64,000 nt of DNA from positions 1 to 64,000 of the forward strand of contig JAGLGM010000002.1 in the NCBI GenBank assembly GCA_023144035.1, in the 5' to 3' direction. The notes beneath the pieces are model-generated. The model had not been told where the DNA came from and did no database searches. It saw only the letters and a program-made list of their open reading frames with translations. Each line of letters opens with the position of its first letter. Within the stretch, counting starts at the first letter, position 1. This stretch comes from Candidatus Pacearchaeota archaeon (lineage in GTDB: Archaea > Nanobdellota > Nanobdellia > Pacearchaeales > GW2011-AR1). Below are positions 1 through 64,000 of this stretch, piece by piece. Position numbers and translations under genes: made by a program.

Positions 1-45
1 GTATCTTAAAGGAAAGTTTAGTAAAGAAAACCTTGGTTGTCTTTA
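1..45. repeat. ~45-bp dispersed repeat, copy A
   Basis: This stretch at the left edge closely matches 34101-34146. Aligned by eye, the two copies share the blocks TATCTTAAAG, AAAGTTT, TAAAGAAAAC, GGTT and TCTTTA with a few substitutions and one gap. Copy A ends in the stop codon of the M16 peptidase gene; copy B ends just before tRNA-Gly. I do not recognise the element. It could be a small RNA, a processing or terminator signal, or an old duplication. It may extend left of the window. Confidence 0.45.
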
Positions 46-1242
46 CTCTGGAACAAGTGCAAAAAAACTATAATTTTTTAATTTTGCCAATTCTTTCACA
101 TCTTCTAATTTAACTGTTTTAATATTTTTTTCAAAATCATAAAAATCTTTTGCATTTCCTTCAAATTCATAAAAAAGAAGATTAACCATTTGAGTTTGAG
201 AATCTTCCATTGAAATATGATAATTACCAATTAATTGTGATTTAATTTCTTCTACTTCTTTTTCTCCTAAATCTTTTGCAACTTTTTCAAATTCCTCTAA
301 AATTAATTTTTTAACTTGTTCAACATTTTCTTTCATTGTTCCAACATAAATAAAATTATATGCAAAGTCTTTTGCAATCATAGAATCACCTTTGACAGCA
401 TATGCTAAATTTCTTTTTTCCCTAATTTCACTAAATAATCTAGAACTCATACCTCCAGCCATAATAGTTGCTAAAACTTTTGCAGCTTCTGATTTTTTAT
501 CTTTAGAAAGTGGAACATGATATGCAAAAACAAGATTTGCTTGATCAACACCTTTTCTTTTTTCTATTTTTGACTCATTTTTAGTACCAAATTTCTGATG
601 AGGAACTTTGCTTTCTTCATTTCCAAAATTCTTTTCTGCAAAACCTACAATTTCGTTAAAATCAGCATCTCCAACAACACATAAAACAAGATTATTTGGA
701 GTATAAATTTCTTTAAATTTTTCTATCATTTTTTCCCTATCAATCTTTTCCATAGTTTCAGTAGTCCCTATTAAACTCATACCCATGGTTCCATTATACA
801 TTGATTTTTGTATTTCATCAAAAACATGAAGTCTAGGATTATCTTTATACATTTTAATTTCTTCAAAAATAACTTTTCGTTCTTTTTCTAATTCTTTTGC
901 ATCAAATTTAGGATTTTTTATCATATCTCCTAAAACATCTAAAGCAACATTCAAATGTTTACTAGGCATTTTACACCAATAAGCAGTCATTAATTCACTT
1001 GTAAAACCATTTAAATCTCCTCCTTTTTTTTCAATAGCTTCTGCAATTTGCTTGGAATTTCTAGTAGGTGTTCCTTTGTAAAACATGTGCTCTATAAAAT
1101 GTGCAATTCCTTTTTCAGAAACATCCTCATTAATTCCCCCATATCTAACAGCAAAGGCCACACTCACAACAGGTACATCTCTTTTTTCAAATATAATTGT
1201 CATTCCATTCTTCAAAACTTTTCTTTTAAATTCTGACTTCAT
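43..1242 (-). CDS. M16 family zinc metallopeptidase (processing-peptidase-like)
   Basis: The 399-residue protein has the inverted zinc motif HxxEH (His48-Phe-Ile-Glu51-His52) and, about 75 residues later, the Glu pair in an ERKVIFEEI segment (near residue 127) expected to give the third zinc ligand. A second, non-catalytic M16-like half follows, with the family's REKRNLAYAV stretch. No signal peptide is seen, so it is probably cytoplasmic; the family degrades or processes peptides. The length fits a single M16 subunit, which often works as a dimer. M16 peptidases are commoner in bacteria than in archaea, so acquisition by transfer is possible. A small membrane protein gene lies 7 bp upstream on the same strand. 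Confidence 0.9.
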   Translation of the reverse strand: MKSEFKRKVLKNGMTIIFEKRDVPVVSVAFAVRYGGINEDVSEKGIAHFIEHMFYKGTPTRNSKQIAEAIEKKGGDLNGFTSELMTAYWCKMPSKHLNVALDVLGDMIKNPKFDAKELEKERKVIFEEIKMYKDNPRLHVFDEIQKSMYNGTMGMSLIGTTETMEKIDREKMIEKFKEIYTPNNLVLCVVGDADFNEIVGFAEKNFGNEESKVPHQKFGTKNESKIEKRKGVDQANLVFAYHVPLSKDKKSEAAKVLATIMAGGMSSRLFSEIREKRNLAYAVKGDSMIAKDFAYNFIYVGTMKENVEQVKKLILEEFEKVAKDLGEKEVEEIKSQLIGNYHISMEDSQTQMVNLLFYEFEGNAKDFYDFEKNIKTVKLEDVKELAKLKNYSFFALVPE

Positions 1243-1249
1243 TATTTTA

Positions 1250-1447
1250 TTATATAAGAAACTGAAAATAAGCTAAAACCCCACCGCCAATTACAAAAAT
1301 TGCTATAATTAACCAAATCCACCATCTTGTTGGTTTCTTTTTTATTGTAGGCACTTGCCCAGGTTGTATTGGTTGTGTAACCACAGGTTTTTGTTGTGTT
1401 TGAACTATTGCAGGTTTTGTTTGAACAGGTTGTTGAGTTGGTTGCAT
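1250..1447 (-). CDS. Small Pro/Gln-rich protein with one C-terminal membrane helix
   Basis: This 65-residue protein has a Gln/Pro/Thr/Val-rich N-terminal half, a short basic stretch (KKKPTRWW) and a single hydrophobic helix at about residues 43-62, then ends. The layout is that of a tail-anchored protein with a flexible cytoplasmic domain. It lies just upstream of the M16 peptidase gene on the same strand and is probably co-transcribed with it, so it might tether something at the membrane. I do not recognise a family. A longer overlapping frame of Thr/Asn/Ser-rich sequence is a frame shadow of the same DNA. Confidence 0.6.
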   Translation of the reverse strand: MQPTQQPVQTKPAIVQTQQKPVVTQPIQPGQVPTIKKKPTRWWIWLIIAIFVIGGGVLAYFQFLI

Positions 1448-1540
1448 TTTTATTCTCTTTAATAAAGAGCCAGCTCTTTCTTATAAATGTTTTCACAAAA
1501 TTTCTTAAAGAATAAATAACTAGATATTATATAAAATAAA

Positions 1541-2452
1541 ATGGCATCAACAAACCAATCTCCTTTTTATCAAAGAGCAGAGAAAAATTTCCTTGAAGCA
1601 GAAAATCCAGAAGATAAAATTCGTTTTCTAGAAGAAATGATTAAAGAATGTCCTAAACATAAATCAAGTGAAAATATGTTGGCAAATTTAAGAACAAGGT
1701 ATAAAAAACTCACATCTCAATTAGAAAAAGCTAAAAAATCAGGCAAATCTTCAAAAGCAGGAATCAAAAAAGAAGATCTGCAAGCAGTATTAATTGGAAA
1801 AAGTAATTCTGGAAAATCTACTTTACTTACACTTTTAACAAATGCTTCTCCAAGAATCTCAGATACAAAATTTACTACAACTCATCCTGTGATTGGAATG
1901 ATGAATTATGAAGGTGCAAACATACAATTAATAGAAATTCCAGGAATTGAATCAGAATATTATGATAAAGGATTAGCAAACACAGCAGACACTATATTAA
2001 TAGTAATAACAAAATTAGATCAATTAAAACAAATAGAAGAAAAAATAGAAAAATCATATGGAAAAAGAATTATTATTTTTAATAAATCAGATATTTTAAC
2101 AGAAAATGAAAAAAGAAAAATTTCTGCAACACTACAAAGTAAAAAATATAATTTTGTAATGAGCTCTAGTATTTCAAAACAAGATTTTAATGATTTGAAA
2201 AGCAAACTTCTTCAAAGTTTTGGAAAAATAAGAGTCTATACTAAAGAACCAAAAAAAGAAAAATCAAAACGCCCAATTATTCTTGAACCAAATTCAACAG
2301 TAAGAGACTTAGCGAAAAATCTTCATAAAAACTTTATTGAGAAATTTAAGTTTGCAAAAGTGTGGGGTCCAAGTTCAAAATTTGCGGGCATGACATGTGG
2401 TTTAAAACATGTATTAAAAGACAAAGATATTATAGAACTACACACTTCTTAA
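1541..2452 (+). CDS. DRG/Obg-like GTPase with C-terminal TGS domain
   Basis: The 303-residue protein has a helical N-terminus, a P-loop GKSNSGKST at about residues 86-94, a G3-like segment with Glu in place of the usual Asp (EIPG), and a G4 motif NKSD, followed by a TGS domain from about residue 222. The TGS part contains the typical FAKVWG and the closing GLKHVLKDKDIIEL pattern of the DRG family, whose members are ribosome-associated GTPases. Its last codons abut a convergent homing endonuclease gene (15-bp overlap). A second, divergent copy of the TGS C-terminus lies at 3557-3637, so the present 3' end was probably delivered by the inserted element. Confidence 0.88.
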   Translation: MASTNQSPFYQRAEKNFLEAENPEDKIRFLEEMIKECPKHKSSENMLANLRTRYKKLTSQLEKAKKSGKSSKAGIKKEDLQAVLIGKSNSGKSTLLTLLTNASPRISDTKFTTTHPVIGMMNYEGANIQLIEIPGIESEYYDKGLANTADTILIVITKLDQLKQIEEKIEKSYGKRIIIFNKSDILTENEKRKISATLQSKKYNFVMSSSISKQDFNDLKSKLLQSFGKIRVYTKEPKKEKSKRPIILEPNSTVRDLAKNLHKNFIEKFKFAKVWGPSSKFAGMTCGLKHVLKDKDIIELHTS

Positions 2453-3571
2453 TTTATCCCTAATATGTCTTACGATTAATTCTTTCTCTGGCTTTTTCAT
2501 TAGTTTTTTTAAAGTTTTATCCTTATCAAATTTTGTAGAAATATATTTCAGAAGATCATTTTTACTAAAACCTTTATAATACCTTGAATGACTTATTCTT
2601 CCTTTTTCTATAAATTTTATTTCTCTAAAAAATTTCTTTATATCTTTTCTTTTGCCCAAATGAATGTTTTGCGCATCCCCTGTAGAATTATATCCTTGTG
2701 AATTCAAGATTAAAATTGTTTGGTCCAGAATTGGTTTATTAAAAACTGCCAAGGAAATACGTGGCTCTACTCTCCACTTAGCTTGAGATTTTCTATAAGA
2801 AAAAGAAAGGAATACACTTCCATCCCCTGAATAAAAACCTCTCAGAAACCTATTTTTTAAATCTCTTTTACCATTCAAAATATCCTTAGATAATTTCTTT
2901 TTATTATTCAAAAATTTATTTACCAAAGAAACAAATCTAATCGAATAAACAGAAATCTCATAGGTTCCGCTACTTTTAATTCTTTTTGAAAATTTTAGGT
3001 TCCAAGAATCCATCAAATTTTCATAATAGGAAATTAAAACAGGATCTTTATTATAAAAATCAATATTATATTTTCCAATATATCCGTCTGATAAAATTAA
3101 TCCAAGAAACTCATAAAAATCCTTGTCCTCCTTAATCTTTATCTCTTTAATCCTTCTATGCTTAATTTCATTCTTTTTTCTCAAAAGACTTACCTGTGAA
3201 AAGATAGTTGAATCTGTTAAATCTAAACCTATTTTTTTCTTCAACTCTTTTTTTATTTGTTTATTGCTAAATTTATTTTTACTCAACTCTAAAATTATTT
3301 CTTTTGATTTAAGAATTTTTAAATCAGAATTAATTCTGTCTCTTCCTTTTTCACTTAAAACATATTTTCCAAAAGAAACTCTTTCCAAATAACCTTTTTT
3401 CCAAAATTTTTTAAAATAATTATTTCTAACTTGGTCATATGTAAAATTAATTAAGTTTGAAATTTCTCTGATATTGTGTTCTTGAGACCAAAGTTCCAAA
3501 ATAGCTCTTGATTTGTCCAGCAATACTCTCATATATACCCCAAGTATCAAAATTAGATAAAGTTTTCTATA
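2389..3571. mobile_element. Homing-endonuclease insertion carrying a replacement 3' gene end
   Basis: The element contains a reverse-strand LAGLIDADG gene and appears to carry its own version of the last ~20 codons of the TGS-GTPase gene. The displaced original 3' end, still readable as coding sequence with its stop, lies at 3557-3637. The boundaries given are estimates from where homology between the two 3' ends begins. The two ends are alike in protein sequence but clearly different in bases, so this is not a recent tandem duplication. Movement with co-conversion from a distant relative is inferred. Confidence 0.5.
2438..3532 (-). CDS. Free-standing LAGLIDADG homing endonuclease
   Basis: I start the protein at MRVLLDKS (about 364 residues); a longer reading from 3595 would run into the displaced GTPase fragment. 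The N-terminal ~130 residues look like one or two helix-turn-helix modules. Two dodecapeptide motifs follow: FLGLILSDGYIG and FLRGFYSGDGSV, each with the catalytic acidic residue retained, so the enzyme may be active. Homing endonucleases cut an allele lacking the insertion and spread by repair. The gene lies in reverse orientation to the host GTPase gene and overlaps its 3' end by 15 bp, so it is neither an intein nor a usual intron gene. Confidence 0.85.
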   Translation of the reverse strand: MRVLLDKSRAILELWSQEHNIREISNLINFTYDQVRNNYFKKFWKKGYLERVSFGKYVLSEKGRDRINSDLKILKSKEIILELSKNKFSNKQIKKELKKKIGLDLTDSTIFSQVSLLRKKNEIKHRRIKEIKIKEDKDFYEFLGLILSDGYIGKYNIDFYNKDPVLISYYENLMDSWNLKFSKRIKSSGTYEISVYSIRFVSLVNKFLNNKKKLSKDILNGKRDLKNRFLRGFYSGDGSVFLSFSYRKSQAKWRVEPRISLAVFNKPILDQTILILNSQGYNSTGDAQNIHLGKRKDIKKFFREIKFIEKGRISHSRYYKGFSKNDLLKYISTKFDKDKTLKKLMKKPEKELIVRHIRDKLRSV

Positions 3572-3637
3572 GGTGTAAAAGTAGGATTGACACACAAGCT
3601 TAAAGATTTAGATGTTATTGAATTTAAAACTCAGTGA
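3557..3637 (+). pseudogene. Displaced 3' end of the TGS-GTPase gene
   Basis: Read on the + strand this encodes about 26 residues ending GLTHKLKDLDVIEFKTQ and a TGA stop. It matches the C-terminus of the intact GTPase (GLKHVLKDKDIIELHTS) at G-L, H, L-K-D, D, I-E and T. There is no start codon and an in-frame stop lies just upstream (3554), so it is not expressed as a protein. It is best read as the original gene end, cut off by the homing-endonuclease insertion. Confidence 0.7.
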
Positions 3638-4654
3638 TTAAGAATAAGCAGCCCTATAAAGTTCTTTTATTTTTTTATCTTTTCTAAAATTTCTCAATAA
3701 AAAATTAATTTCCTTTGCAACAGCATTTTTTAAATCTAAAGGATGTAATTTTTTTAAAACAAAATCTTTTTCAATTTCTTTATAACAAGAATATTCTAAA
3801 TTTCCTCCATGTTTTTCATCTCTTTCAACAACAAATTTTTCTTTATTATCTTCTTTTAAAACCATAATTAAATATTTTAATAATTCCATTATTCCATTTT
3901 CAAAATTTCCTGCAACACAATCTGCTTTATTGATTTTTCTTTTAACAATTTTTTCACTATCTAACAAATCAATTTTACTACTTTCTACACTTGAACTCAT
4001 TTGTTTACCAACTAGTCCCTTTATCATAGGAGTCATTAATTCAATTCTTTTTTCATACTTTATCTTTGGAAGAAACTCCCTGGCATAAACTAATATCTTT
4101 CTTTGATCAAGTCCTGCAAATTGTGCATCTACTTTAAGATATTCTTCGTCAAGAGCTTGCATTAAAGGGTAAATCAAACCAGCTAACTTCGGATTATCTC
4201 TAGCAGTCTTAACAGCTTCTGAAGCAGAATGTTTTGCTTTAGCTACAGTAGTAAAAGTGCTTAACTTTAATAAATCATTAAGATAATCTTTATTTAATTG
4301 TAATTCACTCCCTTTAACAAATTCTAATTTCTTTATATCTGTTCCAAGAGTTTGTAAAATAAGATAAATTGCTCTTTCATAATATTTATACCTTTTTTCT
4401 AACAAATCCCAAGAAACCCCATCTAAAGCAGCATGTAAATCAGCTAGTAAAATTTTCACTTTTAGCCCTGCCTTTAAAAAATCTGAAATTTTGAGCATTG
4501 GAAAAAAATACGCAAAAGAAACAGCACCCGTAGGCATAGTTCCCCAATAAAGAGAAAATTCTTTTCCTGATTTTAATTTTTTATCTAATTCTTTTTCCCC
4601 AACAATCTCTTGTAAATTTCGCTTAATTAAATCTATCTTTTTTTTAGCATCCAT
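3638..4654 (-). CDS. tyrS: Tyrosyl-tRNA synthetase
   Basis: The 338-residue length matches archaeal TyrRS. A HIGH-region equivalent lies near the N-terminus (YWGTMPTGAVSFAY), followed by ILLADLHAALDG, the diagnostic tyrosine-site segment AQFAGLDQRKILVYA, and the KMSKS-like loop KQMSSS. It charges tRNA-Tyr with tyrosine in the cytoplasm. It is divergent from the next gene on the right and its stop abuts the displaced GTPase fragment. The HIGH motif is degenerate (PTGAVSF), which is common in this archaeal/eukaryotic-type subclass. Confidence 0.93.
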   Translation of the reverse strand: MDAKKKIDLIKRNLQEIVGEKELDKKLKSGKEFSLYWGTMPTGAVSFAYFFPMLKISDFLKAGLKVKILLADLHAALDGVSWDLLEKRYKYYERAIYLILQTLGTDIKKLEFVKGSELQLNKDYLNDLLKLSTFTTVAKAKHSASEAVKTARDNPKLAGLIYPLMQALDEEYLKVDAQFAGLDQRKILVYAREFLPKIKYEKRIELMTPMIKGLVGKQMSSSVESSKIDLLDSEKIVKRKINKADCVAGNFENGIMELLKYLIMVLKEDNKEKFVVERDEKHGGNLEYSCYKEIEKDFVLKKLHPLDLKNAVAKEINFLLRNFRKDKKIKELYRAAYS

Positions 4655-4696
4655 AAATACATAAATAATTATTAATTATTAAACCTTTCTTTCTAA

Positions 4697-5926
4697 ATGC
4701 TAATTGAAATTTTATTATTTCTTATACTAGGAATTATCTTTGGAATTTTAACTGGTTTAATTCCTGGAATTCATATTAATCTTGTTGGTGTTTTTTTAAT
4801 TTCTTTAGCTGCTTCTTTTCTCTCTTTTCTAAACCCAATTTACTTTGTAGTTTTTATTGTTTCTATGGCCATCACACATACTTTTGTAGATTTTATTCCT
4901 TCTGTATTTTTAGGTTGTCCAGATACAGATACTGAACTTTCAATTTTACCAGGCCACGATTTATTAAAAAAAGGCCAAGGATATGAAGCAATAACTTTAA
5001 CAGCTTATGGAAGTTTAGCAGCAATTTTTATTTTAATCTTAATTGCTTTTCCAATTGCAAACCTTCTTGAAAGATTTTATGATTTTTTAAAAATTTTAAT
5101 ACCTGGTTTATTAATCTTAGTTTCATTTTTCTTAATTTCTTCTGAAAAGAAAATGAAAAATGCATTAATTGTCTTTTTATTAACAGGTCTTTTAGGATTA
5201 ATTGTTTTAAATCTTGAAATAAAAGAACCTCTTTTACCTTTGTTAACAGGTTTATTTGGTAGTTCTATGTTAATAATAAGTATTAGAGATAAAATATTTA
5301 TTCCAAAACAAAAAATCTCAGAAACAAAAACAAAAGTAAAACTTTTCAAACCAGTATTAGGAGCTGTAATTGCTTCTCCTCTTTGTAGTTTTCTTCCAGG
5401 TTTAGGAAGCGGACAAGCAGCAATAATAGGAAATAGTATTTCAAACATCCGTATTCCAGGTTTCGCGAAGCCTATGCGTAATGGCACAGATAAAAAAGGA
5501 TTTCTTGTATTACTTGGAGCCACAAATACTTTTGTTATGGGATTTTCATTTATAGCTCTTTATGCAATAGCTAGGACACGTACAGGTGCAACAGTTGCCC
5601 TTCAAGAAATAATAGGAATTCTCTCAAAAGAATTATTAATTTTAACTTTAGCAGTTATTTTAATATCTGGAATTATTTCTTTTTTTATAACTCTCAAATT
5701 AGCAAAATTCTTTTCAACAAAAATACAAAACATAAATTATACATTACTTTGTAAATTAACTTTAATTGTCTTAATTATTATTGTTTTTCTTGTTTCAGGA
5801 TTTATGGGGCTCTTTATTTTAATTGCTTCAACAGCAACAGGAATCTACTGTATTTCTCTTGGAGTTAAAAGAACAAATATGATGGGTTGTTTATTATTAC
5901 CTGTTCTTATATTGTATTTAATTTAA
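4697..5926 (+). CDS. TctA-like (DUF112) integral membrane permease
   Basis: The 409-residue, very hydrophobic protein has about ten predicted membrane segments. Its N-terminus reads GIIFGILTGLIPGIHINLVG, and a repeat-like GAVIASPLCSFLPGLGSGQAA segment lies near residue 225; such inverted Gly/Pro-rich half-repeats are characteristic of the TctA/DUF112 permease superfamily. The archaeal members stand alone, without TctB or TctC, and their substrate is unknown. It is divergent from tyrS and 45 bp upstream of the CYTH gene on the same strand. The family call is good; the substrate is not known. Confidence 0.8.
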   Translation: MLIEILLFLILGIIFGILTGLIPGIHINLVGVFLISLAASFLSFLNPIYFVVFIVSMAITHTFVDFIPSVFLGCPDTDTELSILPGHDLLKKGQGYEAITLTAYGSLAAIFILILIAFPIANLLERFYDFLKILIPGLLILVSFFLISSEKKMKNALIVFLLTGLLGLIVLNLEIKEPLLPLLTGLFGSSMLIISIRDKIFIPKQKISETKTKVKLFKPVLGAVIASPLCSFLPGLGSGQAAIIGNSISNIRIPGFAKPMRNGTDKKGFLVLLGATNTFVMGFSFIALYAIARTRTGATVALQEIIGILSKELLILTLAVILISGIISFFITLKLAKFFSTKIQNINYTLLCKLTLIVLIIIVFLVSGFMGLFILIASTATGIYCISLGVKRTNMMGCLLLPVLILYLI

Positions 5927-5970
5927 AACCTTAAATTTATATATTTAAATTAATTTCTTATTTTGAAAAA

Positions 5971-6534
5971 ATGAGTTGGTTAGAAGTTGAAACAAAAGTG
6001 AAAATAGACAATGTTTCTGAAATTAGAAATAAAATTAAAAAAATTGCGAAGTTTGAAAAAAAGGAAATAAAAGAAGATGATTATTTTACATTACAAAAAA
6101 AAGGATACCCTAAAAAATCATTTAGAATAAGAAATAACGGAAAAAAATTAATTGTTAATTTTAAAAAACATCTTAAAGAATTAAACTCTCAAAAAATTGT
6201 AGTTAAAAAAGAATCTGAATTTGAATTAGCTGATAAATTACATATAGAAAATTTCTTTGCATTATTAGATGATTTCGGATTTAAAAAATGGATTAAAAAA
6301 AGAAAAACAACAGAATCATACATTTACAAAAAAGATAAAAAAGTAACTATTGAAATCAATAAAGTACAATATTTAGGGAATTATATAGAAATTGAATATA
6401 AAGCTAAAAAATCAGAAGTTAAAAAAGCAAAGAAAAAGATTTTGCAAGTTCTTCAAGAATTAAAAATTAATAAAAATAAAATAGATAATACAGGTTACAC
6501 AAGAAGATTATATAATAAAAAGTTAACAAGATAA
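5971..6534 (+). CDS. CYTH-domain protein (class IV adenylate cyclase / triphosphatase-like)
   Basis: The 187-residue protein starts with the CYTH signature ExExK (EVETKVKI, residues 5-12), continues with a basic SFRIRNNGKKLIVNFKK strand pair, and has a second acidic strand (VTIEINKVQYLGNYIEIEYK), as expected for the triphosphate tunnel fold. Archaeal members are annotated as class IV adenylate cyclases (CyaB), but many CYTH proteins act on thiamine triphosphate or inorganic triphosphate, so the substrate is open. It is convergent with the DP2 gene, with 7 bp between their stop codons. Confidence 0.8.
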   Translation: MSWLEVETKVKIDNVSEIRNKIKKIAKFEKKEIKEDDYFTLQKKGYPKKSFRIRNNGKKLIVNFKKHLKELNSQKIVVKKESEFELADKLHIENFFALLDDFGFKKWIKKRKTTESYIYKKDKKVTIEINKVQYLGNYIEIEYKAKKSEVKKAKKKILQVLQELKINKNKIDNTGYTRRLYNKKLTR

Positions 6535-6541
6535 AAATATC

Positions 6542-9500
6542 TTAAAACCACTCCCCTAATTTTTCTTGTTTTTCAAGTTCTTTTCCGAAAATACTATCTA
6601 TATATCTTTTAACTAATTCTAAATTTTGTTTTATATAATCAGAAGTATTATATTTTTCAGCTAAAGAAATCGCAGGTTCTAAATATTTTTTAATTCCTCC
6701 TTCATGGGTTGTAAAAATTAATCTTCCTTTACAAACAGGGCAACTTCCTTCTAAAGGAGGACGTCTAACAATTTCATTGCATACAACACATCTAAAACTT
6801 TGCATTGAAAAATTTCTTAAATTACCTCTCAAATCCCTAATAAAATGTCTTTCAATAATTAATCTAGCTGTATCTGTTGTATCAACAGATCTTAATTTTT
6901 CTACAAGTTTCATTTGATGTTCAACTTTTTCTTGCATTGTTTCTAATGTTTTATAACTTGAACAAACAACACCATCATTAAAATCTGAAGTGTCATGAGT
7001 ATATCCTATTCCTATAAAAGGATTTTTTCCTTCTTTTAAAACAGATTTAATAGTTTTAATTCCTTTAACTTCTGAAGAATGTTTTTTCTGCTCTGCTAAT
7101 TGATATAATTCTAAAGGATATCCAGAAGTTAATTCAAAATCTAAAATTTGATCATCTACTTCTCCTGCATCAATTTTAGAATTTAAAACTAAAGGAGCAT
7201 CTTGAGTTCCTCCTCTATGGCTTGGCAAAAATTCTTTTGAAAAATTTAATAAAACATCTGTTAAAAGCATAATTGCTGCCTCGTCTCCATCGCATCTAAA
7301 ATTTATTATCTGTTCTCCCCAAAGAACATTTTTATCTGCTTGATTTTTCCAATCAATTTCAAAACAGTAAGAATCTCGCTCATTTTCTAAAAATTCTACT
7401 TCTTTAACAAAATCAAAAACAACATCTCCTTCTTTTTCTAATTCAACCAAATTATTTCTGTTTTTAACTCTTCTTTTTCTAGCTTCTTTTAACACAACCG
7501 AATTAATTAATTCTAATTTTCTTTTATGGGCAGGGTTTAAAATTTGAACAAATTTATAAAAATCTCTTCCACTATAAACCAAATGATATAAAACATGTGT
7601 TTTAGGATCTTTTCCTAATTTTTCATACCTTTCTAAAACTAATCTTCCAGGCAATCTTTCTTTAGTTTTACTAAATCTTCCAAATAATCCAAATTTGGAG
7701 CCAAGTAAAGAAATTCCATCTAATAACTCTTTATTTACAGAATAAAAACAAATTATTTTTCTATGGCTGTTTAAAATAGTTCCATCTCCTGCAAAATAAG
7801 AAGAAAGATAACTCTTCACTATTTCTTCAGAAACATTATACATAAGATCTGGAACTTTTTTTTCATACGCATTAGAGCCTGTATCTAAACAATATTTAAA
7901 CAAATAATAAACCATTTTATTACAAATATTTATTTTTGTTTTTTCTTCTCCTAAATTTGGTTTAATTCCAAAAGCACTTTTAATTGAAGAAACCAAATCC
8001 TCTCTTTGATTTTTTTCCATTATCCTGAAACAAACTTGGGAAACACTTTTTGTTTTTCTTGCATAACCTTCTGCTGCATAATGTCCTAAAACACTCGCAA
8101 AAGATTTATTTATTTTAAAATTCAAATTCCACTCTTTATTATTAAAAATACTTCTTAACTTAGACTCTTTTGGCAAATCTTCCCAATTAATTAAATTTTC
8201 ATCAACCAATTTTTTTATATCATCTAAAGGAACACGTTTATACCAATCATTCAAACTTTTAAATTTTAAATTTAACAATCCTCTAATTTTTTTTTCGCCT
8301 AAATCCTGTGCAATCTTCTTAAAAAAATCTTCTGCATGAACCAACCTTATATCTTTTTGATTTGTGATTGGAACTTTTTTAGACAATAATTTTGGTAAAA
8401 ATAAACTATCTGTACTTCCTAAAACTTTAAAATTTTTTAGCAGAGCTATCTTATCTCCAATTTTTATGTCTTTAGCCTTCTTCCCAACATATTTATTATT
8501 TTTTCCAACAGAACAAAAAACATGTCCAGAAGTCATAATTTGTTCCCTTCCACTAGAAGTTTTTATTTTAACCCATTTTCCAGGAGATTTTCCTTTAATA
8601 AAATATTTTATTTTTTTCTTAACTAATTTTTTTGTTAGAGGATCTGTTCCAAATGCATAAATTTCTTTATCTAAATCAATCTTAATTGTTCCTAAAGAAT
8701 CAATCTTTTTAGTTTTAATACCTTTTTTAATCAAACTTTCAACATATTCTCCTAATTTAAAATTCTTAATAAAATTCTTGTCTGAAAAAATAAATTTAGT
8801 ATTATAATCAAAACAATCCCTTCTAATTGCAGCATGCATATAGGGAGATGCAAATAATCCTTGTGTATTTGAAAATCCGATAAACCTACAAATAACTCCT
8901 GCACAATTATGAGGGGCCATACAAACCCCTAATTGACCTACTAAATCTTCTTTAGACTTTATATTATAAAAAGAATTCATTCCATAAAACTTTTCTAAAA
9001 GCTCATCAATAAAATAACTAACTTTCATAAAAACTTTATCACCTCTTTCATCAGGAGATTCAGTAGGACTTGGAATAATAATATCATGAGGCATTAATTC
9101 AATTATTTGTTCATCAGAAATTAATTCTTTTCCATCAATATCTTTATCATAACCTAATTCTTTTAATTTATTTAAACTCACAGAAATTTCTTTTGCTTTA
9201 AATGAAACAATAGGTAATTCAGTAGCATCAACTCTAATTGTCCCATCTTTGTTAACTTGCAAATCATGTCTTGCTCTTAAAATTCCTTTTGCAAGATTTT
9301 CCATAACATGATTTGCTGAAGATGTTCCTCGAACTCCTTTAATTAACAAAGGAACTTCTCCATTTTTTAAACCTAATTTTTCAATTGCTTTATTAAAATA
9401 ATATTTAATATCTATATTTTGAGTATAATATTCAACACCTTCTTTAGCAGAAACTTCTCCATTAGCATATTTATTATAAGATTTTTCAGAATTATCATAT

Positions 9501-11521
9501 TTGTAAAATCTTTTTTCTGTTTTTTTATTACAATTTTCACAAACCCTATAAATTGTTTGTTTTTTACAATTATTACAATAATAGATAGGAAAAGAATTCC
9601 TAACTTGTCCAACTTCACATGCAGTTTGTACACTTCTTAATCTTCCTCCTTCTTTTCCAACAGGAAATAAAACATTTGGACTTCCAACTAATTTTCTAAA
9701 TTTTGTTTTCTCAGGCCTTCCCATTCTTGATCCAATAAATTCTCCTGCTTTATTTTTAATTTCTAATTCAGATACAGAATTCACAGCTTCTAAAACAGAC
9801 ACTCCAATCTCAAAATCTTTTTCTTCTAAAATTTCTTTTAAACTTTTTTCATTAATGTTTTCAAAATCAATTCCTAAATTTGCTAACAATGCCTTTGAAT
9901 TTTCCTCACTTAAAACAACATTTTCAATAGTTACTTCATGTTCAACACCTAATAACTCTAAAGCTCTTTTTCCTAATTTAAATTTTTCTTGTTCTGTTTT
10001 TGTGTATGGAAAAATAACCTTTCCATTTGTTCTAGCATGTTTTAACCAGTTTAATAATCCTAAAAATTGTTCTGAATTTATTTCTGTCCAATAAAAAATA
10101 AATTTTGGGTGAAGAGGAACATTATATTTTATACTTAATTCCTTTGCACTTTCAAAATTAATTCCTAAAGAAATATCTTCATTTGTTTTTTCTTTTAAAT
10201 CTAATTCCCACCATTCTTCCACATATCCTGGTTTAACTAAATTAGCATTTCTGTTTAATATATCACTAAAAGGAAATAAAATATCTCCAAAATAAATTAT
10301 CTCATCTATATCTGCAACATATTTTTTTGCTTCTTCTTTTGTTTTTAAATGTTTAACACTTCCATTAAAAAGTTTAACAATTGGTCCATCAATTGAATCG
10401 CAAACAGTAACTGCACAACCTTTTGTAGGTTTTTCTATTTTTAATTGAGTTCCTGTAGCAAGAAAATCATCTGATACAACCATTGTAGCAGGAGAAACAG
10501 AAACAGCACTAAAACCAGAAACCCTTCCTCTCCCATATCTAAATCTAAATCCACCTGATCTAGAAGGATGTCCAAAAACAGGACGGCCTGCAACTAAATC
10601 TTTAATATATGTTGGAGAATCATCTGTTTTACCTTTGTCTCTCTTTCCATGAATTTCAATATATTCTTCTAAAAAATCAAAACCAGTTGATTTAATTCCA
10701 TCTAATTTTGCTTTCTTTAATAATCTAAATGCCTTAGGTCCTTTTTGTGCAAGACCTTCCCCCATAATCAAACAAAAACCACTTCTAAGATAATTTGTAT
10801 CAACTCTTTCTAAATTCTTATAATTTGAAACTTCTATTTTTTCAGAAGGATCTCCTGCAATTTGAATTGGAGTGTTTTTTGCAAGAAACAAAGCTTCTTC
10901 TTCTGTAGGCATATATTGTAAATTAGTTATTCTTTCATGAAAATCATATAATTCTGCATAAACTCTTTTAATTTCTTCTTCTGTAGGATCATATTTTGCA
11001 AATCCAAATAATTCTCTTAAATAATCTATCAACATCAATGTAATACAAGAAGCAGTTGTACCTGCACTTCTAATTGGGCCTGAAAAACTAGCTTCAAAAT
11101 ACTCTTTTCCATCTTTTGTTTTTCTTATCTTTAAACCAGTATATCCTTCAATAGGGGAAGAAACAACACCCAAAGTACCATATGCAAAACCAACCCTTAT
11201 TCCTGCATCAATAGCTTCTAAAATAGTTTCAAAAGAACAAAATTTCTGTTTTGCTATTTCTTCTGCAATTTTAAAAATAACAGTCACATCTGATTTACCA
11301 TATTCTTTTTCTAATTCTAAAATCCTATTAACTATTTCTTTATTTATTACTTGAGGATAAATAGTTCCTATTAAATTAACTACTTTTTCAGCCATATTCA
11401 TTGCTAATGGAACTTCAACTTTATCAACAGGATCTAATCCTTTAGAACGTGCTTCCTCTGCAACTTCATAAACTTTTCTAACTTCTTTTTCTAAATTTTG
11501 AAAATATTGTTCTGTGTTCAT
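6542..11521 (-). CDS. polC: DNA polymerase D large subunit DP2, intein-containing precursor
   Basis: The precursor is about 1659 residues from MNTEQYF (11521); without its intein the protein is about 1152 residues, normal for DP2. Visible family features include the N-terminal GFAYGTLGVVSSPIEGYTGL region, the RSGGFRFRYGRGR segment, a zinc-binding CNNC...CENC region, the catalytic CDGDE block and a C-terminal zinc finger (CVVC...CPVC) thought to bind the small subunit. DP2 is the catalytic subunit of the replicative polymerase D. I chose 11521 because its ATG overlaps the upstream nucleotidase stop (ATGA). The intein sits exactly at the catalytic CDGDE site. Confidence 0.95.
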   Translation of the reverse strand: MNTEQYFQNLEKEVRKVYEVAEEARSKGLDPVDKVEVPLAMNMAEKVVNLIGTIYPQVINKEIVNRILELEKEYGKSDVTVIFKIAEEIAKQKFCSFETILEAIDAGIRVGFAYGTLGVVSSPIEGYTGLKIRKTKDGKEYFEASFSGPIRSAGTTASCITLMLIDYLRELFGFAKYDPTEEEIKRVYAELYDFHERITNLQYMPTEEEALFLAKNTPIQIAGDPSEKIEVSNYKNLERVDTNYLRSGFCLIMGEGLAQKGPKAFRLLKKAKLDGIKSTGFDFLEEYIEIHGKRDKGKTDDSPTYIKDLVAGRPVFGHPSRSGGFRFRYGRGRVSGFSAVSVSPATMVVSDDFLATGTQLKIEKPTKGCAVTVCDSIDGPIVKLFNGSVKHLKTKEEAKKYVADIDEIIYFGDILFPFSDILNRNANLVKPGYVEEWWELDLKEKTNEDISLGINFESAKELSIKYNVPLHPKFIFYWTEINSEQFLGLLNWLKHARTNGKVIFPYTKTEQEKFKLGKRALELLGVEHEVTIENVVLSEENSKALLANLGIDFENINEKSLKEILEEKDFEIGVSVLEAVNSVSELEIKNKAGEFIGSRMGRPEKTKFRKLVGSPNVLFPVGKEGGRLRSVQTACEVGQVRNSFPIYYCNNCKKQTIYRVCENCNKKTEKRFYKYDNSEKSYNKYANGEVSAKEGVEYYTQNIDIKYYFNKAIEKLGLKNGEVPLLIKGVRGTSSANHVMENLAKGILRARHDLQVNKDGTIRVDATELPIVSFKAKEISVSLNKLKELGYDKDIDGKELISDEQIIELMPHDIIIPSPTESPDERGDKVFMKVSYFIDELLEKFYGMNSFYNIKSKEDLVGQLGVCMAPHNCAGVICRFIGFSNTQGLFASPYMHAAIRRDCFDYNTKFIFSDKNFIKNFKLGEYVESLIKKGIKTKKIDSLGTIKIDLDKEIYAFGTDPLTKKLVKKKIKYFIKGKSPGKWVKIKTSSGREQIMTSGHVFCSVGKNNKYVGKKAKDIKIGDKIALLKNFKVLGSTDSLFLPKLLSKKVPITNQKDIRLVHAEDFFKKIAQDLGEKKIRGLLNLKFKSLNDWYKRVPLDDIKKLVDENLINWEDLPKESKLRSIFNNKEWNLNFKINKSFASVLGHYAAEGYARKTKSVSQVCFRIMEKNQREDLVSSIKSAFGIKPNLGEEKTKINICNKMVYYLFKYCLDTGSNAYEKKVPDLMYNVSEEIVKSYLSSYFAGDGTILNSHRKIICFYSVNKELLDGISLLGSKFGLFGRFSKTKERLPGRLVLERYEKLGKDPKTHVLYHLVYSGRDFYKFVQILNPAHKRKLELINSVVLKEARKRRVKNRNNLVELEKEGDVVFDFVKEVEFLENERDSYCFEIDWKNQADKNVLWGEQIINFRCDGDEAAIMLLTDVLLNFSKEFLPSHRGGTQDAPLVLNSKIDAGEVDDQILDFELTSGYPLELYQLAEQKKHSSEVKGIKTIKSVLKEGKNPFIGIGYTHDTSDFNDGVVCSSYKTLETMQEKVEHQMKLVEKLRSVDTTDTARLIIERHFIRDLRGNLRNFSMQSFRCVVCNEIVRRPPLEGSCPVCKGRLIFTTHEGGIKKYLEPAISLAEKYNTSDYIKQNLELVKRYIDSIFGKELEKQEKLGEWF
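7295..8815 (-). mobile_element. Intein with LAGLIDADG endonuclease domain in DP2
   Basis: The insert is 507 residues, between ...AAIRRD and CDGDEAA. It starts with Cys in the typical block A form CFDYNTKF, has a block B TxxH (T-S-G-H, about precursor residues 1006-1009) and two LAGLIDADG motifs (LGHYAAEGY and SYFAGDGT). This is the site used by known archaeal DP2 inteins. The C-terminus is odd: it reads GEQIINFR before the +1 Cys, so the usual penultimate His and final Asn are Phe and Arg. Splicing by the standard route is therefore doubtful. Confidence 0.88.
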
Positions 11522-12096
11522 AATAATAATCCTCCAATTTCCTTCCAATCTTTCGCCCTTGTAATCCCTTCAACACTTCCATTCTGGTTCCAAGGAGCAT
11601 CTAATAAAATAGCACCTACTCCATTTTTAACACATTCTTTAGAATATACTAATGAATCATCAATTAGTAAAGAAGCTTCTAAATCATTACAAATTTCAGC
11701 TTTTGTTTTCCCACTATTTTTTGCACGTGTATAATGATTTGATGAAAAAAATACTTCTGAAAACATATTTAAAAAATATTTTGAAAGTTGATCAAAGGTT
11801 CCATTTTTCATATTATAAGGTCTAGAAGTTACAATGAATAAATCATTATTTTCTTTTAATTCTTGAATAATTTCTATTGCTCCTGGAAAAGGTTTCATTT
11901 CTTTAAAAAAATCTGTGTTATAAAATTGCCTTACGGAACTTACTGCTTGTTTCATTGTTCCACCTCTTGCATGATTAAAAGAATATGTTTTAAAATCCTC
12001 TTTTTTTAAATTTGTTTTAAATGTTTCATTATGGAAAACAATATATGTGCCTACAAAATCTAATAAAGTGTCATCAATATCTACAGCAAAATTCAT
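11518..12096 (-). CDS. HAD-family 5'(3')-deoxyribonucleotidase-like phosphatase
   Basis: The 192-residue protein begins with the HAD motif I DIDDTL (residues 6-11), has a motif II-like IVTSRP and a motif IV-like LLIDDS. It resembles the small nucleotidases of the NT5C/YorS type that dephosphorylate (deoxy)nucleoside monophosphates. It is embedded in the replication operon: its start overlaps the DP1 stop and its stop overlaps the DP2 start (both ATGA), implying translational coupling. A role in cleaning the dNMP/dNTP pool during replication is inference from that position. Confidence 0.8.
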   Translation of the reverse strand: MNFAVDIDDTLLDFVGTYIVFHNETFKTNLKKEDFKTYSFNHARGGTMKQAVSSVRQFYNTDFFKEMKPFPGAIEIIQELKENNDLFIVTSRPYNMKNGTFDQLSKYFLNMFSEVFFSSNHYTRAKNSGKTKAEICNDLEASLLIDDSLVYSKECVKNGVGAILLDAPWNQNGSVEGITRAKDWKEIGGLLL

Positions 12097-13685
12097 TTTA
12101 AAGGCCTCTCTCTCATATCCTCTTCTTCTTCAAAGTCAAGAATTTTTACTTCTCTTGTCTTTAAATTTAACATAGGAACTTTACAATGGTCTGGATCATT
12201 TCCAAACTTCTCTTGATAAGGAGTCATAGCTTCCCAACAAGAAGCAGAAATAATTAAAATATTATTATGATAAGAGACTGTGCTTTTGTGTGTATGTCCT
12301 GCAACAAAAATATCTGGAATATTTTTAATTACTAAATTATCTTTTGCACTTGGGAAAAATTGAACAGAAGCATGAGCTGGAGCAAGATGTCTATTTCTTA
12401 AAAGATATTTCATAATTAAATCTGGAGAATTCATTGCTTTTTTAGTCATTAATCTAGGAACATTATTAACATAATATGGAAAACTAAAACCATGATAAGT
12501 TAAAACATCAAAACCAACAAAATTCTCATTAAAACCTATATTTACTGAAGAGGGATTTGTTGTTAAAGTTACATTTTCTAAATCATATAAAGGCCAAGCA
12601 TATTTTTCATCTAAAAGAGGTTGAGGTTCCATTAATCTAACTCCATCATGGTTTCCAGGGGAAATAATAATTTGAATATCTTTTCTAATTTTACCTAAAA
12701 TATTCGCAAGAGCAATAAATTGTTCCTCTAAATCTATTATTTTTAAATCTCTTTCTTGATTAGGATAATTTCCTACACCAGTCACCACATCACCTACAAT
12801 AAATAAATATTTTATTTTTGCAACTTCAGGAGTATCTGGAACTTTTCCATTAAGATAATCTATAAATTTTAAAAAACTATTTTCTAAAAAACGTTTACTC
12901 CCAAAATGTAAATCACCTACAAATAAAGCATATTCTTCTATGTTTGATTTTTTCCTCTCAGGAATTGCTGCATCTGGAAAAATTATTTCATTTACGAAAA
13001 GAATTTCTCTGCTTCCAGAACCTTTAAAACCAACAACAGAATCTAGAGCAATTTCTTCTGCTTTTTCATAAATTTCCTTTTTATTTTGATTAATTACTAC
13101 TTTTATTTTTCCTGTCAAATCTTCAATTTCAAACAAAAGATTATTATTTTTTGTTATTCTTTTACTAACAACCATTCCAATTAATGAAATTCCTTGTCTA
13201 TTTCCATAAATCTTCCCTATAGAGATTAAATTATTTAATTGAGGACTTTCTTGTAAAAAATCCCTCATCTCATTAAATCTATTTCTATAATGTTCTACAA
13301 AATCTTTTAATTCTAATTTTTTTCCTATAGATACTGGCATAGAAAGAACCTTAACATTTGAATTTTCTTCTAAAATTTCTTGGGTTTTTTCTTCTTGAAC
13401 CCCAGAAACAATTTCTTTTGAAATTTCTATATTTAATCCTAATTTTATTTTTAATTTTTCTAATTTTTTTTGATTTTGTTCAGGAAGTGCTGAAAAAACA
13501 TTAATTGCTTTTTCCTTATCTTGAAAAATTTCACGAGTTATTATTTTCTTTTGAGTTGTATTTTTAACACTCTCTAAAACTAATTTAGCAGATTCTAAAT
13601 CTCCTGTTTCAGATAATAATTTTAAAATTTCTTCATCTAATAAAAAACCTTTCTCTAAACAAAACCTTAAAATTTCTTTATTCAT
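12093..13685 (-). CDS. polB: DNA polymerase D small subunit DP1 (exonuclease subunit)
   Basis: The 530-residue protein has a helical N-terminal region, an OB-fold segment (LLFEIEDLTGKIKVVINQ, about residues 182-200) and a calcineurin-like phosphoesterase domain with GDLHFG, GDVV, GNHDG and GHTH motifs, all metal-binding residues being present. In archaea DP1 supplies the 3'-5' proofreading exonuclease of polymerase D and binds the DP2 C-terminus. It lies 7 bp downstream of orc1/cdc6 and overlaps the nucleotidase start, so the three or four genes are one operon. Confidence 0.94.
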   Translation of the reverse strand: MNKEILRFCLEKGFLLDEEILKLLSETGDLESAKLVLESVKNTTQKKIITREIFQDKEKAINVFSALPEQNQKKLEKLKIKLGLNIEISKEIVSGVQEEKTQEILEENSNVKVLSMPVSIGKKLELKDFVEHYRNRFNEMRDFLQESPQLNNLISIGKIYGNRQGISLIGMVVSKRITKNNNLLFEIEDLTGKIKVVINQNKKEIYEKAEEIALDSVVGFKGSGSREILFVNEIIFPDAAIPERKKSNIEEYALFVGDLHFGSKRFLENSFLKFIDYLNGKVPDTPEVAKIKYLFIVGDVVTGVGNYPNQERDLKIIDLEEQFIALANILGKIRKDIQIIISPGNHDGVRLMEPQPLLDEKYAWPLYDLENVTLTTNPSSVNIGFNENFVGFDVLTYHGFSFPYYVNNVPRLMTKKAMNSPDLIMKYLLRNRHLAPAHASVQFFPSAKDNLVIKNIPDIFVAGHTHKSTVSYHNNILIISASCWEAMTPYQEKFGNDPDHCKVPMLNLKTREVKILDFEEEEDMRERPLK

Positions 13686-13692
13686 TTTTTAT

Positions 13693-14904
13693 TTATAAAT
13701 AATCCAAAGAATCTTCAATAATTTTTTTTGCTTTTGAAACAATGTTCTTTGAAATAGCTAATTTTATTTCCCTCATTCTTCCTCCTCTTCCCTTTGAAAT
13801 AACTCTTACATTAATTATCCCTAACATATCAAATTCTTGAATAATATCACTAACTCTTCTTTGAGTTAAAACCTCTAATTTATTTTTTAAGCATAAATCT
13901 TGATATAAATTATAAATATCTCCTGTAAAAATAGGTTCTTCTTTCTGTTTTTCAGATAATTGAATAATTGTATACAAAACTAATTGAAATTGTTTAGGCT
14001 CTGTAATTATAACATCTAAAATTTTATCTCTTTCTATTTTTTCATTTGCTTGGTCTAAATGTTTTAGTAAAACTTTCAAAGAATTATCTCTCTCTGCCAA
14101 TTCTCCAGCTATTCTCAATAAATCAAGTGCTCTTCTAGCATCCCCATGCTCTCTAGCAGCAAAAGCAGCACATTTAGCAATAAGTCCATCTGTCATAACT
14201 TTTTCTTTAAAAGCCCCTTCACATCTTTTATTAAGTATTTCTTGTAATTGTAATGCATTATAAGGAGGAAAAACAATTTCTTCTTCAGATAATGAACTTC
14301 TAACTCTAGGATCTAATTCATCTAAAAAAGTCAAATTATTACTAATACCTATTATACAAATTTGGGATTTAGATAGTTCTGTGTTTAATCTTGTTAAATT
14401 ATATAAAAAATCACTTGAAATTTTTTTAACTGTTTGATCTATTTCATCTAATATTAAAACAATTAACTGTTTTTTAGAATCAATAATTTCTATAAATTTA
14501 GAATAAACAGATTGAGTTGGTAAACCTGTTGCTGGAATATCTTCTCCAAACTTTTTAATAAGTTCTGCTAAAATCCTATATTCAGTATCAGATACTTTTT
14601 TTAATTTACAATTTAAATATTCCATTCTTATTTCAAAATCAGTATCTTTCTTTATTCTCTTTAAAATTTCCTCTTTAACATATTGTACAGAAAGTGTTTT
14701 TCCTGTTCCTGTTTTTCCATATAAAAATAAATTACTTGCTCTTTCACCTCTTAAAATAGGTGCAAGTATAGAAGCTATTTGCTTTATTTGTTCTCCCCTA
14801 TGAGGAATTTCTTCTGGTTTATGATTAATTTGTAAAATAGATTTATTTTTGAATATACTATTCTTATCAAAATTCTCAAAAATTTTATCTAGTTCTTTAT
14901 TCAT
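13693..14904 (-). CDS. cdc6: Orc1/Cdc6 replication initiator ATPase
   Basis: The 403-residue protein has the Walker A motif GKTGTGKT (residues 63-70), a Walker B LILDEID, sensor motifs around IGISNN and PRVRSSL, and a C-terminal winged-helix domain (residues ~300-403, with a Thr-Gln-Arg-Arg-Val-Ser recognition region). It binds origin recognition boxes and helps load MCM. The gene starts right beside the repeat-rich region 14905-15506, where several ORB-like sites are visible; the nearest is only 5 bp from the start codon, which suggests autoregulation. Confidence 0.95.
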   Translation of the reverse strand: MNKELDKIFENFDKNSIFKNKSILQINHKPEEIPHRGEQIKQIASILAPILRGERASNLFLYGKTGTGKTLSVQYVKEEILKRIKKDTDFEIRMEYLNCKLKKVSDTEYRILAELIKKFGEDIPATGLPTQSVYSKFIEIIDSKKQLIVLILDEIDQTVKKISSDFLYNLTRLNTELSKSQICIIGISNNLTFLDELDPRVRSSLSEEEIVFPPYNALQLQEILNKRCEGAFKEKVMTDGLIAKCAAFAAREHGDARRALDLLRIAGELAERDNSLKVLLKHLDQANEKIERDKILDVIITEPKQFQLVLYTIIQLSEKQKEEPIFTGDIYNLYQDLCLKNKLEVLTQRRVSDIIQEFDMLGIINVRVISKGRGGRMREIKLAISKNIVSKAKKIIEDSLDYL

Positions 14905-14908
14905 TATA

Positions 14909-14937
14909 CCCTCCCAGCATGATTTCCTATGGAAAAT
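14909..14937 (-). promoter_or_regulatory. ORB-like element 1
   Basis: On the minus strand this reads TTTTCCATAGGAAATCATG followed by CTGGGAGGG: a mini-ORB-like core (TTCCATAGGAA) plus a G-rich tail, as in archaeal origin recognition boxes. It lies between the probable TATA element and the ATG of cdc6, so binding by Orc1/Cdc6 could also repress its own gene. Confidence 0.65.
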
Positions 14938-14946
14938 TTATTTTAT
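14935..14946 (-). promoter_or_regulatory. Candidate TATA element of the cdc6-polymerase D operon
   Basis: Minus-strand sequence GGATAAAATAAATTTT lies roughly 31-42 bases before the cdc6 ATG, between ORB-like elements 1 and 2. The A+T richness of the region makes the exact box uncertain. Confidence 0.35.
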
Positions 14947-14967
14947 CCATATTTTTCCACGGTAAAA
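14946..14967 (-). promoter_or_regulatory. ORB-like element 2 (degenerate)
   Basis: The minus strand reads TTTTACCGTGGAAAAATATGG, matching element 1 in the core and the terminal G pair but with several differences. Orientation is the same as elements 1 and 3. Confidence 0.45.
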
Positions 14968-15012
14968 ATTTAAATTATTATATAAAGAATTATAACCACT
15001 AAAAAAGAAAAA

Positions 15013-15034
15013 CACCTATATTTCTTATGGAAAA
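15013..15034 (-). promoter_or_regulatory. ORB-like element 3
   Basis: The minus strand reads TTTTCCATAAGAAATATAGG and then TG, very close to elements 1 and 4 (shared TTTCCATA.GAAAT..AGG). It is the last site before the A+T-only core. Confidence 0.6.
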
Positions 15035-15125
15035 TGAATTTTTTCAAATTTATATTTAAAATTTGAAATTATATTTAATATATAGTTCAATATATATTTT
15101 ATATTATATACTTTTTAAGATATAT

Positions 15126-15220
15126 ATTATTTATTTATTTATTTATTTTATTTATTATATTTATTTATTATTTATTTATTTATTTATTTTATTTATTATA
15201 TTTATTTATTATTTATTTAA
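15126..15220. repeat. 41-bp A+T tandem repeat, about 2.3 copies
   Basis: A unit made of TTTA/TTA words repeats with a period of 41 bases (for example the TTTTATTTATTATATTTATT stretch begins at 15146 and again at 15187). A third partial copy follows. The two full copies look identical by eye. Confidence 0.75.
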
Positions 15221-15233
15221 AATATGTGATTCC

Positions 15234-15292
<59 letters not shown>

Positions 15293-15356
15293 CTATAACA
15301 TACAAATACATATAACATAATCAAAAATTCAAAATTTCTCAAATTTCTTTTTAAAT

Positions 15357-15380
15357 GTTTCCATATGAAATCATAGGGTC
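15357..15380 (+). promoter_or_regulatory. ORB-like element 4 (inverted relative to 1-3)
   Basis: The plus strand reads GTTTCCATATGAAATCATAG and then GGTC, matching element 1 (TTTCCATA.GAAATCAT...GGG) in the opposite orientation. Inverted ORBs flanking an A+T-rich core are the usual arrangement of archaeal origins. Confidence 0.65.
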
Positions 15381-15477
15381 ACAGTATAAAAAAGAATAAA
15401 ATAATTTTAAATATTAAATAAAATACCTTTAAATCTATAAGTATATACTATTAAATCTATTTAAATTCACAGAAAAA

Positions 15478-15486
15478 TTTATAAAG
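15478..15486 (+). promoter_or_regulatory. TATA element for the PRC-barrel gene
   Basis: TTTATAAAG lies 21-29 bases before the ATG at 15507, the spacing expected if transcription starts at or near the first codon (leaderless mRNA). Confidence 0.55.
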
Positions 15487-15506
15487 AATTTTCTTCTAAC
15501 ATTATT

Positions 15507-15767
15507 ATGCAAAGTAATAAAAATCCTTTTAATGCACTAGTAGGAAAGATGATTGTGACTAAAGAAGGTAAAAGACTTGGTTTTGTTAAAGATATAACTT
15601 TTGAAACAAGATCAGGAGAATTAATTAATGTAATTGTTAAAGATTCTACATTATATACAAAAAATCTTAATTTAGAAAGATCGTCTTCGAATGATTTATT
15701 AATACCTTATAGTGCAATAATTGCTATAGGTGATTTTGTTATTGTTTCTGAAGAAGATTTAATTTAA
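15507..15767 (+). CDS. PRC-barrel domain protein
   Basis: The 86-residue protein is a single PRC-barrel: LVGKMIVTKEGKRLGFVKDI at the N-terminus, then alternating beta-strands ending in LIPYSAIIAIGDFVIV. Stand-alone PRC-barrel proteins are widespread in archaea, are thought to bind RNA or protein partners, and have recently been linked to cell division (CdpB-type proteins) in some archaea; which role applies here cannot be told. It is the first gene on the right of the putative origin. Confidence 0.85.
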   Translation: MQSNKNPFNALVGKMIVTKEGKRLGFVKDITFETRSGELINVIVKDSTLYTKNLNLERSSSNDLLIPYSAIIAIGDFVIVSEEDLI

Positions 15768-15775
15768 TAACACAA

Positions 15776-15785
15776 ATATTTAAAT
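15776..15785 (+). promoter_or_regulatory. TATA element for the 15809 gene
   Basis: ATATTTAAAT lies 24-33 bases before the ATG at 15809, again suggesting a leaderless transcript. Confidence 0.5.
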
Positions 15786-15808
15786 ACTGATATCTCAACT
15801 TAATAACT

Positions 15809-16222
15809 ATGAAATTATTAGGATTTAACTTCACAAAAATACAAGTAGAGAGATTTAAAGAAAGAGTAGAAGGACTTAAAATAGGTACAAGAATTGATGT
15901 TTCTGACATAATTGAAGCAAAAGCAGGTATTTTAAAAACAAAAGATGATATTTTATCTATAAAATTCATATATGGGTTAGATTATGAACCTGGAATGGCT
16001 AAATTAGATCTTGAAGGTAATTTACTAATTTCTTTAGAATCTAAAAAAGTAAAAGAGATTTTAAGAGAATGGAAAGACAAAAAAATGCCAGATGATTTTA
16101 AAATAGCTCTTTTTAATCTTATTTTAAGAAAATCAACTCTTAAAGCACTTCAATTAGAAGAAGAAATGAATTTACCAATACATATACAATTACCAAGTTT
16201 AAAAATTGGGGATAAAAAATAG
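15809..16222 (+). CDS. Conserved-looking hypothetical protein
   Basis: This 137-residue protein has no signal peptide or membrane segment. It looks like a compact alpha/beta protein: beta-strand-rich middle (SIKFIYGLDYEPGMAKLDLE, then GNLLISLE), followed by a helical part and a Pro-rich tail with NLPIHIQLPSL. The pattern, with strands ending in a helix and a hydrophobic tail, recalls SecB-like folds but I cannot support that assignment. It sits between the PRC-barrel gene and a winged-helix gene, all rightward, each with its own likely promoter. Confidence 0.6.
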   Translation: MKLLGFNFTKIQVERFKERVEGLKIGTRIDVSDIIEAKAGILKTKDDILSIKFIYGLDYEPGMAKLDLEGNLLISLESKKVKEILREWKDKKMPDDFKIALFNLILRKSTLKALQLEEEMNLPIHIQLPSLKIGDKK

Positions 16223-16264
16223 ACTTCTACAAACTTTTAAAAGATTTAATAATTTAGATAGATA

Positions 16265-16543
16265 ATGAAAATATCTAAAAAAAAGAGGGAAAAGATATCA
16301 GAGCAAATTTTATTATTCCTTTATTCTGTAAACCCTAAATCAATCTTTACATTGCATATAGCTCAAGAATTAGCAAGAGATGAGGAATTTATTAAGAAAA
16401 TCTTATTAGAATTAAAAAATAAGAAATTAGTGTTAGAAATTAAGAAAAACCCTCAAGGAATAAATTATAAAAGAAGATTAAGATGGAGATTAAGTGAAAA
16501 AGCTTATCAAGCATATAAAGCAAATCAAACCCAAGAAATCTAA
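16265..16543 (+). CDS. Small winged-helix DNA-binding protein
   Basis: The 92-residue protein is basic and reads as one winged helix-turn-helix: helices around ISEQILLFLYSV and TLHIAQELARDEEFIKKILLEL, then a wing (KKLVLEIKKNPQGINYKRRLRWRLS) and a short C-terminal helix. It probably is a transcription regulator; the target is unknown. It lies 42 bp after the preceding gene on the same strand. Confidence 0.65.
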   Translation: MKISKKKREKISEQILLFLYSVNPKSIFTLHIAQELARDEEFIKKILLELKNKKLVLEIKKNPQGINYKRRLRWRLSEKAYQAYKANQTQEI

Positions 16544-16631
16544 AATAAATCTTAAAATTCTTCCCATAATCACTTCAAACAATATATTAAAACATCTTAA
16601 AGTTTTTATACTTCTTACAATTAATTTTTAA

Positions 16632-17309
16632 ATGGATCCTGTAAAAGATGCCTTTGATAAAGTAAAACAAGATATTGAATTTTTAAAATATGAATTTAAT
16701 AATCTTAGAGAAGAGATTGGAGAAACAAGAAAAAGGATGATAGAAATATGTGAAATTGTAAAGAAAATAGACGAAAAAGTAGAATTTAAGGATTCGACAC
16801 ATAATTTAAAAACTCAGACAAATCCTCTTGCTTCTTCGACACATAACTCCTCTTTAGAAGCGTTAAAACCCCAATATTTACCTATTTCCACTGGAAATGA
16901 AGGGGCTTCGACAGACAGACAGACAGACAGACAGACACACAGACAGACACAAAAAGAGCCTCAAAACAAAGAAAATTCCTTTGAAAATGCATTAGAAATC
17001 TTAAATTCTCTTGATAATATAAAGAAAGAAGTTAGGCTTAAATTTAAGAGATTAACAGAACAAGAGATTTTAATCTTTTCAACAATATATCAAATAGAAG
17101 AAGAAAAAGGCTATACAAATTATAAACAAATAGCAGAAAAACTTGATTTAACAGAAAGCTCTGTTAGAGATTATGTAGGACGATTAATTAAAAAAAACAT
17201 ACCTATCGAGAAGAAAAAGGTTAATAATAAACAAATACAGTTGTTTATATCTCAAAATTTGAAGAAAATAGCTCCTTTATCCACAATTTTACAATTAAGA
17301 GATCTCTAA
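16632..17309 (+). CDS. Coiled-coil protein with low-complexity linker and C-terminal HTH
   Basis: The 225-residue protein has an N-terminal coiled coil (about residues 1-52), a Ser/Thr/Gln-rich linker containing a DRQTDRQTDRQTHRQTQ stretch (about 94-110), and a C-terminal helix-turn-helix (LTEQEILIFSTIY, TNYKQIAEKLDLTESSVRDYV). It shares this architecture with the gene at 17445-18047, so the two are probably paralogues. The linker is encoded by a GACA tetranucleotide repeat whose length is not a multiple of three, so changes in copy number would shift the frame and remove the HTH. Function unknown; DNA binding with oligomerisation is likely. Confidence 0.7.
   Translation: MDPVKDAFDKVKQDIEFLKYEFNNLREEIGETRKRMIEICEIVKKIDEKVEFKDSTHNLKTQTNPLASSTHNSSLEALKPQYLPISTGNEGASTDRQTDRQTHRQTQKEPQNKENSFENALEILNSLDNIKKEVRLKFKRLTEQEILIFSTIYQIEEEKGYTNYKQIAEKLDLTESSVRDYVGRLIKKNIPIEKKKVNNKQIQLFISQNLKKIAPLSTILQLRDL
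16910..16949 (+). repeat. GACA tetranucleotide repeat inside a coding region
   Basis: Seven GACA units, one CACA and two more GACA units. It encodes the Asp-Arg-Gln-Thr repeats of the linker between coiled coil and HTH. Slippage by one unit would cause a frameshift. Confidence 0.9.
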
Positions 17310-17353
17310 TTATTCTAAAAAGTTAGCCGGCTAGAAGGACAAGTATAATTACC

Positions 17354-17478
17354 TCTCACTTTTCGATTTTTAAGATAGTTTTTTTATTACTTTTCTCACT
17401 TTTTTATATCTTTTTTAACTTTTTTCCCTATTTTTCTCACTTTTTTATGTTTTTTTACTTTTTTTAACTCTCACTTTT
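17354..17478. repeat. Imperfect ~40-bp tandem repeats headed by TCTCACTTTT
   Basis: Copies of TCTCACTTTT begin at 17354, 17394, 17435 and 17469, so with spacings of 40, 41 and 34 bases, separated by T-rich sequence. The last copies run into the 3' end of the leftward coiled-coil/HTH gene and encode its Lys-rich tail. A 10-bp palindrome TAGCCGGCTA lies just before the array (17324-17333), unusually G+C-rich for this DNA. Confidence 0.6.
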
Positions 17479-18047
17479 GTCTTTTTTAACATCTTTTCTT
17501 TTAAGTTTTCAGGCACATATACTCTTTTTTTCCCATTTTCCTCTATAATTTCTTCTATTAAACCTTCACTTTTTTGCCTTATTGAATTTACTTGACCTCT
17601 CATAGTAGATTTCTCTTTTCCTAACATAGCTGCAAGATCATGATAACTTAGCTTCATCTCTGTGTTTAAAAGAATCCATAAAATTGCTCGTTCAGTTATT
17701 GAAAAATCATCTAAATTTGGTGTTTGGACAGCTGTTTGAACACCTGTTTGGACAGCATAAACAGCTGGTTGTTTGTCTTTTTTTTGCTTAGCTGTTTTAA
17801 ACACGGTGTTTGTTTGTACATTATTCATAATATTAACAACATTTTTTAATCCTTCAATTTCTTCATTCATCGACGATAAAACTTCTTTTAACTCAATTAG
17901 GTGTTCTTTTTGAGAATCTTTTTCAGAATCAAGGTGTTTAATCCATTCTGTAATACTTTTTATGTCGTTTTTCACAGAATCAAAACCTTTTTTTGTGTCT
18001 TCTTTTATCTGTTCAACCTCTTTTTTCCTAAAAATCCAACTAAACAT
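17445..18047 (-). CDS. Coiled-coil protein with Gln/Thr linker and C-terminal HTH
   Basis: The 200-residue protein has a long coiled coil (about residues 8-75), a linker with VQTGVQTAVQTP, and an HTH (ITERAILWILLNTEMKLSYHDLAAML, KEKSTMRGQVNSIRQ), ending in a basic KKTKVRVKKSKKT tail. It mirrors the gene at 16632-17309 in architecture and the two are convergent. The DNA coding for the linker contains the same words (GTTTGGACA, ACAGCTGT, AACACC) that are iterated upstream of the gene at 18144-18250. A role in binding those repeats is inference. Confidence 0.7.
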   Translation of the reverse strand: MFSWIFRKKEVEQIKEDTKKGFDSVKNDIKSITEWIKHLDSEKDSQKEHLIELKEVLSSMNEEIEGLKNVVNIMNNVQTNTVFKTAKQKKDKQPAVYAVQTGVQTAVQTPNLDDFSITERAILWILLNTEMKLSYHDLAAMLGKEKSTMRGQVNSIRQKSEGLIEEIIEENGKKRVYVPENLKEKMLKKTKVRVKKSKKT

Positions 18048-18143
18048 ATTAATATTTTAGATGCTTTTCTTTAAATACTTTTTGCTTTTCGACGATAAAA
18101 TAGACTTTATTTAACAAAAATTAACAAAAATTATTAATTTATA

Positions 18144-18250
18144 AAACACTTAAAAACACCTTAAAAACACCTCACAAACAGCTGTTTGTCTCAAAAAACA
18201 CCAACAAACACCCTGTTTGGACACCTATAAACACCTTAAACAGCTGTTTT
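18144..18250. repeat. Palindrome and AAACACC iteron-like array
   Basis: This part of a 286-bp intergenic region contains several AACACC words and two AAACAGCTGTTT palindromes: a perfect 16-bp ACAAACAGCTGTTTGT at 18174-18189 and a 12-bp copy at 18238-18249. It lies upstream of the leftward coiled-coil/HTH gene. Such an array could be an operator or a partition/centromere-like site. The remainder of the region (18048-18143 and 18251-18333) is A+T-rich with no gene visible. Confidence 0.6.
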
Positions 18251-18333
18251 ATATATTCTGGCACTAAGTTAACCTTAATTCATCAAAATCAGAAAAGATT
18301 TTATAAACCACTTTAATTTAATTAATTAATAAA

Positions 18334-18636
18334 ATGAGTAAAAAGATTCAGAAAAAAGTGAGTAGATATTTTTTAAAAAACACATACAGAAAAGAATTTA
18401 GACATGAGCTAAGATTATTAATTGTAATCACACTTGGTTTTACAATTGGATTTACTTGGAGAGAAACAATCTTTGATCTTTCTTGGGCTCTTATGCAATG
18501 GATGACTCATACACAAAGCAGTTCTGCACTAAGTATATTATCTTCAGTTTTCATAACTTTGGTTTGTTTAGGGCTAATTTATTTAACATCTTATTTTTTA
18601 AAACCAAAACCAGGAGAACAAAATAACCAATATTAG
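18334..18636 (+). CDS. DUF5654-like small membrane protein
   Basis: The 100-residue protein has a basic N-terminus, then LLIVITLGFTIGFTWRETIFDL (membrane segment 1, about residues 29-45) and a second helix near 67-88, with a Pro/Lys-rich tail. The GFTWRETIFD signature is, as far as I recall, that of the DUF5654 family common in archaea, function unknown. It is transcribed away from the palindrome array. Confidence 0.65.
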   Translation: MSKKIQKKVSRYFLKNTYRKEFRHELRLLIVITLGFTIGFTWRETIFDLSWALMQWMTHTQSSSALSILSSVFITLVCLGLIYLTSYFLKPKPGEQNNQY

Positions 18637-18706
18637 TTTTTAACATCTTAATTTTTATTTTTCCCTATTCCTTTCAATAAATTCTAAAGATATTCTTTTA
18701 TACTAA

Positions 18707-18835
18707 CCTAACCTAAGTGCACAACTCCCACAGGCCACTAAAGAATTAATTCAAAAATATGCTTCAAAATTACTTAATTTCTCAAAAAAATATAAGTACA
18801 CTGAACTACACAAATTCTTAAAAAAGATGAAGTAG
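18707..18835 (+). pseudogene. Possible gene remnant
   Basis: An open frame without an ATG near its start encodes a protein-like segment ending TKELIQKYASKLLNFSKKYK and then YTELHKFLKKMK before a TAG stop. The amphipathic, Lys/Leu-rich pattern looks like a genuine C-terminus rather than random A+T sequence. An in-frame stop at 18704 closes it upstream. It may be the tail of a decayed gene. I do not recognise the family. Confidence 0.25.
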
Positions 18836-18845
18836 TTTGTTAAAA

Positions 18846-19259
18846 ATGAATCAAACTCTAGGCAATAAGGTATTCTCTACACAAGAATTAGAAGAATTTT
18901 ATCCTTTAATTAATTTAGAAGGTAAAAAAGTAAAGTATGATCCTAACAAGTATGAATTAGAAGTAGGAGATGTTGCAGAATATTTAGATAAAAACAATCA
19001 AATAACTAGAGGGTTAATTGAAAAAATTGGGCGTTCAAGGCCTATGAATTATCCAATATACCATATAAATGGGGAACCACATATGTATTGTAAGATTTGG
19101 CCAAAAGTAGATGAAAAAGGAACTATAATAAGCTATAAAGATAAAATTGATGAAAATAAAAAACAATTCTTAAAAAAAGTTAATAAAGAATTAAACAAAG
19201 CTAACCTTAGTGAAGATGAAGATTTTAAAATAGGTCCAAATGAAGGAGATCCTGCTTAA
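18846..19259 (+). CDS. Hypothetical protein
   Basis: The 137-residue acidic/Lys-rich protein starts at MNQTLGNK. It has no membrane segment, and shows a short beta-rich middle (KYELEVGDVAEYLDKNNQI, PIYHINGEPHMYCKIWPKV) and a charged helical C-terminus ending NEGDPA. The middle resembles small SH3-like or ParB-region folds only vaguely; I do not recognise a family. It stands alone between the possible remnant and the HNH gene. Confidence 0.45.
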   Translation: MNQTLGNKVFSTQELEEFYPLINLEGKKVKYDPNKYELEVGDVAEYLDKNNQITRGLIEKIGRSRPMNYPIYHINGEPHMYCKIWPKVDEKGTIISYKDKIDENKKQFLKKVNKELNKANLSEDEDFKIGPNEGDPA

Positions 19260-19363
19260 TTTCTCTAAATAAAACAGCACAGAGGCAAAGCTTCGTATAA
19301 TACACCTTATGAGTAGTTCGTTTTTTAATATTAACGAACGTAATTTCAAAGTGTTTACACCTC

Positions 19364-19372
19364 TTTTTATAC
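19364..19372 (+). promoter_or_regulatory. TATA element that decides the HNH gene start
   Basis: TTTTTATAC lies 21-29 bases before the ATG at 19393. It favours that ATG over the earlier in-frame ATG at 19309. Confidence 0.45.
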
Positions 19373-19392
19373 AAAAAGAATTTCCACTAGTT

Positions 19393-19866
19393 ATGAATAT
19401 TATCAAATGTAAAAATTGTGGGCGAGAAAAAGAAAATCATGCAAAAGGTCATTGCATTACTTGTTATAAAAAATTAATATGGAAACCCAAAAAGATAATT
19501 TGTAAAAGATGCAAAAGAGAGATATATCACCATTCTAAAGGGTTGTGCGCTGGTTGCTATCATTTTATGTTCCATTTGGAAAAAGTAAAATCATTTAATT
19601 ATAAAAAATATCACAACATTTCTTTAGAGATTTATAAGAGATTAACAAAAAAATGTATAATTTGTGAATTTGATAAAATAGTTGAAATTCATCATTTAGA
19701 TGAGAATAAAACAAATAATTCAGAAAACAATTTAATTGGATTATGCCCCAACCACCATAAAATGTTTCATGATTTTAGGTTTAAAAAAGAAATGAGAGAG
19801 TTATTAAAAGAAAAAGGATATAATTTACCTGAAGATGAAAAAATAGATTTTAAACTGGAAAAATAG
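19393..19866 (+). CDS. HNH endonuclease with zinc-knuckle N-terminus
   Basis: From the chosen ATG the protein has 157 residues. It opens with two CxxC...CxxC-type knuckles (CKNCG...CITC and CKRCK...CAGC), followed by an HNH core: CIICEF, EIHHLDENKTNNSENNLIGL and CPNHHKMFH. All expected His and Asn residues are present, so it is likely active. HNH genes of this type are often mobile (homing-like) or part of restriction systems; no methylase is adjacent. An upstream ATG at 19309 would add 28 residues that do not look like the family. Confidence 0.8.
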   Translation: MNIIKCKNCGREKENHAKGHCITCYKKLIWKPKKIICKRCKREIYHHSKGLCAGCYHFMFHLEKVKSFNYKKYHNISLEIYKRLTKKCIICEFDKIVEIHHLDENKTNNSENNLIGLCPNHHKMFHDFRFKKEMRELLKEKGYNLPEDEKIDFKLEK

Positions 19867-19918
19867 CTCCTATAAAACCTTCTGAAAGGTTTTTATATTT
19901 AATCTAACTAAATATATA

Positions 19919-20344
19919 ATGAAAAAAAGAAAAAGAGGAAAAATAATTTTAATTATCTTATTAATAATTATTCTTTTCCTTGGATTTAAATTAATTGGAC
20001 AAGAAGAAGATTGGATTTGTGTTGAGGGAGATTGGGTTGAACAAGAAAGTTCAACTTCAGAAAAACCTAAAAGTTATTGTGTTGATGGAGAAGTTAATAA
20101 TTTTAAAGAATGTATAGCGGCAGGAAATCCTGCAATGGAAAGCTATCCTAGAAAGTGCATAAATTTAAATGAAACTTTTACAGAAATAATTGAGAATTTT
20201 TGTACACAAAAAGATGTAGGAGAATTTTGCATGAATCTTTATGAACCTGTTTGTGGATATCCTTTAGAAAAAACATTTAGCAATTCATGTTTTGCTTGCC
20301 AAGATGAAAATATTCTTTATTGGATTTTTGGAGAATGTATATGA
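19919..20344 (+). CDS. Exported/anchored Cys-rich protein with Kazal-like C-terminus
   Basis: The 141-residue protein has a basic start (MKKRKRGK) and one hydrophobic segment (about residues 8-24) that would anchor it, then an extracytoplasmic Cys-rich part. The C-terminal ~45 residues (EFCMNLYEPVCGYPLEKTFS then NSCFACQ...GEC) fit the Kazal pattern C...PVCG...Y/FxNxCxAC...GxC. Kazal domains inhibit serine proteases in other organisms; the role here is unknown. The stop overlaps the next gene's start (ATGA). Confidence 0.65.
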   Translation: MKKRKRGKIILIILLIIILFLGFKLIGQEEDWICVEGDWVEQESSTSEKPKSYCVDGEVNNFKECIAAGNPAMESYPRKCINLNETFTEIIENFCTQKDVGEFCMNLYEPVCGYPLEKTFSNSCFACQDENILYWIFGECI

Positions 20345-20514
20345 AAAATAAAAAAGTAACCTTTCTAGCAATAATTGCCCTCATTTGTATAATTTTAGCA
20401 ATAACAATAGATTGGTTATTCCTTGTACCTGCAGTTATAATTATGATAATTAATCAAAAAGAATTAATGAAAAATAAGAAAAAACAGAAAATAAACCACA
20501 AAAATAAAGAATAA
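20341..20514 (+). CDS. Small membrane protein, coupled to the Kazal-like gene
   Basis: The 57-residue protein starts at MKNKKVTF, with two short hydrophobic stretches (about residues 5-40) and a Lys/Asn-rich tail. Its ATG overlaps the previous stop codon, so the two are translationally coupled. No family is recognised. Confidence 0.5.
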   Translation: MKNKKVTFLAIIALICIILAITIDWLFLVPAVIIMIINQKELMKNKKKQKINHKNKE

Positions 20515-20538
20515 TTATATTTTAAAGTGAGGCAAAAG

Positions 20539-20547
20539 ATATTTAAG
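20539..20547 (+). promoter_or_regulatory. TATA element for the HAD-xerA operon
   Basis: ATATTTAAG lies 23-31 bases before the ATG at 20570. A similar leader (TTCGTATAA..ATACCTTATG) precedes the ATG at 19309. Confidence 0.45.
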
Positions 20548-20569
20548 TAAGTTCGTATAACCATACCTT

Positions 20570-21214
20570 ATGAAAAGAGGAAAAATTAAAGCAATTATAT
20601 TTGATGTAGGAGGGGTTTTAGTTCTTGGAGCAAAATTAAAAAGAATTAAATATGACGGAAGATTACATCACACAGAAATTCATGAAGAGATTTCAAGAAA
20701 ATTAAAAATTTCTTTAGATCAATGGTTTGATGCAATAGATACAACATATGCAAAATCAATAGAAGGAAAAATATCTAAAGAAGAAGTATTAGAAACAATT
20801 TCAAAAAATGTTAAGACTTCTAAAAGAAAATTAAGAAACATAATGAATAAAGTATACAAAAAGAATTTTGATCAAAATAAACAATTATTTGAAAAAGCAT
20901 TTGAATTAAAAAGAAAAGGATATAAAATAGGTGTTTTATCAGACCAATGGCATTTTTCACAAGAAGCTTTAATGCCTAAGATATTATATAAAAAATTTAA
21001 TGAAGTAGTGGTTTCTCCTGAAGTGGGAATGCGAAAACCAAATCCAAAAATGTATAAACTTATTTTAAAGAGATTAAAACTTCCAGCAAATCAAACTCTT
21101 TTTATAGACAATCAAGAATGGAATATAAAACCTGCAAAGAAATTAGGCATGGAAACTATTTTATATAAAAACAATAAACAATTATTCAAAGAGTTAGATA
21201 AATTAAAAATATGA
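20570..21214 (+). CDS. HAD-superfamily hydrolase
   Basis: The 214-residue protein has motif I IIFDVGGVLV (residues 9-18; the second Asp is replaced by Gly, as in the IA subfamily variant DxGGVL), motif II-like LSDQW, motif III/IV KPNPKMYKL and LFIDNQEWN. A helical cap lies between. Substrates of this subgroup vary (small phosphometabolites). The stop overlaps the start of the xerA-like gene (ATGA), so the two are coupled; the functional link is unclear. Confidence 0.8.
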   Translation: MKRGKIKAIIFDVGGVLVLGAKLKRIKYDGRLHHTEIHEEISRKLKISLDQWFDAIDTTYAKSIEGKISKEEVLETISKNVKTSKRKLRNIMNKVYKKNFDQNKQLFEKAFELKRKGYKIGVLSDQWHFSQEALMPKILYKKFNEVVVSPEVGMRKPNPKMYKLILKRLKLPANQTLFIDNQEWNIKPAKKLGMETILYKNNKQLFKELDKLKI

Positions 21215-22038
21215 ATCCTAAAGAGTTTTTAGAAAAGATTAGAATTGAATTAAAGATTTCAAAGAATTCAGAATATACTTTAAAAAATTATGTAAGATAT
21301 AATCAAATTTTATTTGAATTTACAAAAAAAAATCCAGAAAAAATAACAGAAGATGATGTCAAAAAATATATTGCTGAAAAACTAGATAAAAATTCTTCGT
21401 CGTCAGTTATTTTATTTTTATCTGCTCTTAAATACGCTTACTCAAATATTTTGAAAAAAGATCCTACAAGTAATATAAAAAGACCTAAACGAGAGAAAAG
21501 ATTTCCAACTGTTTTAACAAAAGACGAGATAAAAAAACTTTTTGAAGTTTTAGACTCAAAAAAATCTAAGTTAATGATTTCTTTAATGTATGCTTGTGGT
21601 ATGAGGGTTTCTGAGTTAATTAATTTAAAAATGGAAAACTTTGATTTTGAAGAAAGAATAGGATATATACGTCAAGCAAAAGGAAAAAAAGATAGAATAT
21701 TTAACATTCCTGATTTTTTATTTAGAGATTTAAAATACCAAGCAGAAAAACAAATAGAGAAGGATAAAAAATATTTGTTTACAGGTCCAAAAGGAAAATT
21801 ATCTTCAAGAAATCTTCAAAAGATAGTTTCATGTGCAGCGCAAAGAGCAGGTATAAAAAAAGATGTTCATTGTCACACATTAAGACATAGTTTTGCAACA
21901 CATTTATTAGAAAATAATGTAGATATTAGGAAAATCCAAGTTTTACTTGGTCACTCTTCCCTTTCAACAACAGAACTATATGCTCATGTTTCCACAGAAC
22001 AAATTAAACAAATTAAAAGTCCAATTGAAGAGTTATAA
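21211..22038 (+). CDS. xerA: XerA-type tyrosine recombinase
   Basis: The 275-residue protein has an N-terminal SAM-like core-binding domain and a C-terminal catalytic domain with Arg132 (CGMRVSEL), Lys157/159 beta-hairpin, HTLRH (His222, Arg225), His248 (LLGHSS) and Tyr257 (TELYAHV). All active-site residues are present. Archaeal XerA resolves chromosome dimers at dif; the length and single-copy context fit that, though a mobile-element integrase cannot be excluded. It is followed 1 bp later by an orphan recombinase-domain gene. Confidence 0.85.
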   Translation: MNPKEFLEKIRIELKISKNSEYTLKNYVRYNQILFEFTKKNPEKITEDDVKKYIAEKLDKNSSSSVILFLSALKYAYSNILKKDPTSNIKRPKREKRFPTVLTKDEIKKLFEVLDSKKSKLMISLMYACGMRVSELINLKMENFDFEERIGYIRQAKGKKDRIFNIPDFLFRDLKYQAEKQIEKDKKYLFTGPKGKLSSRNLQKIVSCAAQRAGIKKDVHCHTLRHSFATHLLENNVDIRKIQVLLGHSSLSTTELYAHVSTEQIKQIKSPIEEL

Positions 22039-22039
22039 A

Positions 22040-22441
22040 ATGAAATGCCCAAATTGTAATCATGAATTTGAAGAAGAAAAAACAAGAGGAGAAATTCAAA
22101 AACAAGGAATGGTTAACAAAGCACTAAAAGGAAGTTTAATGTCAAGACCTGCTTTTGGATATAAACTTGAAGAAAATAAATTAGTTCCAGCACAAAATTC
22201 AGAACAAGTAAGAGAACTTTTTGAAGAATTTTTAAATGAAAAAATTACTTTATCTCAATTATCTAAAAAATATAATTTTTCTATAAATGGATTAAAAAAA
22301 ATTTTAACAAATTTTACATATCTTGGTAAAATAAAATTTAATAATCAAATTCACGAGGGAAACCATGAACCAATTATTTCTTCTACATTATTTAATCATG
22401 TTCAAAATAAATTAGAAAAATTAGGTATAAAAAAACCTTAA
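22040..22441 (+). CDS. Orphan serine-recombinase DNA-binding domain with zinc ribbon
   Basis: From MKCPNCNHEF the protein has 133 residues. A half zinc ribbon (CPNC) is followed by a segment typical of the 'Recombinase' domain of large serine recombinases: SRPAFGYKLEENKLVPAQNS, then an HTH, and LGKIKFNNQIHEGNHEPIIS at the end. The catalytic resolvase domain is absent, and no upstream remnant of it exists because xerA ends 1 bp before. The gene is most likely co-transcribed with xerA and could provide an accessory DNA-binding protein. Confidence 0.65.
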   Translation: MKCPNCNHEFEEEKTRGEIQKQGMVNKALKGSLMSRPAFGYKLEENKLVPAQNSEQVRELFEEFLNEKITLSQLSKKYNFSINGLKKILTNFTYLGKIKFNNQIHEGNHEPIISSTLFNHVQNKLEKLGIKKP

Positions 22442-22480
22442 TACTTTGTATAGGGTGTATCTTCAAAGGTATTTTAAATT

Positions 22481-22882
22481 TTATCTCTTAGAACTTTGCC
22501 TTTTCTTCCTAGCTTTACTATCTCCAGGTTTGTAAGTTTCTTTTCTACGAACATCAGCAACAAGAAGATTTCTATCATAATCTAAATAAGCTTTTACAAG
22601 ATCATCATTGTTTGAGAATTTAACAATAACTTTTGCTAAAGCAAGTCTAGCAGCTTCAACTTGTCCTTTTTCTCCACCACCTTTTACATTAATCTTAACA
22701 TCAAAATTTTTATTCCCTAACACTTTTTCTGCAATTCTTATTGGTTCCTCTATTTTAAGTTTATCAAACATTTGTAAATTTTTATAATCTTTTTTATTTA
22801 TAGTTATTTTCCCAGATCCTTCTATAAGAATAGCTCTTGCTACAGCAGTTTTTCTTTTTCCTGAAGCAATTGTTTTATTCAT
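22481..22882 (-). CDS. rps9: Ribosomal protein uS9
   Basis: The 133-residue protein has the archaeal uS9 start (ASGKRKTAVARAILIEGSGK), a GGGEKGQVEAARLALAK core and the basic C-terminal tail ending in SKARKKRQSSKR, which reaches the P-site tRNA. It belongs to the leftward eL18-uL13-uS9 set and overlaps the uL13 stop by 4 bp. Confidence 0.96.
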   Translation of the reverse strand: MNKTIASGKRKTAVARAILIEGSGKITINKKDYKNLQMFDKLKIEEPIRIAEKVLGNKNFDVKINVKGGGEKGQVEAARLALAKVIVKFSNNDDLVKAYLDYDRNLLVADVRRKETYKPGDSKARKKRQSSKR

Positions 22883-23277
22883 TTTTTATTTGAAACCTCT
22901 TTTATAGTGATAAATTTACTTTGTTTTCCTTTACCTGCTTTAATTGTTTTAGATTCTTGAAACTCTTTTGGAACTCCAACATAACATTTTATTCTTTTGA
23001 AAGCTTCTCTACCTCTCCCAAATCTATGTTCAGGCAACATACCTCTTATGGTTCTTTTAACAATTCTTTCACTTGATTTTGAAAGTTTTGGACCTTTTTG
23101 ACTACTTCCAACTCTACTTCTTTTTTGATGAAAACTTTCTTCTATATTTTTTTTGTTTCCAGTAATTATTACTAAATCAGAATTTAAAATAACTATTTCT
23201 TCTCCTTTTAGGGCTTCTTTAGCTACATAACTAGCTAATCTTCCTAAAACAGCACCTTTTCCATCAATTATTTTCAT
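22879..23277 (-). CDS. rpl13: Ribosomal protein uL13
   Basis: The 132-residue protein starts MKIIDGKGAVLGRLASYVAK and has the RTIRGMLPEHRFGRGREAFK signature. Its ATG overlaps the eL18 stop and its stop overlaps the uS9 start, so the three are tightly coupled. Confidence 0.96.
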   Translation of the reverse strand: MKIIDGKGAVLGRLASYVAKEALKGEEIVILNSDLVIITGNKKNIEESFHQKRSRVGSSQKGPKLSKSSERIVKRTIRGMLPEHRFGRGREAFKRIKCYVGVPKEFQESKTIKAGKGKQSKFITIKEVSNKK

Positions 23278-23639
23278 ATTATTTTAACTCCTTTAGCTTC
23301 TGGATTTTTTTTAACTTCTTCTAATATAGTTAAAGCTTCAAATCCTAATTTTTTAAGTTTTTCTTTAGCTTTATCTGAAAAATTCAAAGCAACAACCTTT
23401 ATCTTTTTATCTAATTCTCCTTGAGATAATATTTTTCCAGGAACAACTACAATCTTTTCATCTTTTATTTTTTCATTTAATTCTTCTAAATTAAAATTAG
23501 ATCTATTTTTTCTAGGCCCAGATAATTTTTCTGCAATATGAATCCAAGCTTTATTTTTTTTACAAGCAATTATAGTTTCAACTAATTTTGAATTTGTTTT
23601 TCTTTGTAATTGTTTTTCTATTTTTGATTTAGTTTTCAT
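23274..23639 (-). CDS. rpl18e: Ribosomal protein eL18
   Basis: The 121-residue protein has the typical WIHIAEKLSGPRKNRSNFNL segment and VVVPGKILSQGELDKKIKVV. It is the first gene of the eL18-uL13-uS9 unit. A TATA-like ATATTTATAAACC lies about 80 bases upstream, giving a leader of about 50 bases with short repeats (GAGTTAA twice). The unit is separated from rpo3 by an IS element and a tRNA gene. Confidence 0.95.
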   Translation of the reverse strand: MKTKSKIEKQLQRKTNSKLVETIIACKKNKAWIHIAEKLSGPRKNRSNFNLEELNEKIKDEKIVVVPGKILSQGELDKKIKVVALNFSDKAKEKLKKLGFEALTILEEVKKNPEAKGVKII

Positions 23640-23725
23640 CTTAAATAACGAGAAAGAGTATTAACTCCCACTGACGCGTTAACTCGCAGGTTTAATTTTG
23701 AGTAGTATTTGGTTTATAAATATTA

Positions 23726-23740
23726 CTAATTATGCAGGGA
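23726..23740. repeat. Left target-site duplication of the IS481-like element
   Basis: CTAATTATGCAGGGA, identical to 24695-24709. It contains a copy of the last bases of the tRNA-Leu gene. Confidence 0.85.
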
Positions 23741-24694
23741 TGTATAGCCTACAGACATATGTCGTAGGTTAAAATAACAACTTAAAATCATGATAAATTT
23801 CGTCAGGAGTTTTTCCATCTAAACTTGTATGTGGTCTAAAATGATTATATCTCATTCTCCAAAGTTCAGGATCACTATTACAAAAAGGAAACTCTTTCTT
23901 AAAAGTTTGAAATAATCTTTCAACTTTCCCACATGTAGTTGGACTATGAACAGCACTTCTAATGTGATTTATTTCTCTTTTTCTACACCATCTATCAAAT
24001 TTTGAATGTTTACTTTTTAAGCCATATGCTGAACCATTATCAGATAAAATTTCTCTAGGTTTTCCATAAATTTTAATTAAATCATCTAAAATTTTGGTTA
24101 CAACTTCTGTTGTAACTATATTTGTTGGAGTAAATACTAAACTTTTTCTTGAACAATCATCAATAACAGAAATAACATATTTATCCTTTATCTTTTGATC
24201 ACTATGATCAATTTGCCAAAGAGAATTTGGATGTTTCCTTTGCCACCTAATATATTTTATTCTCTTCTTTTTTCTTTCAGGAGGGTTTGTTAATTTGTAT
24301 TTTCTTAAAATTTTACTGATACTTTTATGAGAAATTCCTAATTTAAGATCTTCAATCTTTCTTTCTCCCCATCCAGTTTGCTTTTTAATTGAAATTATCT
24401 TTTCCTCAAGTTCTTTAGTTATTTTTCTGTGAATTGTTTTAGGCCTTTTTGATTTATCTTTTAAATCCCAATTAGAATCATAATCTAATTTATGCATCCA
24501 TCTTTGTAAAGTTCTAGTATGTGTTTCATATTCATATTTTGCAAGAAGTATTTTTCTACATTGTGAATATGAATGGTTTTTTAATTTAAGTTTAAAAAAT
24601 TCTTTTCTTATTTCCTCTTTTTTCATACAATTTACATGTTTTCACATGCAAACTAATTTTCGGTTCTTACGACATATGTCTGGTGGTCGCACAC
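23741..24694. mobile_element. IS481-like insertion sequence
   Basis: The element is about 954 bp, bounded by imperfect inverted repeats that start TGT: the left end TGTATAGCCTACAGACATAT matches the inverted right end TGTGCGACCACCAGACATAT, both continuing GTCGTA. It is flanked by a 15-bp direct duplication. One transposase gene fills it. The right boundary may be one base shorter. The insertion is at the 3' end of tRNA-Leu and the duplication keeps that tRNA intact. Confidence 0.88.
23769..24626 (-). CDS. IS481-family DDE transposase
   Basis: The 285-residue protein has N-terminal helix-turn-helix modules (about residues 1-115) and an integrase core with Asp140 (WQIDHS), Asp196 (LSDNGSAY) and Glu236 (GKVERLF). 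All three catalytic acids are present and the frame is intact, so the element may still be mobile. It cuts and rejoins the terminal inverted repeats. Confidence 0.9.
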   Translation of the reverse strand: MKKEEIRKEFFKLKLKNHSYSQCRKILLAKYEYETHTRTLQRWMHKLDYDSNWDLKDKSKRPKTIHRKITKELEEKIISIKKQTGWGERKIEDLKLGISHKSISKILRKYKLTNPPERKKKRIKYIRWQRKHPNSLWQIDHSDQKIKDKYVISVIDDCSRKSLVFTPTNIVTTEVVTKILDDLIKIYGKPREILSDNGSAYGLKSKHSKFDRWCRKREINHIRSAVHSPTTCGKVERLFQTFKKEFPFCNSDPELWRMRYNHFRPHTSLDGKTPDEIYHDFKLLF

Positions 24695-24709
24695 CTAATT
24701 ATGCAGGGA
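24695..24709. repeat. Right target-site duplication of the IS481-like element
   Basis: CTAATTATGCAGGGA, identical to 23726-23740; its last eight bases are the 3' end of the tRNA-Leu gene. Confidence 0.85.
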
Positions 24710-24785
24710 ACAGGATTCGAACCTGCGTAGGCACTAAGCCAATAGCTTTTGAGGCTATCCTGTTTGACCACTCCAGCACCCCTGC
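24702..24785 (-). tRNA. tRNA-Leu (CAA)
   Basis: The 84-nt gene folds as a class II tRNA: acceptor GCAGGGG pairs with TCCCTGC plus discriminator A73, anticodon stem ATAGC/GCTAT with loop CTCAAAA (anticodon CAA), a long variable arm and GGTTCGAATCC T-arm. There is no encoded CCA and no intron. The 3' end lies at the junction with the IS481-like element's duplication. Confidence 0.93.
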
Positions 24786-24884
24786 ATAAAAGACATCAAT
24801 GTTTCTCTTATAACACTTCCTTTAAGATAGTACTCAAGGTTGATAAAATTACAATTAATCCTCAATATAAAAAGCTTTAGAATT

Positions 24885-25595
24885 TTATTTTGACAATTTT
24901 TTAGAAAATTCTGCCAAATCTTTTTTTAATGTTTCTATTGATTTTTTAAATATTTCTTCAACACTTAATTGACCAAAAGATTCAATAGTAACTAATAATT
25001 CTTTTGTAGGAACAATTTCTATAGTGTCTTTATTATTTTTTTTACAGAAATCAACACAAACTTCACAAGAATCACATTTAAAATCTTCATCTACAATTAT
25101 TCTTCCATCTTGTAATTTTAAAATATTTTTTGGACATTTTTCAACAACTTCTTTTGGACAGTTTTTATCAATTTTAAGTTCAAAAACATTTCTATAAAAT
25201 ATTAAACCAGGAGAAAATTTTGAATGTTCGCTTCCTGTTCCTGTTTTAACTGTAGCAACTAATTCTAATTCTTGTCCTTTATCTAATAAAGTAATAGGAA
25301 TCTTATCATAGATTGTTTTTATATCTCCTTTTAATTCTTCAGAATAAACCATTCCTTCTTTTTTCATATTAAGTTTTAATTTTCCTCCATCTTTTCCTTG
25401 ATTTTTTAAAGGAATTAAACCAATTCTATGAGCAATTGTTTCATCATATAATGGAGAATCATTTTTAGAAATTTCTATATCATCAACAGCAAGAATAGGA
25501 ATTTGATTAACAGATCTTCGAATAGAATTTAATAAACTTTCATCTGATTCAATTATAAAAGTCAATTTATTATCTTTTTTTTCAACAATCTTCAT
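24885..25595 (-). CDS. rpo3: RNA polymerase subunit Rpo3 (RpoD)
   Basis: The 236-residue protein has the alpha-like N-terminal part (SLLNSIRRSVNQIPILAVDD, then ETIAHRIGLIPL) and, in the inserted domain, a ferredoxin-like cysteine set (CDSCEVCVDFCKK with more Cys in CPKEVVEKCP) for an iron-sulphur cluster, as in some archaeal Rpo3 proteins. It pairs with Rpo11 in polymerase assembly. It is the last gene of the leftward eL21-to-Rpo3 run. Confidence 0.95.
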   Translation of the reverse strand: MKIVEKKDNKLTFIIESDESLLNSIRRSVNQIPILAVDDIEISKNDSPLYDETIAHRIGLIPLKNQGKDGGKLKLNMKKEGMVYSEELKGDIKTIYDKIPITLLDKGQELELVATVKTGTGSEHSKFSPGLIFYRNVFELKIDKNCPKEVVEKCPKNILKLQDGRIIVDEDFKCDSCEVCVDFCKKNNKDTIEIVPTKELLVTIESFGQLSVEEIFKKSIETLKKDLAEFSKKLSK

Positions 25596-25619
25596 TTTAA
25601 AATATTATAAAGAGAGTTT

Positions 25620-26066
25620 TTAAACCCTTCTTCCTCTTCTCCCTCCTTTTTTCTTTGGTCCCCCTCTGGGAATTCTTGTAGTATCAAGTATATTTAAAAT
25701 TTTAAAACCTTCTCTTGAGAGGCTTTTGATTATTGAATTTGCACCAGGTCCAGGAGCAGGATTTCTTGTTTTTGCTCTTATTCTAACATATAATGATTTA
25801 ACACCTTTTTCTTTCATACTTTCACTAATTCTTTTAGCAATAAACATAGCTATAGTCGGGTTTGCTTTAAGTCTATCATGTTTTGTAACCATTCCTCCAG
25901 TAACTTTTGTTAAAGTTTTACCAGACATGTCAGTAACATGGGCTATTGTATTATTAAATGAAGCATAAATATTTAGAACTGCCTCTATATTCTTTTCTTT
26001 TTTAACTTTTATCTTAGATTCTTTAATTTCTTCAACTTTTTTTTCTTGAGATATTTTTTCATCCAT
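25620..26066 (-). CDS. rps11: Ribosomal protein uS11
   Basis: The 148-residue protein has the core NIYASFNNTIAHVTDMSGKT and PGPGANSIIKSL segments and the basic C-terminus (PRGGPKKKGGRRGRRV). A charged ~28-residue N-terminal extension is longer than usual. It lies 1 bp after uS4 and 24 bp before rpo3. Confidence 0.96.
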   Translation of the reverse strand: MDEKISQEKKVEEIKESKIKVKKEKNIEAVLNIYASFNNTIAHVTDMSGKTLTKVTGGMVTKHDRLKANPTIAMFIAKRISESMKEKGVKSLYVRIRAKTRNPAPGPGANSIIKSLSREGFKILNILDTTRIPRGGPKKKGGRRGRRV

Positions 26067-26067
26067 T

Positions 26068-26625
26068 TTACTCTTTAACCTCTTCTTTTATTTCTTCTTC
26101 TGTTTTTTCCTTATTTTCTTGTTTTTCAGCTTGATCTTCTTGAGGAACGCCAGTATCAACTTTAACTTCTTTCTTTTTTGACTTTTCTTTTAAAGTAATT
26201 TTATCTTCTAATTGAACAGGAACAATATATGAAGGACTATTAATAATTCTTCCTTCAACTAAAACTTTTCTATGTGTGATTAATTGTCTTGCGCTTTTAG
26301 AAGTTGTAGCTAGTTTTTTATTTACAAGAACTGTTTGAAGCCTTCTATTTAAAAAATCCTTTTGATCTAATGATAAAACATCTGCAATTGAATTTACTTC
26401 TAATCCTATTTTTTTTAATCTATCAAATAAAGCTTTTTGTTCTTCTGGATTTGAACCAATTAATTTTTTAGCTTTTTCTCTTATAGATTTAATTTTTGCA
26501 TCTGATTTCCAAATTTCCTTTTTGTTTTTCAAGCCATAATCTTTCTTTATTATTGCTTCTTCATCTATTCTAACTTTGTCAAAAGGTCTTTTTGGTTTTG
26601 AGTAAGTTTTATGTTTTCTTTTCAT
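26068..26625 (-). CDS. rps4: Ribosomal protein uS4
   Basis: The 185-residue protein has a basic start, the S4 domain (RRLQTVLVNKKLATTSKSAR, then QLITHRKVLVEG) and an acidic, Glu/Lys-rich C-terminal tail of about 30 residues that looks lineage-specific. Its ATG overlaps the uS13 stop. Confidence 0.95.
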   Translation of the reverse strand: MKRKHKTYSKPKRPFDKVRIDEEAIIKKDYGLKNKKEIWKSDAKIKSIREKAKKLIGSNPEEQKALFDRLKKIGLEVNSIADVLSLDQKDFLNRRLQTVLVNKKLATTSKSARQLITHRKVLVEGRIINSPSYIVPVQLEDKITLKEKSKKKEVKVDTGVPQEDQAEKQENKEKTEEEIKEEVKE

Positions 26626-27095
26626 GATTTCTTACCTTTCTTTTTAATTCCAACACCTTTACTTTTATTCTTTCTAAAATTACTTCTTGTTCTTTGTCCT
26701 CTTGAAGGAAGACCACTCATATGTCTATACCCTCTATAACTTTTTATTTTTTTAAGTCTTTTAATATCAAAATCAGTTCTTAATTCTAAATCTCCCCCTG
26801 TAAGATGTTTGTCATCTCCTGTTTCAAAATCACTTCTTCGATTATGAAGATAAGAAGGTAATTTAGGATTTTTTATAAATTCTGAAATTTTAGTAATTTC
26901 TTCTGCTGTTAAAGAACCAATTTTTCTGGTTTCATCTATTTTTAAAACTTTACAAACAGCTTTAGATAAGGTCCACGAAACACCTTTTATTTTTGTTAAT
27001 CCAGGATAAAGTTTCATTTTTCCTTCTATATCTTTTGATAAAATTCTAACTATTTTTTCATCATATTCTTTATTTGTTTTTTCTTTTTTATCCAT
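26622..27095 (-). CDS. rps13: Ribosomal protein uS13
   Basis: The 157-residue protein has GLTKIKGVSWTLSKAVCKVL, the LELRTDFDIKRLKKIKSYRG helix region and the conserved GLPSRGQRTRSNFRK tail that contacts tRNA. It overlaps the DUF655 gene by 8 bp. Confidence 0.96.
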   Translation of the reverse strand: MDKKEKTNKEYDEKIVRILSKDIEGKMKLYPGLTKIKGVSWTLSKAVCKVLKIDETRKIGSLTAEEITKISEFIKNPKLPSYLHNRRSDFETGDDKHLTGGDLELRTDFDIKRLKKIKSYRGYRHMSGLPSRGQRTRSNFRKNKSKGVGIKKKGKKS

Positions 27096-27630
27096 TTTGT
27101 TGAAATAAATTATACCTTTCTATATTTGTTAATTCTTGAAAAATTCTTTTTTCAATTGCTTTTTCAGGATCTGGAAGATTTTGAATTCTTTTTTTCATTT
27201 CTTCAAAATTTTCAAATTCTTTTTCTTGCCTTTGCTTTAAAATTTCTTTCATGTGTTTTTTTCCCAGTCCAGGAAGAAGCTCAATTTGATGAACTCTCTT
27301 ATTTATTGCCTCAGATTTATTGAAAAAATCCAAAAACTTTTTATTATTTTCTTTAACTATAAGATTTATAAATTCTTTTAATTGCTCTTTTGCAGCTTCT
27401 GTTATTTTTTCTTTACGAAGTCTTCCAAGAATATAATATATTTGATCTCTTTTACCTTCTCCAATATAAACTTTTTCACCAATTTTAAGAGTAGTGCCTC
27501 TTCTAGGAACCAATTCTAAAAGAGTTAGATTTGTTGAACCAATAGCTTGCGCTAGAGGCATCATTTTCTTTTCTAAAGGATACCCATTGGGTAAATATTC
27601 TATTATAATTGCATGTTCTTCTTTGCTCAT
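27088..27630 (-). CDS. DUF655 family predicted RNA-binding protein
   Basis: The 180-residue protein starts with an OB-like strand region (IIIEYLPNGYPLEK, then LELVPRRGTTLKIGEKVYIG), continues with a helical part and a helix-hairpin-helix segment (HQIELLPGLGKKHMKEILKQ). This fits the archaeal DUF655 (COG1491) family, which is usually found between rpo4 and ribosomal RNA-modifying or ribosomal genes, as here. The molecular role is not established. Confidence 0.88.
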   Translation of the reverse strand: MSKEEHAIIIEYLPNGYPLEKKMMPLAQAIGSTNLTLLELVPRRGTTLKIGEKVYIGEGKRDQIYYILGRLRKEKITEAAKEQLKEFINLIVKENNKKFLDFFNKSEAINKRVHQIELLPGLGKKHMKEILKQRQEKEFENFEEMKKRIQNLPDPEKAIEKRIFQELTNIERYNLFQQNG

Positions 27631-27635
27631 TTTTT

Positions 27636-27941
27636 TTATTTGAATTCTTTAATTGTTTCCAAGATTTTTTTGATTTCATCTTCATTTAAATTAGCATCAA
27701 TAACAACTTTATTTACTTCTTCATTATCTTCTGGAAGAAAGTCAATAAGTTTGACAATATGTTTTTCATTTAATTTTATTAAATCTAATTCTTGAAGCTT
27801 TTTTTTCAAGTTTTTAGCTTCTGCTGGTTTTAATTTAGTATATTTTTTTATAAATCCAATTATTTCTTTTCCAGATTCAGCATCTTTTTCAGCATACTCT
27901 ATTGCTTCTGCCATGCTCAAAGGTTCATTATTTTTTATCAT
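27636..27941 (-). CDS. rpo4: RNA polymerase subunit Rpo4 (RpoF)
   Basis: The 101-residue helical protein has the family pattern of a short N-terminal part, an AEAIEYAEK helix and a C-terminal HRDC-like region (KHIVKLIDFLPEDNEEVNKV). Rpo4 forms the stalk with Rpo7. The order eL21-Rpo4-DUF655 is characteristic of archaea and supports the call. Confidence 0.88.
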   Translation of the reverse strand: MIKNNEPLSMAEAIEYAEKDAESGKEIIGFIKKYTKLKPAEAKNLKKKLQELDLIKLNEKHIVKLIDFLPEDNEEVNKVVIDANLNEDEIKKILETIKEFK

Positions 27942-27945
27942 TGTT

Positions 27946-28209
27946 CTATTTCTTTGTCTGTTTTATTTTTTTTAAATGTATTGGCTCAATTATAAACTGC
28001 TTTTCTTTGGTTTGATCTTTAATTTTAATTACATATGATTTTCCACGTTTAGCTTCAATTACTCCTGTTCTTCCTTGTAATCTTGTTGGAAAACTTGATT
28101 TAATTGATTTTTCATTTACTACAGCTACAGCATCTCCCACTTTAAATTCTTGAAAATATTTGCTAAGTTGCAATTTTCCACGTGTTCTAATTGATTTTCT
28201 TTTAACCAT
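27946..28209 (-). CDS. rpl21e: Ribosomal protein eL21
   Basis: The 87-residue basic protein has the TRGKLQLSKYFQEFKVGDAV start and the FPTRLQGRTGVIEAKRGKSY segment of eL21. It heads the leftward translation/transcription gene run. Confidence 0.93.
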   Translation of the reverse strand: MVKRKSIRTRGKLQLSKYFQEFKVGDAVAVVNEKSIKSSFPTRLQGRTGVIEAKRGKSYVIKIKDQTKEKQFIIEPIHLKKIKQTKK

Positions 28210-28243
28210 AATCTACTCAGAAATACTCTATTTAAAAAACTAT

Positions 28244-28447
28244 CTAATATTTACTTGAAGGTTTAAAATCTCCAGTTTCATCGACTCTATTATGACATAA
28301 ATCTCCATTTTCCTTTGCATTATTCATATTTTCTACAATTGTATTAAACATTTTTTCACCCCAAACACCTTTACCGCATTTTTCACAAAAGTCTATTACA
28401 CTTTCGTCAGGTATTTCAGATGAACAATATATACATTTTTTAGTCAT
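28244..28447 (-). CDS. Small zinc-ribbon protein
   Basis: The 67-residue protein has a CIYCSSEIPDESVIDFCEKC zinc ribbon (two CxxC pairs, residues 5-24) followed by GKGVWGEKMFNTIVENMNNA and a polar tail. The pattern is compact and looks conserved, as in small DPANN zinc-ribbon proteins, but I cannot name a function. It lies 34 bp upstream of eL21 on the same strand. Confidence 0.7.
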   Translation of the reverse strand: MTKKCIYCSSEIPDESVIDFCEKCGKGVWGEKMFNTIVENMNNAKENGDLCHNRVDETGDFKPSSKY

Positions 28448-28520
28448 TTTTCCACCAATTTTTAATTGAAGATTTAGGAAAGTTGAGTTTCTTTTTAAAG
28501 ATTTGTGTTAATTTTATAAA

Positions 28521-29732
28521 TTATTCATATCTAAGTGCATCAGCTGGTTTAAGTTTTGCAGCTTGCATAGCAGGAAGAATTCCTGATAAAGTACCAATTA
28601 CAAATGAAAATGCTAAAGCACCTAAAATTAAATATAATGGAAAAGAAGCTTGTAAGAGGTCTGTTCCTAATGCCATAGTTGCACCATATTCTGCACTTTT
28701 ACCTAATCCATACCCAATAACAATTCCTATTGCCCCTCCAACGAATCCTAATAAACCAGATTCAAATAAAAATACAAGTAAGACATCTGAATTTCTTGCT
28801 CCAACAGCTTTCATAGTTCCAATTTCTTTTGTTCTTTCAATAACTGCAGTATACATAGTATTCATAATTCCAATTCCTCCTACAATTAAAGAAATTGCAG
28901 CAATACCTACCAAAACTGCTTGAATAACTCCAAAAATATTTTGAAAACTTTGTAATAGTTCTTCAGAAGTTTGCACATTAAATGTTTGTTGATCTTCTTT
29001 TTCATCTCTATAATTTCTTAGTTTTCTTTCAATTGTTTCTGCAACATTAAGAGGATCAAAACCAGATGCAACCTTTACAAGAATTTGGCTTTCTTCATCT
29101 TCAACATTAAGTAATTCTTTTAAAGTTTCTTTTGGAACATATAAAATACCATCATCTATCGGATTTCCAACTTTAGATAAGATTCCTACAACTTTAAATT
29201 CAGAATTTTCTATTAAAATTGTTTCTCCTATTTTTATATTTCTTTCCCAGATATCTCCAGAACCATGAGAATATCCTACAACTATTTTATATTTATCTTC
29301 ATCTCTTAAAGCCCTTCCATCACTAACTTCTAAACCACTTAATTCTATTAAACGTTCAAAGTCTTCTGGGGTAATCCCTGTCACAAATTCAATACTCATT
29401 TCATCTTTGAATTTTGTTTGCCCTTGTTTAACTAAATATCCAGATACCCATTCAACACCTCTCACATTTTCAACAATTTTCAAATCTTTACTTGTCAATA
29501 TTAGAGAACCACTTCCAGCAGAACCAGGATGCCCCATTCCTTCTGATTGAATGATTATTTTATCACTTCCTAATTGTTCAAATTGATCTTCTATAGAATT
29601 TTGAAGACCTTGCCCTAAAGAAATAAGTGCTACAACAGCGGCAATACCTATGAAAATACCAATCATAGTTAACCAACTTCTTAACTTTCTTCTTTTGAGA
29701 TTATTAAATGCAAGAAGAAAATAATCTTTCAT
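28521..29732 (-). CDS. MacB/FtsX-type ABC transporter permease
   Basis: The 403-residue protein has one N-terminal membrane helix (about 18-40), a large extracytoplasmic MacB-PCD-like domain (about 45-270), and three C-terminal helices in an FtsX domain with the signature ERTKEIGTMKAVGARNSDVL. Such permeases power periplasmic or surface processes mechanically rather than by moving a solute through a channel. It forms an operon with the CARDB-like membrane protein and the ATPase upstream. Confidence 0.9.
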   Translation of the reverse strand: MKDYFLLAFNNLKRRKLRSWLTMIGIFIGIAAVVALISLGQGLQNSIEDQFEQLGSDKIIIQSEGMGHPGSAGSGSLILTSKDLKIVENVRGVEWVSGYLVKQGQTKFKDEMSIEFVTGITPEDFERLIELSGLEVSDGRALRDEDKYKIVVGYSHGSGDIWERNIKIGETILIENSEFKVVGILSKVGNPIDDGILYVPKETLKELLNVEDEESQILVKVASGFDPLNVAETIERKLRNYRDEKEDQQTFNVQTSEELLQSFQNIFGVIQAVLVGIAAISLIVGGIGIMNTMYTAVIERTKEIGTMKAVGARNSDVLLVFLFESGLLGFVGGAIGIVIGYGLGKSAEYGATMALGTDLLQASFPLYLILGALAFSFVIGTLSGILPAMQAAKLKPADALRYE

Positions 29733-29733
29733 T

Positions 29734-30612
29734 TTATTTTTTTCTCTTTTTTAATTTTCTCTTTTTTTCTATTCTATAAAAAATATATCCTATAATTAGA
29801 ATAAATACAACAATATAGGGTGTAATTTTAGGTCTATCTACAATCCCTATTTCTCTAGCTTCTTTTAAAGAATAAGTATTTAAAACTAAAGTTGTAGTTT
29901 CTATAAATTCTTTATTTGTAGCATCCATAAATTTTAAGGTTACTGTAAAAGTTATTGAACTAGAAGCATCTTCATTAATAATTACATTATATTCTACATT
30001 ATCAAAATCATCACTATCAATATCTCCAAGATATTGTTCTTTTTCATTTAAAAATTTTAAACCACTAACATTACTTATTGTAACATATAAAAATTGAGCA
30101 TCAGATAAACCAGAGTTAATAATTTTTAATCTAAATGTATTTTCTTTACCTTTAATTAAAACAATAGAATCATCTAAAGAAACTTTTAATTTTGGCTCTG
30201 AATTAACTGTTACACTTATTAATTCTGATTTTAGACTTGGTAATGTAAGATTATCATCCTCATAATTATAAGTAATTTCAACAGGTATTTTATAAATTCC
30301 AGTAGAAGTATCTGGAAGAGTAATTAATTTAAACTTAAAATCCTCTTCATCTCCTTTATCTAAATTATCTAAAAATTTTTCAGAACTTGATTGATAAGGT
30401 GCAAAAGGAACTTCTGCATCTGATAAAATTAATTTTACATTTAAATTTGTAACATCATAGTTAAATATATTTTCAATTTCAAGAGTAATATCAATTATTT
30501 CTCCTGGTACAACTTCTATTGGAGAACTTGAAACATCTGTTATAGATACAGCTGTAACAAAGCTAAAACTAATTAAAATCATACAAAGTAAAATTAAGAT
30601 TTTATTATTCAT
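29734..30612 (-). CDS. Exported, C-terminally anchored beta-sandwich (CARDB/NEW3-like) protein
   Basis: The 292-residue protein has a signal peptide (about residues 1-21, ILILLCMILISFSFVTAV), two or three beta-sandwich domains of the CARDB/NEW3 type (EIVVPGEI-like EVVPGEIIDITLEIEN; NTFRLKIINSGLSDAQFLYV), and a C-terminal membrane helix (about 266-285) followed by Lys/Arg. It is encoded between the ATPase and the permease and is probably their extracellular partner. The ATG overlaps the ATPase stop. Confidence 0.8.
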   Translation of the reverse strand: MNNKILILLCMILISFSFVTAVSITDVSSSPIEVVPGEIIDITLEIENIFNYDVTNLNVKLILSDAEVPFAPYQSSSEKFLDNLDKGDEEDFKFKLITLPDTSTGIYKIPVEITYNYEDDNLTLPSLKSELISVTVNSEPKLKVSLDDSIVLIKGKENTFRLKIINSGLSDAQFLYVTISNVSGLKFLNEKEQYLGDIDSDDFDNVEYNVIINEDASSSITFTVTLKFMDATNKEFIETTTLVLNTYSLKEAREIGIVDRPKITPYIVVFILIIGYIFYRIEKKRKLKKRKK

Positions 30613-31298
30613 TTTTTTAACTTCCTGTTTTCTAACTTTCCATCACGTATTTTTAAAACTTTCGATGCATATTTTACAAGGTTTAAATCATGAGTAACTA
30701 AAATTATTGTTTTTCCTTTTTTATTTAAATCCTCAAATAAACCCATAATTTCTAAACCTGTTTTACTATCTAAATTCCCTGTTGGTTCATCAGCTAAAAT
30801 TATGTCTGGGTTATTTGCTAATGCTCTTCCAATAGCAACTCTTTGCCTTTCTCCACCTGAAAGTTCACTAGGTAAATGGCTTTCTCTATGGGTTAATTTA
30901 ACATTTTTAAGAATTTCATCAGCTCTTTCTGATTTTTCAATTTGATCGACTTTTTGAAACATCATTGGCAATCCAATATTTTCTTTTGCAGTTAAAGTAG
31001 GAATTAAATTAAAAGTTTGAAATACAAATCCAATTTTTCTTCCTCTTAATTGAGCAAGATCTGATTCACTATAATCTGCAATGTTTTCTCCATCAAGACA
31101 AACACGCCCTTTTGTAGGAAGATCTAAAGCTCCAACCATATTCATCATAGTACTTTTACCAGAACCACTTGGACCAATAATAACTACAAAATCTCCTTTG
31201 TTTATTTTTACATCTACACCATCTAAAGCTTTGACTATATTATGTCCCATTTCATAATGTTTTTCCACATTTTTTAACTCAATTGCTATTTGTTTCAT
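30609..31298 (-). CDS. MacB/LolD-type ABC transporter ATPase
   Basis: From MKQIAIEL the protein has 229 residues with Walker A GPSGSGKST, Q-loop FQTFNL, signature LSGGERQRVAIGRAL, Walker B ILADEPTGN and switch His in VTHD. All catalytic parts are present. A GTG at 31346 would add 16 residues and lies about 25 bases from a TATA-like sequence (TTTAAATAC), so a leaderless longer form is possible. It is the first gene of the three-gene exporter operon. Confidence 0.92.
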   Translation of the reverse strand: MKQIAIELKNVEKHYEMGHNIVKALDGVDVKINKGDFVVIIGPSGSGKSTMMNMVGALDLPTKGRVCLDGENIADYSESDLAQLRGRKIGFVFQTFNLIPTLTAKENIGLPMMFQKVDQIEKSERADEILKNVKLTHRESHLPSELSGGERQRVAIGRALANNPDIILADEPTGNLDSKTGLEIMGLFEDLNKKGKTIILVTHDLNLVKYASKVLKIRDGKLENRKLKK

Positions 31299-31319
31299 AT
31301 TTGAATTTTCCAAGTCTTT

Positions 31320-31349
31320 CTCAGAATTAGGTTCTGAGGTCCACACCTC
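31320..31349 (-). promoter_or_regulatory. Two overlapping hairpins at the start of the ABC operon
   Basis: Seen on either strand: CTCAGAA-TTAGG-TTCTGAG (31320-31338) and GAGGT-CCAC-ACCTC (31336-31349) share three bases, so the full stems exclude each other. They lie between the TATA-like element and the ATG at 31298. They could be an operator pair or an RNA switch; function inferred. Confidence 0.45.
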
Positions 31350-31414
31350 AAAATTATAGGAGAGAAGATGTATTTAAATTTATCTAATAACAATCAAAAA
31401 ATCTAATAGTAAGT

Positions 31415-31423
31415 TTTAAAAAC
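31415..31423 (+). promoter_or_regulatory. TATA element for rpo10
   Basis: TTTAAAAAC lies 21-29 bases before the rpo10 ATG. Confidence 0.45.
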
Positions 31424-31443
31424 AATCTTTAAGCATTAATAAT

Positions 31444-31641
31444 ATGATAGTTCCGGTTAGATGCTTTTCATGTGGAAAGCCAATAGGTCATTTATGGGAA
31501 GAATATAAAAAAAGAGTAGCTGCAGGTGAACCCTCAAAAAAAATTTTAGATGATTTAGGGTTGGAAAGATTTTGCTGCAGGTCTGTTTTTTTAGGCCAAG
31601 AAGACTTTGTAGAATTAATTGGAAAGTTTAAGAAGAGTTAA
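31444..31641 (+). CDS. rpo10: RNA polymerase subunit Rpo10 (RpoN)
   Basis: The 65-residue protein has the Rpb10 signature MIVPVRCFSCGKPIGHLWEE and the paired cysteines RFCCRSVFL, which bind zinc. In many archaea this gene follows uS9; here it stands alone about 9 kb away and is on the other strand. Confidence 0.96.
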   Translation: MIVPVRCFSCGKPIGHLWEEYKKRVAAGEPSKKILDDLGLERFCCRSVFLGQEDFVELIGKFKKS

Positions 31642-31665
31642 ATAGTTCTTTGTTTTATTTTAAAT

Positions 31666-32397
31666 ATGCATATAGGATTTTATGAAGAATTTCCAAATGA
31701 GAAAAATCTAAAAAAATTAAAATTAATTAAATTTAAGACAAGATTATTTATAGCAGCTAAATCAGTTAAAGAATTTCAAAAATTTGAAAAACAAGCAAAG
31801 AAAATTAAAAAAAATGTAGAGGTAGCATATTGGCCAATTGTTAAAAATTCATATTGGATTTCTCCTTTTGCAAACACAAAAGATTTAATTGAATTATTTA
31901 AAGAATTAGAAAAAATAGAAAACCCTTTGTTAATTGATTTAGAATTACCTCTAAAAAAAAGATGGAGAATGTATTTTAAAAACATTTTTCATTTCAAAAC
32001 AAATAAGAGATTAATTAAAGAGTTTTTAGAAAAAAATAAATCAAGAATTACAACTGCAGAGTATCCTTTTGCATTTATATCTAAGATAATGAGACTTCTC
32101 GGATTAAATTATACTATAGATGTAGAAAAAAGTATAATGTGGTATTCAAGCATGATATCTAAACCAATTAATAAAAAGATAAAAAACAATCTTAAAAAGA
32201 TAAAAAATAAAAAGAATTATTCAATAAGTTTAGGAACTTTAGCAATAGGAATTTTAGGAAACGAACCTATTCTTTCTTCAAAAAAATTAGAGAAAGATTT
32301 AGAATTTGTAAAGAAAGCAGGATTTAAAAAAATAATAATTTTTAGATTAGAAGGAATTAATAAAAAATATTTAAAAGTATTAAATAAATTTACTTGA
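31666..32397 (+). CDS. Hypothetical protein (possible TIM-barrel-like)
   Basis: The 243-residue protein has no signal or membrane segment. It alternates strands and helices (MHIGFYEEFP; TRLFIAAKS; NVEVAYWPIV; PLLIDLELPL; RITTAEYPFAF; YSISLGTLAIGILG; GFKKIIIFRLEGI), ending in a strand and helix, which is compatible with a (beta/alpha)-barrel. I do not recognise a characterised family. It lies 24 bp after rpo10, same strand, and overlaps the convergent RNase P subunit gene by 8 bp. Confidence 0.55.
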   Translation: MHIGFYEEFPNEKNLKKLKLIKFKTRLFIAAKSVKEFQKFEKQAKKIKKNVEVAYWPIVKNSYWISPFANTKDLIELFKELEKIENPLLIDLELPLKKRWRMYFKNIFHFKTNKRLIKEFLEKNKSRITTAEYPFAFISKIMRLLGLNYTIDVEKSIMWYSSMISKPINKKIKNNLKKIKNKKNYSISLGTLAIGILGNEPILSSKKLEKDLEFVKKAGFKKIIIFRLEGINKKYLKVLNKFT

Positions 32398-32650
32398 TTT
32401 TCCACCTACTTGTATAATCACATTCTCCACAATTTATTTTAATTAAACCTTTTTTTACTCTTATACTTGGGTCTTTATGAGGATTTAAACAACACTTACA
32501 AAATAATTTCCTATTTTCCTTTAAAGGAATTTTATAACTCATTGCAAGTTTTTTTATTTTTTTAATATCTTTAGGAGATTTATTTTTAAGGTCTTCAAAG
32601 AATTTCTTAATTTGTTCTTTAGCTTCCTTTTTTGAAATTACTTTTTTCAT
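32390..32650 (-). CDS. rnp4: RNase P protein subunit Rpp21 (Rnp4)
   Basis: The 86-residue protein has a helical N-terminus, the family segment KLAMSYKIPLKENRKLFCKC and a second Cys pair in INCGECDYTSRW. Four cysteines bind zinc in this family. Archaeal Rpp21 pairs with Rpp29 in RNase P, which matures tRNA 5' ends. Confidence 0.88.
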   Translation of the reverse strand: MKKVISKKEAKEQIKKFFEDLKNKSPKDIKKIKKLAMSYKIPLKENRKLFCKCCLNPHKDPSIRVKKGLIKINCGECDYTSRWKIK

Positions 32651-32736
32651 AATATAATCAATTAAAAAGGTTATATAAAAATAGTGAAATCAAATCAAAG
32701 ATTATCATTCATCTCCTTTTGACAAATAAAATGAAG

Positions 32737-32848
32737 AGACAGCACCAATGCTTCGCAGCTTGTCGGCCACTAACACACACAGCGTAGGAAGCTTGACTTC
32801 TAAGTTCGGAATGGGATTAGGTAGAACCAACCTACTATGGCCGTCTCA
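32737..32848 (-). rRNA. rrf: 5S ribosomal RNA
   Basis: On the minus strand the sequence contains CCTAATCCCATTCCGAACTT and AGAAGTCAAGC, the conserved 5S loop segments, followed by a CTACGCTGTG region, and closes with a GAGAC/GTCTC terminal stem. Length is about 112 nt. No 16S or 23S gene is in the window, so 5S is unlinked from them here. Exact ends are approximate. Confidence 0.9.
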
Positions 32849-32950
32849 AAATTATGATTCATTTTAGATTTATAAAGCTTTTTATTAAATTTTTTTAATC
32901 ACTCTTTAATTGTTCTAAATATTTAAATATTTTAGATATCTAATAGATAT

Positions 32951-33127
32951 ATGAAGATTATAAAAATTAAAGGAGAAACAAATCTTAAAATTAATAATAT
33001 AAAAGGATTTTTGAAAAGAAGGGTCAAACCTTTTGGCACAAGTGCACGTGTTGATTGCCCTAAGGAGTTTTTAGGAGAAGAAGTATATCTTGTGATTCTT
33101 GGAAGAGAATATGATAAAAAAAAATGA
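32951..33127 (+). CDS. DUF2080-family (transposon-associated) small protein
   Basis: A 58-residue protein encoded from ATG 32951: start MKIIKIKGE and the family-like segment GFLKRRVKPFGTSARVDCPK, then EFLGEEVYLVIL. DUF2080 proteins typically accompany transposases or homing endonucleases. Its 3' end overlaps the start of the homing endonuclease gene by 17 bp, in another frame, so they form a cassette. Too short to appear in a standard long-ORF list. Confidence 0.75.
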   Translation: MKIIKIKGETNLKINNIKGFLKRRVKPFGTSARVDCPKEFLGEEVYLVILGREYDKKK

Positions 33128-33896
33128 AAATACAGCAGAATTAGTAGGTTTAAGTTTTGGCGATGGAGGTCTAACCTATAGAAAAAATAGTAATAGAGTT
33201 AAATTTCAATTAAGAGGCCATTTAATAGAAGATAAAGAACATTATGATTCTTATATTATTCCTTTGTTTAATAGAGAGGTCATGGTTCCTCTATTTTCAA
33301 GGAAGGTAGGGATAGTTTTTAATAAGAGAACAAAATTTTATGGTCTTTCTGTAGAAAGTGTGAATATAGAATTTCCTTTAAATTTTATAGGAATCCCAAG
33401 CGGAGTGAAAAATGAGCTTTCAATCCCTAAATGGATTAAACAAGATAGAAAATATCTGCGAAGGTTTTTGAGAGGTTTCTTAGATACAGATGGGTGCATT
33501 TTTTGCCAAAAGAATTATTCTATCAAAAATAATAAGTTCCACACCCAAATAAGAATTCATTTATCTTGTACATCAGAGAATTTAATGAAAGAAATATATA
33601 GGATGTTGAAATCAATGGATTTTAAAACTCTAATTTATTCCCAAGAACCATGTGGAAATGGTAAAAGAAAATCCTATGTTGTTAAAATTTGTGGAGGGAT
33701 ACAAGTATATAAATGGATGGAAGAGATAGGTTCCAAGAATCCAAAACATATAACAAAATATCTTATCTGGAAGAAACTGGGATTTTGTCCGCCATATACT
33801 TCTTTAAATGAAAGAAAGAAAATACTTAAAAAAGAAGAAAATCCTTTTCTTTATTATGAAGCGAGGTTGCCAGAGAGGTCAAATGGGAGTGGTTAA
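33111..33896 (+). CDS. LAGLIDADG homing endonuclease
   Basis: The 261-residue protein (from MIKKNENT) has two motifs, LVGLSFGDGGL and FLRGFLDTDGCIF, with acidic residues retained. It overlaps the DUF2080 gene at its 5' end, and its last ~12 codons run into the tRNA-Leu gene at 33861, ending with a stop inside it (33894-33896). The C-terminus RLPERSNGSG is thus a translation of tRNA sequence and probably not a family feature. It may have inserted immediately upstream of the tRNA. Confidence 0.82.
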   Translation: MIKKNENTAELVGLSFGDGGLTYRKNSNRVKFQLRGHLIEDKEHYDSYIIPLFNREVMVPLFSRKVGIVFNKRTKFYGLSVESVNIEFPLNFIGIPSGVKNELSIPKWIKQDRKYLRRFLRGFLDTDGCIFCQKNYSIKNNKFHTQIRIHLSCTSENLMKEIYRMLKSMDFKTLIYSQEPCGNGKRKSYVVKICGGIQVYKWMEEIGSKNPKHITKYLIWKKLGFCPPYTSLNERKKILKKEENPFLYYEARLPERSNGSG

Positions 33897-33944
33897 GGAC
33901 CACTTGGCTTAGTGCCTACGCAGGTTCGAATCCTGTATCTCGCA
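33861..33944 (+). tRNA. tRNA-Leu (AAG by sequence)
   Basis: The 84-nt class II tRNA has acceptor GCGAGGT pairing with ATCTCGC plus A73, anticodon stem AGTGG/CCACT with 7-base loop TTAAGGA, so positions 34-36 read AAG, and a variable arm and T-arm identical to those of the tRNA-Leu(CAA) at 24702. An A34 anticodon is very unusual in archaea, where GAG would be expected. No intron. The 5' 36 bases overlap the homing endonuclease gene. Confidence 0.88.
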
Positions 33945-33954
33945 TTAAATCTAA

Positions 33955-34028
33955 GCGCCTGTAACTCAGCTGGATAGAGTGCTACCCTCCTAAGGTGGAA
34001 GTCGTAGGTTCAAATCCTACCAGGCGCG
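33955..34028 (+). tRNA. tRNA-Arg (CCT)
   Basis: The 74-nt gene has acceptor GCGCCTG / CAGGCGC with G73, anticodon stem CTACC/GGTGG with loop CTCCTAA (anticodon CCT, reading AGG), and the T-arm GGTTCAAATCC. No intron and no encoded CCA. It follows tRNA-Leu by 10 bp. Confidence 0.93.
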
Positions 34029-34100
34029 TCATAGTAAAACTTTAAAACCATGTCATCGATATGTATATCAGGAAAACTAGGTTGTTTATCAAGCATGACC

Positions 34101-34146
34101 CTATCTTAAAGAAAAGTTTGATAAAGAAAACAATAGGTTATCTTTA
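34101..34146. repeat. ~45-bp dispersed repeat, copy B
   Basis: Matches copy A at 1-45 (see there). It ends directly before the tRNA-Gly gene; the preceding bases include CCCTAT, which could pair with ATAGG at 34133-34137. Function unknown. Confidence 0.45.
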
Positions 34147-34147
34147 T

Positions 34148-34246
34148 GCGTGGGTAGTATAGTGGCAGTATAATTGGCTTCCACAATTTTGCTTTAAGTA
34201 TCTTTGAAGAGACCAATTGACCCGGGTTCAAATCCCGGCCCGCGCA
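34148..34246 (+). tRNA. tRNA-Gly (TCC) with a 28-nt BHB intron
   Basis: Acceptor GCGTGGG pairs with CCCGCGC, A73. Anticodon stem ATTGG/CCAAT. A 28-nt intron (34184-34211) sits between positions 37 and 38: CTTC (34178-34181) pairs with intron GAAG (34206-34209), leaving the two 3-nt bulges CAC and AGA, each cut after its second base, a canonical bulge-helix-bulge. Mature loop CTTCCAA gives anticodon TCC. Mature length 71 nt. Confidence 0.92.
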
Positions 34247-34259
34247 TTTTATAATAAAA

Positions 34260-35150
34260 ATGGAACAACAAATAGAACACAAAAAAAAACATTGGCATGA
34301 TAAAAGTTACAAATTATTACTTTTAATTCCAGCGATTCTCTTAGTATTTTCCTTTGCTTATATGTTTGTTTTTTATCAAACTCATGGAGATTTTATTTAC
34401 AAAGATACTTCTTTAACAGGGGGAACAACAGTAACAATTTCAGAGAGTTTAAATATAGTAAATTTAGAAAAAGCAATTGAAGGAAAATTAGAAGAGATAA
34501 ATATTAGAGAAATTTATGATTTAATAACTAGTGAACAAAAAGCAGTAATAATTGAAACAAAGAGCGAGGGAGTATATACAAAAGAAATTCTTGAAGATTA
34601 TTTAGGTTATGAACTCACCACAGAAAATAGTAGTTTTGAATTTACAGGTTCTACACTTAGTGAAAGTTTTTACAAACAACTTTTAATAGCAATTTTAGTA
34701 GCATTTCTTTTTATGGCCATTGTAGTATTTATTATCTTTAGGACATTTGTTCCATCTTCTGCAGTAATTATTTCCGCTTTAGCAGATATTTTAATGACTT
34801 TGGTTCTTGTAAATATTCTTGGAATAAAAATGTCAACTGCTGGAATTGTGGCTTTTTTAATGTTAATTGGTTATTCTGTTGATACAGATATTTTACTAAC
34901 AACAAGAATTTTAAAAAGAAGTGATGGGTCACTCAATGAAAGAATTTTTGGAGCATTTAAAACAGGAATAACAATGACCTTAACTTCTTTATTGGCATTT
35001 TCAATAGCATTATTACTTGTTAAATCATTTTCAATAGTATTAGCTCAAATATTAACTATTCTTGTAATTGGTTTAGGATTTGATATTCTTAACACTTGGA
35101 TAACTAATGTATCAATACTTAAATGGTATGTAAATAAAAAGAAAAAATGA
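34260..35150 (+). CDS. secF: Protein-export membrane protein SecF
   Basis: The 296-residue protein has a first membrane helix (about 19-39), an extracytoplasmic domain with LTGGTTVTI, and five C-terminal helices including STAGIVAFLMLIGYSVDTDI, the SecF core. Together with SecD it assists translocation through SecYE. Order secF-secD with a 4-bp overlap is typical of archaea. It starts 13 bp after the tRNA-Gly gene. Confidence 0.93.
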   Translation: MEQQIEHKKKHWHDKSYKLLLLIPAILLVFSFAYMFVFYQTHGDFIYKDTSLTGGTTVTISESLNIVNLEKAIEGKLEEINIREIYDLITSEQKAVIIETKSEGVYTKEILEDYLGYELTTENSSFEFTGSTLSESFYKQLLIAILVAFLFMAIVVFIIFRTFVPSSAVIISALADILMTLVLVNILGIKMSTAGIVAFLMLIGYSVDTDILLTTRILKRSDGSLNERIFGAFKTGITMTLTSLLAFSIALLLVKSFSIVLAQILTILVIGLGFDILNTWITNVSILKWYVNKKKK

Positions 35151-36676
35151 AATATAAATTAGGTTTCAAAATTTGGTTATTAATAGTAATTTTAGCTTTA
35201 TCTTTAATTTCAATATTTATAACTCCTAATTTTTTACAAGAAGGAGTGTTAATTGTCAGTGTAGATTCTAATTCAACTGCTTTTGATCAAGGTTTAAGAC
35301 AAGGACAAATAATCACAGCAATAGATGGACAAGAAATAAAGACTTTAGAAGATTTTACAAACACACTTCAAGGAAAATATGGTTTTAATGAAAGTGTAAA
35401 AACAACAATAAATACAAAAGATGCAGAAATAATTTTGTTTTCAAAACAAGCACCAGAAATAACAGTTTCAGAAGTTCCAAAAACAAATATCAAATTAGGT
35501 TTGGATTTAGCAGGAGGTTCTAGAGCATTAATAAAAGCAGAAGATAAGAAATTAAATTCAAAAGAAATAAATGATTTAGTAGATATAACACGAAATAGAC
35601 TTAATGAGTTTGGATTAACAGATTTAAAGGTTAGTCCTGTTTCAGATTTAGAAGGAAATCATTTTATGTTAATTGAAATTGCAGGAGCAACACCTTCAGA
35701 ATTAGAAGATTCAATATCTAAGCAAGGAAAGTTTGAAGCAAAAATAGCAAATAAGACTGTTTTTGTTGGAGGAGAAAAAGATATTGCTTCTGTTTGTAGA
35801 AATGATGCTACTTGTGCAGGAATAGAGAATCCTCAACAAGCACAAGATGGAAGTTATTATAGTAATTTTAGATTCACAATTTATTTAAGTGAAACAGCAG
35901 CAGAAAGACATGCAGAAATAACAGATAAATTAGAAATAAATTCAACACCTCAAGGAAATTATTTATCCGAAAGACTTGATTTATATGTAGATGATAATTT
36001 AGTTAGTAGCTTACAGATTGGCGAAGGGCTAAAAGGAATAGTAACAACCCAGATTTCAATTTCTGGTTCAGGGTCAGGAGCAACTCAAGATGAAGCAATA
36101 GATAATGCTCAAAAAGAAATGCATAAATTACAAACTATTTTAATTACAGGAAGTTTACCATACAAATTAGAAATTGTAAAATTAGACACAATTTCTCCAG
36201 TATTAGGAAAAGAATTTATTAAATCAATTCTTATTGCAGGAGTTGCCGCCCTTTTAGTAGTAGTAATAATTATTTTTATTAGATATAAAACATTCAAATC
36301 TTCTTTAGCCTTATTATTTACAAGCATATCAGAGATAATAATTATTCTTGGAATAGCTTCATTTATTGAGTGGAATTTAGATCTTCCAAGTATAGCAGGA
36401 ATTCTTGCAACAATTGGGACAGGAATTGATCAACAGATTATCATTTTAGATGAATCCAAACAAAAAACATCTCTAAGTTTAAAACAAAAATTAAAGAGAG
36501 CATTTTCAATTATTTTAGGAGCTTATTTTACAGCAGTTGTAGCTTTAATACCTCTTTTATGGGCAGGAGCAGGGTTGTTAAAAGGGTTTGCAATAACAAC
36601 TATCATTGGGATAACTGCAGGTGTATTAATAACAAGACCTGCATTCACCGAGATGATTAAAAAAATAGGGGATTAA
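35147..36676 (+). CDS. secD: SecD with an N-terminal PDZ-like insertion
   Basis: The 509-residue protein has an initial membrane helix (about 9-27), a PDZ-like segment (about residues 33-100, with DQGLRQGQIITAIDGQEI), then the SecD P1 motif LGLDLAGGSRALI (about 117-129), the extracytoplasmic domain, and C-terminal helices with a GTGIDQQIIILDES segment. It is about 100 residues longer than a minimal archaeal SecD, the excess being mainly the PDZ-like part. The partner of the PDZ is unknown. Confidence 0.92.
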   Translation: MKYKLGFKIWLLIVILALSLISIFITPNFLQEGVLIVSVDSNSTAFDQGLRQGQIITAIDGQEIKTLEDFTNTLQGKYGFNESVKTTINTKDAEIILFSKQAPEITVSEVPKTNIKLGLDLAGGSRALIKAEDKKLNSKEINDLVDITRNRLNEFGLTDLKVSPVSDLEGNHFMLIEIAGATPSELEDSISKQGKFEAKIANKTVFVGGEKDIASVCRNDATCAGIENPQQAQDGSYYSNFRFTIYLSETAAERHAEITDKLEINSTPQGNYLSERLDLYVDDNLVSSLQIGEGLKGIVTTQISISGSGSGATQDEAIDNAQKEMHKLQTILITGSLPYKLEIVKLDTISPVLGKEFIKSILIAGVAALLVVVIIIFIRYKTFKSSLALLFTSISEIIIILGIASFIEWNLDLPSIAGILATIGTGIDQQIIILDESKQKTSLSLKQKLKRAFSIILGAYFTAVVALIPLLWAGAGLLKGFAITTIIGITAGVLITRPAFTEMIKKIGD

Positions 36677-37141
36677 ATGCTTCCTAAACATCACCTTTTT
36701 TTAGGTTTTCTTTTTTCTTTATTTTTATTTATAATCTTTCCCAAAATAGGGATAATTGGATTCTTATTGATAATAATTTCAAGTGTATTAATGGACTTTG
36801 ATCATTATCTTTATTATGTTTTTAATAAAAAAGATTTAAGTTTGAAAAATGCCTATAATTGGTTTTACAAGAGACATAAAAAACTTATGCTTTTATCTAA
36901 AAATAAGCGAAATAAAATTTATACAGAAATTTATTTTCTTCATGGAGGGGAATTTTTATTAATTTTATTTGTTTTAGGAGTTTATATTTCAAAATACTTT
37001 TTTTACATTTTAATAGGATGTGCTTTTCATTTATTTTTAGACATAATTCATCAAAGAAAGATTCATGATAGATTAGATAGAATTTCATTAATCCATGATT
37101 TTTTAAAGTTTAGGAAATTAAGAAAGTTATGGATTTTATAA
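36677..37141 (+). CDS. YdjM/DUF457-like membrane protein (metal-dependent hydrolase-like)
   Basis: The 154-residue protein has four or so membrane segments. His/Asp patterns (KHHLFLGF, VLMDFDHYLYY, FLHGGEFL and AFHLFLDIIHQ) resemble the YdjM/DUF457 group of membrane-bound metal-dependent hydrolases. It starts directly after the secD stop and its end overlaps the flippase gene by 13 bp, so transcription is likely shared. Confidence 0.65.
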   Translation: MLPKHHLFLGFLFSLFLFIIFPKIGIIGFLLIIISSVLMDFDHYLYYVFNKKDLSLKNAYNWFYKRHKKLMLLSKNKRNKIYTEIYFLHGGEFLLILFVLGVYISKYFFYILIGCAFHLFLDIIHQRKIHDRLDRISLIHDFLKFRKLRKLWIL

Positions 37142-38487
37142 GACAAGAAAGAGAGGATTTTAGAAATCTCTTTAAAAGAGTTAAAAGAAGAGATTTTAGT
37201 GGAACAGGAGGACAAATAATAAAAAATTCTAGTTATCAATTAACAACAAATATTGTTTCAAAAGTTGGAGCCTTAATCTTTACTGCTATAATTGCAAGAT
37301 TATTACTTCCAGATTTATTTGGTTTATATTCTCTTGCACTAGGTACAATTGTCTTTTTTGCCGCTTTTACTGATATGGGGCTTGATTCTGCAATGGTTGC
37401 TTTTCTCTCAAAGCTTTTAGGGAAAAATAAAGAAAAAAAAGCAAAATCTTATTTTAATTATTTATCAAATATAAAAATTATTTTAATTTTATTAGTTTCT
37501 TTAATTTTATTATTGTCTGCTTATTTTATTGCAAATAATTATTATAATAAACCAATCTTTTTTGCGTTAATTGCAGGAGGATTATATATTCCTTTATCCA
37601 CCTTTTCAAGGTTTATTGAGACATTGTATTTAGCAAATAATAATTTCAAATTTCCCATGTTCAAAGAAATTATATTTCAGCTAGTTAGATTTTTGATTAT
37701 ACCTTTAGTGATATTCTTACTATTTAAGACAACTATTTCCGGAGAAAAAGTAATTGCTATCTTAATTTTAGGTTTAAGTTTTTCTTATTTTATTTCATTA
37801 ATTTATCTTTGGACAAAAGCAAAGAAAACCATGCCATTTTTAAAATTAAAAGAAAAGAGATTACTTAAAAACGAAAAAGAGAAGATAAAAAAGTTTACAC
37901 TTCCTTTAGCTGCAATTGTTTTGTCTGGAGTATTTTTTGGATATATTGATATGTTAATGTTAGGACATTTTGTTACAGGAGAATTTGTAGGTTATTATGG
38001 AGCTACTTTTTCTTTAATAGGTTCTGCCACAGTTATTTTGAGTTTTATGGCAACAGCTCTTTTTCCTATTTTTGTAAGAACTTCAGGGAAAAAATTAAAT
38101 TTACTTTTTAAAAGAATGGCCACAATATCAACTACAATTTCTTTATTAGCAGTTATTTTTACTTTTTTTGCAGCAAAATATATAATTATCATAATCTATG
38201 GTTCAGAGTATCTTCAAGCGATAATATTTTTAAAATACTTTTCAGTATTGCTTTTAGTTGGGACCTTAATAGGGCTTCATAGTACTTATTTTGTTTCTCA
38301 AGAAAAGACAAGGAAATATTCTTATTTACTTATTACCACTACTTTTTTAAATATAATTTTAAATTATCTCCTTATTACAAATGGATTAAAAATAGGGATG
38401 CAAGAAGCTGTTCTTGGAGCTTGTACAGCGACAATTATTAGTAGATTTGTTTTTTTAGGGTTATTAGCTTTCTTTAGAAAAAGATAA
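37129..38487 (+). CDS. Polysaccharide/lipid-linked oligosaccharide flippase (Wzx/MATE-like)
   Basis: The 452-residue protein has 12-14 predicted membrane helices after a basic cytoplasmic N-terminus. The segment TTNIVSKVGALIFTAIIARLLLPDLFGLYSL is the Wzx-type N-terminal signature region (shown from residue ~40). It would move a lipid-linked glycan across the membrane for the oligosaccharyltransferase at 60343. It opens the surface-glycan region. Confidence 0.88.
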   Translation: MDFIRQEREDFRNLFKRVKRRDFSGTGGQIIKNSSYQLTTNIVSKVGALIFTAIIARLLLPDLFGLYSLALGTIVFFAAFTDMGLDSAMVAFLSKLLGKNKEKKAKSYFNYLSNIKIILILLVSLILLLSAYFIANNYYNKPIFFALIAGGLYIPLSTFSRFIETLYLANNNFKFPMFKEIIFQLVRFLIIPLVIFLLFKTTISGEKVIAILILGLSFSYFISLIYLWTKAKKTMPFLKLKEKRLLKNEKEKIKKFTLPLAAIVLSGVFFGYIDMLMLGHFVTGEFVGYYGATFSLIGSATVILSFMATALFPIFVRTSGKKLNLLFKRMATISTTISLLAVIFTFFAAKYIIIIIYGSEYLQAIIFLKYFSVLLLVGTLIGLHSTYFVSQEKTRKYSYLLITTTFLNIILNYLLITNGLKIGMQEAVLGACTATIISRFVFLGLLAFFRKR

Positions 38488-38514
38488 TTTTAAATTATTC
38501 TACAGTGAAGAAAT

Positions 38515-38524
38515 CTTTATAAAC
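38515..38524 (+). promoter_or_regulatory. TATA element for the 38545 gene
   Basis: CTTTATAAAC in the context GAAATCTTTATAAA lies 21-30 bases before the ATG at 38545. The same 14-base context precedes the GDP-mannose dehydratase gene at 58133, suggesting shared strong promoters. Confidence 0.55.
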
Positions 38525-38544
38525 AAATTTATTTTCTTGTGTTC

Positions 38545-39450
38545 ATGAAAAAGATTTATATTGCAGGGTGTGGAGGGATGTCCGGAGGTGCCTTTTATGA
38601 TAGATTTAAAAAAAAATATGAGCTTAAATGCACAGATATAGATGTAAATGAAGATTGGCTATCTTTTTTAGATTTTAGAGATTTTAAAAAATATAGAGAA
38701 GATGTAATGGATTTTAAACCTGATTTTTTATTTCACCTAGGAGCACATACAGATTTAGAATATTGTGAAAAAAATCCAGATGATGCATATATGACAAATA
38801 CTCTTTCTGTAGAAAATGCAGTAAATATTGCGAATGAATTAGATATTCCTATTTTTTATGTTGGAACTGCAGGAATTTTTGATGGTAAAAAAGACATGTA
38901 TGATGATTGGGAAATTCCAACCCCCTTAAGTGTTTATGCAAGGTCAAAATATTTAGGAGAAAGAGTTGTATTAGAAACTGCAAAACATGGATTAGTTTGT
39001 AGGGCAGGTTGGATGATTGGAGGAGGTCCAAAAAAAGATAAAAAATATATTCATAAGATAATGGAACAAATAAAAAATGGAAGCAAAGAACTTTCTGTGG
39101 TAAGAGATAAAGGGGGAATTCCTACTTATACTCGTGATTTTGCAGCAAATGTAGAATTCTTAATTGAAAATAATCAAAGAGGTTTGTATAATATGGTTTG
39201 TCAAGGCGAAATAACAGATAATCGGTTGGAAGTTACAAAAGAATTAATTAAAATTTTAGGACTTGAAGATAAAGTAAAAGTAACCTCTGTTGATTCTGAA
39301 CATTTTAAAAAAGAATATTGGGCAACAAGACCTTCTGCAGAAAGATTAGAAAATAAGAAATTAAAATTAAGAGGATTAAATAAGATGAGGAATTGGAAAG
39401 TTGCTTTAAAAGAATATTTAGAACAAGATTATGAAGGGTATTTAGATTAA
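38545..39450 (+). CDS. SDR-family sugar reductase, RmlD-like
   Basis: From the ATG at 38545 the protein has 301 residues. It has an N-terminal Rossmann glycine pattern (GCGGMSGGAF), a catalytic YARSK (YxxxK) and an upstream Thr in VGTAGIF, as in RmlD-type dTDP-4-dehydrorhamnose reductases and related nucleotide-sugar enzymes. A GTG in the same frame 6 bp earlier is less likely because of the TATA spacing. Substrate unknown, probably an NDP-4-keto sugar. Confidence 0.82.
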   Translation: MKKIYIAGCGGMSGGAFYDRFKKKYELKCTDIDVNEDWLSFLDFRDFKKYREDVMDFKPDFLFHLGAHTDLEYCEKNPDDAYMTNTLSVENAVNIANELDIPIFYVGTAGIFDGKKDMYDDWEIPTPLSVYARSKYLGERVVLETAKHGLVCRAGWMIGGGPKKDKKYIHKIMEQIKNGSKELSVVRDKGGIPTYTRDFAANVEFLIENNQRGLYNMVCQGEITDNRLEVTKELIKILGLEDKVKVTSVDSEHFKKEYWATRPSAERLENKKLKLRGLNKMRNWKVALKEYLEQDYEGYLD

Positions 39451-39453
39451 AAT

Positions 39454-40599
39454 TTATTTTAATGATTCTTCATAAATTTTTCTCATTTTTTTATTTCGTT
39501 TTTCTATACTAAATTTACCTTTTGTAACTTTTTTAAATCCCTCTTCCCCCATTTTTTTTCTTTTGGACTCATTATCTAGAAGATATTTGACAGCATTTCT
39601 TATGTTTAATGAATTTTTTTGAACATCTTTTTTTATTTTAATAATAGTTTTTTGAGATGTAATTGGAATATTAAATTTATCCATGATTTTTGTTTCAGGT
39701 TTGATTAACAAACCAGATTTTGAATCAACATATTCTTTATTTGCCCAAGAATCATAAGTAATTATGGGAAGCTTAAAAAACATAGCAATTAAAAACATCA
39801 TGGCTGGAGTAGCATAACAAGGTTGTAAAAATATTTTAGATTTATTTAATAATTCATAAAGTTTTTTTAAAGGAATAACTTCTTTCACAATAATATTTTT
39901 ATATTTCTTTATTTTTATCGAAGAAGGAACTTGTCCCAAATAAATAAATTTTGTTCTAGGAAATTCTTTAGCTAATTTTTCAAAGGCAAAAAGAGTTTCA
40001 TACCCTCCTTTTATATAAAAAGAAATGTCATTTTTAATATTACTAGATCCTCCAAAAATAACTATTTCTTCCTTTTCAACTTTTTTTCTTTCATTTTCAG
40101 GAATAAAAGTAACAGGGTAAAGGACTTTTTGATTTACTTTTAAATTAGAATCTTTAAAATATAATTTAAAAGATTTTAAGGCTTCATTATGGATAGGTAA
40201 TAGAAATTTTAAGTTTTTCTGAGATAATAATTTTTCCCCTTCTTTTTTAGCTTTTTCATTATAAAAATCACTTCTTATAAAAGGACTAACATGTTCATAA
40301 TCCATTACAAATGGTTTATTTGTTTTCCCAATATGGTTTGCAAAATGTATTAAGTCGACATTTTTCTCTTTTCTTAGAGAATCTTTAACCTTTCTTTCAA
40401 AACCAGGAAAGATTTTATTTAAAGGAGTTTTTAGAAATTTATACATTGTCCTTAGAGGGGAATAAGTTCTTTTACTTATTCCTTTAAATTTGGCTTTGCT
40501 GTAGATAATTTTTTGAGGAGGATATTCAAAATAAGAATTATAAAGAGAATGAAATTTCTTGGTAATTTTATAATCAAATAAAACTTTTATTTTTTTCAT
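39454..40599 (-). CDS. Glycosyltransferase, GT4-like
   Basis: The 381-residue protein has a GT-B layout: an N-terminal domain with a short DLIHFANHIGK part, and a C-terminal domain with IVIFGGSSNIKN, FIYLGQVPSS, KSKIFLQPCYATPAMMFLIA and KEYVDSKSGLLI, the donor-binding helix region of family GT4. It is similar in architecture to the gene at 42033. Donor and acceptor unknown. Its ATG overlaps the stop of the upstream methyltransferase gene. Confidence 0.8.
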   Translation of the reverse strand: MKKIKVLFDYKITKKFHSLYNSYFEYPPQKIIYSKAKFKGISKRTYSPLRTMYKFLKTPLNKIFPGFERKVKDSLRKEKNVDLIHFANHIGKTNKPFVMDYEHVSPFIRSDFYNEKAKKEGEKLLSQKNLKFLLPIHNEALKSFKLYFKDSNLKVNQKVLYPVTFIPENERKKVEKEEIVIFGGSSNIKNDISFYIKGGYETLFAFEKLAKEFPRTKFIYLGQVPSSIKIKKYKNIIVKEVIPLKKLYELLNKSKIFLQPCYATPAMMFLIAMFFKLPIITYDSWANKEYVDSKSGLLIKPETKIMDKFNIPITSQKTIIKIKKDVQKNSLNIRNAVKYLLDNESKRKKMGEEGFKKVTKGKFSIEKRNKKMRKIYEESLK

Positions 40600-41168
40600 C
40601 TTTTAATTATCCACCAATCTCTCCTGTCTCCAAAAAAAACTTGTAAATTTCTTTTTTTAACAAATTCTATTAAAGCATCACTAACTCCTGAATATTGTAT
40701 GTCATGTCCTGAAATTATCCCTCTTTTTTTTATTTTGTTCCAATATAATTCTAAATCTTTTTTAACATACTCATATTCGTGATTCCCATCTATATATAAG
40801 AAATCTAAGAAATTATCTGGGATTTTTACATAAGCCTTATCAGACAATTCTTCTATCCAAAGATTTGTTTTACCCCATTTTTTATTTCTTTTACGGGCCT
40901 TTTTTTTAGCATCATTTAATGCAGGAATAATTTTATCTCTTTTATAATCTTCATATCTTTCATAAGGATCTATAAGGAAAAATTTTTTTATGTTTAATTT
41001 TTTATTCATCCAATAAGAATTTCTCCCTTGAAAAACTCCAATTTCTGCAGCAACTATTGGATTATTTTTAAAATAAACCATGGCAAATTTAACAGCTTCT
41101 TTTGGATTTTCACTTTTTATTTCTAAATTAAAATTTTTATTAATAAAATTTAAGAGTTTTGAAATCAT
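40596..41168 (-). CDS. Class I SAM-dependent methyltransferase (Methyltransf_24-like)
   Basis: The 190-residue protein has motif I VAAEIGVFQGRNS, a FFLIDPYER acidic loop and motif DFLYIDGNHEYEYVKKDLEL. The DGNHEY form is typical of the Methyltransf_24 subgroup often found in glycan clusters. The likely target is a sugar hydroxyl, by context. It lies in a leftward run with glycosyltransferases. Confidence 0.82.
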   Translation of the reverse strand: MISKLLNFINKNFNLEIKSENPKEAVKFAMVYFKNNPIVAAEIGVFQGRNSYWMNKKLNIKKFFLIDPYERYEDYKRDKIIPALNDAKKKARKRNKKWGKTNLWIEELSDKAYVKIPDNFLDFLYIDGNHEYEYVKKDLELYWNKIKKRGIISGHDIQYSGVSDALIEFVKKRNLQVFFGDRRDWWIIKR

Positions 41169-41199
41169 TTTATACTATAAAACTTTTATATTAAAGTTT

Positions 41200-42036
41200 T
41201 TAAAGATTTCTAAGTTTTCTTTTTAGTTTTCCTCTAAGGGTATAAAATCTCAATAAGACTCCAAAGAATAATAAATCAATGAATAATACTTTAAATTTTT
41301 TATTTTTAATTAAATAATTTATTAATTCTCTTTTATTATATTTTCCAACATAAACTCCTTGATTCCATTTTTGTATCTCTTTTTGATACAATCCACTTAT
41401 ATATGCTACTTTTAATCTTGCTTTAAGAGAATATTTGTGAGAATGATAAACAATTGATTTAGGTTCATAAATTATTTTCCATCCTTTTTTTTCTACTGCT
41501 TTAGCCCATTTTTGATCTTCACCTCCAATATATTGGTAAGGGATTTTTTCATCATATTTATTTTTCTCCCAAACACTTTTTTTTATAGCTCCACTTGCAT
41601 TAGAGAAAAAAGCACAAGATTTTTCACGTGCAGGAAACATTTTTTTTGTTTTAAATTCTTCTACAGGATTAAAATTCTTAATTGGTTCTTGTTTTCCAAA
41701 GACTCCTGCCACTTTTTTATATTTGAAGTGTTTAATTATGTTGTATGCCCAAAATTCATCTTTAGGGATTATATCTACAGAAACATAAAAAATAATATCT
41801 CCTTTTGATTTTTCAGCCCCTAAGTTAAAAGTATAAGCATGACTAAAATCTTTAGGATTTACATTAACAACTCTACATCCATAATTTTTTGCAATTTCGA
41901 CAGTTCCATCTTTTGAAGAAGAATCTATAACAACAATTTCAAAATATTTGAACCTTTTTTGATGAGATATTTTATTCAATAATCTTTTAAGTAATTGAGA
42001 ATGATTGTACGTTCTTATTACAATAGAGGTTTTCAT
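41200..42036 (-). CDS. Glycosyltransferase, GT2
   Basis: The 278-residue protein has the GT-A fold pattern: SIVIRTYNHSQLLKRLL, VVIDSSSKDGT, an aspartate motif FYVSVDIIP in place of DxD, and a GGEDQKWAK acceptor loop (ED in the catalytic region). The C-terminus is basic. It ends 31 bp before the methyltransferase ATG. Confidence 0.85.
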   Translation of the reverse strand: MKTSIVIRTYNHSQLLKRLLNKISHQKRFKYFEIVVIDSSSKDGTVEIAKNYGCRVVNVNPKDFSHAYTFNLGAEKSKGDIIFYVSVDIIPKDEFWAYNIIKHFKYKKVAGVFGKQEPIKNFNPVEEFKTKKMFPAREKSCAFFSNASGAIKKSVWEKNKYDEKIPYQYIGGEDQKWAKAVEKKGWKIIYEPKSIVYHSHKYSLKARLKVAYISGLYQKEIQKWNQGVYVGKYNKRELINYLIKNKKFKVLFIDLLFFGVLLRFYTLRGKLKRKLRNL

Positions 42037-43175
42037 TTTAAATTAGTAGCCTCTCCATATATTTTTTCTAGTTTTTTATTTCTTTCTTTAATAGAGAATT
42101 TACCTTCTGAAATTTCATTATATCCTGCCTCTCCCATTTTTCTTCTTAATGAAGAATCTTTTAGAAGAATAACCACTTTCTCTGCTAATTCAGATACATA
42201 TTTTTCATCATAAAAATCTCTTAATTTATCAAAGTATCTTCCAGCAGGATAAAGAGGTTGAAAGTTTTTATCATGCCATTTAAAAGGATGATTTACTATA
42301 AATCCATTTACACAATCTTTTACAATTTCAGGAGCTGAGAAAATATCTCCCGCTACAATAGGTACCTTATAGTTCATTGCATCAAAAAAAGCATTACCCA
42401 ATGATTCTAGATTAGTTGGATAAAGAAAAATATCTGCTTTTTTATAGAGCTCTCTCCAATTAGAAGAAACATATTCTTCAGTATCTGAGAATTCTATATT
42501 CTTTTTCCCTTCATATTTCTTTTTTAGTTTTTCTGGAACAGGTCCTCTCATAATTAACTTAAATTCTATTTTTCCATCTAATTTATCAAAAACTTGAAGC
42601 ACAGTATTACCTCCTTTTTCCCAAAATCTTCTTCCTACCCATAAAATTATTGGAACTTTATTGCTTTGCTTTTCAAAATTTGGAATTGATTTTTTCCCTG
42701 GATAAATAACTTCCATTTTAGATTTTAAATGTCCTAAACCTCCACTTACTAAGGAAAGTTTGGAAGCAATTGTATGAGGCATTAATTTTTTACAATACTT
42801 TGAAGAAAGAGTTTTATTTACTTTAGAAAAATAACCTTTTCTTTTAACATTAGAAACATCCATCCCAAAAATACCTTCTAAATGTTCAACATCCATTACC
42901 CATGGAGTTTTACCTGAGTTCATGAGGTTGTTTGTAGAATGAATTATATCACAACCACGAGGGTCTATTTTTATTACAGGAGGTCTATTTTTAAGAGACA
43001 ATACCCATAATTTTACTTTTAATTTGTGAAGGAGGCTAACTTTTTGAGTAGAAGAAGTTAATATCTTTTCATATTTGTAAATTATGTCTTTTGGAGGATA
43101 ATTAATATAATCATAATATCCTGGATGAGGTCTTTTTCCTAGCCTTAAGAATACTTTTATCTTTTCCATTTTCAT
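42033..43175 (-). CDS. Glycosyltransferase, GT4
   Basis: The 380-residue protein (possible start at the second Met, 43169) has a GT-B layout with ILWVGRRFWEKGGNTVLQVF, FKLIMRGPVPEK and the C-terminal donor site ADIFLYPTNLESLGNAFFDA, in which the usual EX7E pattern is visible. It resembles the 39454 gene in its N-terminal part. It ends overlapping the GT2 start. Confidence 0.86.
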   Translation of the reverse strand: MKMEKIKVFLRLGKRPHPGYYDYINYPPKDIIYKYEKILTSSTQKVSLLHKLKVKLWVLSLKNRPPVIKIDPRGCDIIHSTNNLMNSGKTPWVMDVEHLEGIFGMDVSNVKRKGYFSKVNKTLSSKYCKKLMPHTIASKLSLVSGGLGHLKSKMEVIYPGKKSIPNFEKQSNKVPIILWVGRRFWEKGGNTVLQVFDKLDGKIEFKLIMRGPVPEKLKKKYEGKKNIEFSDTEEYVSSNWRELYKKADIFLYPTNLESLGNAFFDAMNYKVPIVAGDIFSAPEIVKDCVNGFIVNHPFKWHDKNFQPLYPAGRYFDKLRDFYDEKYVSELAEKVVILLKDSSLRRKMGEAGYNEISEGKFSIKERNKKLEKIYGEATNLK

Positions 43176-43199
43176 AAAAATTTTAATTAATAAGGGTTT

Positions 43200-44063
43200 T
43201 TAGTTATTTCTATACGCGTTTGCACTATTTTCAAATTCTTTCAAAGTATAAAGGGTCATAGGATGATTAATTGTGTTACTTAAAGAAATTGTGTTGCCAA
43301 ATTTTCTTCCCAAATTTTTTAATTCCTCTATTTTCCCTAAATTCTTAACTATTTTTGAAGGAATTGTTATAACTTGAGGACTTGCTGAAGCTATTTTATA
43401 AATATCTTCAGGAGATCTTATACTTCCAATTATTAATTCACATTCTGTTTGTTTAGTTTTGTTTGCAACATAAGCTATTTCTTTTAAAGTCATTTCCCAA
43501 GCTGCATCAAAATATTTATCTTTATTTTGTTTTGCAATATCTTTCCAATCTGATTTTTTCAAGACTTCTTCAAGGTTATATCCTGACATTTCTAAAATAT
43601 GTGAATCTAACATACGATTAGCAAACATACTTACATACCCTTTACCATATTTAGTCGCAAGTAATGCTTGATAAGGACTTATACAGGCAGTTATATTTGT
43701 TTTAATATCTTGTTTTTTCAATTCTTCTGCAGCCATTAATCCCCCCATACACATTGGAATTTTGACAATTATATTACTTCCTAAACTTTTTAATTCATAA
43801 GCTTGTTCTAATAAGATATTTTTAATCTTAGAATCTTCTTGTTCTTCAAATTTTTCCATATTTATTCCTCTAAGGTCTGTTTCAAGGCTCACAGGAACAT
43901 GAGGGTATTTATTAACAAGATTTTTACATGCTTCAATAAATCCTTTTGAAAGATCTCCTGTATCTTCCATAATTTTTGGATTTGTGGTGATTCCGTCATC
44001 TACTCCCTTAGAAAAACAATTTTCTATTTCTTCTAAACTTGCTGTATCTGCAAAAAATTTCAT
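43200..44063 (-). CDS. Transaldolase-family protein
   Basis: The 287-residue protein starts MKFFADTASLEEIENC with VDDGITTNPKIM, and has the Schiff-base lysine segment NIIVKIPMCMGG, then NITACISPYQALLA and YVSMFANRM. It is longer than the ~220-residue TalC/fructose-6-phosphate aldolase type, the excess being in the C-terminal half. Transaldolase makes or consumes sedoheptulose 7-phosphate; with GmhA encoded next to it, supplying that precursor is a reasonable inference. Overlaps the gmhA stop. Confidence 0.82.
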   Translation of the reverse strand: MKFFADTASLEEIENCFSKGVDDGITTNPKIMEDTGDLSKGFIEACKNLVNKYPHVPVSLETDLRGINMEKFEEQEDSKIKNILLEQAYELKSLGSNIIVKIPMCMGGLMAAEELKKQDIKTNITACISPYQALLATKYGKGYVSMFANRMLDSHILEMSGYNLEEVLKKSDWKDIAKQNKDKYFDAAWEMTLKEIAYVANKTKQTECELIIGSIRSPEDIYKIASASPQVITIPSKIVKNLGKIEELKNLGRKFGNTISLSNTINHPMTLYTLKEFENSANAYRNN

Positions 44064-44773
44064 TTTTCAACCTTTCCTTGATGTTCTTTAATAACACCTG
44101 TTATTAAATTTTTTATTACAGGGTCTTCACATTTATCTTCTATTTCTTGTAATCTGGTCAATAACGAAAAACCAGTATACTCGTCTATTAATTCCTTAAG
44201 TCTAAATATAACACAATGTTGTAAAACCCCATGAAATCCTTCAACATGAGGTGTAGAATTTTTAGGAACAACAATACAAGAATCTCCAATCTCTTTTATT
44301 TTACCTCCGTTAAATCCTGACAATCCAATTATTTTTGCATTTTTCTTTTTAGCAATTTCCATAGCTTTAATAATATTTCCAGACCATCCACTACCTCCAT
44401 GAACAGAAATTATAAGGATAACATCTCCTTCATCTAAAAGAGTATTTAGTAATCCAGCATATGCATTTTCCCATCCAGAATCATTTATCCAAGCAGTTAA
44501 AGCAGGTTGATTATCATTTAAACAAATTGCTCTAAATCCTTTAACTTCTCTAATTTCCTTTTGACTACTATCATTTACTACTGTTTTTAATAAATCCCCC
44601 ACAAAATGTGAAGCAGTACTAGAACTTCCCCCATTACCCATTGTGATTACTTTTTTCCCTTTTTTCCAAGCTTCAAAAAGAATTTCTATAAAATTATTAA
44701 TTTCGTTTCTATCTATATTTTGTATTATTTCTTTTGTCTCTTCCAAATATTTATCAATAAAATCTTTACTCAT
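44060..44773 (-). CDS. gmhA: Sedoheptulose 7-phosphate isomerase (SIS domain)
   Basis: The 237-residue protein has the SIS-fold signature VITMGNGGSSSTASHFVGDL and the C-terminal VPKNSTPHVEGFHGVLQHCV, as in GmhA. GmhA converts sedoheptulose 7-phosphate to D-glycero-D-manno-heptose 7-phosphate. It is coupled to the HddA-like kinase gene (4-bp overlap), which supports the heptose assignment over a generic SIS sugar isomerase. Confidence 0.85.
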   Translation of the reverse strand: MSKDFIDKYLEETKEIIQNIDRNEINNFIEILFEAWKKGKKVITMGNGGSSSTASHFVGDLLKTVVNDSSQKEIREVKGFRAICLNDNQPALTAWINDSGWENAYAGLLNTLLDEGDVILIISVHGGSGWSGNIIKAMEIAKKKNAKIIGLSGFNGGKIKEIGDSCIVVPKNSTPHVEGFHGVLQHCVIFRLKELIDEYTGFSLLTRLQEIEDKCEDPVIKNLITGVIKEHQGKVEK

Positions 44774-45759
44774 TTTCCCTGATATATTATTTTACAACCT
44801 TCCTTATCAAAACGAAAAGGCAATTCTTTTAGTCCTGCTTTTTTCATAACCTCTCTTAATTTATTTTTATTAGTTTCACAATAAAATAAAATAAATCCTC
44901 CGCCTCCTGCACCAACTAATTTTCCTCCAAGAGCCCCATTTTTAATTCCTAATTCATAAATAGAATCAATTTTATTTGAAGTCATATTTTTAGAAAACTT
45001 TCTTTTAGATTCCCAATGAACATTTAACCATCTCCCTATTTTTTGAGTATTTCCTTTTTCAAGAGCATTTTTTATTTCTTTTCCGACATCTTTTATAAAA
45101 TGCATTTGTTTCATTTTTTCTTCATCAGATTCAAGATCTTCTTTTTGTTCATGAAGAATCTTAGTTGCAGAACGTTTTAATCCTGTACTAAAAAGTAAAA
45201 GGTTATTTTCTAATTCTTCTAAAGTAGTATAAGAGGCATCAATGCTATTGACAAGTACCTTGCCATTTTTCTCTATTTCTAAGTTTAATATATCTCCAAA
45301 AGAGGCCATATATTGATCTTGTTTTCCTATAGGTTCTTTTAAAATATTCATTTCTATATCTGCAGCTTCTTCAGCTAATTTTTTATTAGATATGTCTTCT
45401 TTTTTATATGCATGAAGAGCTTTTAATAAAGCAACTAAAAAAGAGCTAGAGGTTCCTAAACCAGTTCCTGCTGGAACATCAGCTAAAGAAGTTATTTCTA
45501 AAGGATTATTATTAATTTTTAAATATTTTAATGCTGCTTTAACACGGGTATGAATAATATCATCTACTTTTTTTACAGACTCATTTTCAGAATAACGGAT
45601 AAGAAATTTGTCATAGAAATTTCTCTTTTCAAGGATTATATAAATATATTTGTCAATAGCTACAGAAATCATAGATCCTCCAAATCTTGAAGAGTAAAAA
45701 GGTAAATCAGTACCTCCTCCACCAAGAGAGATTCTTAAGGGTGCTCTTACAATAATCAT
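44770..45759 (-). CDS. hddA: D-glycero-alpha-D-manno-heptose 7-phosphate kinase (GHMP family)
   Basis: The 329-residue protein has the GHMP start RAPLRISLGGGGTDLPFYSS, the ATP loop PAGTGLGTSSSFLVALL and the C-terminal KLVGAGGGGFILFYC. This is the HddA type, which phosphorylates heptose 7-phosphate at C1 in the GDP-heptose pathway. Neighbours GmhA and the HddC-GmhB fusion support it. Fucokinase-like or galactokinase-like relatives are the main alternative. Confidence 0.85.
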   Translation of the reverse strand: MIIVRAPLRISLGGGGTDLPFYSSRFGGSMISVAIDKYIYIILEKRNFYDKFLIRYSENESVKKVDDIIHTRVKAALKYLKINNNPLEITSLADVPAGTGLGTSSSFLVALLKALHAYKKEDISNKKLAEEAADIEMNILKEPIGKQDQYMASFGDILNLEIEKNGKVLVNSIDASYTTLEELENNLLLFSTGLKRSATKILHEQKEDLESDEEKMKQMHFIKDVGKEIKNALEKGNTQKIGRWLNVHWESKRKFSKNMTSNKIDSIYELGIKNGALGGKLVGAGGGGFILFYCETNKNKLREVMKKAGLKELPFRFDKEGCKIIYQGK

Positions 45760-45837
45760 AAACTATTTAGAAGAAATATCTTTATAAATATTTTCCTTAT
45801 AAAGCTTGTGCAGAAATCTTTATAAAGAGATAATTTA

Positions 45838-47187
45838 CTACTTTTTCCCTAATTTTCTTATTTCTTCAGCAACCTCTATTAAATTTGGCGAAGTAAAGTC
45901 AGGAAAAATACCTGCTTTATGTTGTAATTCAAGAATATCTAATCTTGGAATGCCTATTCTAAATGTTTTTTTAACATGTGCATTTTGTCCAGTTTGAATA
46001 TCACTTAAACTGTCTCCGACAAAATAAGAATTTTTAACATCAATCTTAAAATCTTTTTTTGCTTTTTCAATTAAGCCTATCTTTGGTTTTCTACAATCAC
46101 ATTCTCCTGTAAGCCTAGGATGATGGGGACAACAATAAATTTCATCTATTTTTAATTCTTTTTTTAGAAATTCATTAATCTCTTTTAATTTATTTTCATT
46201 GACATAGCCAAACGCAACACCTGGTTGATTTGTAATTACAATAATTCTAAAACCCATTTCTTTAAATTTTTGAATGCCTTCTTTAACATTATCAATTATT
46301 TTTACTTGATTGATTGTTGCAGGAGACATAATTTTTCCATCAACTTTATAAATATTTTCATTAATTACTCCATCTCTATCTAAAAAAATAGCTTTATTTT
46401 CATGAAAGTCGAAATTTTCTTGTTTTTTTGTTATTTCTGGTTTTAAATATGGCAAAGAAAATTGTTTTGATTCTAGCTCATTTTTACATAATTCATATTT
46501 TTCTATTTTTCCAATTTCTCTAAAATAATATTCATCTATCATAAATGCATATATCCTTTCTCCAATAGTTAATAAATGTGGGAAAATATCTTTAGCAAAA
46601 TCTGAAAATCCTTTAGGAATATAATTTAAAATTTTTGGACTGCAAACATATAACCCTGAATTTGAAAGATAAAATTCTTTACATAATTCATGAAAAAGTT
46701 CATCAGAGGGTTTTTCTACAAATTTTGTAACTTGCAAATCTGAATTTGTAAACAAAAAACTTGCAGGAGGTTTTGATATTGGTTTTTTTCTTAAAGCAGT
46801 TGTTATAATTCCTCCTTTTGATTTATGATATTTCATAAATTTTGTTAAATCAATATCAGTAATACTGTCTCCATAAATTACAAAAAAATCATCATCTTTT
46901 AATAAATCTTTAAAATTATTTAATGCTCCTGATGTTCCAAGCATCTCTGGTTCGTATGAAAAATAAAGTTTAACACCCCATTTTTCTCCTGTGCCAAAGT
47001 ATTGTTTAATTTTATCAGGAAGGTAGGATGTATTTATTGCTATTTCATTTATTCCATGATTTTTACATAATAAAATAAGATATTCTAATACTGGTTTTTT
47101 CATTATGGGAATCATTGGTTTTGGAAGTGTGTCTGTTAAGGGGCGAAGTCTTTCTCCCCTTCCTGCTGCCAAAATTATTGCTTTCAT
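45838..47187 (-). CDS. Fused heptose-1-phosphate guanylyltransferase (HddC-like) and heptose bisphosphatase (GmhB-like)
   Basis: The 449-residue protein joins a nucleotidyltransferase (residues 1-~240: ILAAGRGERLRPLTDTLPKP, then MLGTSGAL and FVIYGDSI) to a HAD phosphatase (from ~264: FLDRDGVIN with Asp270 and Asp272, then VITNQPG and a zinc site CPHHP...CDCRKP typical of GmhB). GmhB removes the 7-phosphate and HddC activates the product with GTP. The fusion of consecutive steps in one polypeptide supports the pathway. The gene lies 78 bp upstream of hddA. Confidence 0.85.
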   Translation of the reverse strand: MKAIILAAGRGERLRPLTDTLPKPMIPIMKKPVLEYLILLCKNHGINEIAINTSYLPDKIKQYFGTGEKWGVKLYFSYEPEMLGTSGALNNFKDLLKDDDFFVIYGDSITDIDLTKFMKYHKSKGGIITTALRKKPISKPPASFLFTNSDLQVTKFVEKPSDELFHELCKEFYLSNSGLYVCSPKILNYIPKGFSDFAKDIFPHLLTIGERIYAFMIDEYYFREIGKIEKYELCKNELESKQFSLPYLKPEITKKQENFDFHENKAIFLDRDGVINENIYKVDGKIMSPATINQVKIIDNVKEGIQKFKEMGFRIIVITNQPGVAFGYVNENKLKEINEFLKKELKIDEIYCCPHHPRLTGECDCRKPKIGLIEKAKKDFKIDVKNSYFVGDSLSDIQTGQNAHVKKTFRIGIPRLDILELQHKAGIFPDFTSPNLIEVAEEIRKLGKK

Positions 47188-47237
47188 AAAAATTTAATTA
47201 TAATTATATTTATAAAGTATTATATTGAAAAAAGTAT

Positions 47238-48719
47238 ATGAAAAATCTTAAAGGTTTACTTATTTATCCTCCTGCTCAGTTAATGAAACAAGAAAGAGCA
47301 CGACCAGATGGATCTCTTGGTTTAATTTATTTAGCTTCTTCTTTAGAATCAAAAGGAATAGAAACAGATATTTTAGATGCTTCTGTTGGGGTTGCTGAAC
47401 ACAATATACAAAACACTTTTTATAATCCTATCAAACAAGAAAACGGGCTTGTTAGAATTGGAATGGAATTTGAAGATATTGCAAATTATATTAAAAAGAA
47501 AAATTATAATTTTGTAGGAATTAATTCTAATCTTACACCTCAAACAAGAATGGCTTTTGAAACAGCAAAAGCAATTAAACAATTAAACCCAAAAATTCCA
47601 ATTTATGCTGGAGGAGTAAATGCAAGAGCACTAAACAAAAGATTTTTAGAAACAGGACATTTTGATGCGATTTGTTTAACAGAAGGAGAAATTATCTTTC
47701 CAAGAGCAATAATTGAAGGAGTTGAAAATGTTTCTGGTTTTGCATATAAAGATAAAAACGGAAAAATAAAAGTTAATCAAGTAGATGAAACTTGTTTTCC
47801 AGAAAATTTAGATGATTTACCAATACCTGCTTGGGAAAAATTACCCTTAGATAAATATGGGCAAATAGCTTCTCCTCATGGTGTAGATGTTACTGGAAAG
47901 AGTAACCATAGATATGCTCCAATAATGACTTCGAGAGGGTGTGTTTGGCATTGTACCTTTTGTCATATATCCACAGAAAAAGAAAATATTGGAAAATTAA
48001 GAACACATTCAATTGAGAGGGTTTTAGAGGAGATGAATGGATTAAAATCTTTAGGAATAGAAAAACTCTTTTTTGAAGACGACACTCTTTTAACAAGAAA
48101 AAAAAGAGCTAAAGAAATTTTTTCAAAAGCTAGAGAAAAAGAGTTTTTAATAGCAAATGTTAATGGAGTGAATTTAATTGATTTTTATAATAAAAAAGAC
48201 TGGAGTATTGATATAGAGTATTTAGAAATATTAAAACAAGCAGGATATGAACAAATAGTTTTTCCTGCAGAATCTGGATCTCAAAGAATTTTAGATAAAT
48301 ATGCTTCAGGGAAAGTAAAATTAGAAAAAATGGATTTACCTGTTTTAATGAAAACAATGGTAAATATGGGAATCAAAGCTCCAGTAAATATGATTATTGG
48401 ATTTCCAGATGAAACTGAAGAAGAAATACAAAAAACAATAGATTTAGGGAAAAAACTAAAAGAAAATGGAGCACCCTATGTAAGTTTTTTTCTTCCAATT
48501 CCTTTTCCAGGGTCTAAACTTTATGATATTGCAATTAAAGGAAATTATTTAAATAGAGATTTTAATCCAGATATGATGAATTGGAAAAGAGCAATAATGA
48601 CAAATACTTTTGTTCCTCCTAAAAGGCTGGAAGAAATAAGAGATTATGCAAATGAATTAGTTAATGATAAGGATTTTATTAAAAGAGCAGTACAAAATAC
48701 TATTGGATATAAATTATAA
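47238..48719 (+). CDS. Cobalamin-binding radical SAM protein
   Basis: The 493-residue protein has an N-terminal B12-binding-like Rossmann region (residues ~1-170, with YLASSLESKGIETDILDAS) and a radical SAM core with the CxxxCxxC motif in RGCVWHCTFCHIS. SPASM/B12 radical SAM enzymes methylate or rearrange unactivated carbons; in glycan clusters they may methylate a sugar or lipid carrier. The substrate cannot be told. It is divergent from the GmhB fusion gene. Confidence 0.85.
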   Translation: MKNLKGLLIYPPAQLMKQERARPDGSLGLIYLASSLESKGIETDILDASVGVAEHNIQNTFYNPIKQENGLVRIGMEFEDIANYIKKKNYNFVGINSNLTPQTRMAFETAKAIKQLNPKIPIYAGGVNARALNKRFLETGHFDAICLTEGEIIFPRAIIEGVENVSGFAYKDKNGKIKVNQVDETCFPENLDDLPIPAWEKLPLDKYGQIASPHGVDVTGKSNHRYAPIMTSRGCVWHCTFCHISTEKENIGKLRTHSIERVLEEMNGLKSLGIEKLFFEDDTLLTRKKRAKEIFSKAREKEFLIANVNGVNLIDFYNKKDWSIDIEYLEILKQAGYEQIVFPAESGSQRILDKYASGKVKLEKMDLPVLMKTMVNMGIKAPVNMIIGFPDETEEEIQKTIDLGKKLKENGAPYVSFFLPIPFPGSKLYDIAIKGNYLNRDFNPDMMNWKRAIMTNTFVPPKRLEEIRDYANELVNDKDFIKRAVQNTIGYKL

Positions 48720-48771
48720 TCTATTTTACAGCACAAGTAAATATAAAAACACATTTAACATAATCTTTTTT

Positions 48772-49782
48772 ATGAAAAAGAAAAATATTTTTATTACAGG
48801 CGTTGCAGGATTTCTTGGAAGCCAGCTTGCAGAATCACTTATCAAAGAAGGATATAAAGTAAGAGGAAATGATAATCTTATTGGAGGGTATGAAGATAAT
48901 CTTCCTGCAGATTTGGAATTTCATAAAATAGATTGCAATGATTTAGAAAATATGAAAAAAATAACTAAAGGTACAGATATATTATATCATTGCGCGGCCC
49001 ATCCTTATGAGGGTTTGAGTGTATTTTCCCCTTCAATGGTAACTAATTCCGTATTTCAAGCAACTTCAACCACTTTATCTGCATTTACTCAGAATAAGGG
49101 AGAAAGATTTGTTTTTTGTTCTAGTATGGCAAGATATGGTATGAATCAAACACCTTTTACAGAAGATATGGAAACAAGACCTCAAGACCCCTACGCTATT
49201 GCAAAAGTAGCAGCAGAAGATTTAACAAAATTAATGTCTAGAATCCATGGTTTTGAATATTCTATAGCTATTCCCCATAATATTTATGGACCTAATCAAA
49301 AATATGACGATCCTTTTAGAAATGTTGCGGCAATTTTTATAAATAAAATGTTAAGAGGCGAGCAACCTAAAATATATGGAGACGGTAATCAAAGAAGATG
49401 TTTTTCATATATTAAAGATGATGTTCCTTTACTTGCTGATTTAGGATTAAATCCAATTGCGTCTGGAGAAACAATTAACATTGGGCCAGACGACGAATTT
49501 GTTACAATTAATTATTTAGCAAAAACAATTGCAGAGATAATTGGGTTTGATTTGAAGGCAGAATATTTTCCAGAAAGGTTACAAGAAGTACAAGAAGCTA
49601 ATTGTAGTGCAGATAAAGCTAAAAGGCTTTTTGGATTTAGTCCCAAATATACTTTGCAAAAAGGGCTCGAAGAGATGGTTGATTGGGTTCAAGAAAGAGG
49701 GCCTAAAAAATTTGGTTATCATTTACCTGTGGAAATTGTAAACGAGGACACTCCTGAAACTTGGGCAAAAAAAATAATGTGA
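48772..49782 (+). CDS. NAD-dependent sugar epimerase/dehydratase (extended SDR)
   Basis: From MKKKNIFITGVAGFLG the protein is 336 residues. It has the GxxGxxG motif, CAAHPYEGLSVF in place of the usual region, a Ser in FCSSMARYG and catalytic YAIAK (YxxxK), with the downstream IYGPNQKYDDPFRNV segment of the NDP-sugar epimerase/dehydratase family. An upstream alternative start in the previous gene's 3' end is rejected. The substrate is unknown; it is probably part of the same nucleotide-sugar pathway. Confidence 0.82.
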   Translation: MKKKNIFITGVAGFLGSQLAESLIKEGYKVRGNDNLIGGYEDNLPADLEFHKIDCNDLENMKKITKGTDILYHCAAHPYEGLSVFSPSMVTNSVFQATSTTLSAFTQNKGERFVFCSSMARYGMNQTPFTEDMETRPQDPYAIAKVAAEDLTKLMSRIHGFEYSIAIPHNIYGPNQKYDDPFRNVAAIFINKMLRGEQPKIYGDGNQRRCFSYIKDDVPLLADLGLNPIASGETINIGPDDEFVTINYLAKTIAEIIGFDLKAEYFPERLQEVQEANCSADKAKRLFGFSPKYTLQKGLEEMVDWVQERGPKKFGYHLPVEIVNEDTPETWAKKIM

Positions 49783-49827
49783 ATAAAACTCTAATATTTC
49801 ATCTAATTTTTAATTTAAGATGAAAAG

Positions 49828-51150
49828 TTATTTTAATTTAGAAAGAGAAGATTTACTCTCTTTTAATTTTTTTAGACCCTCTCTTTTAATTTCTTCTTCA
49901 GATTTTAAAATAGGCCCTCCCCATTTTCTTTTAATAATCCATTCTCTAAAATCTAGTTCCAATTCTTTAAATTCTTCTTTAGTTAGAGATTCTGTTTCTA
50001 TATTTGCACCACCAGAAAAGGTTTTATCTACTTGATAATAATTATCAAAATCTTTATTTATGTGAGTAATTCCATATTTTTCAGGATGTTTCCAAACATC
50101 TGTTCCTGGATAAGGAACAAAATTACTTATAAAAAATTGATCTGGATTTGTTTCTTCTATAAATCTTTTAGTCTCTTCTATTGTTTCTTTTGTTTCCCCT
50201 GGAAAACCTAAAATAAAAAAAGATCTAGAAGTAATTCCTGCTTCTTTAGCCCATTTAATTACATCTTTATTATCTTGTACTGTAGATTTTTTATTCATTT
50301 TATCAAGTATTTTTTGAGAACCGCTTTCAATACCCCATGCAAGCATGTCACAACCTGCTTCTTTTAATCTAAAAAAATCTTCTTGATTATTTATTCCTGC
50401 TCTTCCAAAAGCTCTAAATCCTATATCTAATGGTTTAAATAAATCTAACATGGCATACAATCTTTTTCTATCTATTGTAAATATATCGTCTTGAAAATTA
50501 TATTTTTTTATACCATATTTTTCTTTCAATCCTTTTATCTCTTCTGCAACTGATTCTGGAGATCTTTTTTTAACTGTTTGATGAGATTTATCTAAACCAC
50601 AAAAAGAACAACTATAAGGACAACCTCTTGAAGTAAGAAGAGTTAGAGAAGTTTCTCCCCCAATAGTTCTTTTATAACTAAAAGGATCAATTAAATGATA
50701 TGCTGGATTAGGATATAAATCTAATTTTTTTTCTAATGCTTTTTGATAATATCTTTTATTATTTGGAAAATCTTTTAATATATCTAAGAATGCCAATTCT
50801 CCTTCGCCAATCACAATTATGTCAAAAAGAGAACTCATTTCTCTTGGAGCTTCTGTAGGGTGAGCACCTCCTACCACAATTTTTGCAGAAGGGTTTTTTT
50901 CTTTACAAATTTTAGCAATATTTTCTGAGATTTTAATAGAAGGGACATAAGTTGTTATCCCATAAACATTTGCTGAACCAATTTGCCAATCTTCTTGAGA
51001 TATGCCTGATAAATCATTAACTTTTACAGAATAACCTTCTTTTTCTAATGTTGATGCAATATATAAGAGACCTAAGGGTGCATCAAGTTTGTCTTCAAGC
51101 CCTTCTGGATGAGGAGGGTGTATTAATTCTATACTTAAATTTTTTATCAT
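49828..51150 (-). CDS. Cobalamin-binding radical SAM protein
   Basis: From MIKNLSIE (51150, ATG overlapping the previous stop) the protein is about 440 residues. An N-terminal B12-binding-like region (LYIASTLEKEGYSVKVNDLS; ...VVGGAHPTEAPREM) is followed by the radical SAM motif RGCPYSCSFCGLD and the GIESGSQKILDKMNK and ILGFPGETKETIEET segments. It is a second enzyme of the same broad class as the 47238 gene, on the opposite strand. Substrate unknown. Confidence 0.85.
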   Translation of the reverse strand: MIKNLSIELIHPPHPEGLEDKLDAPLGLLYIASTLEKEGYSVKVNDLSGISQEDWQIGSANVYGITTYVPSIKISENIAKICKEKNPSAKIVVGGAHPTEAPREMSSLFDIIVIGEGELAFLDILKDFPNNKRYYQKALEKKLDLYPNPAYHLIDPFSYKRTIGGETSLTLLTSRGCPYSCSFCGLDKSHQTVKKRSPESVAEEIKGLKEKYGIKKYNFQDDIFTIDRKRLYAMLDLFKPLDIGFRAFGRAGINNQEDFFRLKEAGCDMLAWGIESGSQKILDKMNKKSTVQDNKDVIKWAKEAGITSRSFFILGFPGETKETIEETKRFIEETNPDQFFISNFVPYPGTDVWKHPEKYGITHINKDFDNYYQVDKTFSGGANIETESLTKEEFKELELDFREWIIKRKWGGPILKSEEEIKREGLKKLKESKSSLSKLK

Positions 51151-52061
51151 ATCTTTTCCCATGAATTTCTTTCTTTTCTTTTCAAAGAGATTTCTTTTAA
51201 ATTTTTTATATTTTCTCGGTACGCCTTAATAAGTAATCTTGATTTTTCAAAAGGATTTTTACTTAAAATTGCTGAACCAAAATGCATTATGGTGTGCTTT
51301 AAAATATTAAAAAAATCAAAATTAAGCCATTCAAATCTGATTCCATGTTTTTTTTGAAGAAACCATTTTCCTCCATCATGTTTAAGGTTTTTTATAGAAG
51401 CACTTCCATGGTGAATTAATTTTATATTTCCCACATAAATAATTTTAAATCCTTTTTTCCCAGCTCTATAACAAAAATCTGTTTCTTCCCCATATAATGG
51501 AGAAAATTTTTCATCAAACAAACCAATCTCATTTATAACCTCTTTTTTAATTAAAAAACAAGCACCCATCATGGTTTTAAGTTCCTTGATTTGAAAGGTT
51601 TCTTTTGTTTCTAGAACATCTTGTTTAGTTTTCAAAAATTGTATTTTTCCGTTTTTAAAAAAATATTGTAAATAACCTCCAGGATAAATTAATTTACATC
51701 CAAGAATTCCAATTTTTTTATCAGATTCTGCTACATCAACCATTTTTTTTAACCAATCTTTTTCAATAAATTCTATATCATCATTTGATGAGAGAATATA
51801 ATCTGGAGCATCTTCTTTGAATATTTTTTTTATGCCTTGGTTAATAGTTTTTGAAAATCCTATATTAACTTTATTTATTGAAAGATTAACCCATTTAAAT
51901 TTTTCTTTTATTCTTTTACCAATTTCACCTTTTCCACTATCATCCATAAGGTAAACCTTATAATTTTTATAATTTGTATTCTTCTTCAGAGAAGAAAGAC
52001 ATTTTTTAAGGATTTCTTCTTGATTACATGTTAAAATAATAATTGCAACTTTTTTTTCCAT
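51147..52061 (-). CDS. Glycosyltransferase, GT2
   Basis: The 304-residue protein has IIILTCNQEEILKKCLSSL, YLMDDSGKG, a DxD-like SSNDDIEF and a GEETDFCYRAGKKGF acceptor loop, all typical of GT2 (rhamnosyltransferase-like) enzymes. The C-terminal 70 residues are basic and membrane-associating. It is coupled to the radical SAM gene by an ATGA overlap. Confidence 0.87.
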   Translation of the reverse strand: MEKKVAIIILTCNQEEILKKCLSSLKKNTNYKNYKVYLMDDSGKGEIGKRIKEKFKWVNLSINKVNIGFSKTINQGIKKIFKEDAPDYILSSNDDIEFIEKDWLKKMVDVAESDKKIGILGCKLIYPGGYLQYFFKNGKIQFLKTKQDVLETKETFQIKELKTMMGACFLIKKEVINEIGLFDEKFSPLYGEETDFCYRAGKKGFKIIYVGNIKLIHHGSASIKNLKHDGGKWFLQKKHGIRFEWLNFDFFNILKHTIMHFGSAILSKNPFEKSRLLIKAYRENIKNLKEISLKRKERNSWEKI

Positions 52062-52186
52062 CTAATTTTAGAGTTAGATGGCTTTTTAAAGATTATTCAA
52101 ATAGAAAATACTTTTACTTTTAAAAAAGGTATAATAAATTATAGAAATATTTAAGTACAAAGAAATCTCTGTTAAAAAACAATAAA

Positions 52187-52651
52187 ATGGAAAGCAATTC
52201 CTTTAAACCAATAGATGAATTAGAAATAAATGGTTATTGTTTAAAACCAGAAATAGCTCCAACTTTTGGAGATGATAGAGGTTATTTTACAGCTATTAAT
52301 TTTGAAAGTGGAATGAAAAGAGCTTATTTAATAAGAAATCATAAAGCAGGAATTATAAGGGCTTTTCATGGGCATAAAAAAGAAGAAAAAACATTTTACT
52401 GTATAAAAGGGGCTTTTAAAGTTATTTGTATTTCTATGGATTCAAGGGATTGGAAGTCATTTACAATAACTGAAAAAGGAAATAATGTCTTAAAAATTCC
52501 TTCAGGAGTTTATAATGGATTTGTTTCTTTAACAGATGATTCTGAATTATTAGTTTTAAGTAGTAGTACTTTTGAAGAAAGTATAGGAGATGATTTTAGG
52601 ATTCCTTATGATGCTTTAGGAAAAGAAGTTTGGAGAGTGGAACACAGATGA
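52187..52651 (+). CDS. RmlC-like cupin, NDP-sugar epimerase
   Basis: The 154-residue cupin has the RmlC-type active-site segment GIIRAFHGHKKEEKTFYCIK and LKIPSGVYNGFVSLTDDSEL. RmlC epimerises C3/C5 of dTDP-4-keto sugars; relatives do so on GDP-4-keto-6-deoxyheptose (DdahB-type). With the neighbouring Gmd-like and SDR reductase genes such a role is possible. Its stop overlaps the start of the next gene (ATGA). Confidence 0.75.
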   Translation: MESNSFKPIDELEINGYCLKPEIAPTFGDDRGYFTAINFESGMKRAYLIRNHKAGIIRAFHGHKKEEKTFYCIKGAFKVICISMDSRDWKSFTITEKGNNVLKIPSGVYNGFVSLTDDSELLVLSSSTFEESIGDDFRIPYDALGKEVWRVEHR

Positions 52652-54402
52652 AATTTGCAATAGTTGGAGGTTTAGGATATATTGGGCAAGTTTTACAAGA
52701 AGAATTAATAAAAGCAGGACATGAATTTAAAGTAATTGATAATGATATGATGGATTTACATGGCTGGAATGATAAATTAAATATGTTAGATTCTGAAGAT
52801 TTAATAAAAATAAAAGAGATAATAGGAGGTTGTGATGTGGTGGTAAATTTAGCAGCAATTGTAGGAGATCAAGCATGTTTAGAAGATACAAGACTAGCAA
52901 TGGAAACAAATTGTCAAGGGGTTCAAAATATTGTTGGAATATGTAATGAATTAAATAAAAAGATAATTCATACAAGTACATGTAGTCTTTATGGATTTAA
53001 TGATGAATTATTGTCTGAAAACTCTCAAGTTTTTCCTGTTGATTTTTATGGTCAAACAAAATATCAGCAAGAAAGATTTATTTTAGAAAACTCAAGAGAT
53101 TATTGTGTATTTAGATTAGGAACTGCTTATGGGTGGAGCCCTAGGATGAGATTTGATTTAGTAGTTAATACTTTTTTAGCAAAAGTTTTTTTCAAAGAAA
53201 AACTTTCTGTTTTTGGAGGAAATCAATGGAGGCCCTTTGTACATATTAGAGATGTTAGCAGAGCGATTATTTTTGCAGCAGAGAGAGAATTAAGAGGGAT
53301 TTATAATTTAAGTGTAGAAAATGTAAAAATTTCTGAATTACCTCAAAGAATGCCTCTTCAAGATATTGAAGTTGAAATAAATGAAATGAAAGAAGATCCT
53401 AGAAATTATAAAGTAGAAAATTCTAAAATTTTAAATGAAGGATTTAAATTTGAATGGAATCTTGAAAAAGGAATGGAAGAGATTGTCGAAAAGATGGTAG
53501 AAATTAAAGATTATCAAGAAGATAAATATTCTAATTATAAAATGCAAAAAGTAATTCATAAAAAAGCTGAAAAGAAAAATCCAAGAATTTTAATACTTGG
53601 AGCAAAAGGAATGGCAGGACATATAACAACTGAGTTTCTAAAAGAAAATACAAATTGGGAGATTCTCTCATTTGATAGAAGTAATTTTGAAGTAGAAGAT
53701 AGTAGAAGTTGGAAAGAAAAAATAATTCAGCTTAATTCTGAAAATCAAATAGATCAAATTATAAATCTTATTGGAATATTAAAACCCCAAGCAATGAAAG
53801 ATCCAATATTAGCTATGAAAATAAATTCATTATTCCCTCATGAGTTAGCTGCTTTATGTACTAGTCTCAATATTAAGTTGATTCATATAAGTACTGATTG
53901 TTGGGAAGATTTAGATGTTTATGGTAGAAGTAAAAGGGCAGGAGAATTAAATTATCCAGAACATTTAACTATTAGAACAAGCATAATTGGACCTGAATTA
54001 AAATCAGAAGGCTCTGGACTTTTCCATTGGTTTATGGGTCAAAAAGAAGAAGCAAATGGATTTGTAAATCATTATTGGGATGGAGTTACAACCTTAGAAT
54101 TAGCTAAAAAGATAAAAGAAATTTTAGAATCTTACCCTGAATTAAATAATACCTTAGATTTAAGAACAAAACAAAAGGTAAATAAATTCGAATTATTAAA
54201 TGATATTAAAAATGCTTTTAATAAAGATATTCTTGTAAATAGAAAAGAGACAGAAGTTATTGATAAAACAAATAATAATCCAGACATGGTTTGTGAAGAA
54301 AGCTTAAGAGAACAATTAATAGAATTAAAAGAATGGATGGTTAAACATCAAAGTTTTTATGAACAATATTTTTTAAATTCAAATTATGCAAGAATTAATT
54401 AA
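52648..54402 (+). CDS. Two-domain SDR protein: epimerase-like plus RmlD-like reductase
   Basis: The 584-residue protein contains two SDR modules: residues ~1-300 with GGLGYIGQ and catalytic YGQTK, and residues ~313-584 with LGAKGMAGH and catalytic YGRSK, preceded by STDCWE, as in RmlD/sugar-4-reductases. Fusion of an epimerase/dehydratase and a reductase suggests two consecutive steps on one nucleotide sugar. It is coupled to the RmlC-like gene. Confidence 0.85.
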   Translation: MKFAIVGGLGYIGQVLQEELIKAGHEFKVIDNDMMDLHGWNDKLNMLDSEDLIKIKEIIGGCDVVVNLAAIVGDQACLEDTRLAMETNCQGVQNIVGICNELNKKIIHTSTCSLYGFNDELLSENSQVFPVDFYGQTKYQQERFILENSRDYCVFRLGTAYGWSPRMRFDLVVNTFLAKVFFKEKLSVFGGNQWRPFVHIRDVSRAIIFAAERELRGIYNLSVENVKISELPQRMPLQDIEVEINEMKEDPRNYKVENSKILNEGFKFEWNLEKGMEEIVEKMVEIKDYQEDKYSNYKMQKVIHKKAEKKNPRILILGAKGMAGHITTEFLKENTNWEILSFDRSNFEVEDSRSWKEKIIQLNSENQIDQIINLIGILKPQAMKDPILAMKINSLFPHELAALCTSLNIKLIHISTDCWEDLDVYGRSKRAGELNYPEHLTIRTSIIGPELKSEGSGLFHWFMGQKEEANGFVNHYWDGVTTLELAKKIKEILESYPELNNTLDLRTKQKVNKFELLNDIKNAFNKDILVNRKETEVIDKTNNNPDMVCEESLREQLIELKEWMVKHQSFYEQYFLNSNYARIN

Positions 54403-55531
54403 TTAATAAATTAAGATATTTTTTCCCCCACTTTTCTAAAGATAAATTTTTAATAGTTTTTAAAGAGTTATTTATGATTTTTTTCATTTCTTTTTTATTT
54501 TTAATAGCTTTTAAAATTCTTTTACCTTCTTTAACATAGTCTCCACTAAGAATTAATCCATTTATTTTATCTTTGAATATTTCTTGATTTGCCTCTTTAT
54601 CAGTAACAATTAAACATCCAGAAGCCATAGCTTCAGAAGTTACCATTGTAGGAGCCCCTCCTTCACACCTAGACATAGAAAAGAAAATATTTGATGCATT
54701 GTAATAATAAAGAATATCTTTTCTTTGTTGAGGAGGTAAGAATATTGTAAATCTGTTGTTTAATAAATGTTTAACTTTATTTTTTTCTGCACCAATTATG
54801 ATTAATCTAAAATTATTATCTAATTTATATATTTCTTTTGATAAATTTATAACTTTATCTAACCCTTTTGTCCAAAAACCTCCTCTTCCAACATATAAAC
54901 CATAAATCTTTTTTTCATCCAAAATTAGTTTTTTTCTTACCTTTTTTTTATCTCTTAATTTAAAATCTTTTAGATCTACGCCTGTTCTTATAACATCTAT
55001 ATTTTTTCTAGTTCCATGTAAATTAATAAGATCATTTTTTACATGTTCAGAAACACAAATTACTTGATTAGCTTTTTTCATAGGAAACCTTTCAATAAAA
55101 TAAGGAATAATTAATATAGGGTAAAATAAGATTCTTTTTAATTTATTAAATCTTTTTAAATGATTTTTATAAAAATGATATGTAGACCCGTGATAAGTGT
55201 GAATTAATTTAGTATTTTTTTTAGAAGATTCCATCCATAAACCTGTAAACCCATGAGAATTAAGAAGATTAAATTTATTTCTTTTTAAAAAATTTCTAAC
55301 TTTAAATTCAAAAATAAAATTTCCAATAAAAGAAATGTCAGGAGCTTTTATTTGAAAAAAATTAACTTCTTTATCTATCTTTTTTTTATTTTCTGAGCCT
55401 TTATAGATTAAAGAAAGATTTACATCTTTACTTAAACAGGAAATCAAATTCTTTTGATATAATGCTAGCCCTCCCAAAAAATTAGGATCTGAGGCAAGAA
55501 TTATACCCACATTTAATTTATTTTTTTTCAT
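54395..55531 (-). CDS. Glycosyltransferase, GT4
   Basis: The 378-residue protein has the GT-B layout: the start has GGLALYQKNLISCLS, the donor domain GLYVGRGGFWTKGLDKVINL, and the EX7E-like ASNIFFSMSRCEGGAPTMVT then SEAMASGCLIVTD. It is convergent with the 52648 gene (8-bp overlap). Confidence 0.87.
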   Translation of the reverse strand: MKKNKLNVGIILASDPNFLGGLALYQKNLISCLSKDVNLSLIYKGSENKKKIDKEVNFFQIKAPDISFIGNFIFEFKVRNFLKRNKFNLLNSHGFTGLWMESSKKNTKLIHTYHGSTYHFYKNHLKRFNKLKRILFYPILIIPYFIERFPMKKANQVICVSEHVKNDLINLHGTRKNIDVIRTGVDLKDFKLRDKKKVRKKLILDEKKIYGLYVGRGGFWTKGLDKVINLSKEIYKLDNNFRLIIIGAEKNKVKHLLNNRFTIFLPPQQRKDILYYYNASNIFFSMSRCEGGAPTMVTSEAMASGCLIVTDKEANQEIFKDKINGLILSGDYVKEGKRILKAIKNKKEMKKIINNSLKTIKNLSLEKWGKKYLNLLIN

Positions 55532-55532
55532 A

Positions 55533-56489
55533 TTAATACCAAATTTTAATTTTAATTTTTCTATCTAACCTTTTTTTGTAAATAAGTTTTAGATGGCTTA
55601 ACATATACCAATAACCTTTCATTAAAATTACTATATTTTTAAGAAAATTATCTTTAAATTTAGCGTTTTTTATTGTAACATTTCCTTTTTCATTTTTTTT
55701 CTTTAAAAACGTAACTAAAGGCAAATAAAATAGAACTCTTATAATTCCATAATGTAATTTCATATTTATTAAAGAGAAAATTATGTCATTTTTGAGCCTT
55801 ACATAATTTCTTTTAAGCTCAGCATCTCTATTTATAGTTACACCCTTATAATGAACTATTTTTATATCTGTTCTAGAAACAAGTTTAAAACCAGCTTTTT
55901 TAACTCTCATACAATAATCTGTTTCATCTAAAAGATAAGGAGTAAATATTTCATCAAATAAACCCACTTTTTTTATAACTTTTCTACTAGCTAAGAAAAA
56001 AGCAGTAATATGGTCAAATTCTACTAATCCTGTTGCTTCTTTATCTAAAGTAATTAAGGGTCCTTTAAAATATCCTCCTACATTTTGAGAAATTCCATCT
56101 TCATAAATCGGATTTGTTCCAACAAGCCCAATTTTAGGATCTGATTCAGCTGTTTTCACAACTTCAGACAACCAATTTTTATCAATTATTATTATGTCAT
56201 CATTAAGAAGGAAATAATAATCTGGATCATACTTTTTCAAAGAATATTTTATTGCAGAATTACATCCCCCTGCAAAATAAATATTTGCATTGTTTTCAAT
56301 TAAATCAACCCATTTATAATCTTTTTTTATCATTTCATTAGATCCATTTGTACTTCCATTATCTGAGATAATTACTTTGTAATTATTATAATCTGTAACT
56401 TTTTTTAAAGAGTCTAAACATCCTCTTAAAAGTTTTAAATCTGAATTATAAGTTACAATTAGTATTGCCACTTTTGGTTGTTTTTTCAT
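55533..56489 (-). CDS. Glycosyltransferase, GT2 (rhamnosyltransferase-like)
   Basis: The 318-residue protein has ILIVTYNSDLKLLRGCLDSL, VIISDNGSTNGS, the DxD-equivalent LLNDDIIII and the LLDETDYCMRVKKAGF loop. A basic C-terminus with a hydrophobic region (about 243-270) suggests membrane association. It lies 1 bp upstream of the GT4 gene. Confidence 0.87.
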   Translation of the reverse strand: MKKQPKVAILIVTYNSDLKLLRGCLDSLKKVTDYNNYKVIISDNGSTNGSNEMIKKDYKWVDLIENNANIYFAGGCNSAIKYSLKKYDPDYYFLLNDDIIIIDKNWLSEVVKTAESDPKIGLVGTNPIYEDGISQNVGGYFKGPLITLDKEATGLVEFDHITAFFLASRKVIKKVGLFDEIFTPYLLDETDYCMRVKKAGFKLVSRTDIKIVHYKGVTINRDAELKRNYVRLKNDIIFSLINMKLHYGIIRVLFYLPLVTFLKKKNEKGNVTIKNAKFKDNFLKNIVILMKGYWYMLSHLKLIYKKRLDRKIKIKIWY

Positions 56490-57130
56490 TTTATTTTTTT
56501 AAAAACTTTTGTAGTGTGTTTACCTCCAAGATATTGGTAATTTTGATTTGAAAATAAATAATCTTCGAGAAAATCATTAACACCTTTTAAATTAGTATCG
56601 TGGAATGCAATAATTCCTCCTTTTTTAAGATATTTACACCATTGGAAATCTGTTTTAACTCCTTCATAAGTATGTAAACCATCAACAAAAATAGAATTTA
56701 TTATTTTTTTATTTATATTTTTATTCCAAAAATTAAATGCTTCATCAGAAGTTAAAGGAAAAAGCATAATTTTTCTTCCGAGAGTATTTTTAATAAATCT
56801 TAAGTAAACATCCTCAGGATATTCACCTAATAAAGTTCCTGTTTCTGAATCTCCAATATAAGGATCAATTCCAATAACAAAATTATTTTTAGATAACCTC
56901 CTTGTAGTTTGTCCACCAAAAATACCTATCTCCAAGATTATCCCATTTTTCCCCATATATTCCAATAAAAATCTTAATTCTTCTCCAGCAACCCCTTCTT
57001 CATTAAGATTTATTTTTTTTGCTTTTTTAAGTATTTTATGGATTGCCCTATATAAAAAAGGAAATTTTAGGAGAGTTTTTTTTAAGTTAATTCTCAATTT
57101 AGAACTTGTTTGAGGTTGTTTAGATTTCAT
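56486..57130 (-). CDS. Class I SAM-dependent methyltransferase
   Basis: The 214-residue protein has motif I ILEIGIFGGQTTRRL, FVIGIDPYIGDS and the Methyltransf_24-type IFVDGLHTYEGVKTDFQWCK. It is broadly similar to the 40596 gene product but with a longer N-terminus. Likely a sugar O-methyltransferase by context. Confidence 0.8.
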   Translation of the reverse strand: MKSKQPQTSSKLRINLKKTLLKFPFLYRAIHKILKKAKKINLNEEGVAGEELRFLLEYMGKNGIILEIGIFGGQTTRRLSKNNFVIGIDPYIGDSETGTLLGEYPEDVYLRFIKNTLGRKIMLFPLTSDEAFNFWNKNINKKIINSIFVDGLHTYEGVKTDFQWCKYLKKGGIIAFHDTNLKGVNDFLEDYLFSNQNYQYLGGKHTTKVFKKIK

Positions 57131-57138
57131 TTTAAAAC

Positions 57139-57990
57139 TTATAGTCCAGGAATCTTTTTATTTTTCCCTGTATAATATCCATAAAGATAAGGCATTGCCC
57201 TCATAAATCTTAGAACATTGCTTTTGAAAGACAATCCTAAATCTGCAAATTTAATTTTTCTCCCTTTATTTTTAGATTGAAGTAATTTAGGATAAACTTT
57301 ATTTTCTACAAGTTTTCTAGTGGTTACTCCATATCTATAGGTTTTTTTAAAAAGATTTGTCCAACTCCAAGGTTCTTGATGAAATATTGCTGGTTTTTCT
57401 TCATTTCCAATTTTTCCTAATTTTTTAGATAATTTGTAGGCTTCAAGATAAATAATTGCATGGTCATGAGCAACACACAAAGGAAGTATTTTTTTAGGCA
57501 TATTTTCAAATGCCTTTATTAGAATATCTTTCTTATAAAATCTTGGTAAAATCACTCCTCCAATAGGATTTATAAAATCTTTTGAATATTTTTGAACTAA
57601 TTCTCTATCAGCATCATATAATATTTCAAGTAATCTTTTTGGTTTCCAACTTCTTTCATAAAACCAAGCCATATCAAATTCTTTCATAGATTTAACAGAA
57701 TTTTTAATTGTGTTTGAATCTAAAATGTGATCAGAATCAACTAGTGCAATAAATTTTCCTTTAGCCTTTTTAACTCCTATACCTCTAGCACCCAATAATG
57801 TTCCCTCATATTGGAAAACTTTTACATTTTTAAATTCATTAATTATCTCTAATGTTCCATCAGTACTGTTACTATCAATTATAATTATTTCAATATTTTC
57901 ATAAGTTTGTTTTTTAACACTTTCAAGAGTTTTTCTTAAGGTTTTCTTATTATTATATGTAGGTATTGTTATTGAAACTAATTCTTTCAT
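57139..57990 (-). CDS. Glycosyltransferase, GT2
   Basis: The 283-residue protein has SITIPTYNNKKTLRKTLESV, IIIDSNSTDGT, DxD-type ALVDSDHIL, and a MAWFYER loop. The C-terminal part has basic residues and no membrane segment. First gene of a leftward run (GT2-MT-GT2-GT4). Confidence 0.86.
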   Translation of the reverse strand: MKELVSITIPTYNNKKTLRKTLESVKKQTYENIEIIIIDSNSTDGTLEIINEFKNVKVFQYEGTLLGARGIGVKKAKGKFIALVDSDHILDSNTIKNSVKSMKEFDMAWFYERSWKPKRLLEILYDADRELVQKYSKDFINPIGGVILPRFYKKDILIKAFENMPKKILPLCVAHDHAIIYLEAYKLSKKLGKIGNEEKPAIFHQEPWSWTNLFKKTYRYGVTTRKLVENKVYPKLLQSKNKGRKIKFADLGLSFKSNVLRFMRAMPYLYGYYTGKNKKIPGL

Positions 57991-58102
57991 TTAAATAATT
58001 CTTTAAAATTCTTTATAAATTTTTGTGTGCTCTTATTTAAAAGTGTGTTGATACAATATTTTAAAAATCTTTTAAATTAAGTATGTTTTCTATTTTAGAA
58101 AT

Positions 58103-58113
58103 CTTTATAAAAT
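58103..58113 (+). promoter_or_regulatory. TATA element for the GDP-mannose dehydratase gene
   Basis: CTTTATAAAAT in the context AGAAATCTTTATAAA lies 20-30 bases before the ATG at 58133; the same context precedes the gene at 38545. Confidence 0.55.
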
Positions 58114-58132
58114 AAATTCTTTTAAGTCTTTT

Positions 58133-59176
58133 ATGAAAAAAGCATTGATAACAGGAATAACAGGGCAAGATGGAAGTTACCTTGCAGAATTTCTCTTAGA
58201 AAAAGGATATGAAGTATATGGAATGTATAGGAGAACAAGTATGGATTCTTTAGGAAGAGTAGGTCATTTAAAAAAACAAATAAAATTAGTAGAAGGAGAT
58301 TTAACAGATATTGGCTCAATGATTAATCTTTTGAAGGAAATAAGGCCAGACGAAGTGTATAATCTTGCAGCACAATCTTTTATTCCAGCATCTTGGACAC
58401 AACCTATCTCAACAGCTGAAATTTCTGGGATGGGTGTTTTAAGATTATTAGAAGCTATAAGACATGTTGATAATAAAATAAAATTTTATCAAGCATCAAC
58501 TTCAGAATTATTTGGGAAAGTAAGAGAAATGCCTCAAACAGAAGAAACCTCTTTTTATCCTAGAAGTCCTTATGCAGTATCAAAAGTATTTGGACATTTT
58601 ATAACAAAAAATTATCGAGAGAGTTATAATCTGTTTGCATGTAGCGGGATTTTGTTTAATCATGAATCGCCTAGAAGAGGAAAACAATTTGTTACTAGGA
58701 AAATAAGCCATTCTGTTGCAAAAATAAAATTAGGATATCAAGATTATTTTGAAATGGGAAATATTGATGCAAAAAGAGATTGGGGATTTGCAGGAGATTA
58801 TGTAGAGGCAATGTGGTTAATGTTGCAACAAGAAAAACCAAATGATTATGTGATTTCTACAGGGGAAACAAAATCTGTAAGAGAATTTATAGAGGAAGCA
58901 TTTAATGTTGTTAATATGCCTATTCAATGGGAAGGAGAAGGCCTAAATGAAGTTGGAAAATATAATGGAAAAGTAGTAATTAAAGTAAATCCTCAATTTT
59001 ACAGGCCAGCAGAAGTACAAATTTTGTTAGGAAATCCAGAAAAAGCAAGAAGAGAATTAGGTTGGGAGTGCAAAACCAAATTTAAGGAGTTAGTTAGGAT
59101 AATGGTTGAAGCAGATTTAAAAGAACTTTCTGAAAGAGGTCTGACAAATAGAGATAAAGGACCTTTAGATTCCTAA
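58133..59176 (+). CDS. gmd: GDP-mannose 4,6-dehydratase homologue (Gmd/DmhA type)
   Basis: The 347-residue protein matches Gmd throughout: GITGQDGSYLAEFLLEKGYE, YRRTSMDSLGRV, NLAAQSFIPASW, catalytic TSELFGKV and YAVSK, NHESPRRGKQFVTRKI and RDWGFAGDYVEAMW. Gmd makes GDP-4-keto-6-deoxymannose; closely related enzymes act instead on GDP-D-glycero-D-manno-heptose. Since the cluster has a GDP-heptose pathway, the substrate is open. It has its own promoter and stands alone, divergent from the GT2 gene at 57990. Confidence 0.93.
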   Translation: MKKALITGITGQDGSYLAEFLLEKGYEVYGMYRRTSMDSLGRVGHLKKQIKLVEGDLTDIGSMINLLKEIRPDEVYNLAAQSFIPASWTQPISTAEISGMGVLRLLEAIRHVDNKIKFYQASTSELFGKVREMPQTEETSFYPRSPYAVSKVFGHFITKNYRESYNLFACSGILFNHESPRRGKQFVTRKISHSVAKIKLGYQDYFEMGNIDAKRDWGFAGDYVEAMWLMLQQEKPNDYVISTGETKSVREFIEEAFNVVNMPIQWEGEGLNEVGKYNGKVVIKVNPQFYRPAEVQILLGNPEKARRELGWECKTKFKELVRIMVEADLKELSERGLTNRDKGPLDS

Positions 59177-59192
59177 ATATAATGCATAGAAT

Positions 59193-60341
59193 TTAATTTT
59201 CTAAAAATTTATCAATATCATATATAAAATTATTAGTTTTTATTTCTTGTTTGTGGTTTTTTCTCCCTTTTTTATTTGAAAAATTTTCAAGAGCCTTAAA
59301 AATTTCTTTGACCATTTTATCTTTTTCATGCATTTCTTTTATTTTATAAAATCCTTTGTGATCTTTAATTAAATCAATATACCCTCCTTCATTAACTGCT
59401 ATTAAAGGTTTTCCTGCAGATAAAATTTCTAGAGGGACTATCCCAAAATCTTCAGAATATCCTAAGAACATTCCCACACTACAATTAGAAACTAGGTTTT
59501 CTAGTTCTTTTTCACCCACTTCTGTCAAAATCTCAACATTTTTAGTAGATTTTGATAATCTCATTAATTTTTTACAATATTCTTTATTTTCAGGAGTTCC
59601 AACAATAAATAATTTCTTTTGAGGATATTTTTTAACAAATTTTTTCCAAGCTAGAATTAATAAATCTTGTCTTTTTGGAGGATTTAATCTAGAATAATAT
59701 AAAAAATAATTTTTGTCTTTTATTTTTAGTTTATTGAACCTTGAAAATTCTACAGGAGGATAAATAATCTCTATTTTTTTGTTATTAATTAATTTATGTT
59801 CTTCTCCTCTTTTTTTACTCAAGTGAGAAATAAAAGCAACCTTATCAAATTTTTTCCAAGCGAATTTTTCAAAAAATTTGTAAATTTTTACAGAAGTTAA
59901 ATAAAAGATTTTTGAGACTTTACTTGGATATCTATTTTTTAAGTTCCATTTAACAATTTTTTTATTTGCATCTCTTAAAGGAGTATAAACATATCCATAT
60001 GTTTTACCTTTTTTATAATTTCTAAAGATTACAAATTCTGCTAACCCAGAAGTTGAAATTAAGAATCTGTCATACCTTTCTAAAGGTATTTTTTTAAAAA
60101 TACTTATTGGAAAAAATAATCCTCTCAATATATGGTATCTTGAAATTTTCTCCCCCCATTTAGGGTTCAAAACTTTTATTTTATATTTTTTAAATTCTTT
60201 AAATGTATTTTCTTTATCATAAACCCAAGTATATAAATCAATTTTGTGTTTTGATTTTTCTAAAATTTCTAATACAACTTTTTCTGCTCCCCCTCTACTT
60301 TTAATCCAAGGGTGAAAAAGAGCAATTTTTTTCTTAGGCAT
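59193..60341 (-). CDS. Glycosyltransferase, GT4
   Basis: The 382-residue protein starts FHPWIKSRGGAEKVVLEILE, and has IYPPVEFSRFNKLK, FLYYSRLNPPKRQDLLILAW, and the EX7E-type GYSEDFGIVPLEILSAGKPL. This is the mannosyltransferase-like GT4 type (the RGGAEKV start resembles Alg2/PimB-like enzymes). It lies 1 bp after the oligosaccharyltransferase gene on the same strand. Confidence 0.88.
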   Translation of the reverse strand: MPKKKIALFHPWIKSRGGAEKVVLEILEKSKHKIDLYTWVYDKENTFKEFKKYKIKVLNPKWGEKISRYHILRGLFFPISIFKKIPLERYDRFLISTSGLAEFVIFRNYKKGKTYGYVYTPLRDANKKIVKWNLKNRYPSKVSKIFYLTSVKIYKFFEKFAWKKFDKVAFISHLSKKRGEEHKLINNKKIEIIYPPVEFSRFNKLKIKDKNYFLYYSRLNPPKRQDLLILAWKKFVKKYPQKKLFIVGTPENKEYCKKLMRLSKSTKNVEILTEVGEKELENLVSNCSVGMFLGYSEDFGIVPLEILSAGKPLIAVNEGGYIDLIKDHKGFYKIKEMHEKDKMVKEIFKALENFSNKKGRKNHKQEIKTNNFIYDIDKFLEN

Positions 60342-60342
60342 T

Positions 60343-63237
60343 TTATTTAATAAATTTTAAATTATCGTATTCTGCATACTCTCCAGCAGTATTTAAGAAT
60401 TCCTGTCTTGCAATTATATTGTCTTGGTGATTAATTTCCCATATTTTAATAGGTCCTTGAATTCCTTGGTAATAAACAAATTCATTTAAATTAAGTCCTT
60501 GATTATTTAAATTATCTACAAATAGGCTTGGTTCAGAGTGCACTAGATTTACTCCAGGATAATTATCAAAAGCATCATTTAAGATATATAACTGGCCCAC
60601 TAAACTATTCATAACTTGTGGAGAAAGATAAATTACTGCTCCAAGTTGATCTACTCCTACTCCTTGACTATTTGAAGAAATAGAAGGAATAAAATATGCT
60701 ACAGTTTCTAAACCTTCTCCAAGATCTATAATAACACCTTCATAATATACATATCTTAAAGGAATTTGAAATTGTTCTCCATTATAAAAAAAGACTCCAT
60801 AAACTTTATCAAAAGGACTTGTACCTTGCTTATTTATTTCTAAAATTATCCCTCCTATCACAGTTTTTTGAGAAGGTAAAAAGACATCTTTTCCTTCTTG
60901 ATTAAAAATTATATCTTCATCTACAAAAGCACCACCACTAGAAAAAATTCTTAATTCTTTATCAGAGGTTTCTTGAGTTTGAGAAGAATCTACTAAAAAT
61001 GTTGGAATCATAGAATATCTATCATTTGTTGTTGCATCGCTTCCTATTTTGCTATAAGCAGAATATTTACCAATATCTGTAGGGTCAATTAATAAATAAG
61101 ATACATCATGTGCTTTCATAAAACTTAAAGCTGTTTCAGGATAAGGAGTTGTTAAAACATATCTTCCAATTAAATGGTCCCAAAAAGCATTTCCATGACC
61201 TCCATCTGTTATTGTTGGACGCTCTCCCAAATATTGAACCCAATAACCATAATCCCACCAATGAACAAATATACTTTCAGAAGGAGTGTTATCTCTTACC
61301 CAAGACATTGCTTTTTGCCAATGAAGATTTGCAGAAGGACCAGTATATTTTGCTTGTTGAATCACATTTCCTGTAAAACTAAAAACACTGCTTATTAAAC
61401 CAATTACAACTAAAATTAAGACTACAAAAACAATTAATTTTAGAAGTTCGTCTTTGCTTTTTTTAAAATATTCAAATAATTTTACTGAAAAATAACCTAC
61501 CATGAAACAAATAAAAGGTGCCATAATAAAAAAGAACCTAATTGCTCCTCTTCCAGCAACTAATATAAAAAATAACCAAGAGACAATAATTAATAATTCA
61601 CTTTTTATATTAACTTTTTCATTAAAATAAAGCCAGATAAAGTAAATAACAAAAATAAGAATACTAATAAAATAAAATAATTTACTTATATTATTAAAAC
61701 CATTAAATAAAGAGGTTTCAGAAATTCTACTAAATAAAATACCAGAAATTAAAAGTATCCAAGTTAATGAAAATATAATTTTGTGATTTTTCTTTTTGAC
61801 TCCTTTAGATATTTCAAAACCTAAAAAGGCCATTCCAAGATAAAAAAACCAAAAAAAGAATTTACCTACTTGATTCATCCAATCTATAAGATAAGGTTGA
61901 GCATTTTCAGCAACAGTTGAACCAATTCTACTTTCTCCAAAAGGATCTAATAAACCAGAAAGTAAACTAAATATAAGGGTAAATAAATTTCTATCTAATA
62001 AAAAAAGAATTATTGCTCCTAAAATAAGCATAATCCCTCCGCTAATAAGAACTCTATATTTTTCTAAGTTTCCTTTTAGATATTTCTTTTTATTTATTAT
62101 TAGAAAGTAATCTATAAATATAAATAATAAAACAATAGTTACTAAAATATTAGTTCCAGAAATAAAATGATTAAACATTCCTACAAGAGAAAACCCATAC
62201 ATTGTAGAAAATATTGCGGTAAATAAAAACCAAACAAGATAAAACACCAAATAATTTTTTAATATATTTTTCTTATTTTCTTCATTATTTTTTTCTTTAA
62301 ATAACCATATTAGCAAGAAACTTAAAGGAATAATTATGAAAGTAAATGTTGCAATACCACTCCAACTTGCAAAATTAAACGCAGAGAAGAAAGCAGTTGC
62401 AATACCTAGAAGAGATATTTTAATTAAATTATTATTTTTTCTTCCTGTTTCTTGAGATTTTTTGTCCAGAAAATTTATAGATAAGGCATAAACCAGTAAA
62501 ACCAAGAAAAAAGAAAACATACCAATTGATTCATGATCTGAAAAACCAGCTAAAGTCCTATATAAATACATAGGAATTATTGCAAGAAAACCAGTACTAA
62601 TTAGTGCAGTAATTTTAGATTTTGTTAAAACAAAGATTAAAAAGAAAAAAGCGATTAAACCAAGTAGAAAAAAGATTACAGGAGAAACAACATTTACAAA
62701 TTGGATAGAAACATCTGGATTAAATATTGTAAAGAATTTATACAAACCCACAGTAGCCCTTGGAGTAAATTCATTTGTATAGCCTAAATTAAGAGAAGGA
62801 TATCTCATAAGGTCTGCATCTGGAAGACCTCCTTCAGAAATCATTGTTTCAGCAACTCTTAAAAAATAAAAAGGATCAAGTGCAAGAGGAATATTTTCTC
62901 CGGTTGTAGAATCTACAAGAAGAGGTAGATTTTGTAATCTAATCCAAGTACCTCCTATTAAGATAATGATTAAAAGAATCATAATTAAGATATTTAGAGC
63001 TTTTTTTTGCTGAAATAAATTTAAAGCTTTTTTAAATCCACTTTTAATATCTTTTAAACTTTCTTTAATATCTTTTCTTTCATTTACTTGAATAATATTA
63101 TCATCTCCTTTAATCTCAACTTTTTTTACATCCTGAACTCGAACAACATTATCATCTCCTTTAATTTCAATTTTTTCTCCATCATCTATAATTATCTTAT
63201 TATCTTCCCCACTTATTTTTATTTTATCTTCTTCCAT
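60343..63237 (-). CDS. aglB: Oligosaccharyltransferase AglB/STT3 with a three-repeat N-terminal domain
   Basis: The 964-residue protein transfers a lipid-linked glycan to Asn in N-X-S/T. It has a first motif with Asp121 (DPFYFLR), a GFSDHESIG motif, about 12 membrane helices from ~82 on, the WWDYG motif (about residues 659-663) and DPTDIGKY. Before the first helix lies a 55-residue cytoplasmic segment of three 17-residue repeats (KIKISGEDNKIII.., KIEIKGDDNVVRV.., KVEIKGDDNIIQV..), at residues 5-21, 22-38 and 39-55. I know of no such extension on AglB. Confidence 0.94.
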   Translation of the reverse strand: MEEDKIKISGEDNKIIIDDGEKIEIKGDDNVVRVQDVKKVEIKGDDNIIQVNERKDIKESLKDIKSGFKKALNLFQQKKALNILIMILLIIILIGGTWIRLQNLPLLVDSTTGENIPLALDPFYFLRVAETMISEGGLPDADLMRYPSLNLGYTNEFTPRATVGLYKFFTIFNPDVSIQFVNVVSPVIFFLLGLIAFFFLIFVLTKSKITALISTGFLAIIPMYLYRTLAGFSDHESIGMFSFFLVLLVYALSINFLDKKSQETGRKNNNLIKISLLGIATAFFSAFNFASWSGIATFTFIIIPLSFLLIWLFKEKNNEENKKNILKNYLVFYLVWFLFTAIFSTMYGFSLVGMFNHFISGTNILVTIVLLFIFIDYFLIINKKKYLKGNLEKYRVLISGGIMLILGAIILFLLDRNLFTLIFSLLSGLLDPFGESRIGSTVAENAQPYLIDWMNQVGKFFFWFFYLGMAFLGFEISKGVKKKNHKIIFSLTWILLISGILFSRISETSLFNGFNNISKLFYFISILIFVIYFIWLYFNEKVNIKSELLIIVSWLFFILVAGRGAIRFFFIMAPFICFMVGYFSVKLFEYFKKSKDELLKLIVFVVLILVVIGLISSVFSFTGNVIQQAKYTGPSANLHWQKAMSWVRDNTPSESIFVHWWDYGYWVQYLGERPTITDGGHGNAFWDHLIGRYVLTTPYPETALSFMKAHDVSYLLIDPTDIGKYSAYSKIGSDATTNDRYSMIPTFLVDSSQTQETSDKELRIFSSGGAFVDEDIIFNQEGKDVFLPSQKTVIGGIILEINKQGTSPFDKVYGVFFYNGEQFQIPLRYVYYEGVIIDLGEGLETVAYFIPSISSNSQGVGVDQLGAVIYLSPQVMNSLVGQLYILNDAFDNYPGVNLVHSEPSLFVDNLNNQGLNLNEFVYYQGIQGPIKIWEINHQDNIIARQEFLNTAGEYAEYDNLKFIK

Positions 63238-63277
63238 ATTTTATTTCAAAGAGAATTGTGTTTTAAAACTTTGTTAA

Positions 63278-64000
63278 TTACAATAATAAAGCTAATCCAA
63301 GAGCAATAATTATTAATTGAAATCCATAAATTAAATATACTACTTCTTTTTCATTTATTTTCTTACCTTGTTTTGTTTTTTTCAAGATTTTAATTGCTAA
63401 ATGCTCTAAACCATATATTTTATTATAAGGCATGTCCAAGCCTCCATCTTCATTAACTTTAGCAAAACTATATTTTTTTAATTTTCCTCTTAATTTTAAA
63501 ACAGTTTCAAGAAGATAAGGTATAAAAAAGAAAAGAGCAATTTTTTCAATATTTCCCAATATAGCAATACAAGCAATCAAGGCTCCTACAGCATAAGTCA
63601 TAACATCTCCTGGAAATACTTTTGCAGGATATTTATTAAAAATATAAAATGCAAGCAATGCAGCAACCATACATAAAGCAACTACACTTAACCAACTATT
63701 TCCTGTTATAAAAGTCACAAAAGCCAATGCAGATAAAATTAAGATACCTTGTCCTGCCTCTAAACCATTATATCCTGCAAGAAAATTAAAAGTTGTTGTT
63801 GCTCCAACAACTCCAAGGGGAATTACAATTAAAGGAAATAAAATTCCTAATTCAAAACCTAAAATACTTGATTCTCCTGCATTAATAACCATTAAAGGAA
63901 TTGCAGCAAATAAAATTAAAAATAACCTAGATTTTGCAGATAATCCTCCTTTTTGCCAACCAAATAAATCATCTACAATTCCTACAATTGAACTTATAAG
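63278..64000 (-). CDS. Dolichyl-phosphate GlcNAc/sugar-1-phosphate transferase, partial
   Basis: The gene continues off the right edge; the visible 240 residues include the start of the window-edge segment LISSIVGIVDDLFGWQKGGL, then a run of membrane helices with NFLAGYNGLEAGQG and KVFPGDVMTYAVGA. The GIVDD and NxxAGxNGLEAG patterns are those of the Alg7/AglH-like (GPT/MraY superfamily) phosphotransferases that start lipid-linked glycan synthesis. The frame is open through 64000, so any in-window Met is not the start. It lies 41 bp upstream of aglB. Confidence 0.88.
   Translation of the reverse strand, partial: LISSIVGIVDDLFGWQKGGLSAKSRLFLILFAAIPLMVINAGESSILGFELGILFPLIVIPLGVVGATTTFNFLAGYNGLEAGQGILILSALAFVTFITGNSWLSVVALCMVAALLAFYIFNKYPAKVFPGDVMTYAVGALIACIAILGNIEKIALFFFIPYLLETVLKLRGKLKKYSFAKVNEDGGLDMPYNKIYGLEHLAIKILKKTKQGKKINEKEVVYLIYGFQLIIIALGLALLL

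Follow-up and report, generated by a model that had tools for sequence, protein, structure and literature searches.

An archaeal operon with its own transaldolase appears to build a seven- or eight-carbon sugar for surface glycans

The window, that is, the whole 64,000-nucleotide stretch of Candidatus Pacearchaeota DNA that was analysed, holds an operon of four intact open reading frames on the minus strand between positions 43200 and 47187. These encode a transaldolase of 287 aa (43200-44063), a GmhA-like ketose-phosphate isomerase of 237 aa (44060-44773), an HddA-like GHMP sugar-1-kinase of 329 aa (44770-45759) and a fusion of HddC-like and GmhB-like domains of 449 aa (45838-47187). The transaldolase and gmhA genes overlap by 4 nt, and gmhA and hddA overlap likewise. 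An initial annotation had named GmhA, HddA and the fused protein, and all three genes are confirmed by intact frames and family matches far beyond chance; the linked heptose-type set of isomerase, kinase, phosphatase and nucleotidyltransferase is likewise borne out by the family matches. The transaldolase, the fourth gene of the span, had been missed.

Only 24 nt downstream of the transaldolase, on the same strand, lies a GT4 glycosyltransferase (42033-43175; PF00534, 80 bits), accompanied on the minus strand by a GT2 glycosyltransferase (41200-42036; PF00535), a methyltransferase (40596-41168; PF13578) and a GT4-like glycosyltransferase (39454-40599; PF13692). A Wzx-type flippase is encoded on the plus strand (37129-38487; PF01943, 81 bits), and a protein 50% identical to it is found near the module of one relative (G161). 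The window also holds a GDP-mannose 4,6-dehydratase family protein (58133-59176, plus strand; TIGR01472, 481 bits, cut-off 415), a possible modifier of a GDP-sugar, and an AglB/STT3 oligosaccharyltransferase (60343-63237, minus strand), which passes PF02516 (56.5 bits, cut-off 24.5) and lies below the cut-off of TIGR04154 (107.9 against 450). The glycan cluster claimed for this locus is present with both AglB and flippase, but neither stands beside the module, the flippase being 4.7 kb and AglB 13.2 kb away. Archaeal N-glycosylation (Agl) clusters likewise contain AglB/STT3, a flippase and glycosyltransferases; the window differs from them in the distance of AglB from the sugar module.

The transaldolase matches PF00923 in a profile search (E = 4.5e-29, 102 bits, cut-off 27) and is the single transaldolase match in the window genome. 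The PDB folds nearest to its AlphaFold model (pLDDT 93) are transaldolases. In 12 aligned module transaldolases, residues D6, N28, E61, K101, N123, T125, S145, F147, R150, S214 and R216 are invariant. Thus, within the transaldolase/fructose-6-phosphate aldolase family, the module enzymes retain what we take to be the catalytic lysine and glutamate, the active-site Phe and the phosphate-binding residues. R150, R216 and S214 presumably serve phosphate-bearing substrates, while E61 and F147, which we assume to be residues of transaldolases rather than of fructose-6-phosphate aldolases, speak against the latter identity. The module enzymes differ from the rest of the family in forming their own clade: 50 of them make up one branch (SH-aLRT 100) apart from 30 archaeal housekeeping transaldolases, all from the phylum of the window. 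In this tree and in the residue count the window protein was trimmed of its first 28 residues, that of locus L089 was partial and that of L104 was excised from a fusion. Compared with the archaeal housekeeping enzymes, three hydrophobic neighbours of catalytic residues are commonly changed (L to A or C, F to M or L, and P to L, I or V). Divergent transaldolases of two other genomes (G010 and G265), with neither isomerase nor kinase in the surrounding stretches, were dropped.

The closest named families and folds of the other module proteins are heptose enzymes. This counts for a GDP-heptose pathway with its own supply of sedoheptulose 7-phosphate (S7P), in which the transaldolase would make S7P from fructose 6-phosphate (F6P) and erythrose 4-phosphate (E4P) and the remaining enzymes would lead to GDP-D-glycero-D-manno-heptose, the product of the initial annotation with one step added; we judge this a real possibility, somewhat below even chances. 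The competing product is an octose. The isomerase, which also matches PF13580, fits TIGR00441 best (E = 4.5e-27, 95 bits) and falls short of its cut-off of 209.45, so that the claimed GmhA stands as a family assignment and not as a standard GmhA. In alignments, residues 123-133 (44375-44407) form a rebuilt phosphate loop, SVHGGSGWSGN, and the pattern SVHGG...WSxN in place of the usual xSGxS marks a subgroup of isomerases. Together with four other loop-bearing isomerases the window protein scores 86-95 bits against TIGR00441; of six usual-loop isomerases, one passes (235 bits) and five lie at 109-204. Because these five are also below a strict cut-off, the low score argues weakly for an octose. 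The loss of the usual phosphate loop itself argues against a heptose. The PDB structure nearest to the AlphaFold model of the isomerase is GmhA 2xbl (TM 0.69/0.84). At two positions mutated in Burkholderia GmhA structures the window protein is changed (D61 to T, Q175 to E); two usual-loop archaeal relatives share both changes, a point against the octose reading.

The kinase finds its best family in NF049969 (E = 2.1e-55, 188.5 bits, below the cut-off of 600). Its nearest PDB match is the heptose kinase 3k85 (E = 8.9e-47, against 4.8e-19 for fucokinase), and a fucose-type kinase is not favoured. The fusion protein comprises an HddC/ManC/LmbO-like nucleotidyltransferase domain in residues 1-250 (46438-47187; PF00483 NTP_transferase, E = 2.3e-40, 139 bits, residues 2-238) and a GmhB-like HAD phosphatase domain in residues 264-449 (45838-46398; NF006506, E = 2e-38, 131.7 bits, cut-off 178, residues 263-407). 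The latter contains DRDG and CPHH...CDC, which we take to be GmhB-like HAD phosphatase motifs. The nucleotidyltransferase domain scores 90 bits against the HddC profile (cut-off 300) and matches mannose-1-P, glucose-1-P, MurNAc-1-P and heptose-1-P families, all below their cut-offs. These matches are ambiguous as to base. Fucose- or mannose-type enzymes, which the initial annotation had named as the counter-case, are not favoured for the pathway, the kinase being nearest to solved heptose kinases. No octose enzyme is among the PDB matches of the isomerase and kinase, and that both lie nearest to heptose enzymes there speaks against an octose. The module enzymes thus share the superfamilies of the GDP-D-glycero-D-manno-heptose pathway (GmhA, HddA, GmhB and HddC), from which the module differs by the additional dedicated transaldolase and the rebuilt isomerase loop; none of its proteins reaches the GmhA, HddA, GmhB or HddC equivalog score.

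This combination of genes is found again in numerous archaea and bacteria. A genome scan was ranked by similarity to seven module proteins; of the best 80 relatives listed, four loci without a GmhA ORF hit were excluded, and the other 76 were classed by their best isomerase hit only (L133 additionally holds a usual-loop isomerase). The loop is rebuilt in 62 of these, 52 of which contain a transaldolase; it is usual in 12 and partial in 2, and neither of these two groups shows a transaldolase. Among these listed loci, isomerase and transaldolase are at most 1 kb apart in 46 of the 49 measured and are fused in one bacterium (L104). All five activities occur in at least 33 of the 62 loop-bearing loci from this list, given contig ends and missed ORFs; the ORF filter skipped genes in the GC-rich loci L105, L122 and L133, and gene counts are lower bounds. 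Ten of the 62 listed loop-bearing loci lack the transaldolase, six of them on contigs shorter than 8 kb; these ten loci are a point against the octose reading.

Usual-loop loci with a kinase have a transaldolase in 0 of 10 cases among the best 80 listed, nor was one found by profile search in 16-kb stretches of the named plasmid clusters of Vibrio and Jannaschia, which argues against a heptose pathway. GmhA hits on plasmids from Streptomyces, Moellerella and a member of the Chloroflexota were set aside as not the module, with no transaldolase by profile; the plasmid hits examined were 8 of 160 and 145 listed records. In the phylum set, where loops were read in 30 of 85 GmhA-like places, a transaldolase lies within 5 kb of 8 of 8 loop-bearing isomerases, against within 6 kb of 1 of 77 other GmhA-like places, and on the same contig in 0 of 6 usual-loop loci with a kinase. 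Judged from sequence, the loop-variant isomerase subgroup has a fixed partner in the transaldolase. This association, observed with few usual-loop loci examined, does not represent many independent events, because both the rebuilt loop and the module transaldolases trace to a single branch each, the loop columns being included in the isomerase tree; this limits its weight for an octose. Parallel sets occur side by side: L133 carries in one locus a loop-type isomerase with transaldolase, a second isomerase with the usual loop and a pair of HddA-type kinases, and G064 has both isomerase types within one 20-kb stretch, which speaks for an octose; keeping a usual-loop isomerase beside the loop-type one also argues against a heptose.

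Substrate supply was surveyed in 50 carriers, namely 49 of the 52 transaldolase-bearing loci and the window genome, which is 91% complete; the genomes reached through loci come without completeness values. A transketolase match (PF00456) is found in 45 of the 50, in 44 above the cut-off, and could supply E4P, the usual acceptor of transaldolases, which favours the heptose reading and speaks against an octose. The other five carriers, including the window genome, have no such match, so E4P is not evident there. Phosphoketolase was rejected as an E4P source, with one partial match in seven module genomes, inside the transketolase place of G064, and none in the window genome. With neither enzyme found in the window genome, the S7P from which the pathway had been claimed to start has no evident source, and these gaps weigh against a heptose. 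Since 27 of the 50 carriers have at least two transaldolase matches (kinds not separated) and 45 a transketolase match, many could already make S7P; with transketolase, it would be available without a private transaldolase, again contrary to the heptose reading. The remaining 23 carriers, including the window genome, have a single transaldolase match, as expected if a housekeeping enzyme of the pentose phosphate pathway merely lay in a glycan operon whose module makes heptose. The further match in 27 carriers, the in-locus presence across domains and phyla, the distinct clade and the fusion make this very improbable, and in the window genome, where transketolase was not found, a transaldolase would have no ordinary pentose phosphate pathway to serve.

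Among the five transketolase-less carriers, RpiA occurs in one, RpiB in none and PRPP synthetase in two. G279 has PRPP synthetase and G288 both RpiA and PRPP synthetase; by gene content these two carry signs of ribose 5-phosphate (R5P) but none of E4P, a point for the octose reading. RpiA, RpiB and PRPP synthetase were not found in the window genome, G161 and G306, so an R5P source is not evident there, which speaks against an octose. With neither E4P nor R5P evidently supplied in the window genome, the same chemistry might give another product, from a different acceptor (e.g. arabinose 5-phosphate or an unphosphorylated aldehyde), from a host-supplied one, or with a nucleotide other than GDP, as the several sugar-1-P families matched by the nucleotidyltransferase below cut-off would allow. 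R150, R216 and S214, by their presumed role, fit the usual phosphate-bearing substrates, and we consider such a product unlikely.

Since the transaldolase is conserved within the module and the usual-loop loci with a kinase show none, the gene set matches a GDP-octose route rather than the complete GDP-heptose pathway that had been claimed. An octose pathway is favoured over GDP-heptose, and at about even chances the operon encodes a self-contained, transaldolase-primed route whose product is an activated higher-carbon aldose, most probably an octose. We infer the acceptor and the nucleotide, the length of the carbon chain, the sequence of the steps and the type of glycan as follows. The transaldolase would transfer the C3 unit (dihydroxyacetone) of F6P onto R5P to give octulose 8-phosphate, which the loop-variant GmhA would convert to octose 8-phosphate. 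The HddA-like kinase would then add a phosphate at C1, the GmhB-like domain would remove the terminal phosphate and the fused nucleotidyltransferase would make an NDP-octose, by analogy GDP-octose. Finally, the glycosyltransferases, flippase and AglB of the cluster would place the sugar in a surface glycan, possibly, from the context with AglB, an N-glycan.

To our knowledge, GDP-activated octoses occur only in lincosamide antibiotics. Their clusters include LmbL, LmbM and LmbZ, and comparable dehydrogenase, SDR and Gfo/Idh/MocA genes adjoin the module in relatives; the module on a Lawsonia plasmid, with additional dehydrogenase, SDR and Gfo/Idh genes, echoes LmbL and LmbZ. The GDP-octose segment of lincomycin and celesticetin has the same five activities, including a dedicated transaldolase, a likeness in the roles described for its enzymes: PMC4351081 gives roles for LmbR, LmbN, LmbP (as a prediction), LmbK and LmbO in this segment, as well as for LmbL and LmbZ, and LmbR couples F6P or S7P with R5P (parts of PMC5854111). 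Unlike LmbK and LmbO, phosphatase and nucleotidyltransferase are fused in the window. The module also differs from lincosamide clusters in sitting in sugar or glycan clusters of archaea and bacteria, and no antibiotic-type genes were seen in the window.

No description of the module was found in open-licence literature on heptose and octose glycans, including parts of PMC5744192, PMC5864196, PMC10072801 and PMC12945683. PMC10072801 names octoses in E. coli K antigens. In our view these are probably Kdo-type acids from another route. Tentatively, and at slightly less than even chances, a GDP-octose pathway for surface glycans, built on a transaldolase of its own and a modified GmhA, would extend across DPANN, Thaumarchaeota, an Asgard archaeon, CPR bacteria, Chloroflexota, Zixibacteria, Omnitrophota and Lawsonia, the lincomycin octose being one offshoot of a wider kind of sugar. 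Should the product be a heptose instead, the module would still show heptose synthesis primed by a private transaldolase. If it is a GDP-octose, many GmhA and HddA annotations in these groups would be one carbon short, C8 aldoses would be worth seeking in archaeal glycan analysis, and a new class of surface monosaccharide would be widespread among uncultivated archaea and bacteria.

The interval 43200-47187 of the window is filled by four minus-strand ORFs which, read from 47187 to 43200, encode a 449-aa fusion of a nucleotidyltransferase with a GmhB-like phosphatase, an HddA-like kinase, a GmhA-like isomerase and a transaldolase. Overlaps of 4 nt join the kinase gene to the isomerase gene and the latter to the transaldolase gene, which a glycosyltransferase gene follows at a distance of 24 nt. 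The initial annotation had described GmhA, HddA and an HddC/GmhB fusion as a heptose gene set. Family profile searches bear out the gene assignments at superfamily level and the linkage of the four heptose-type parts, yet the transaldolase had been overlooked and all four parts score below the curated NCBIfam equivalog cut-offs. AglB/STT3, a flippase and a GDP-mannose 4,6-dehydratase that passes its profile cut-off lie 5 to 13 kb from the module, and the link of the module sugar to N-glycans is contextual. Two B12-binding radical SAM proteins are also encoded near the module (47238-48719 and 49828-51162). Elsewhere in the window, the DNA polymerase II large subunit DP2 is split by an intein with a LAGLIDADG domain (6542-11548), free-standing LAGLIDADG-domain ORFs are present at 2438-3595 and 33099-33896, the second adjoining tRNA-Leu, and a gene at 23769-24626 for a transposase or integrase (rve core domain) adjoins ribosomal-protein genes.

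The transaldolase belongs to the module, as is evident from its distribution. Among 279 genomes of the phylum searched for GmhA-like proteins, 77 contained them, at 85 places. In the six nearest relatives of this set, the kinase, isomerase and transaldolase all lie inside one 3.6-kb locus, with the phosphatase and nucleotidyltransferase, fused or separate, in the neighbourhoods. The loop of the isomerase was read at 30 of the 85 places, of which 8 display the rebuilt phosphate loop SVHGG...WSxN (special loop), 21 the xSGxS type of standard GmhA (usual loop) and 1 neither. When position tables were compared by eye, a transaldolase was found within 5 kb of the special-loop isomerase in all 8 cases, and within 6 kb at only 1 of the 77 other places, in genome G221, where it stands beside the transketolase gene. 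Seven module isomerases, used as queries against public genomes, gave at least 546 relatives, of which the best 80 loci were taken. These best loci include archaea (DPANN groups, Thaumarchaeota and an Asgard archaeon) and bacteria (CPR groups, Chloroflexota, Zixibacteria, Omnitrophota and others). An isomerase ORF was detected in 76 of the 80 loci which, classed by the best isomerase, comprise 62 with the special loop, 2 with a partial loop and 12 with the usual loop. A transaldolase is present in 52 of the 62 special-loop loci and in none of the 12 usual-loop or 2 partial-loop loci; six of the ten special-loop loci that lack it sit on contigs shorter than 8 kb. Among kinase-bearing loci the figures are 45 of 51 (special loop) versus 0 of 10 (usual loop), and where the gap to the transaldolase was measured, it did not exceed 1 kb in 46 of 49 loci. 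In a Nealsonbacteria locus (L104, 7995-9320) both enzymes form one 441-aa protein, in a genome with no transketolase match. These counts are not independent events, because the loop and the module transaldolase perhaps arose once each.

Both enzymes are specialised. In the transaldolase tree, 50 module transaldolases are separated from 30 archaeal housekeeping ones by one branch with SH-aLRT 100. The residues that serve catalysis and substrate contact in transaldolases are invariant across 12 aligned module members, while three hydrophobic neighbours are commonly changed relative to the housekeeping enzymes. The AlphaFold model of the window transaldolase (pLDDT 93) matches solved transaldolases, and that of the isomerase matches solved GmhA structures. 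Alignments show that the loop bearing SxSGxS in GmhA, whose residues bind phosphate, is exchanged and longer in the window isomerase. The latter also differs at two sites that carry mutations in Burkholderia GmhA structures (D61 to T and Q175 to E), both changes being shared with two usual-loop archaeal relatives. Against the NCBIfam GmhA model (cut-off 209), the window isomerase and four other special-loop proteins score 86-95 bits; five of six usual-loop proteins also fall below it (109-204) and the sixth passes at 235. In a 99-row isomerase tree, a branch with SH-aLRT 93 sets all 33 usual-loop rows apart from the rest.

In the excerpted account of PMC4351081, the lincomycin octose route is a characterised pathway with all five module activities and GDP-octose as its product, LmbR, LmbN, LmbK and LmbO being demonstrated and LmbP predicted. 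According to corresponding excerpts, LmbR joins R5P with F6P or S7P (PMC5854111), and GDP-octose is subsequently modified by LmbM, LmbL, CcbZ and CcbS (PMC12945683). The module is alike in gene content. It also works like the GDP-heptose pathway, yet is not classed as a member because it fell short of the curated scores tested. A cell that has transketolase does not require a private transaldolase for S7P, and the usual-loop kinase-isomerase loci examined carry none. These include usual-loop plasmid clusters of Vibrio alfacsensis and Jannaschia, in which a profile search found no transaldolase. A Dehalococcoidia locus (L133) combines a special-loop isomerase and one module transaldolase with a usual-loop isomerase and two HddA-type kinases, which looks like two sugar pathways running in parallel, and genome G064 has both isomerase types inside 20 kb; a locus with two isomerases suggests that there are two substrates. 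A heptose product is a lesser but still appreciable possibility, since most genomes with the transaldolase-bearing module (carriers) contain a match to transketolase, which could supply E4P; the nucleotidyltransferase fits several families and does not fix the nucleotide. On the evidence we read the module, with middling confidence, as a higher-sugar pathway that a transaldolase primes, its product being an octose more probably than a heptose.

Around the 64 loci whose isomerase has VHGG (62 special-loop and 2 partial), the additional families met most often within 6 kb are SDR epimerase (36 loci), glycosyltransferase-like proteins (24, by eye) and Gfo/Idh/MocA oxidoreductase (21), followed by short-chain dehydrogenase (18), B12 radical SAM (16) and UDP-glucose-dehydrogenase-like proteins (14). 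The Lawsonia intracellularis plasmid pl01 (L161, 7998-16349) encodes isomerase, phosphatase, transaldolase, kinase and nucleotidyltransferase together with a nucleotide-sugar dehydrogenase, an SDR and a Gfo/Idh protein. With the module profile this plasmid's transaldolase reaches 199.5, against 107 with the housekeeping profile, and its isomerase carries a variant long loop. In this intracellular pig bacterium the module genes bear only annotations such as SIS protein, transaldolase and galactokinase. The dehydrogenase and Gfo/Idh families adjoining the GDP-octose gene set resemble LmbL and LmbZ of the lincomycin route, which are of these families; neither gene was found in the window's own cluster among ORFs typed by family. 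The three nearest isomerase relatives among the matches listed are two in Pacearchaeota and Nanoarchaeota records and one in a Marinamargulisbacteria record, which makes a DPANN archaeon of the Pacearchaeota group the probable source of the window. A Marinamargulisbacteria contig (L074) has the module with an isomerase that shares 68% identity with the window's and falls within the archaeal clade; this is transfer or mis-binning. In four Desulfovibrionaceae loci (L126, L132, L136 and L139) the kinase and a usual-loop isomerase form one protein, with no transaldolase. Planctomycete and verrucomicrobial loci (L144 and L146) display the partial loop, SVHGG without W, with no transaldolase nearby, and their isomerases are possible intermediates.

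Regarding substrate supply, at least two transaldolase matches occur in 27 of 50 carriers, the window's genome included (kinds unsorted, some fragments), and a transketolase (PF00456) match in 45, 44 of them above the cut-off. The five without a match are G306, the Asgard genome G288, the window's genome and two genomes closely related to the window's, G279 and G281; the record of G281 is identical with that of G161. PRPP synthetase in G279, and RpiA with PRPP synthetase in G288, are signs of R5P there, but not of E4P. RpiA, RpiB and PRPP synthetase were not found in the window's genome, G161 or G306. Phosphoribosyltransferase genes lie inside or just before the module in other loci, with clear Pfam matches at L108:7454-7975, L117:7284-7811 and L131:7460-7981 and weak ones at L080:8655-9104 and L081:8575-9039; they may connect the module with PRPP or ribose 5-phosphate. 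The window's genome (776 kb, 15 contigs, 91% complete) yielded no match to transketolase, phosphoketolase, RpiA, RpiB or PRPP synthetase. With so little pentose metabolism visible, ribose may come from elsewhere, and in this genome, G161 and G306 the acceptor is possibly obtained from a host or by salvage.
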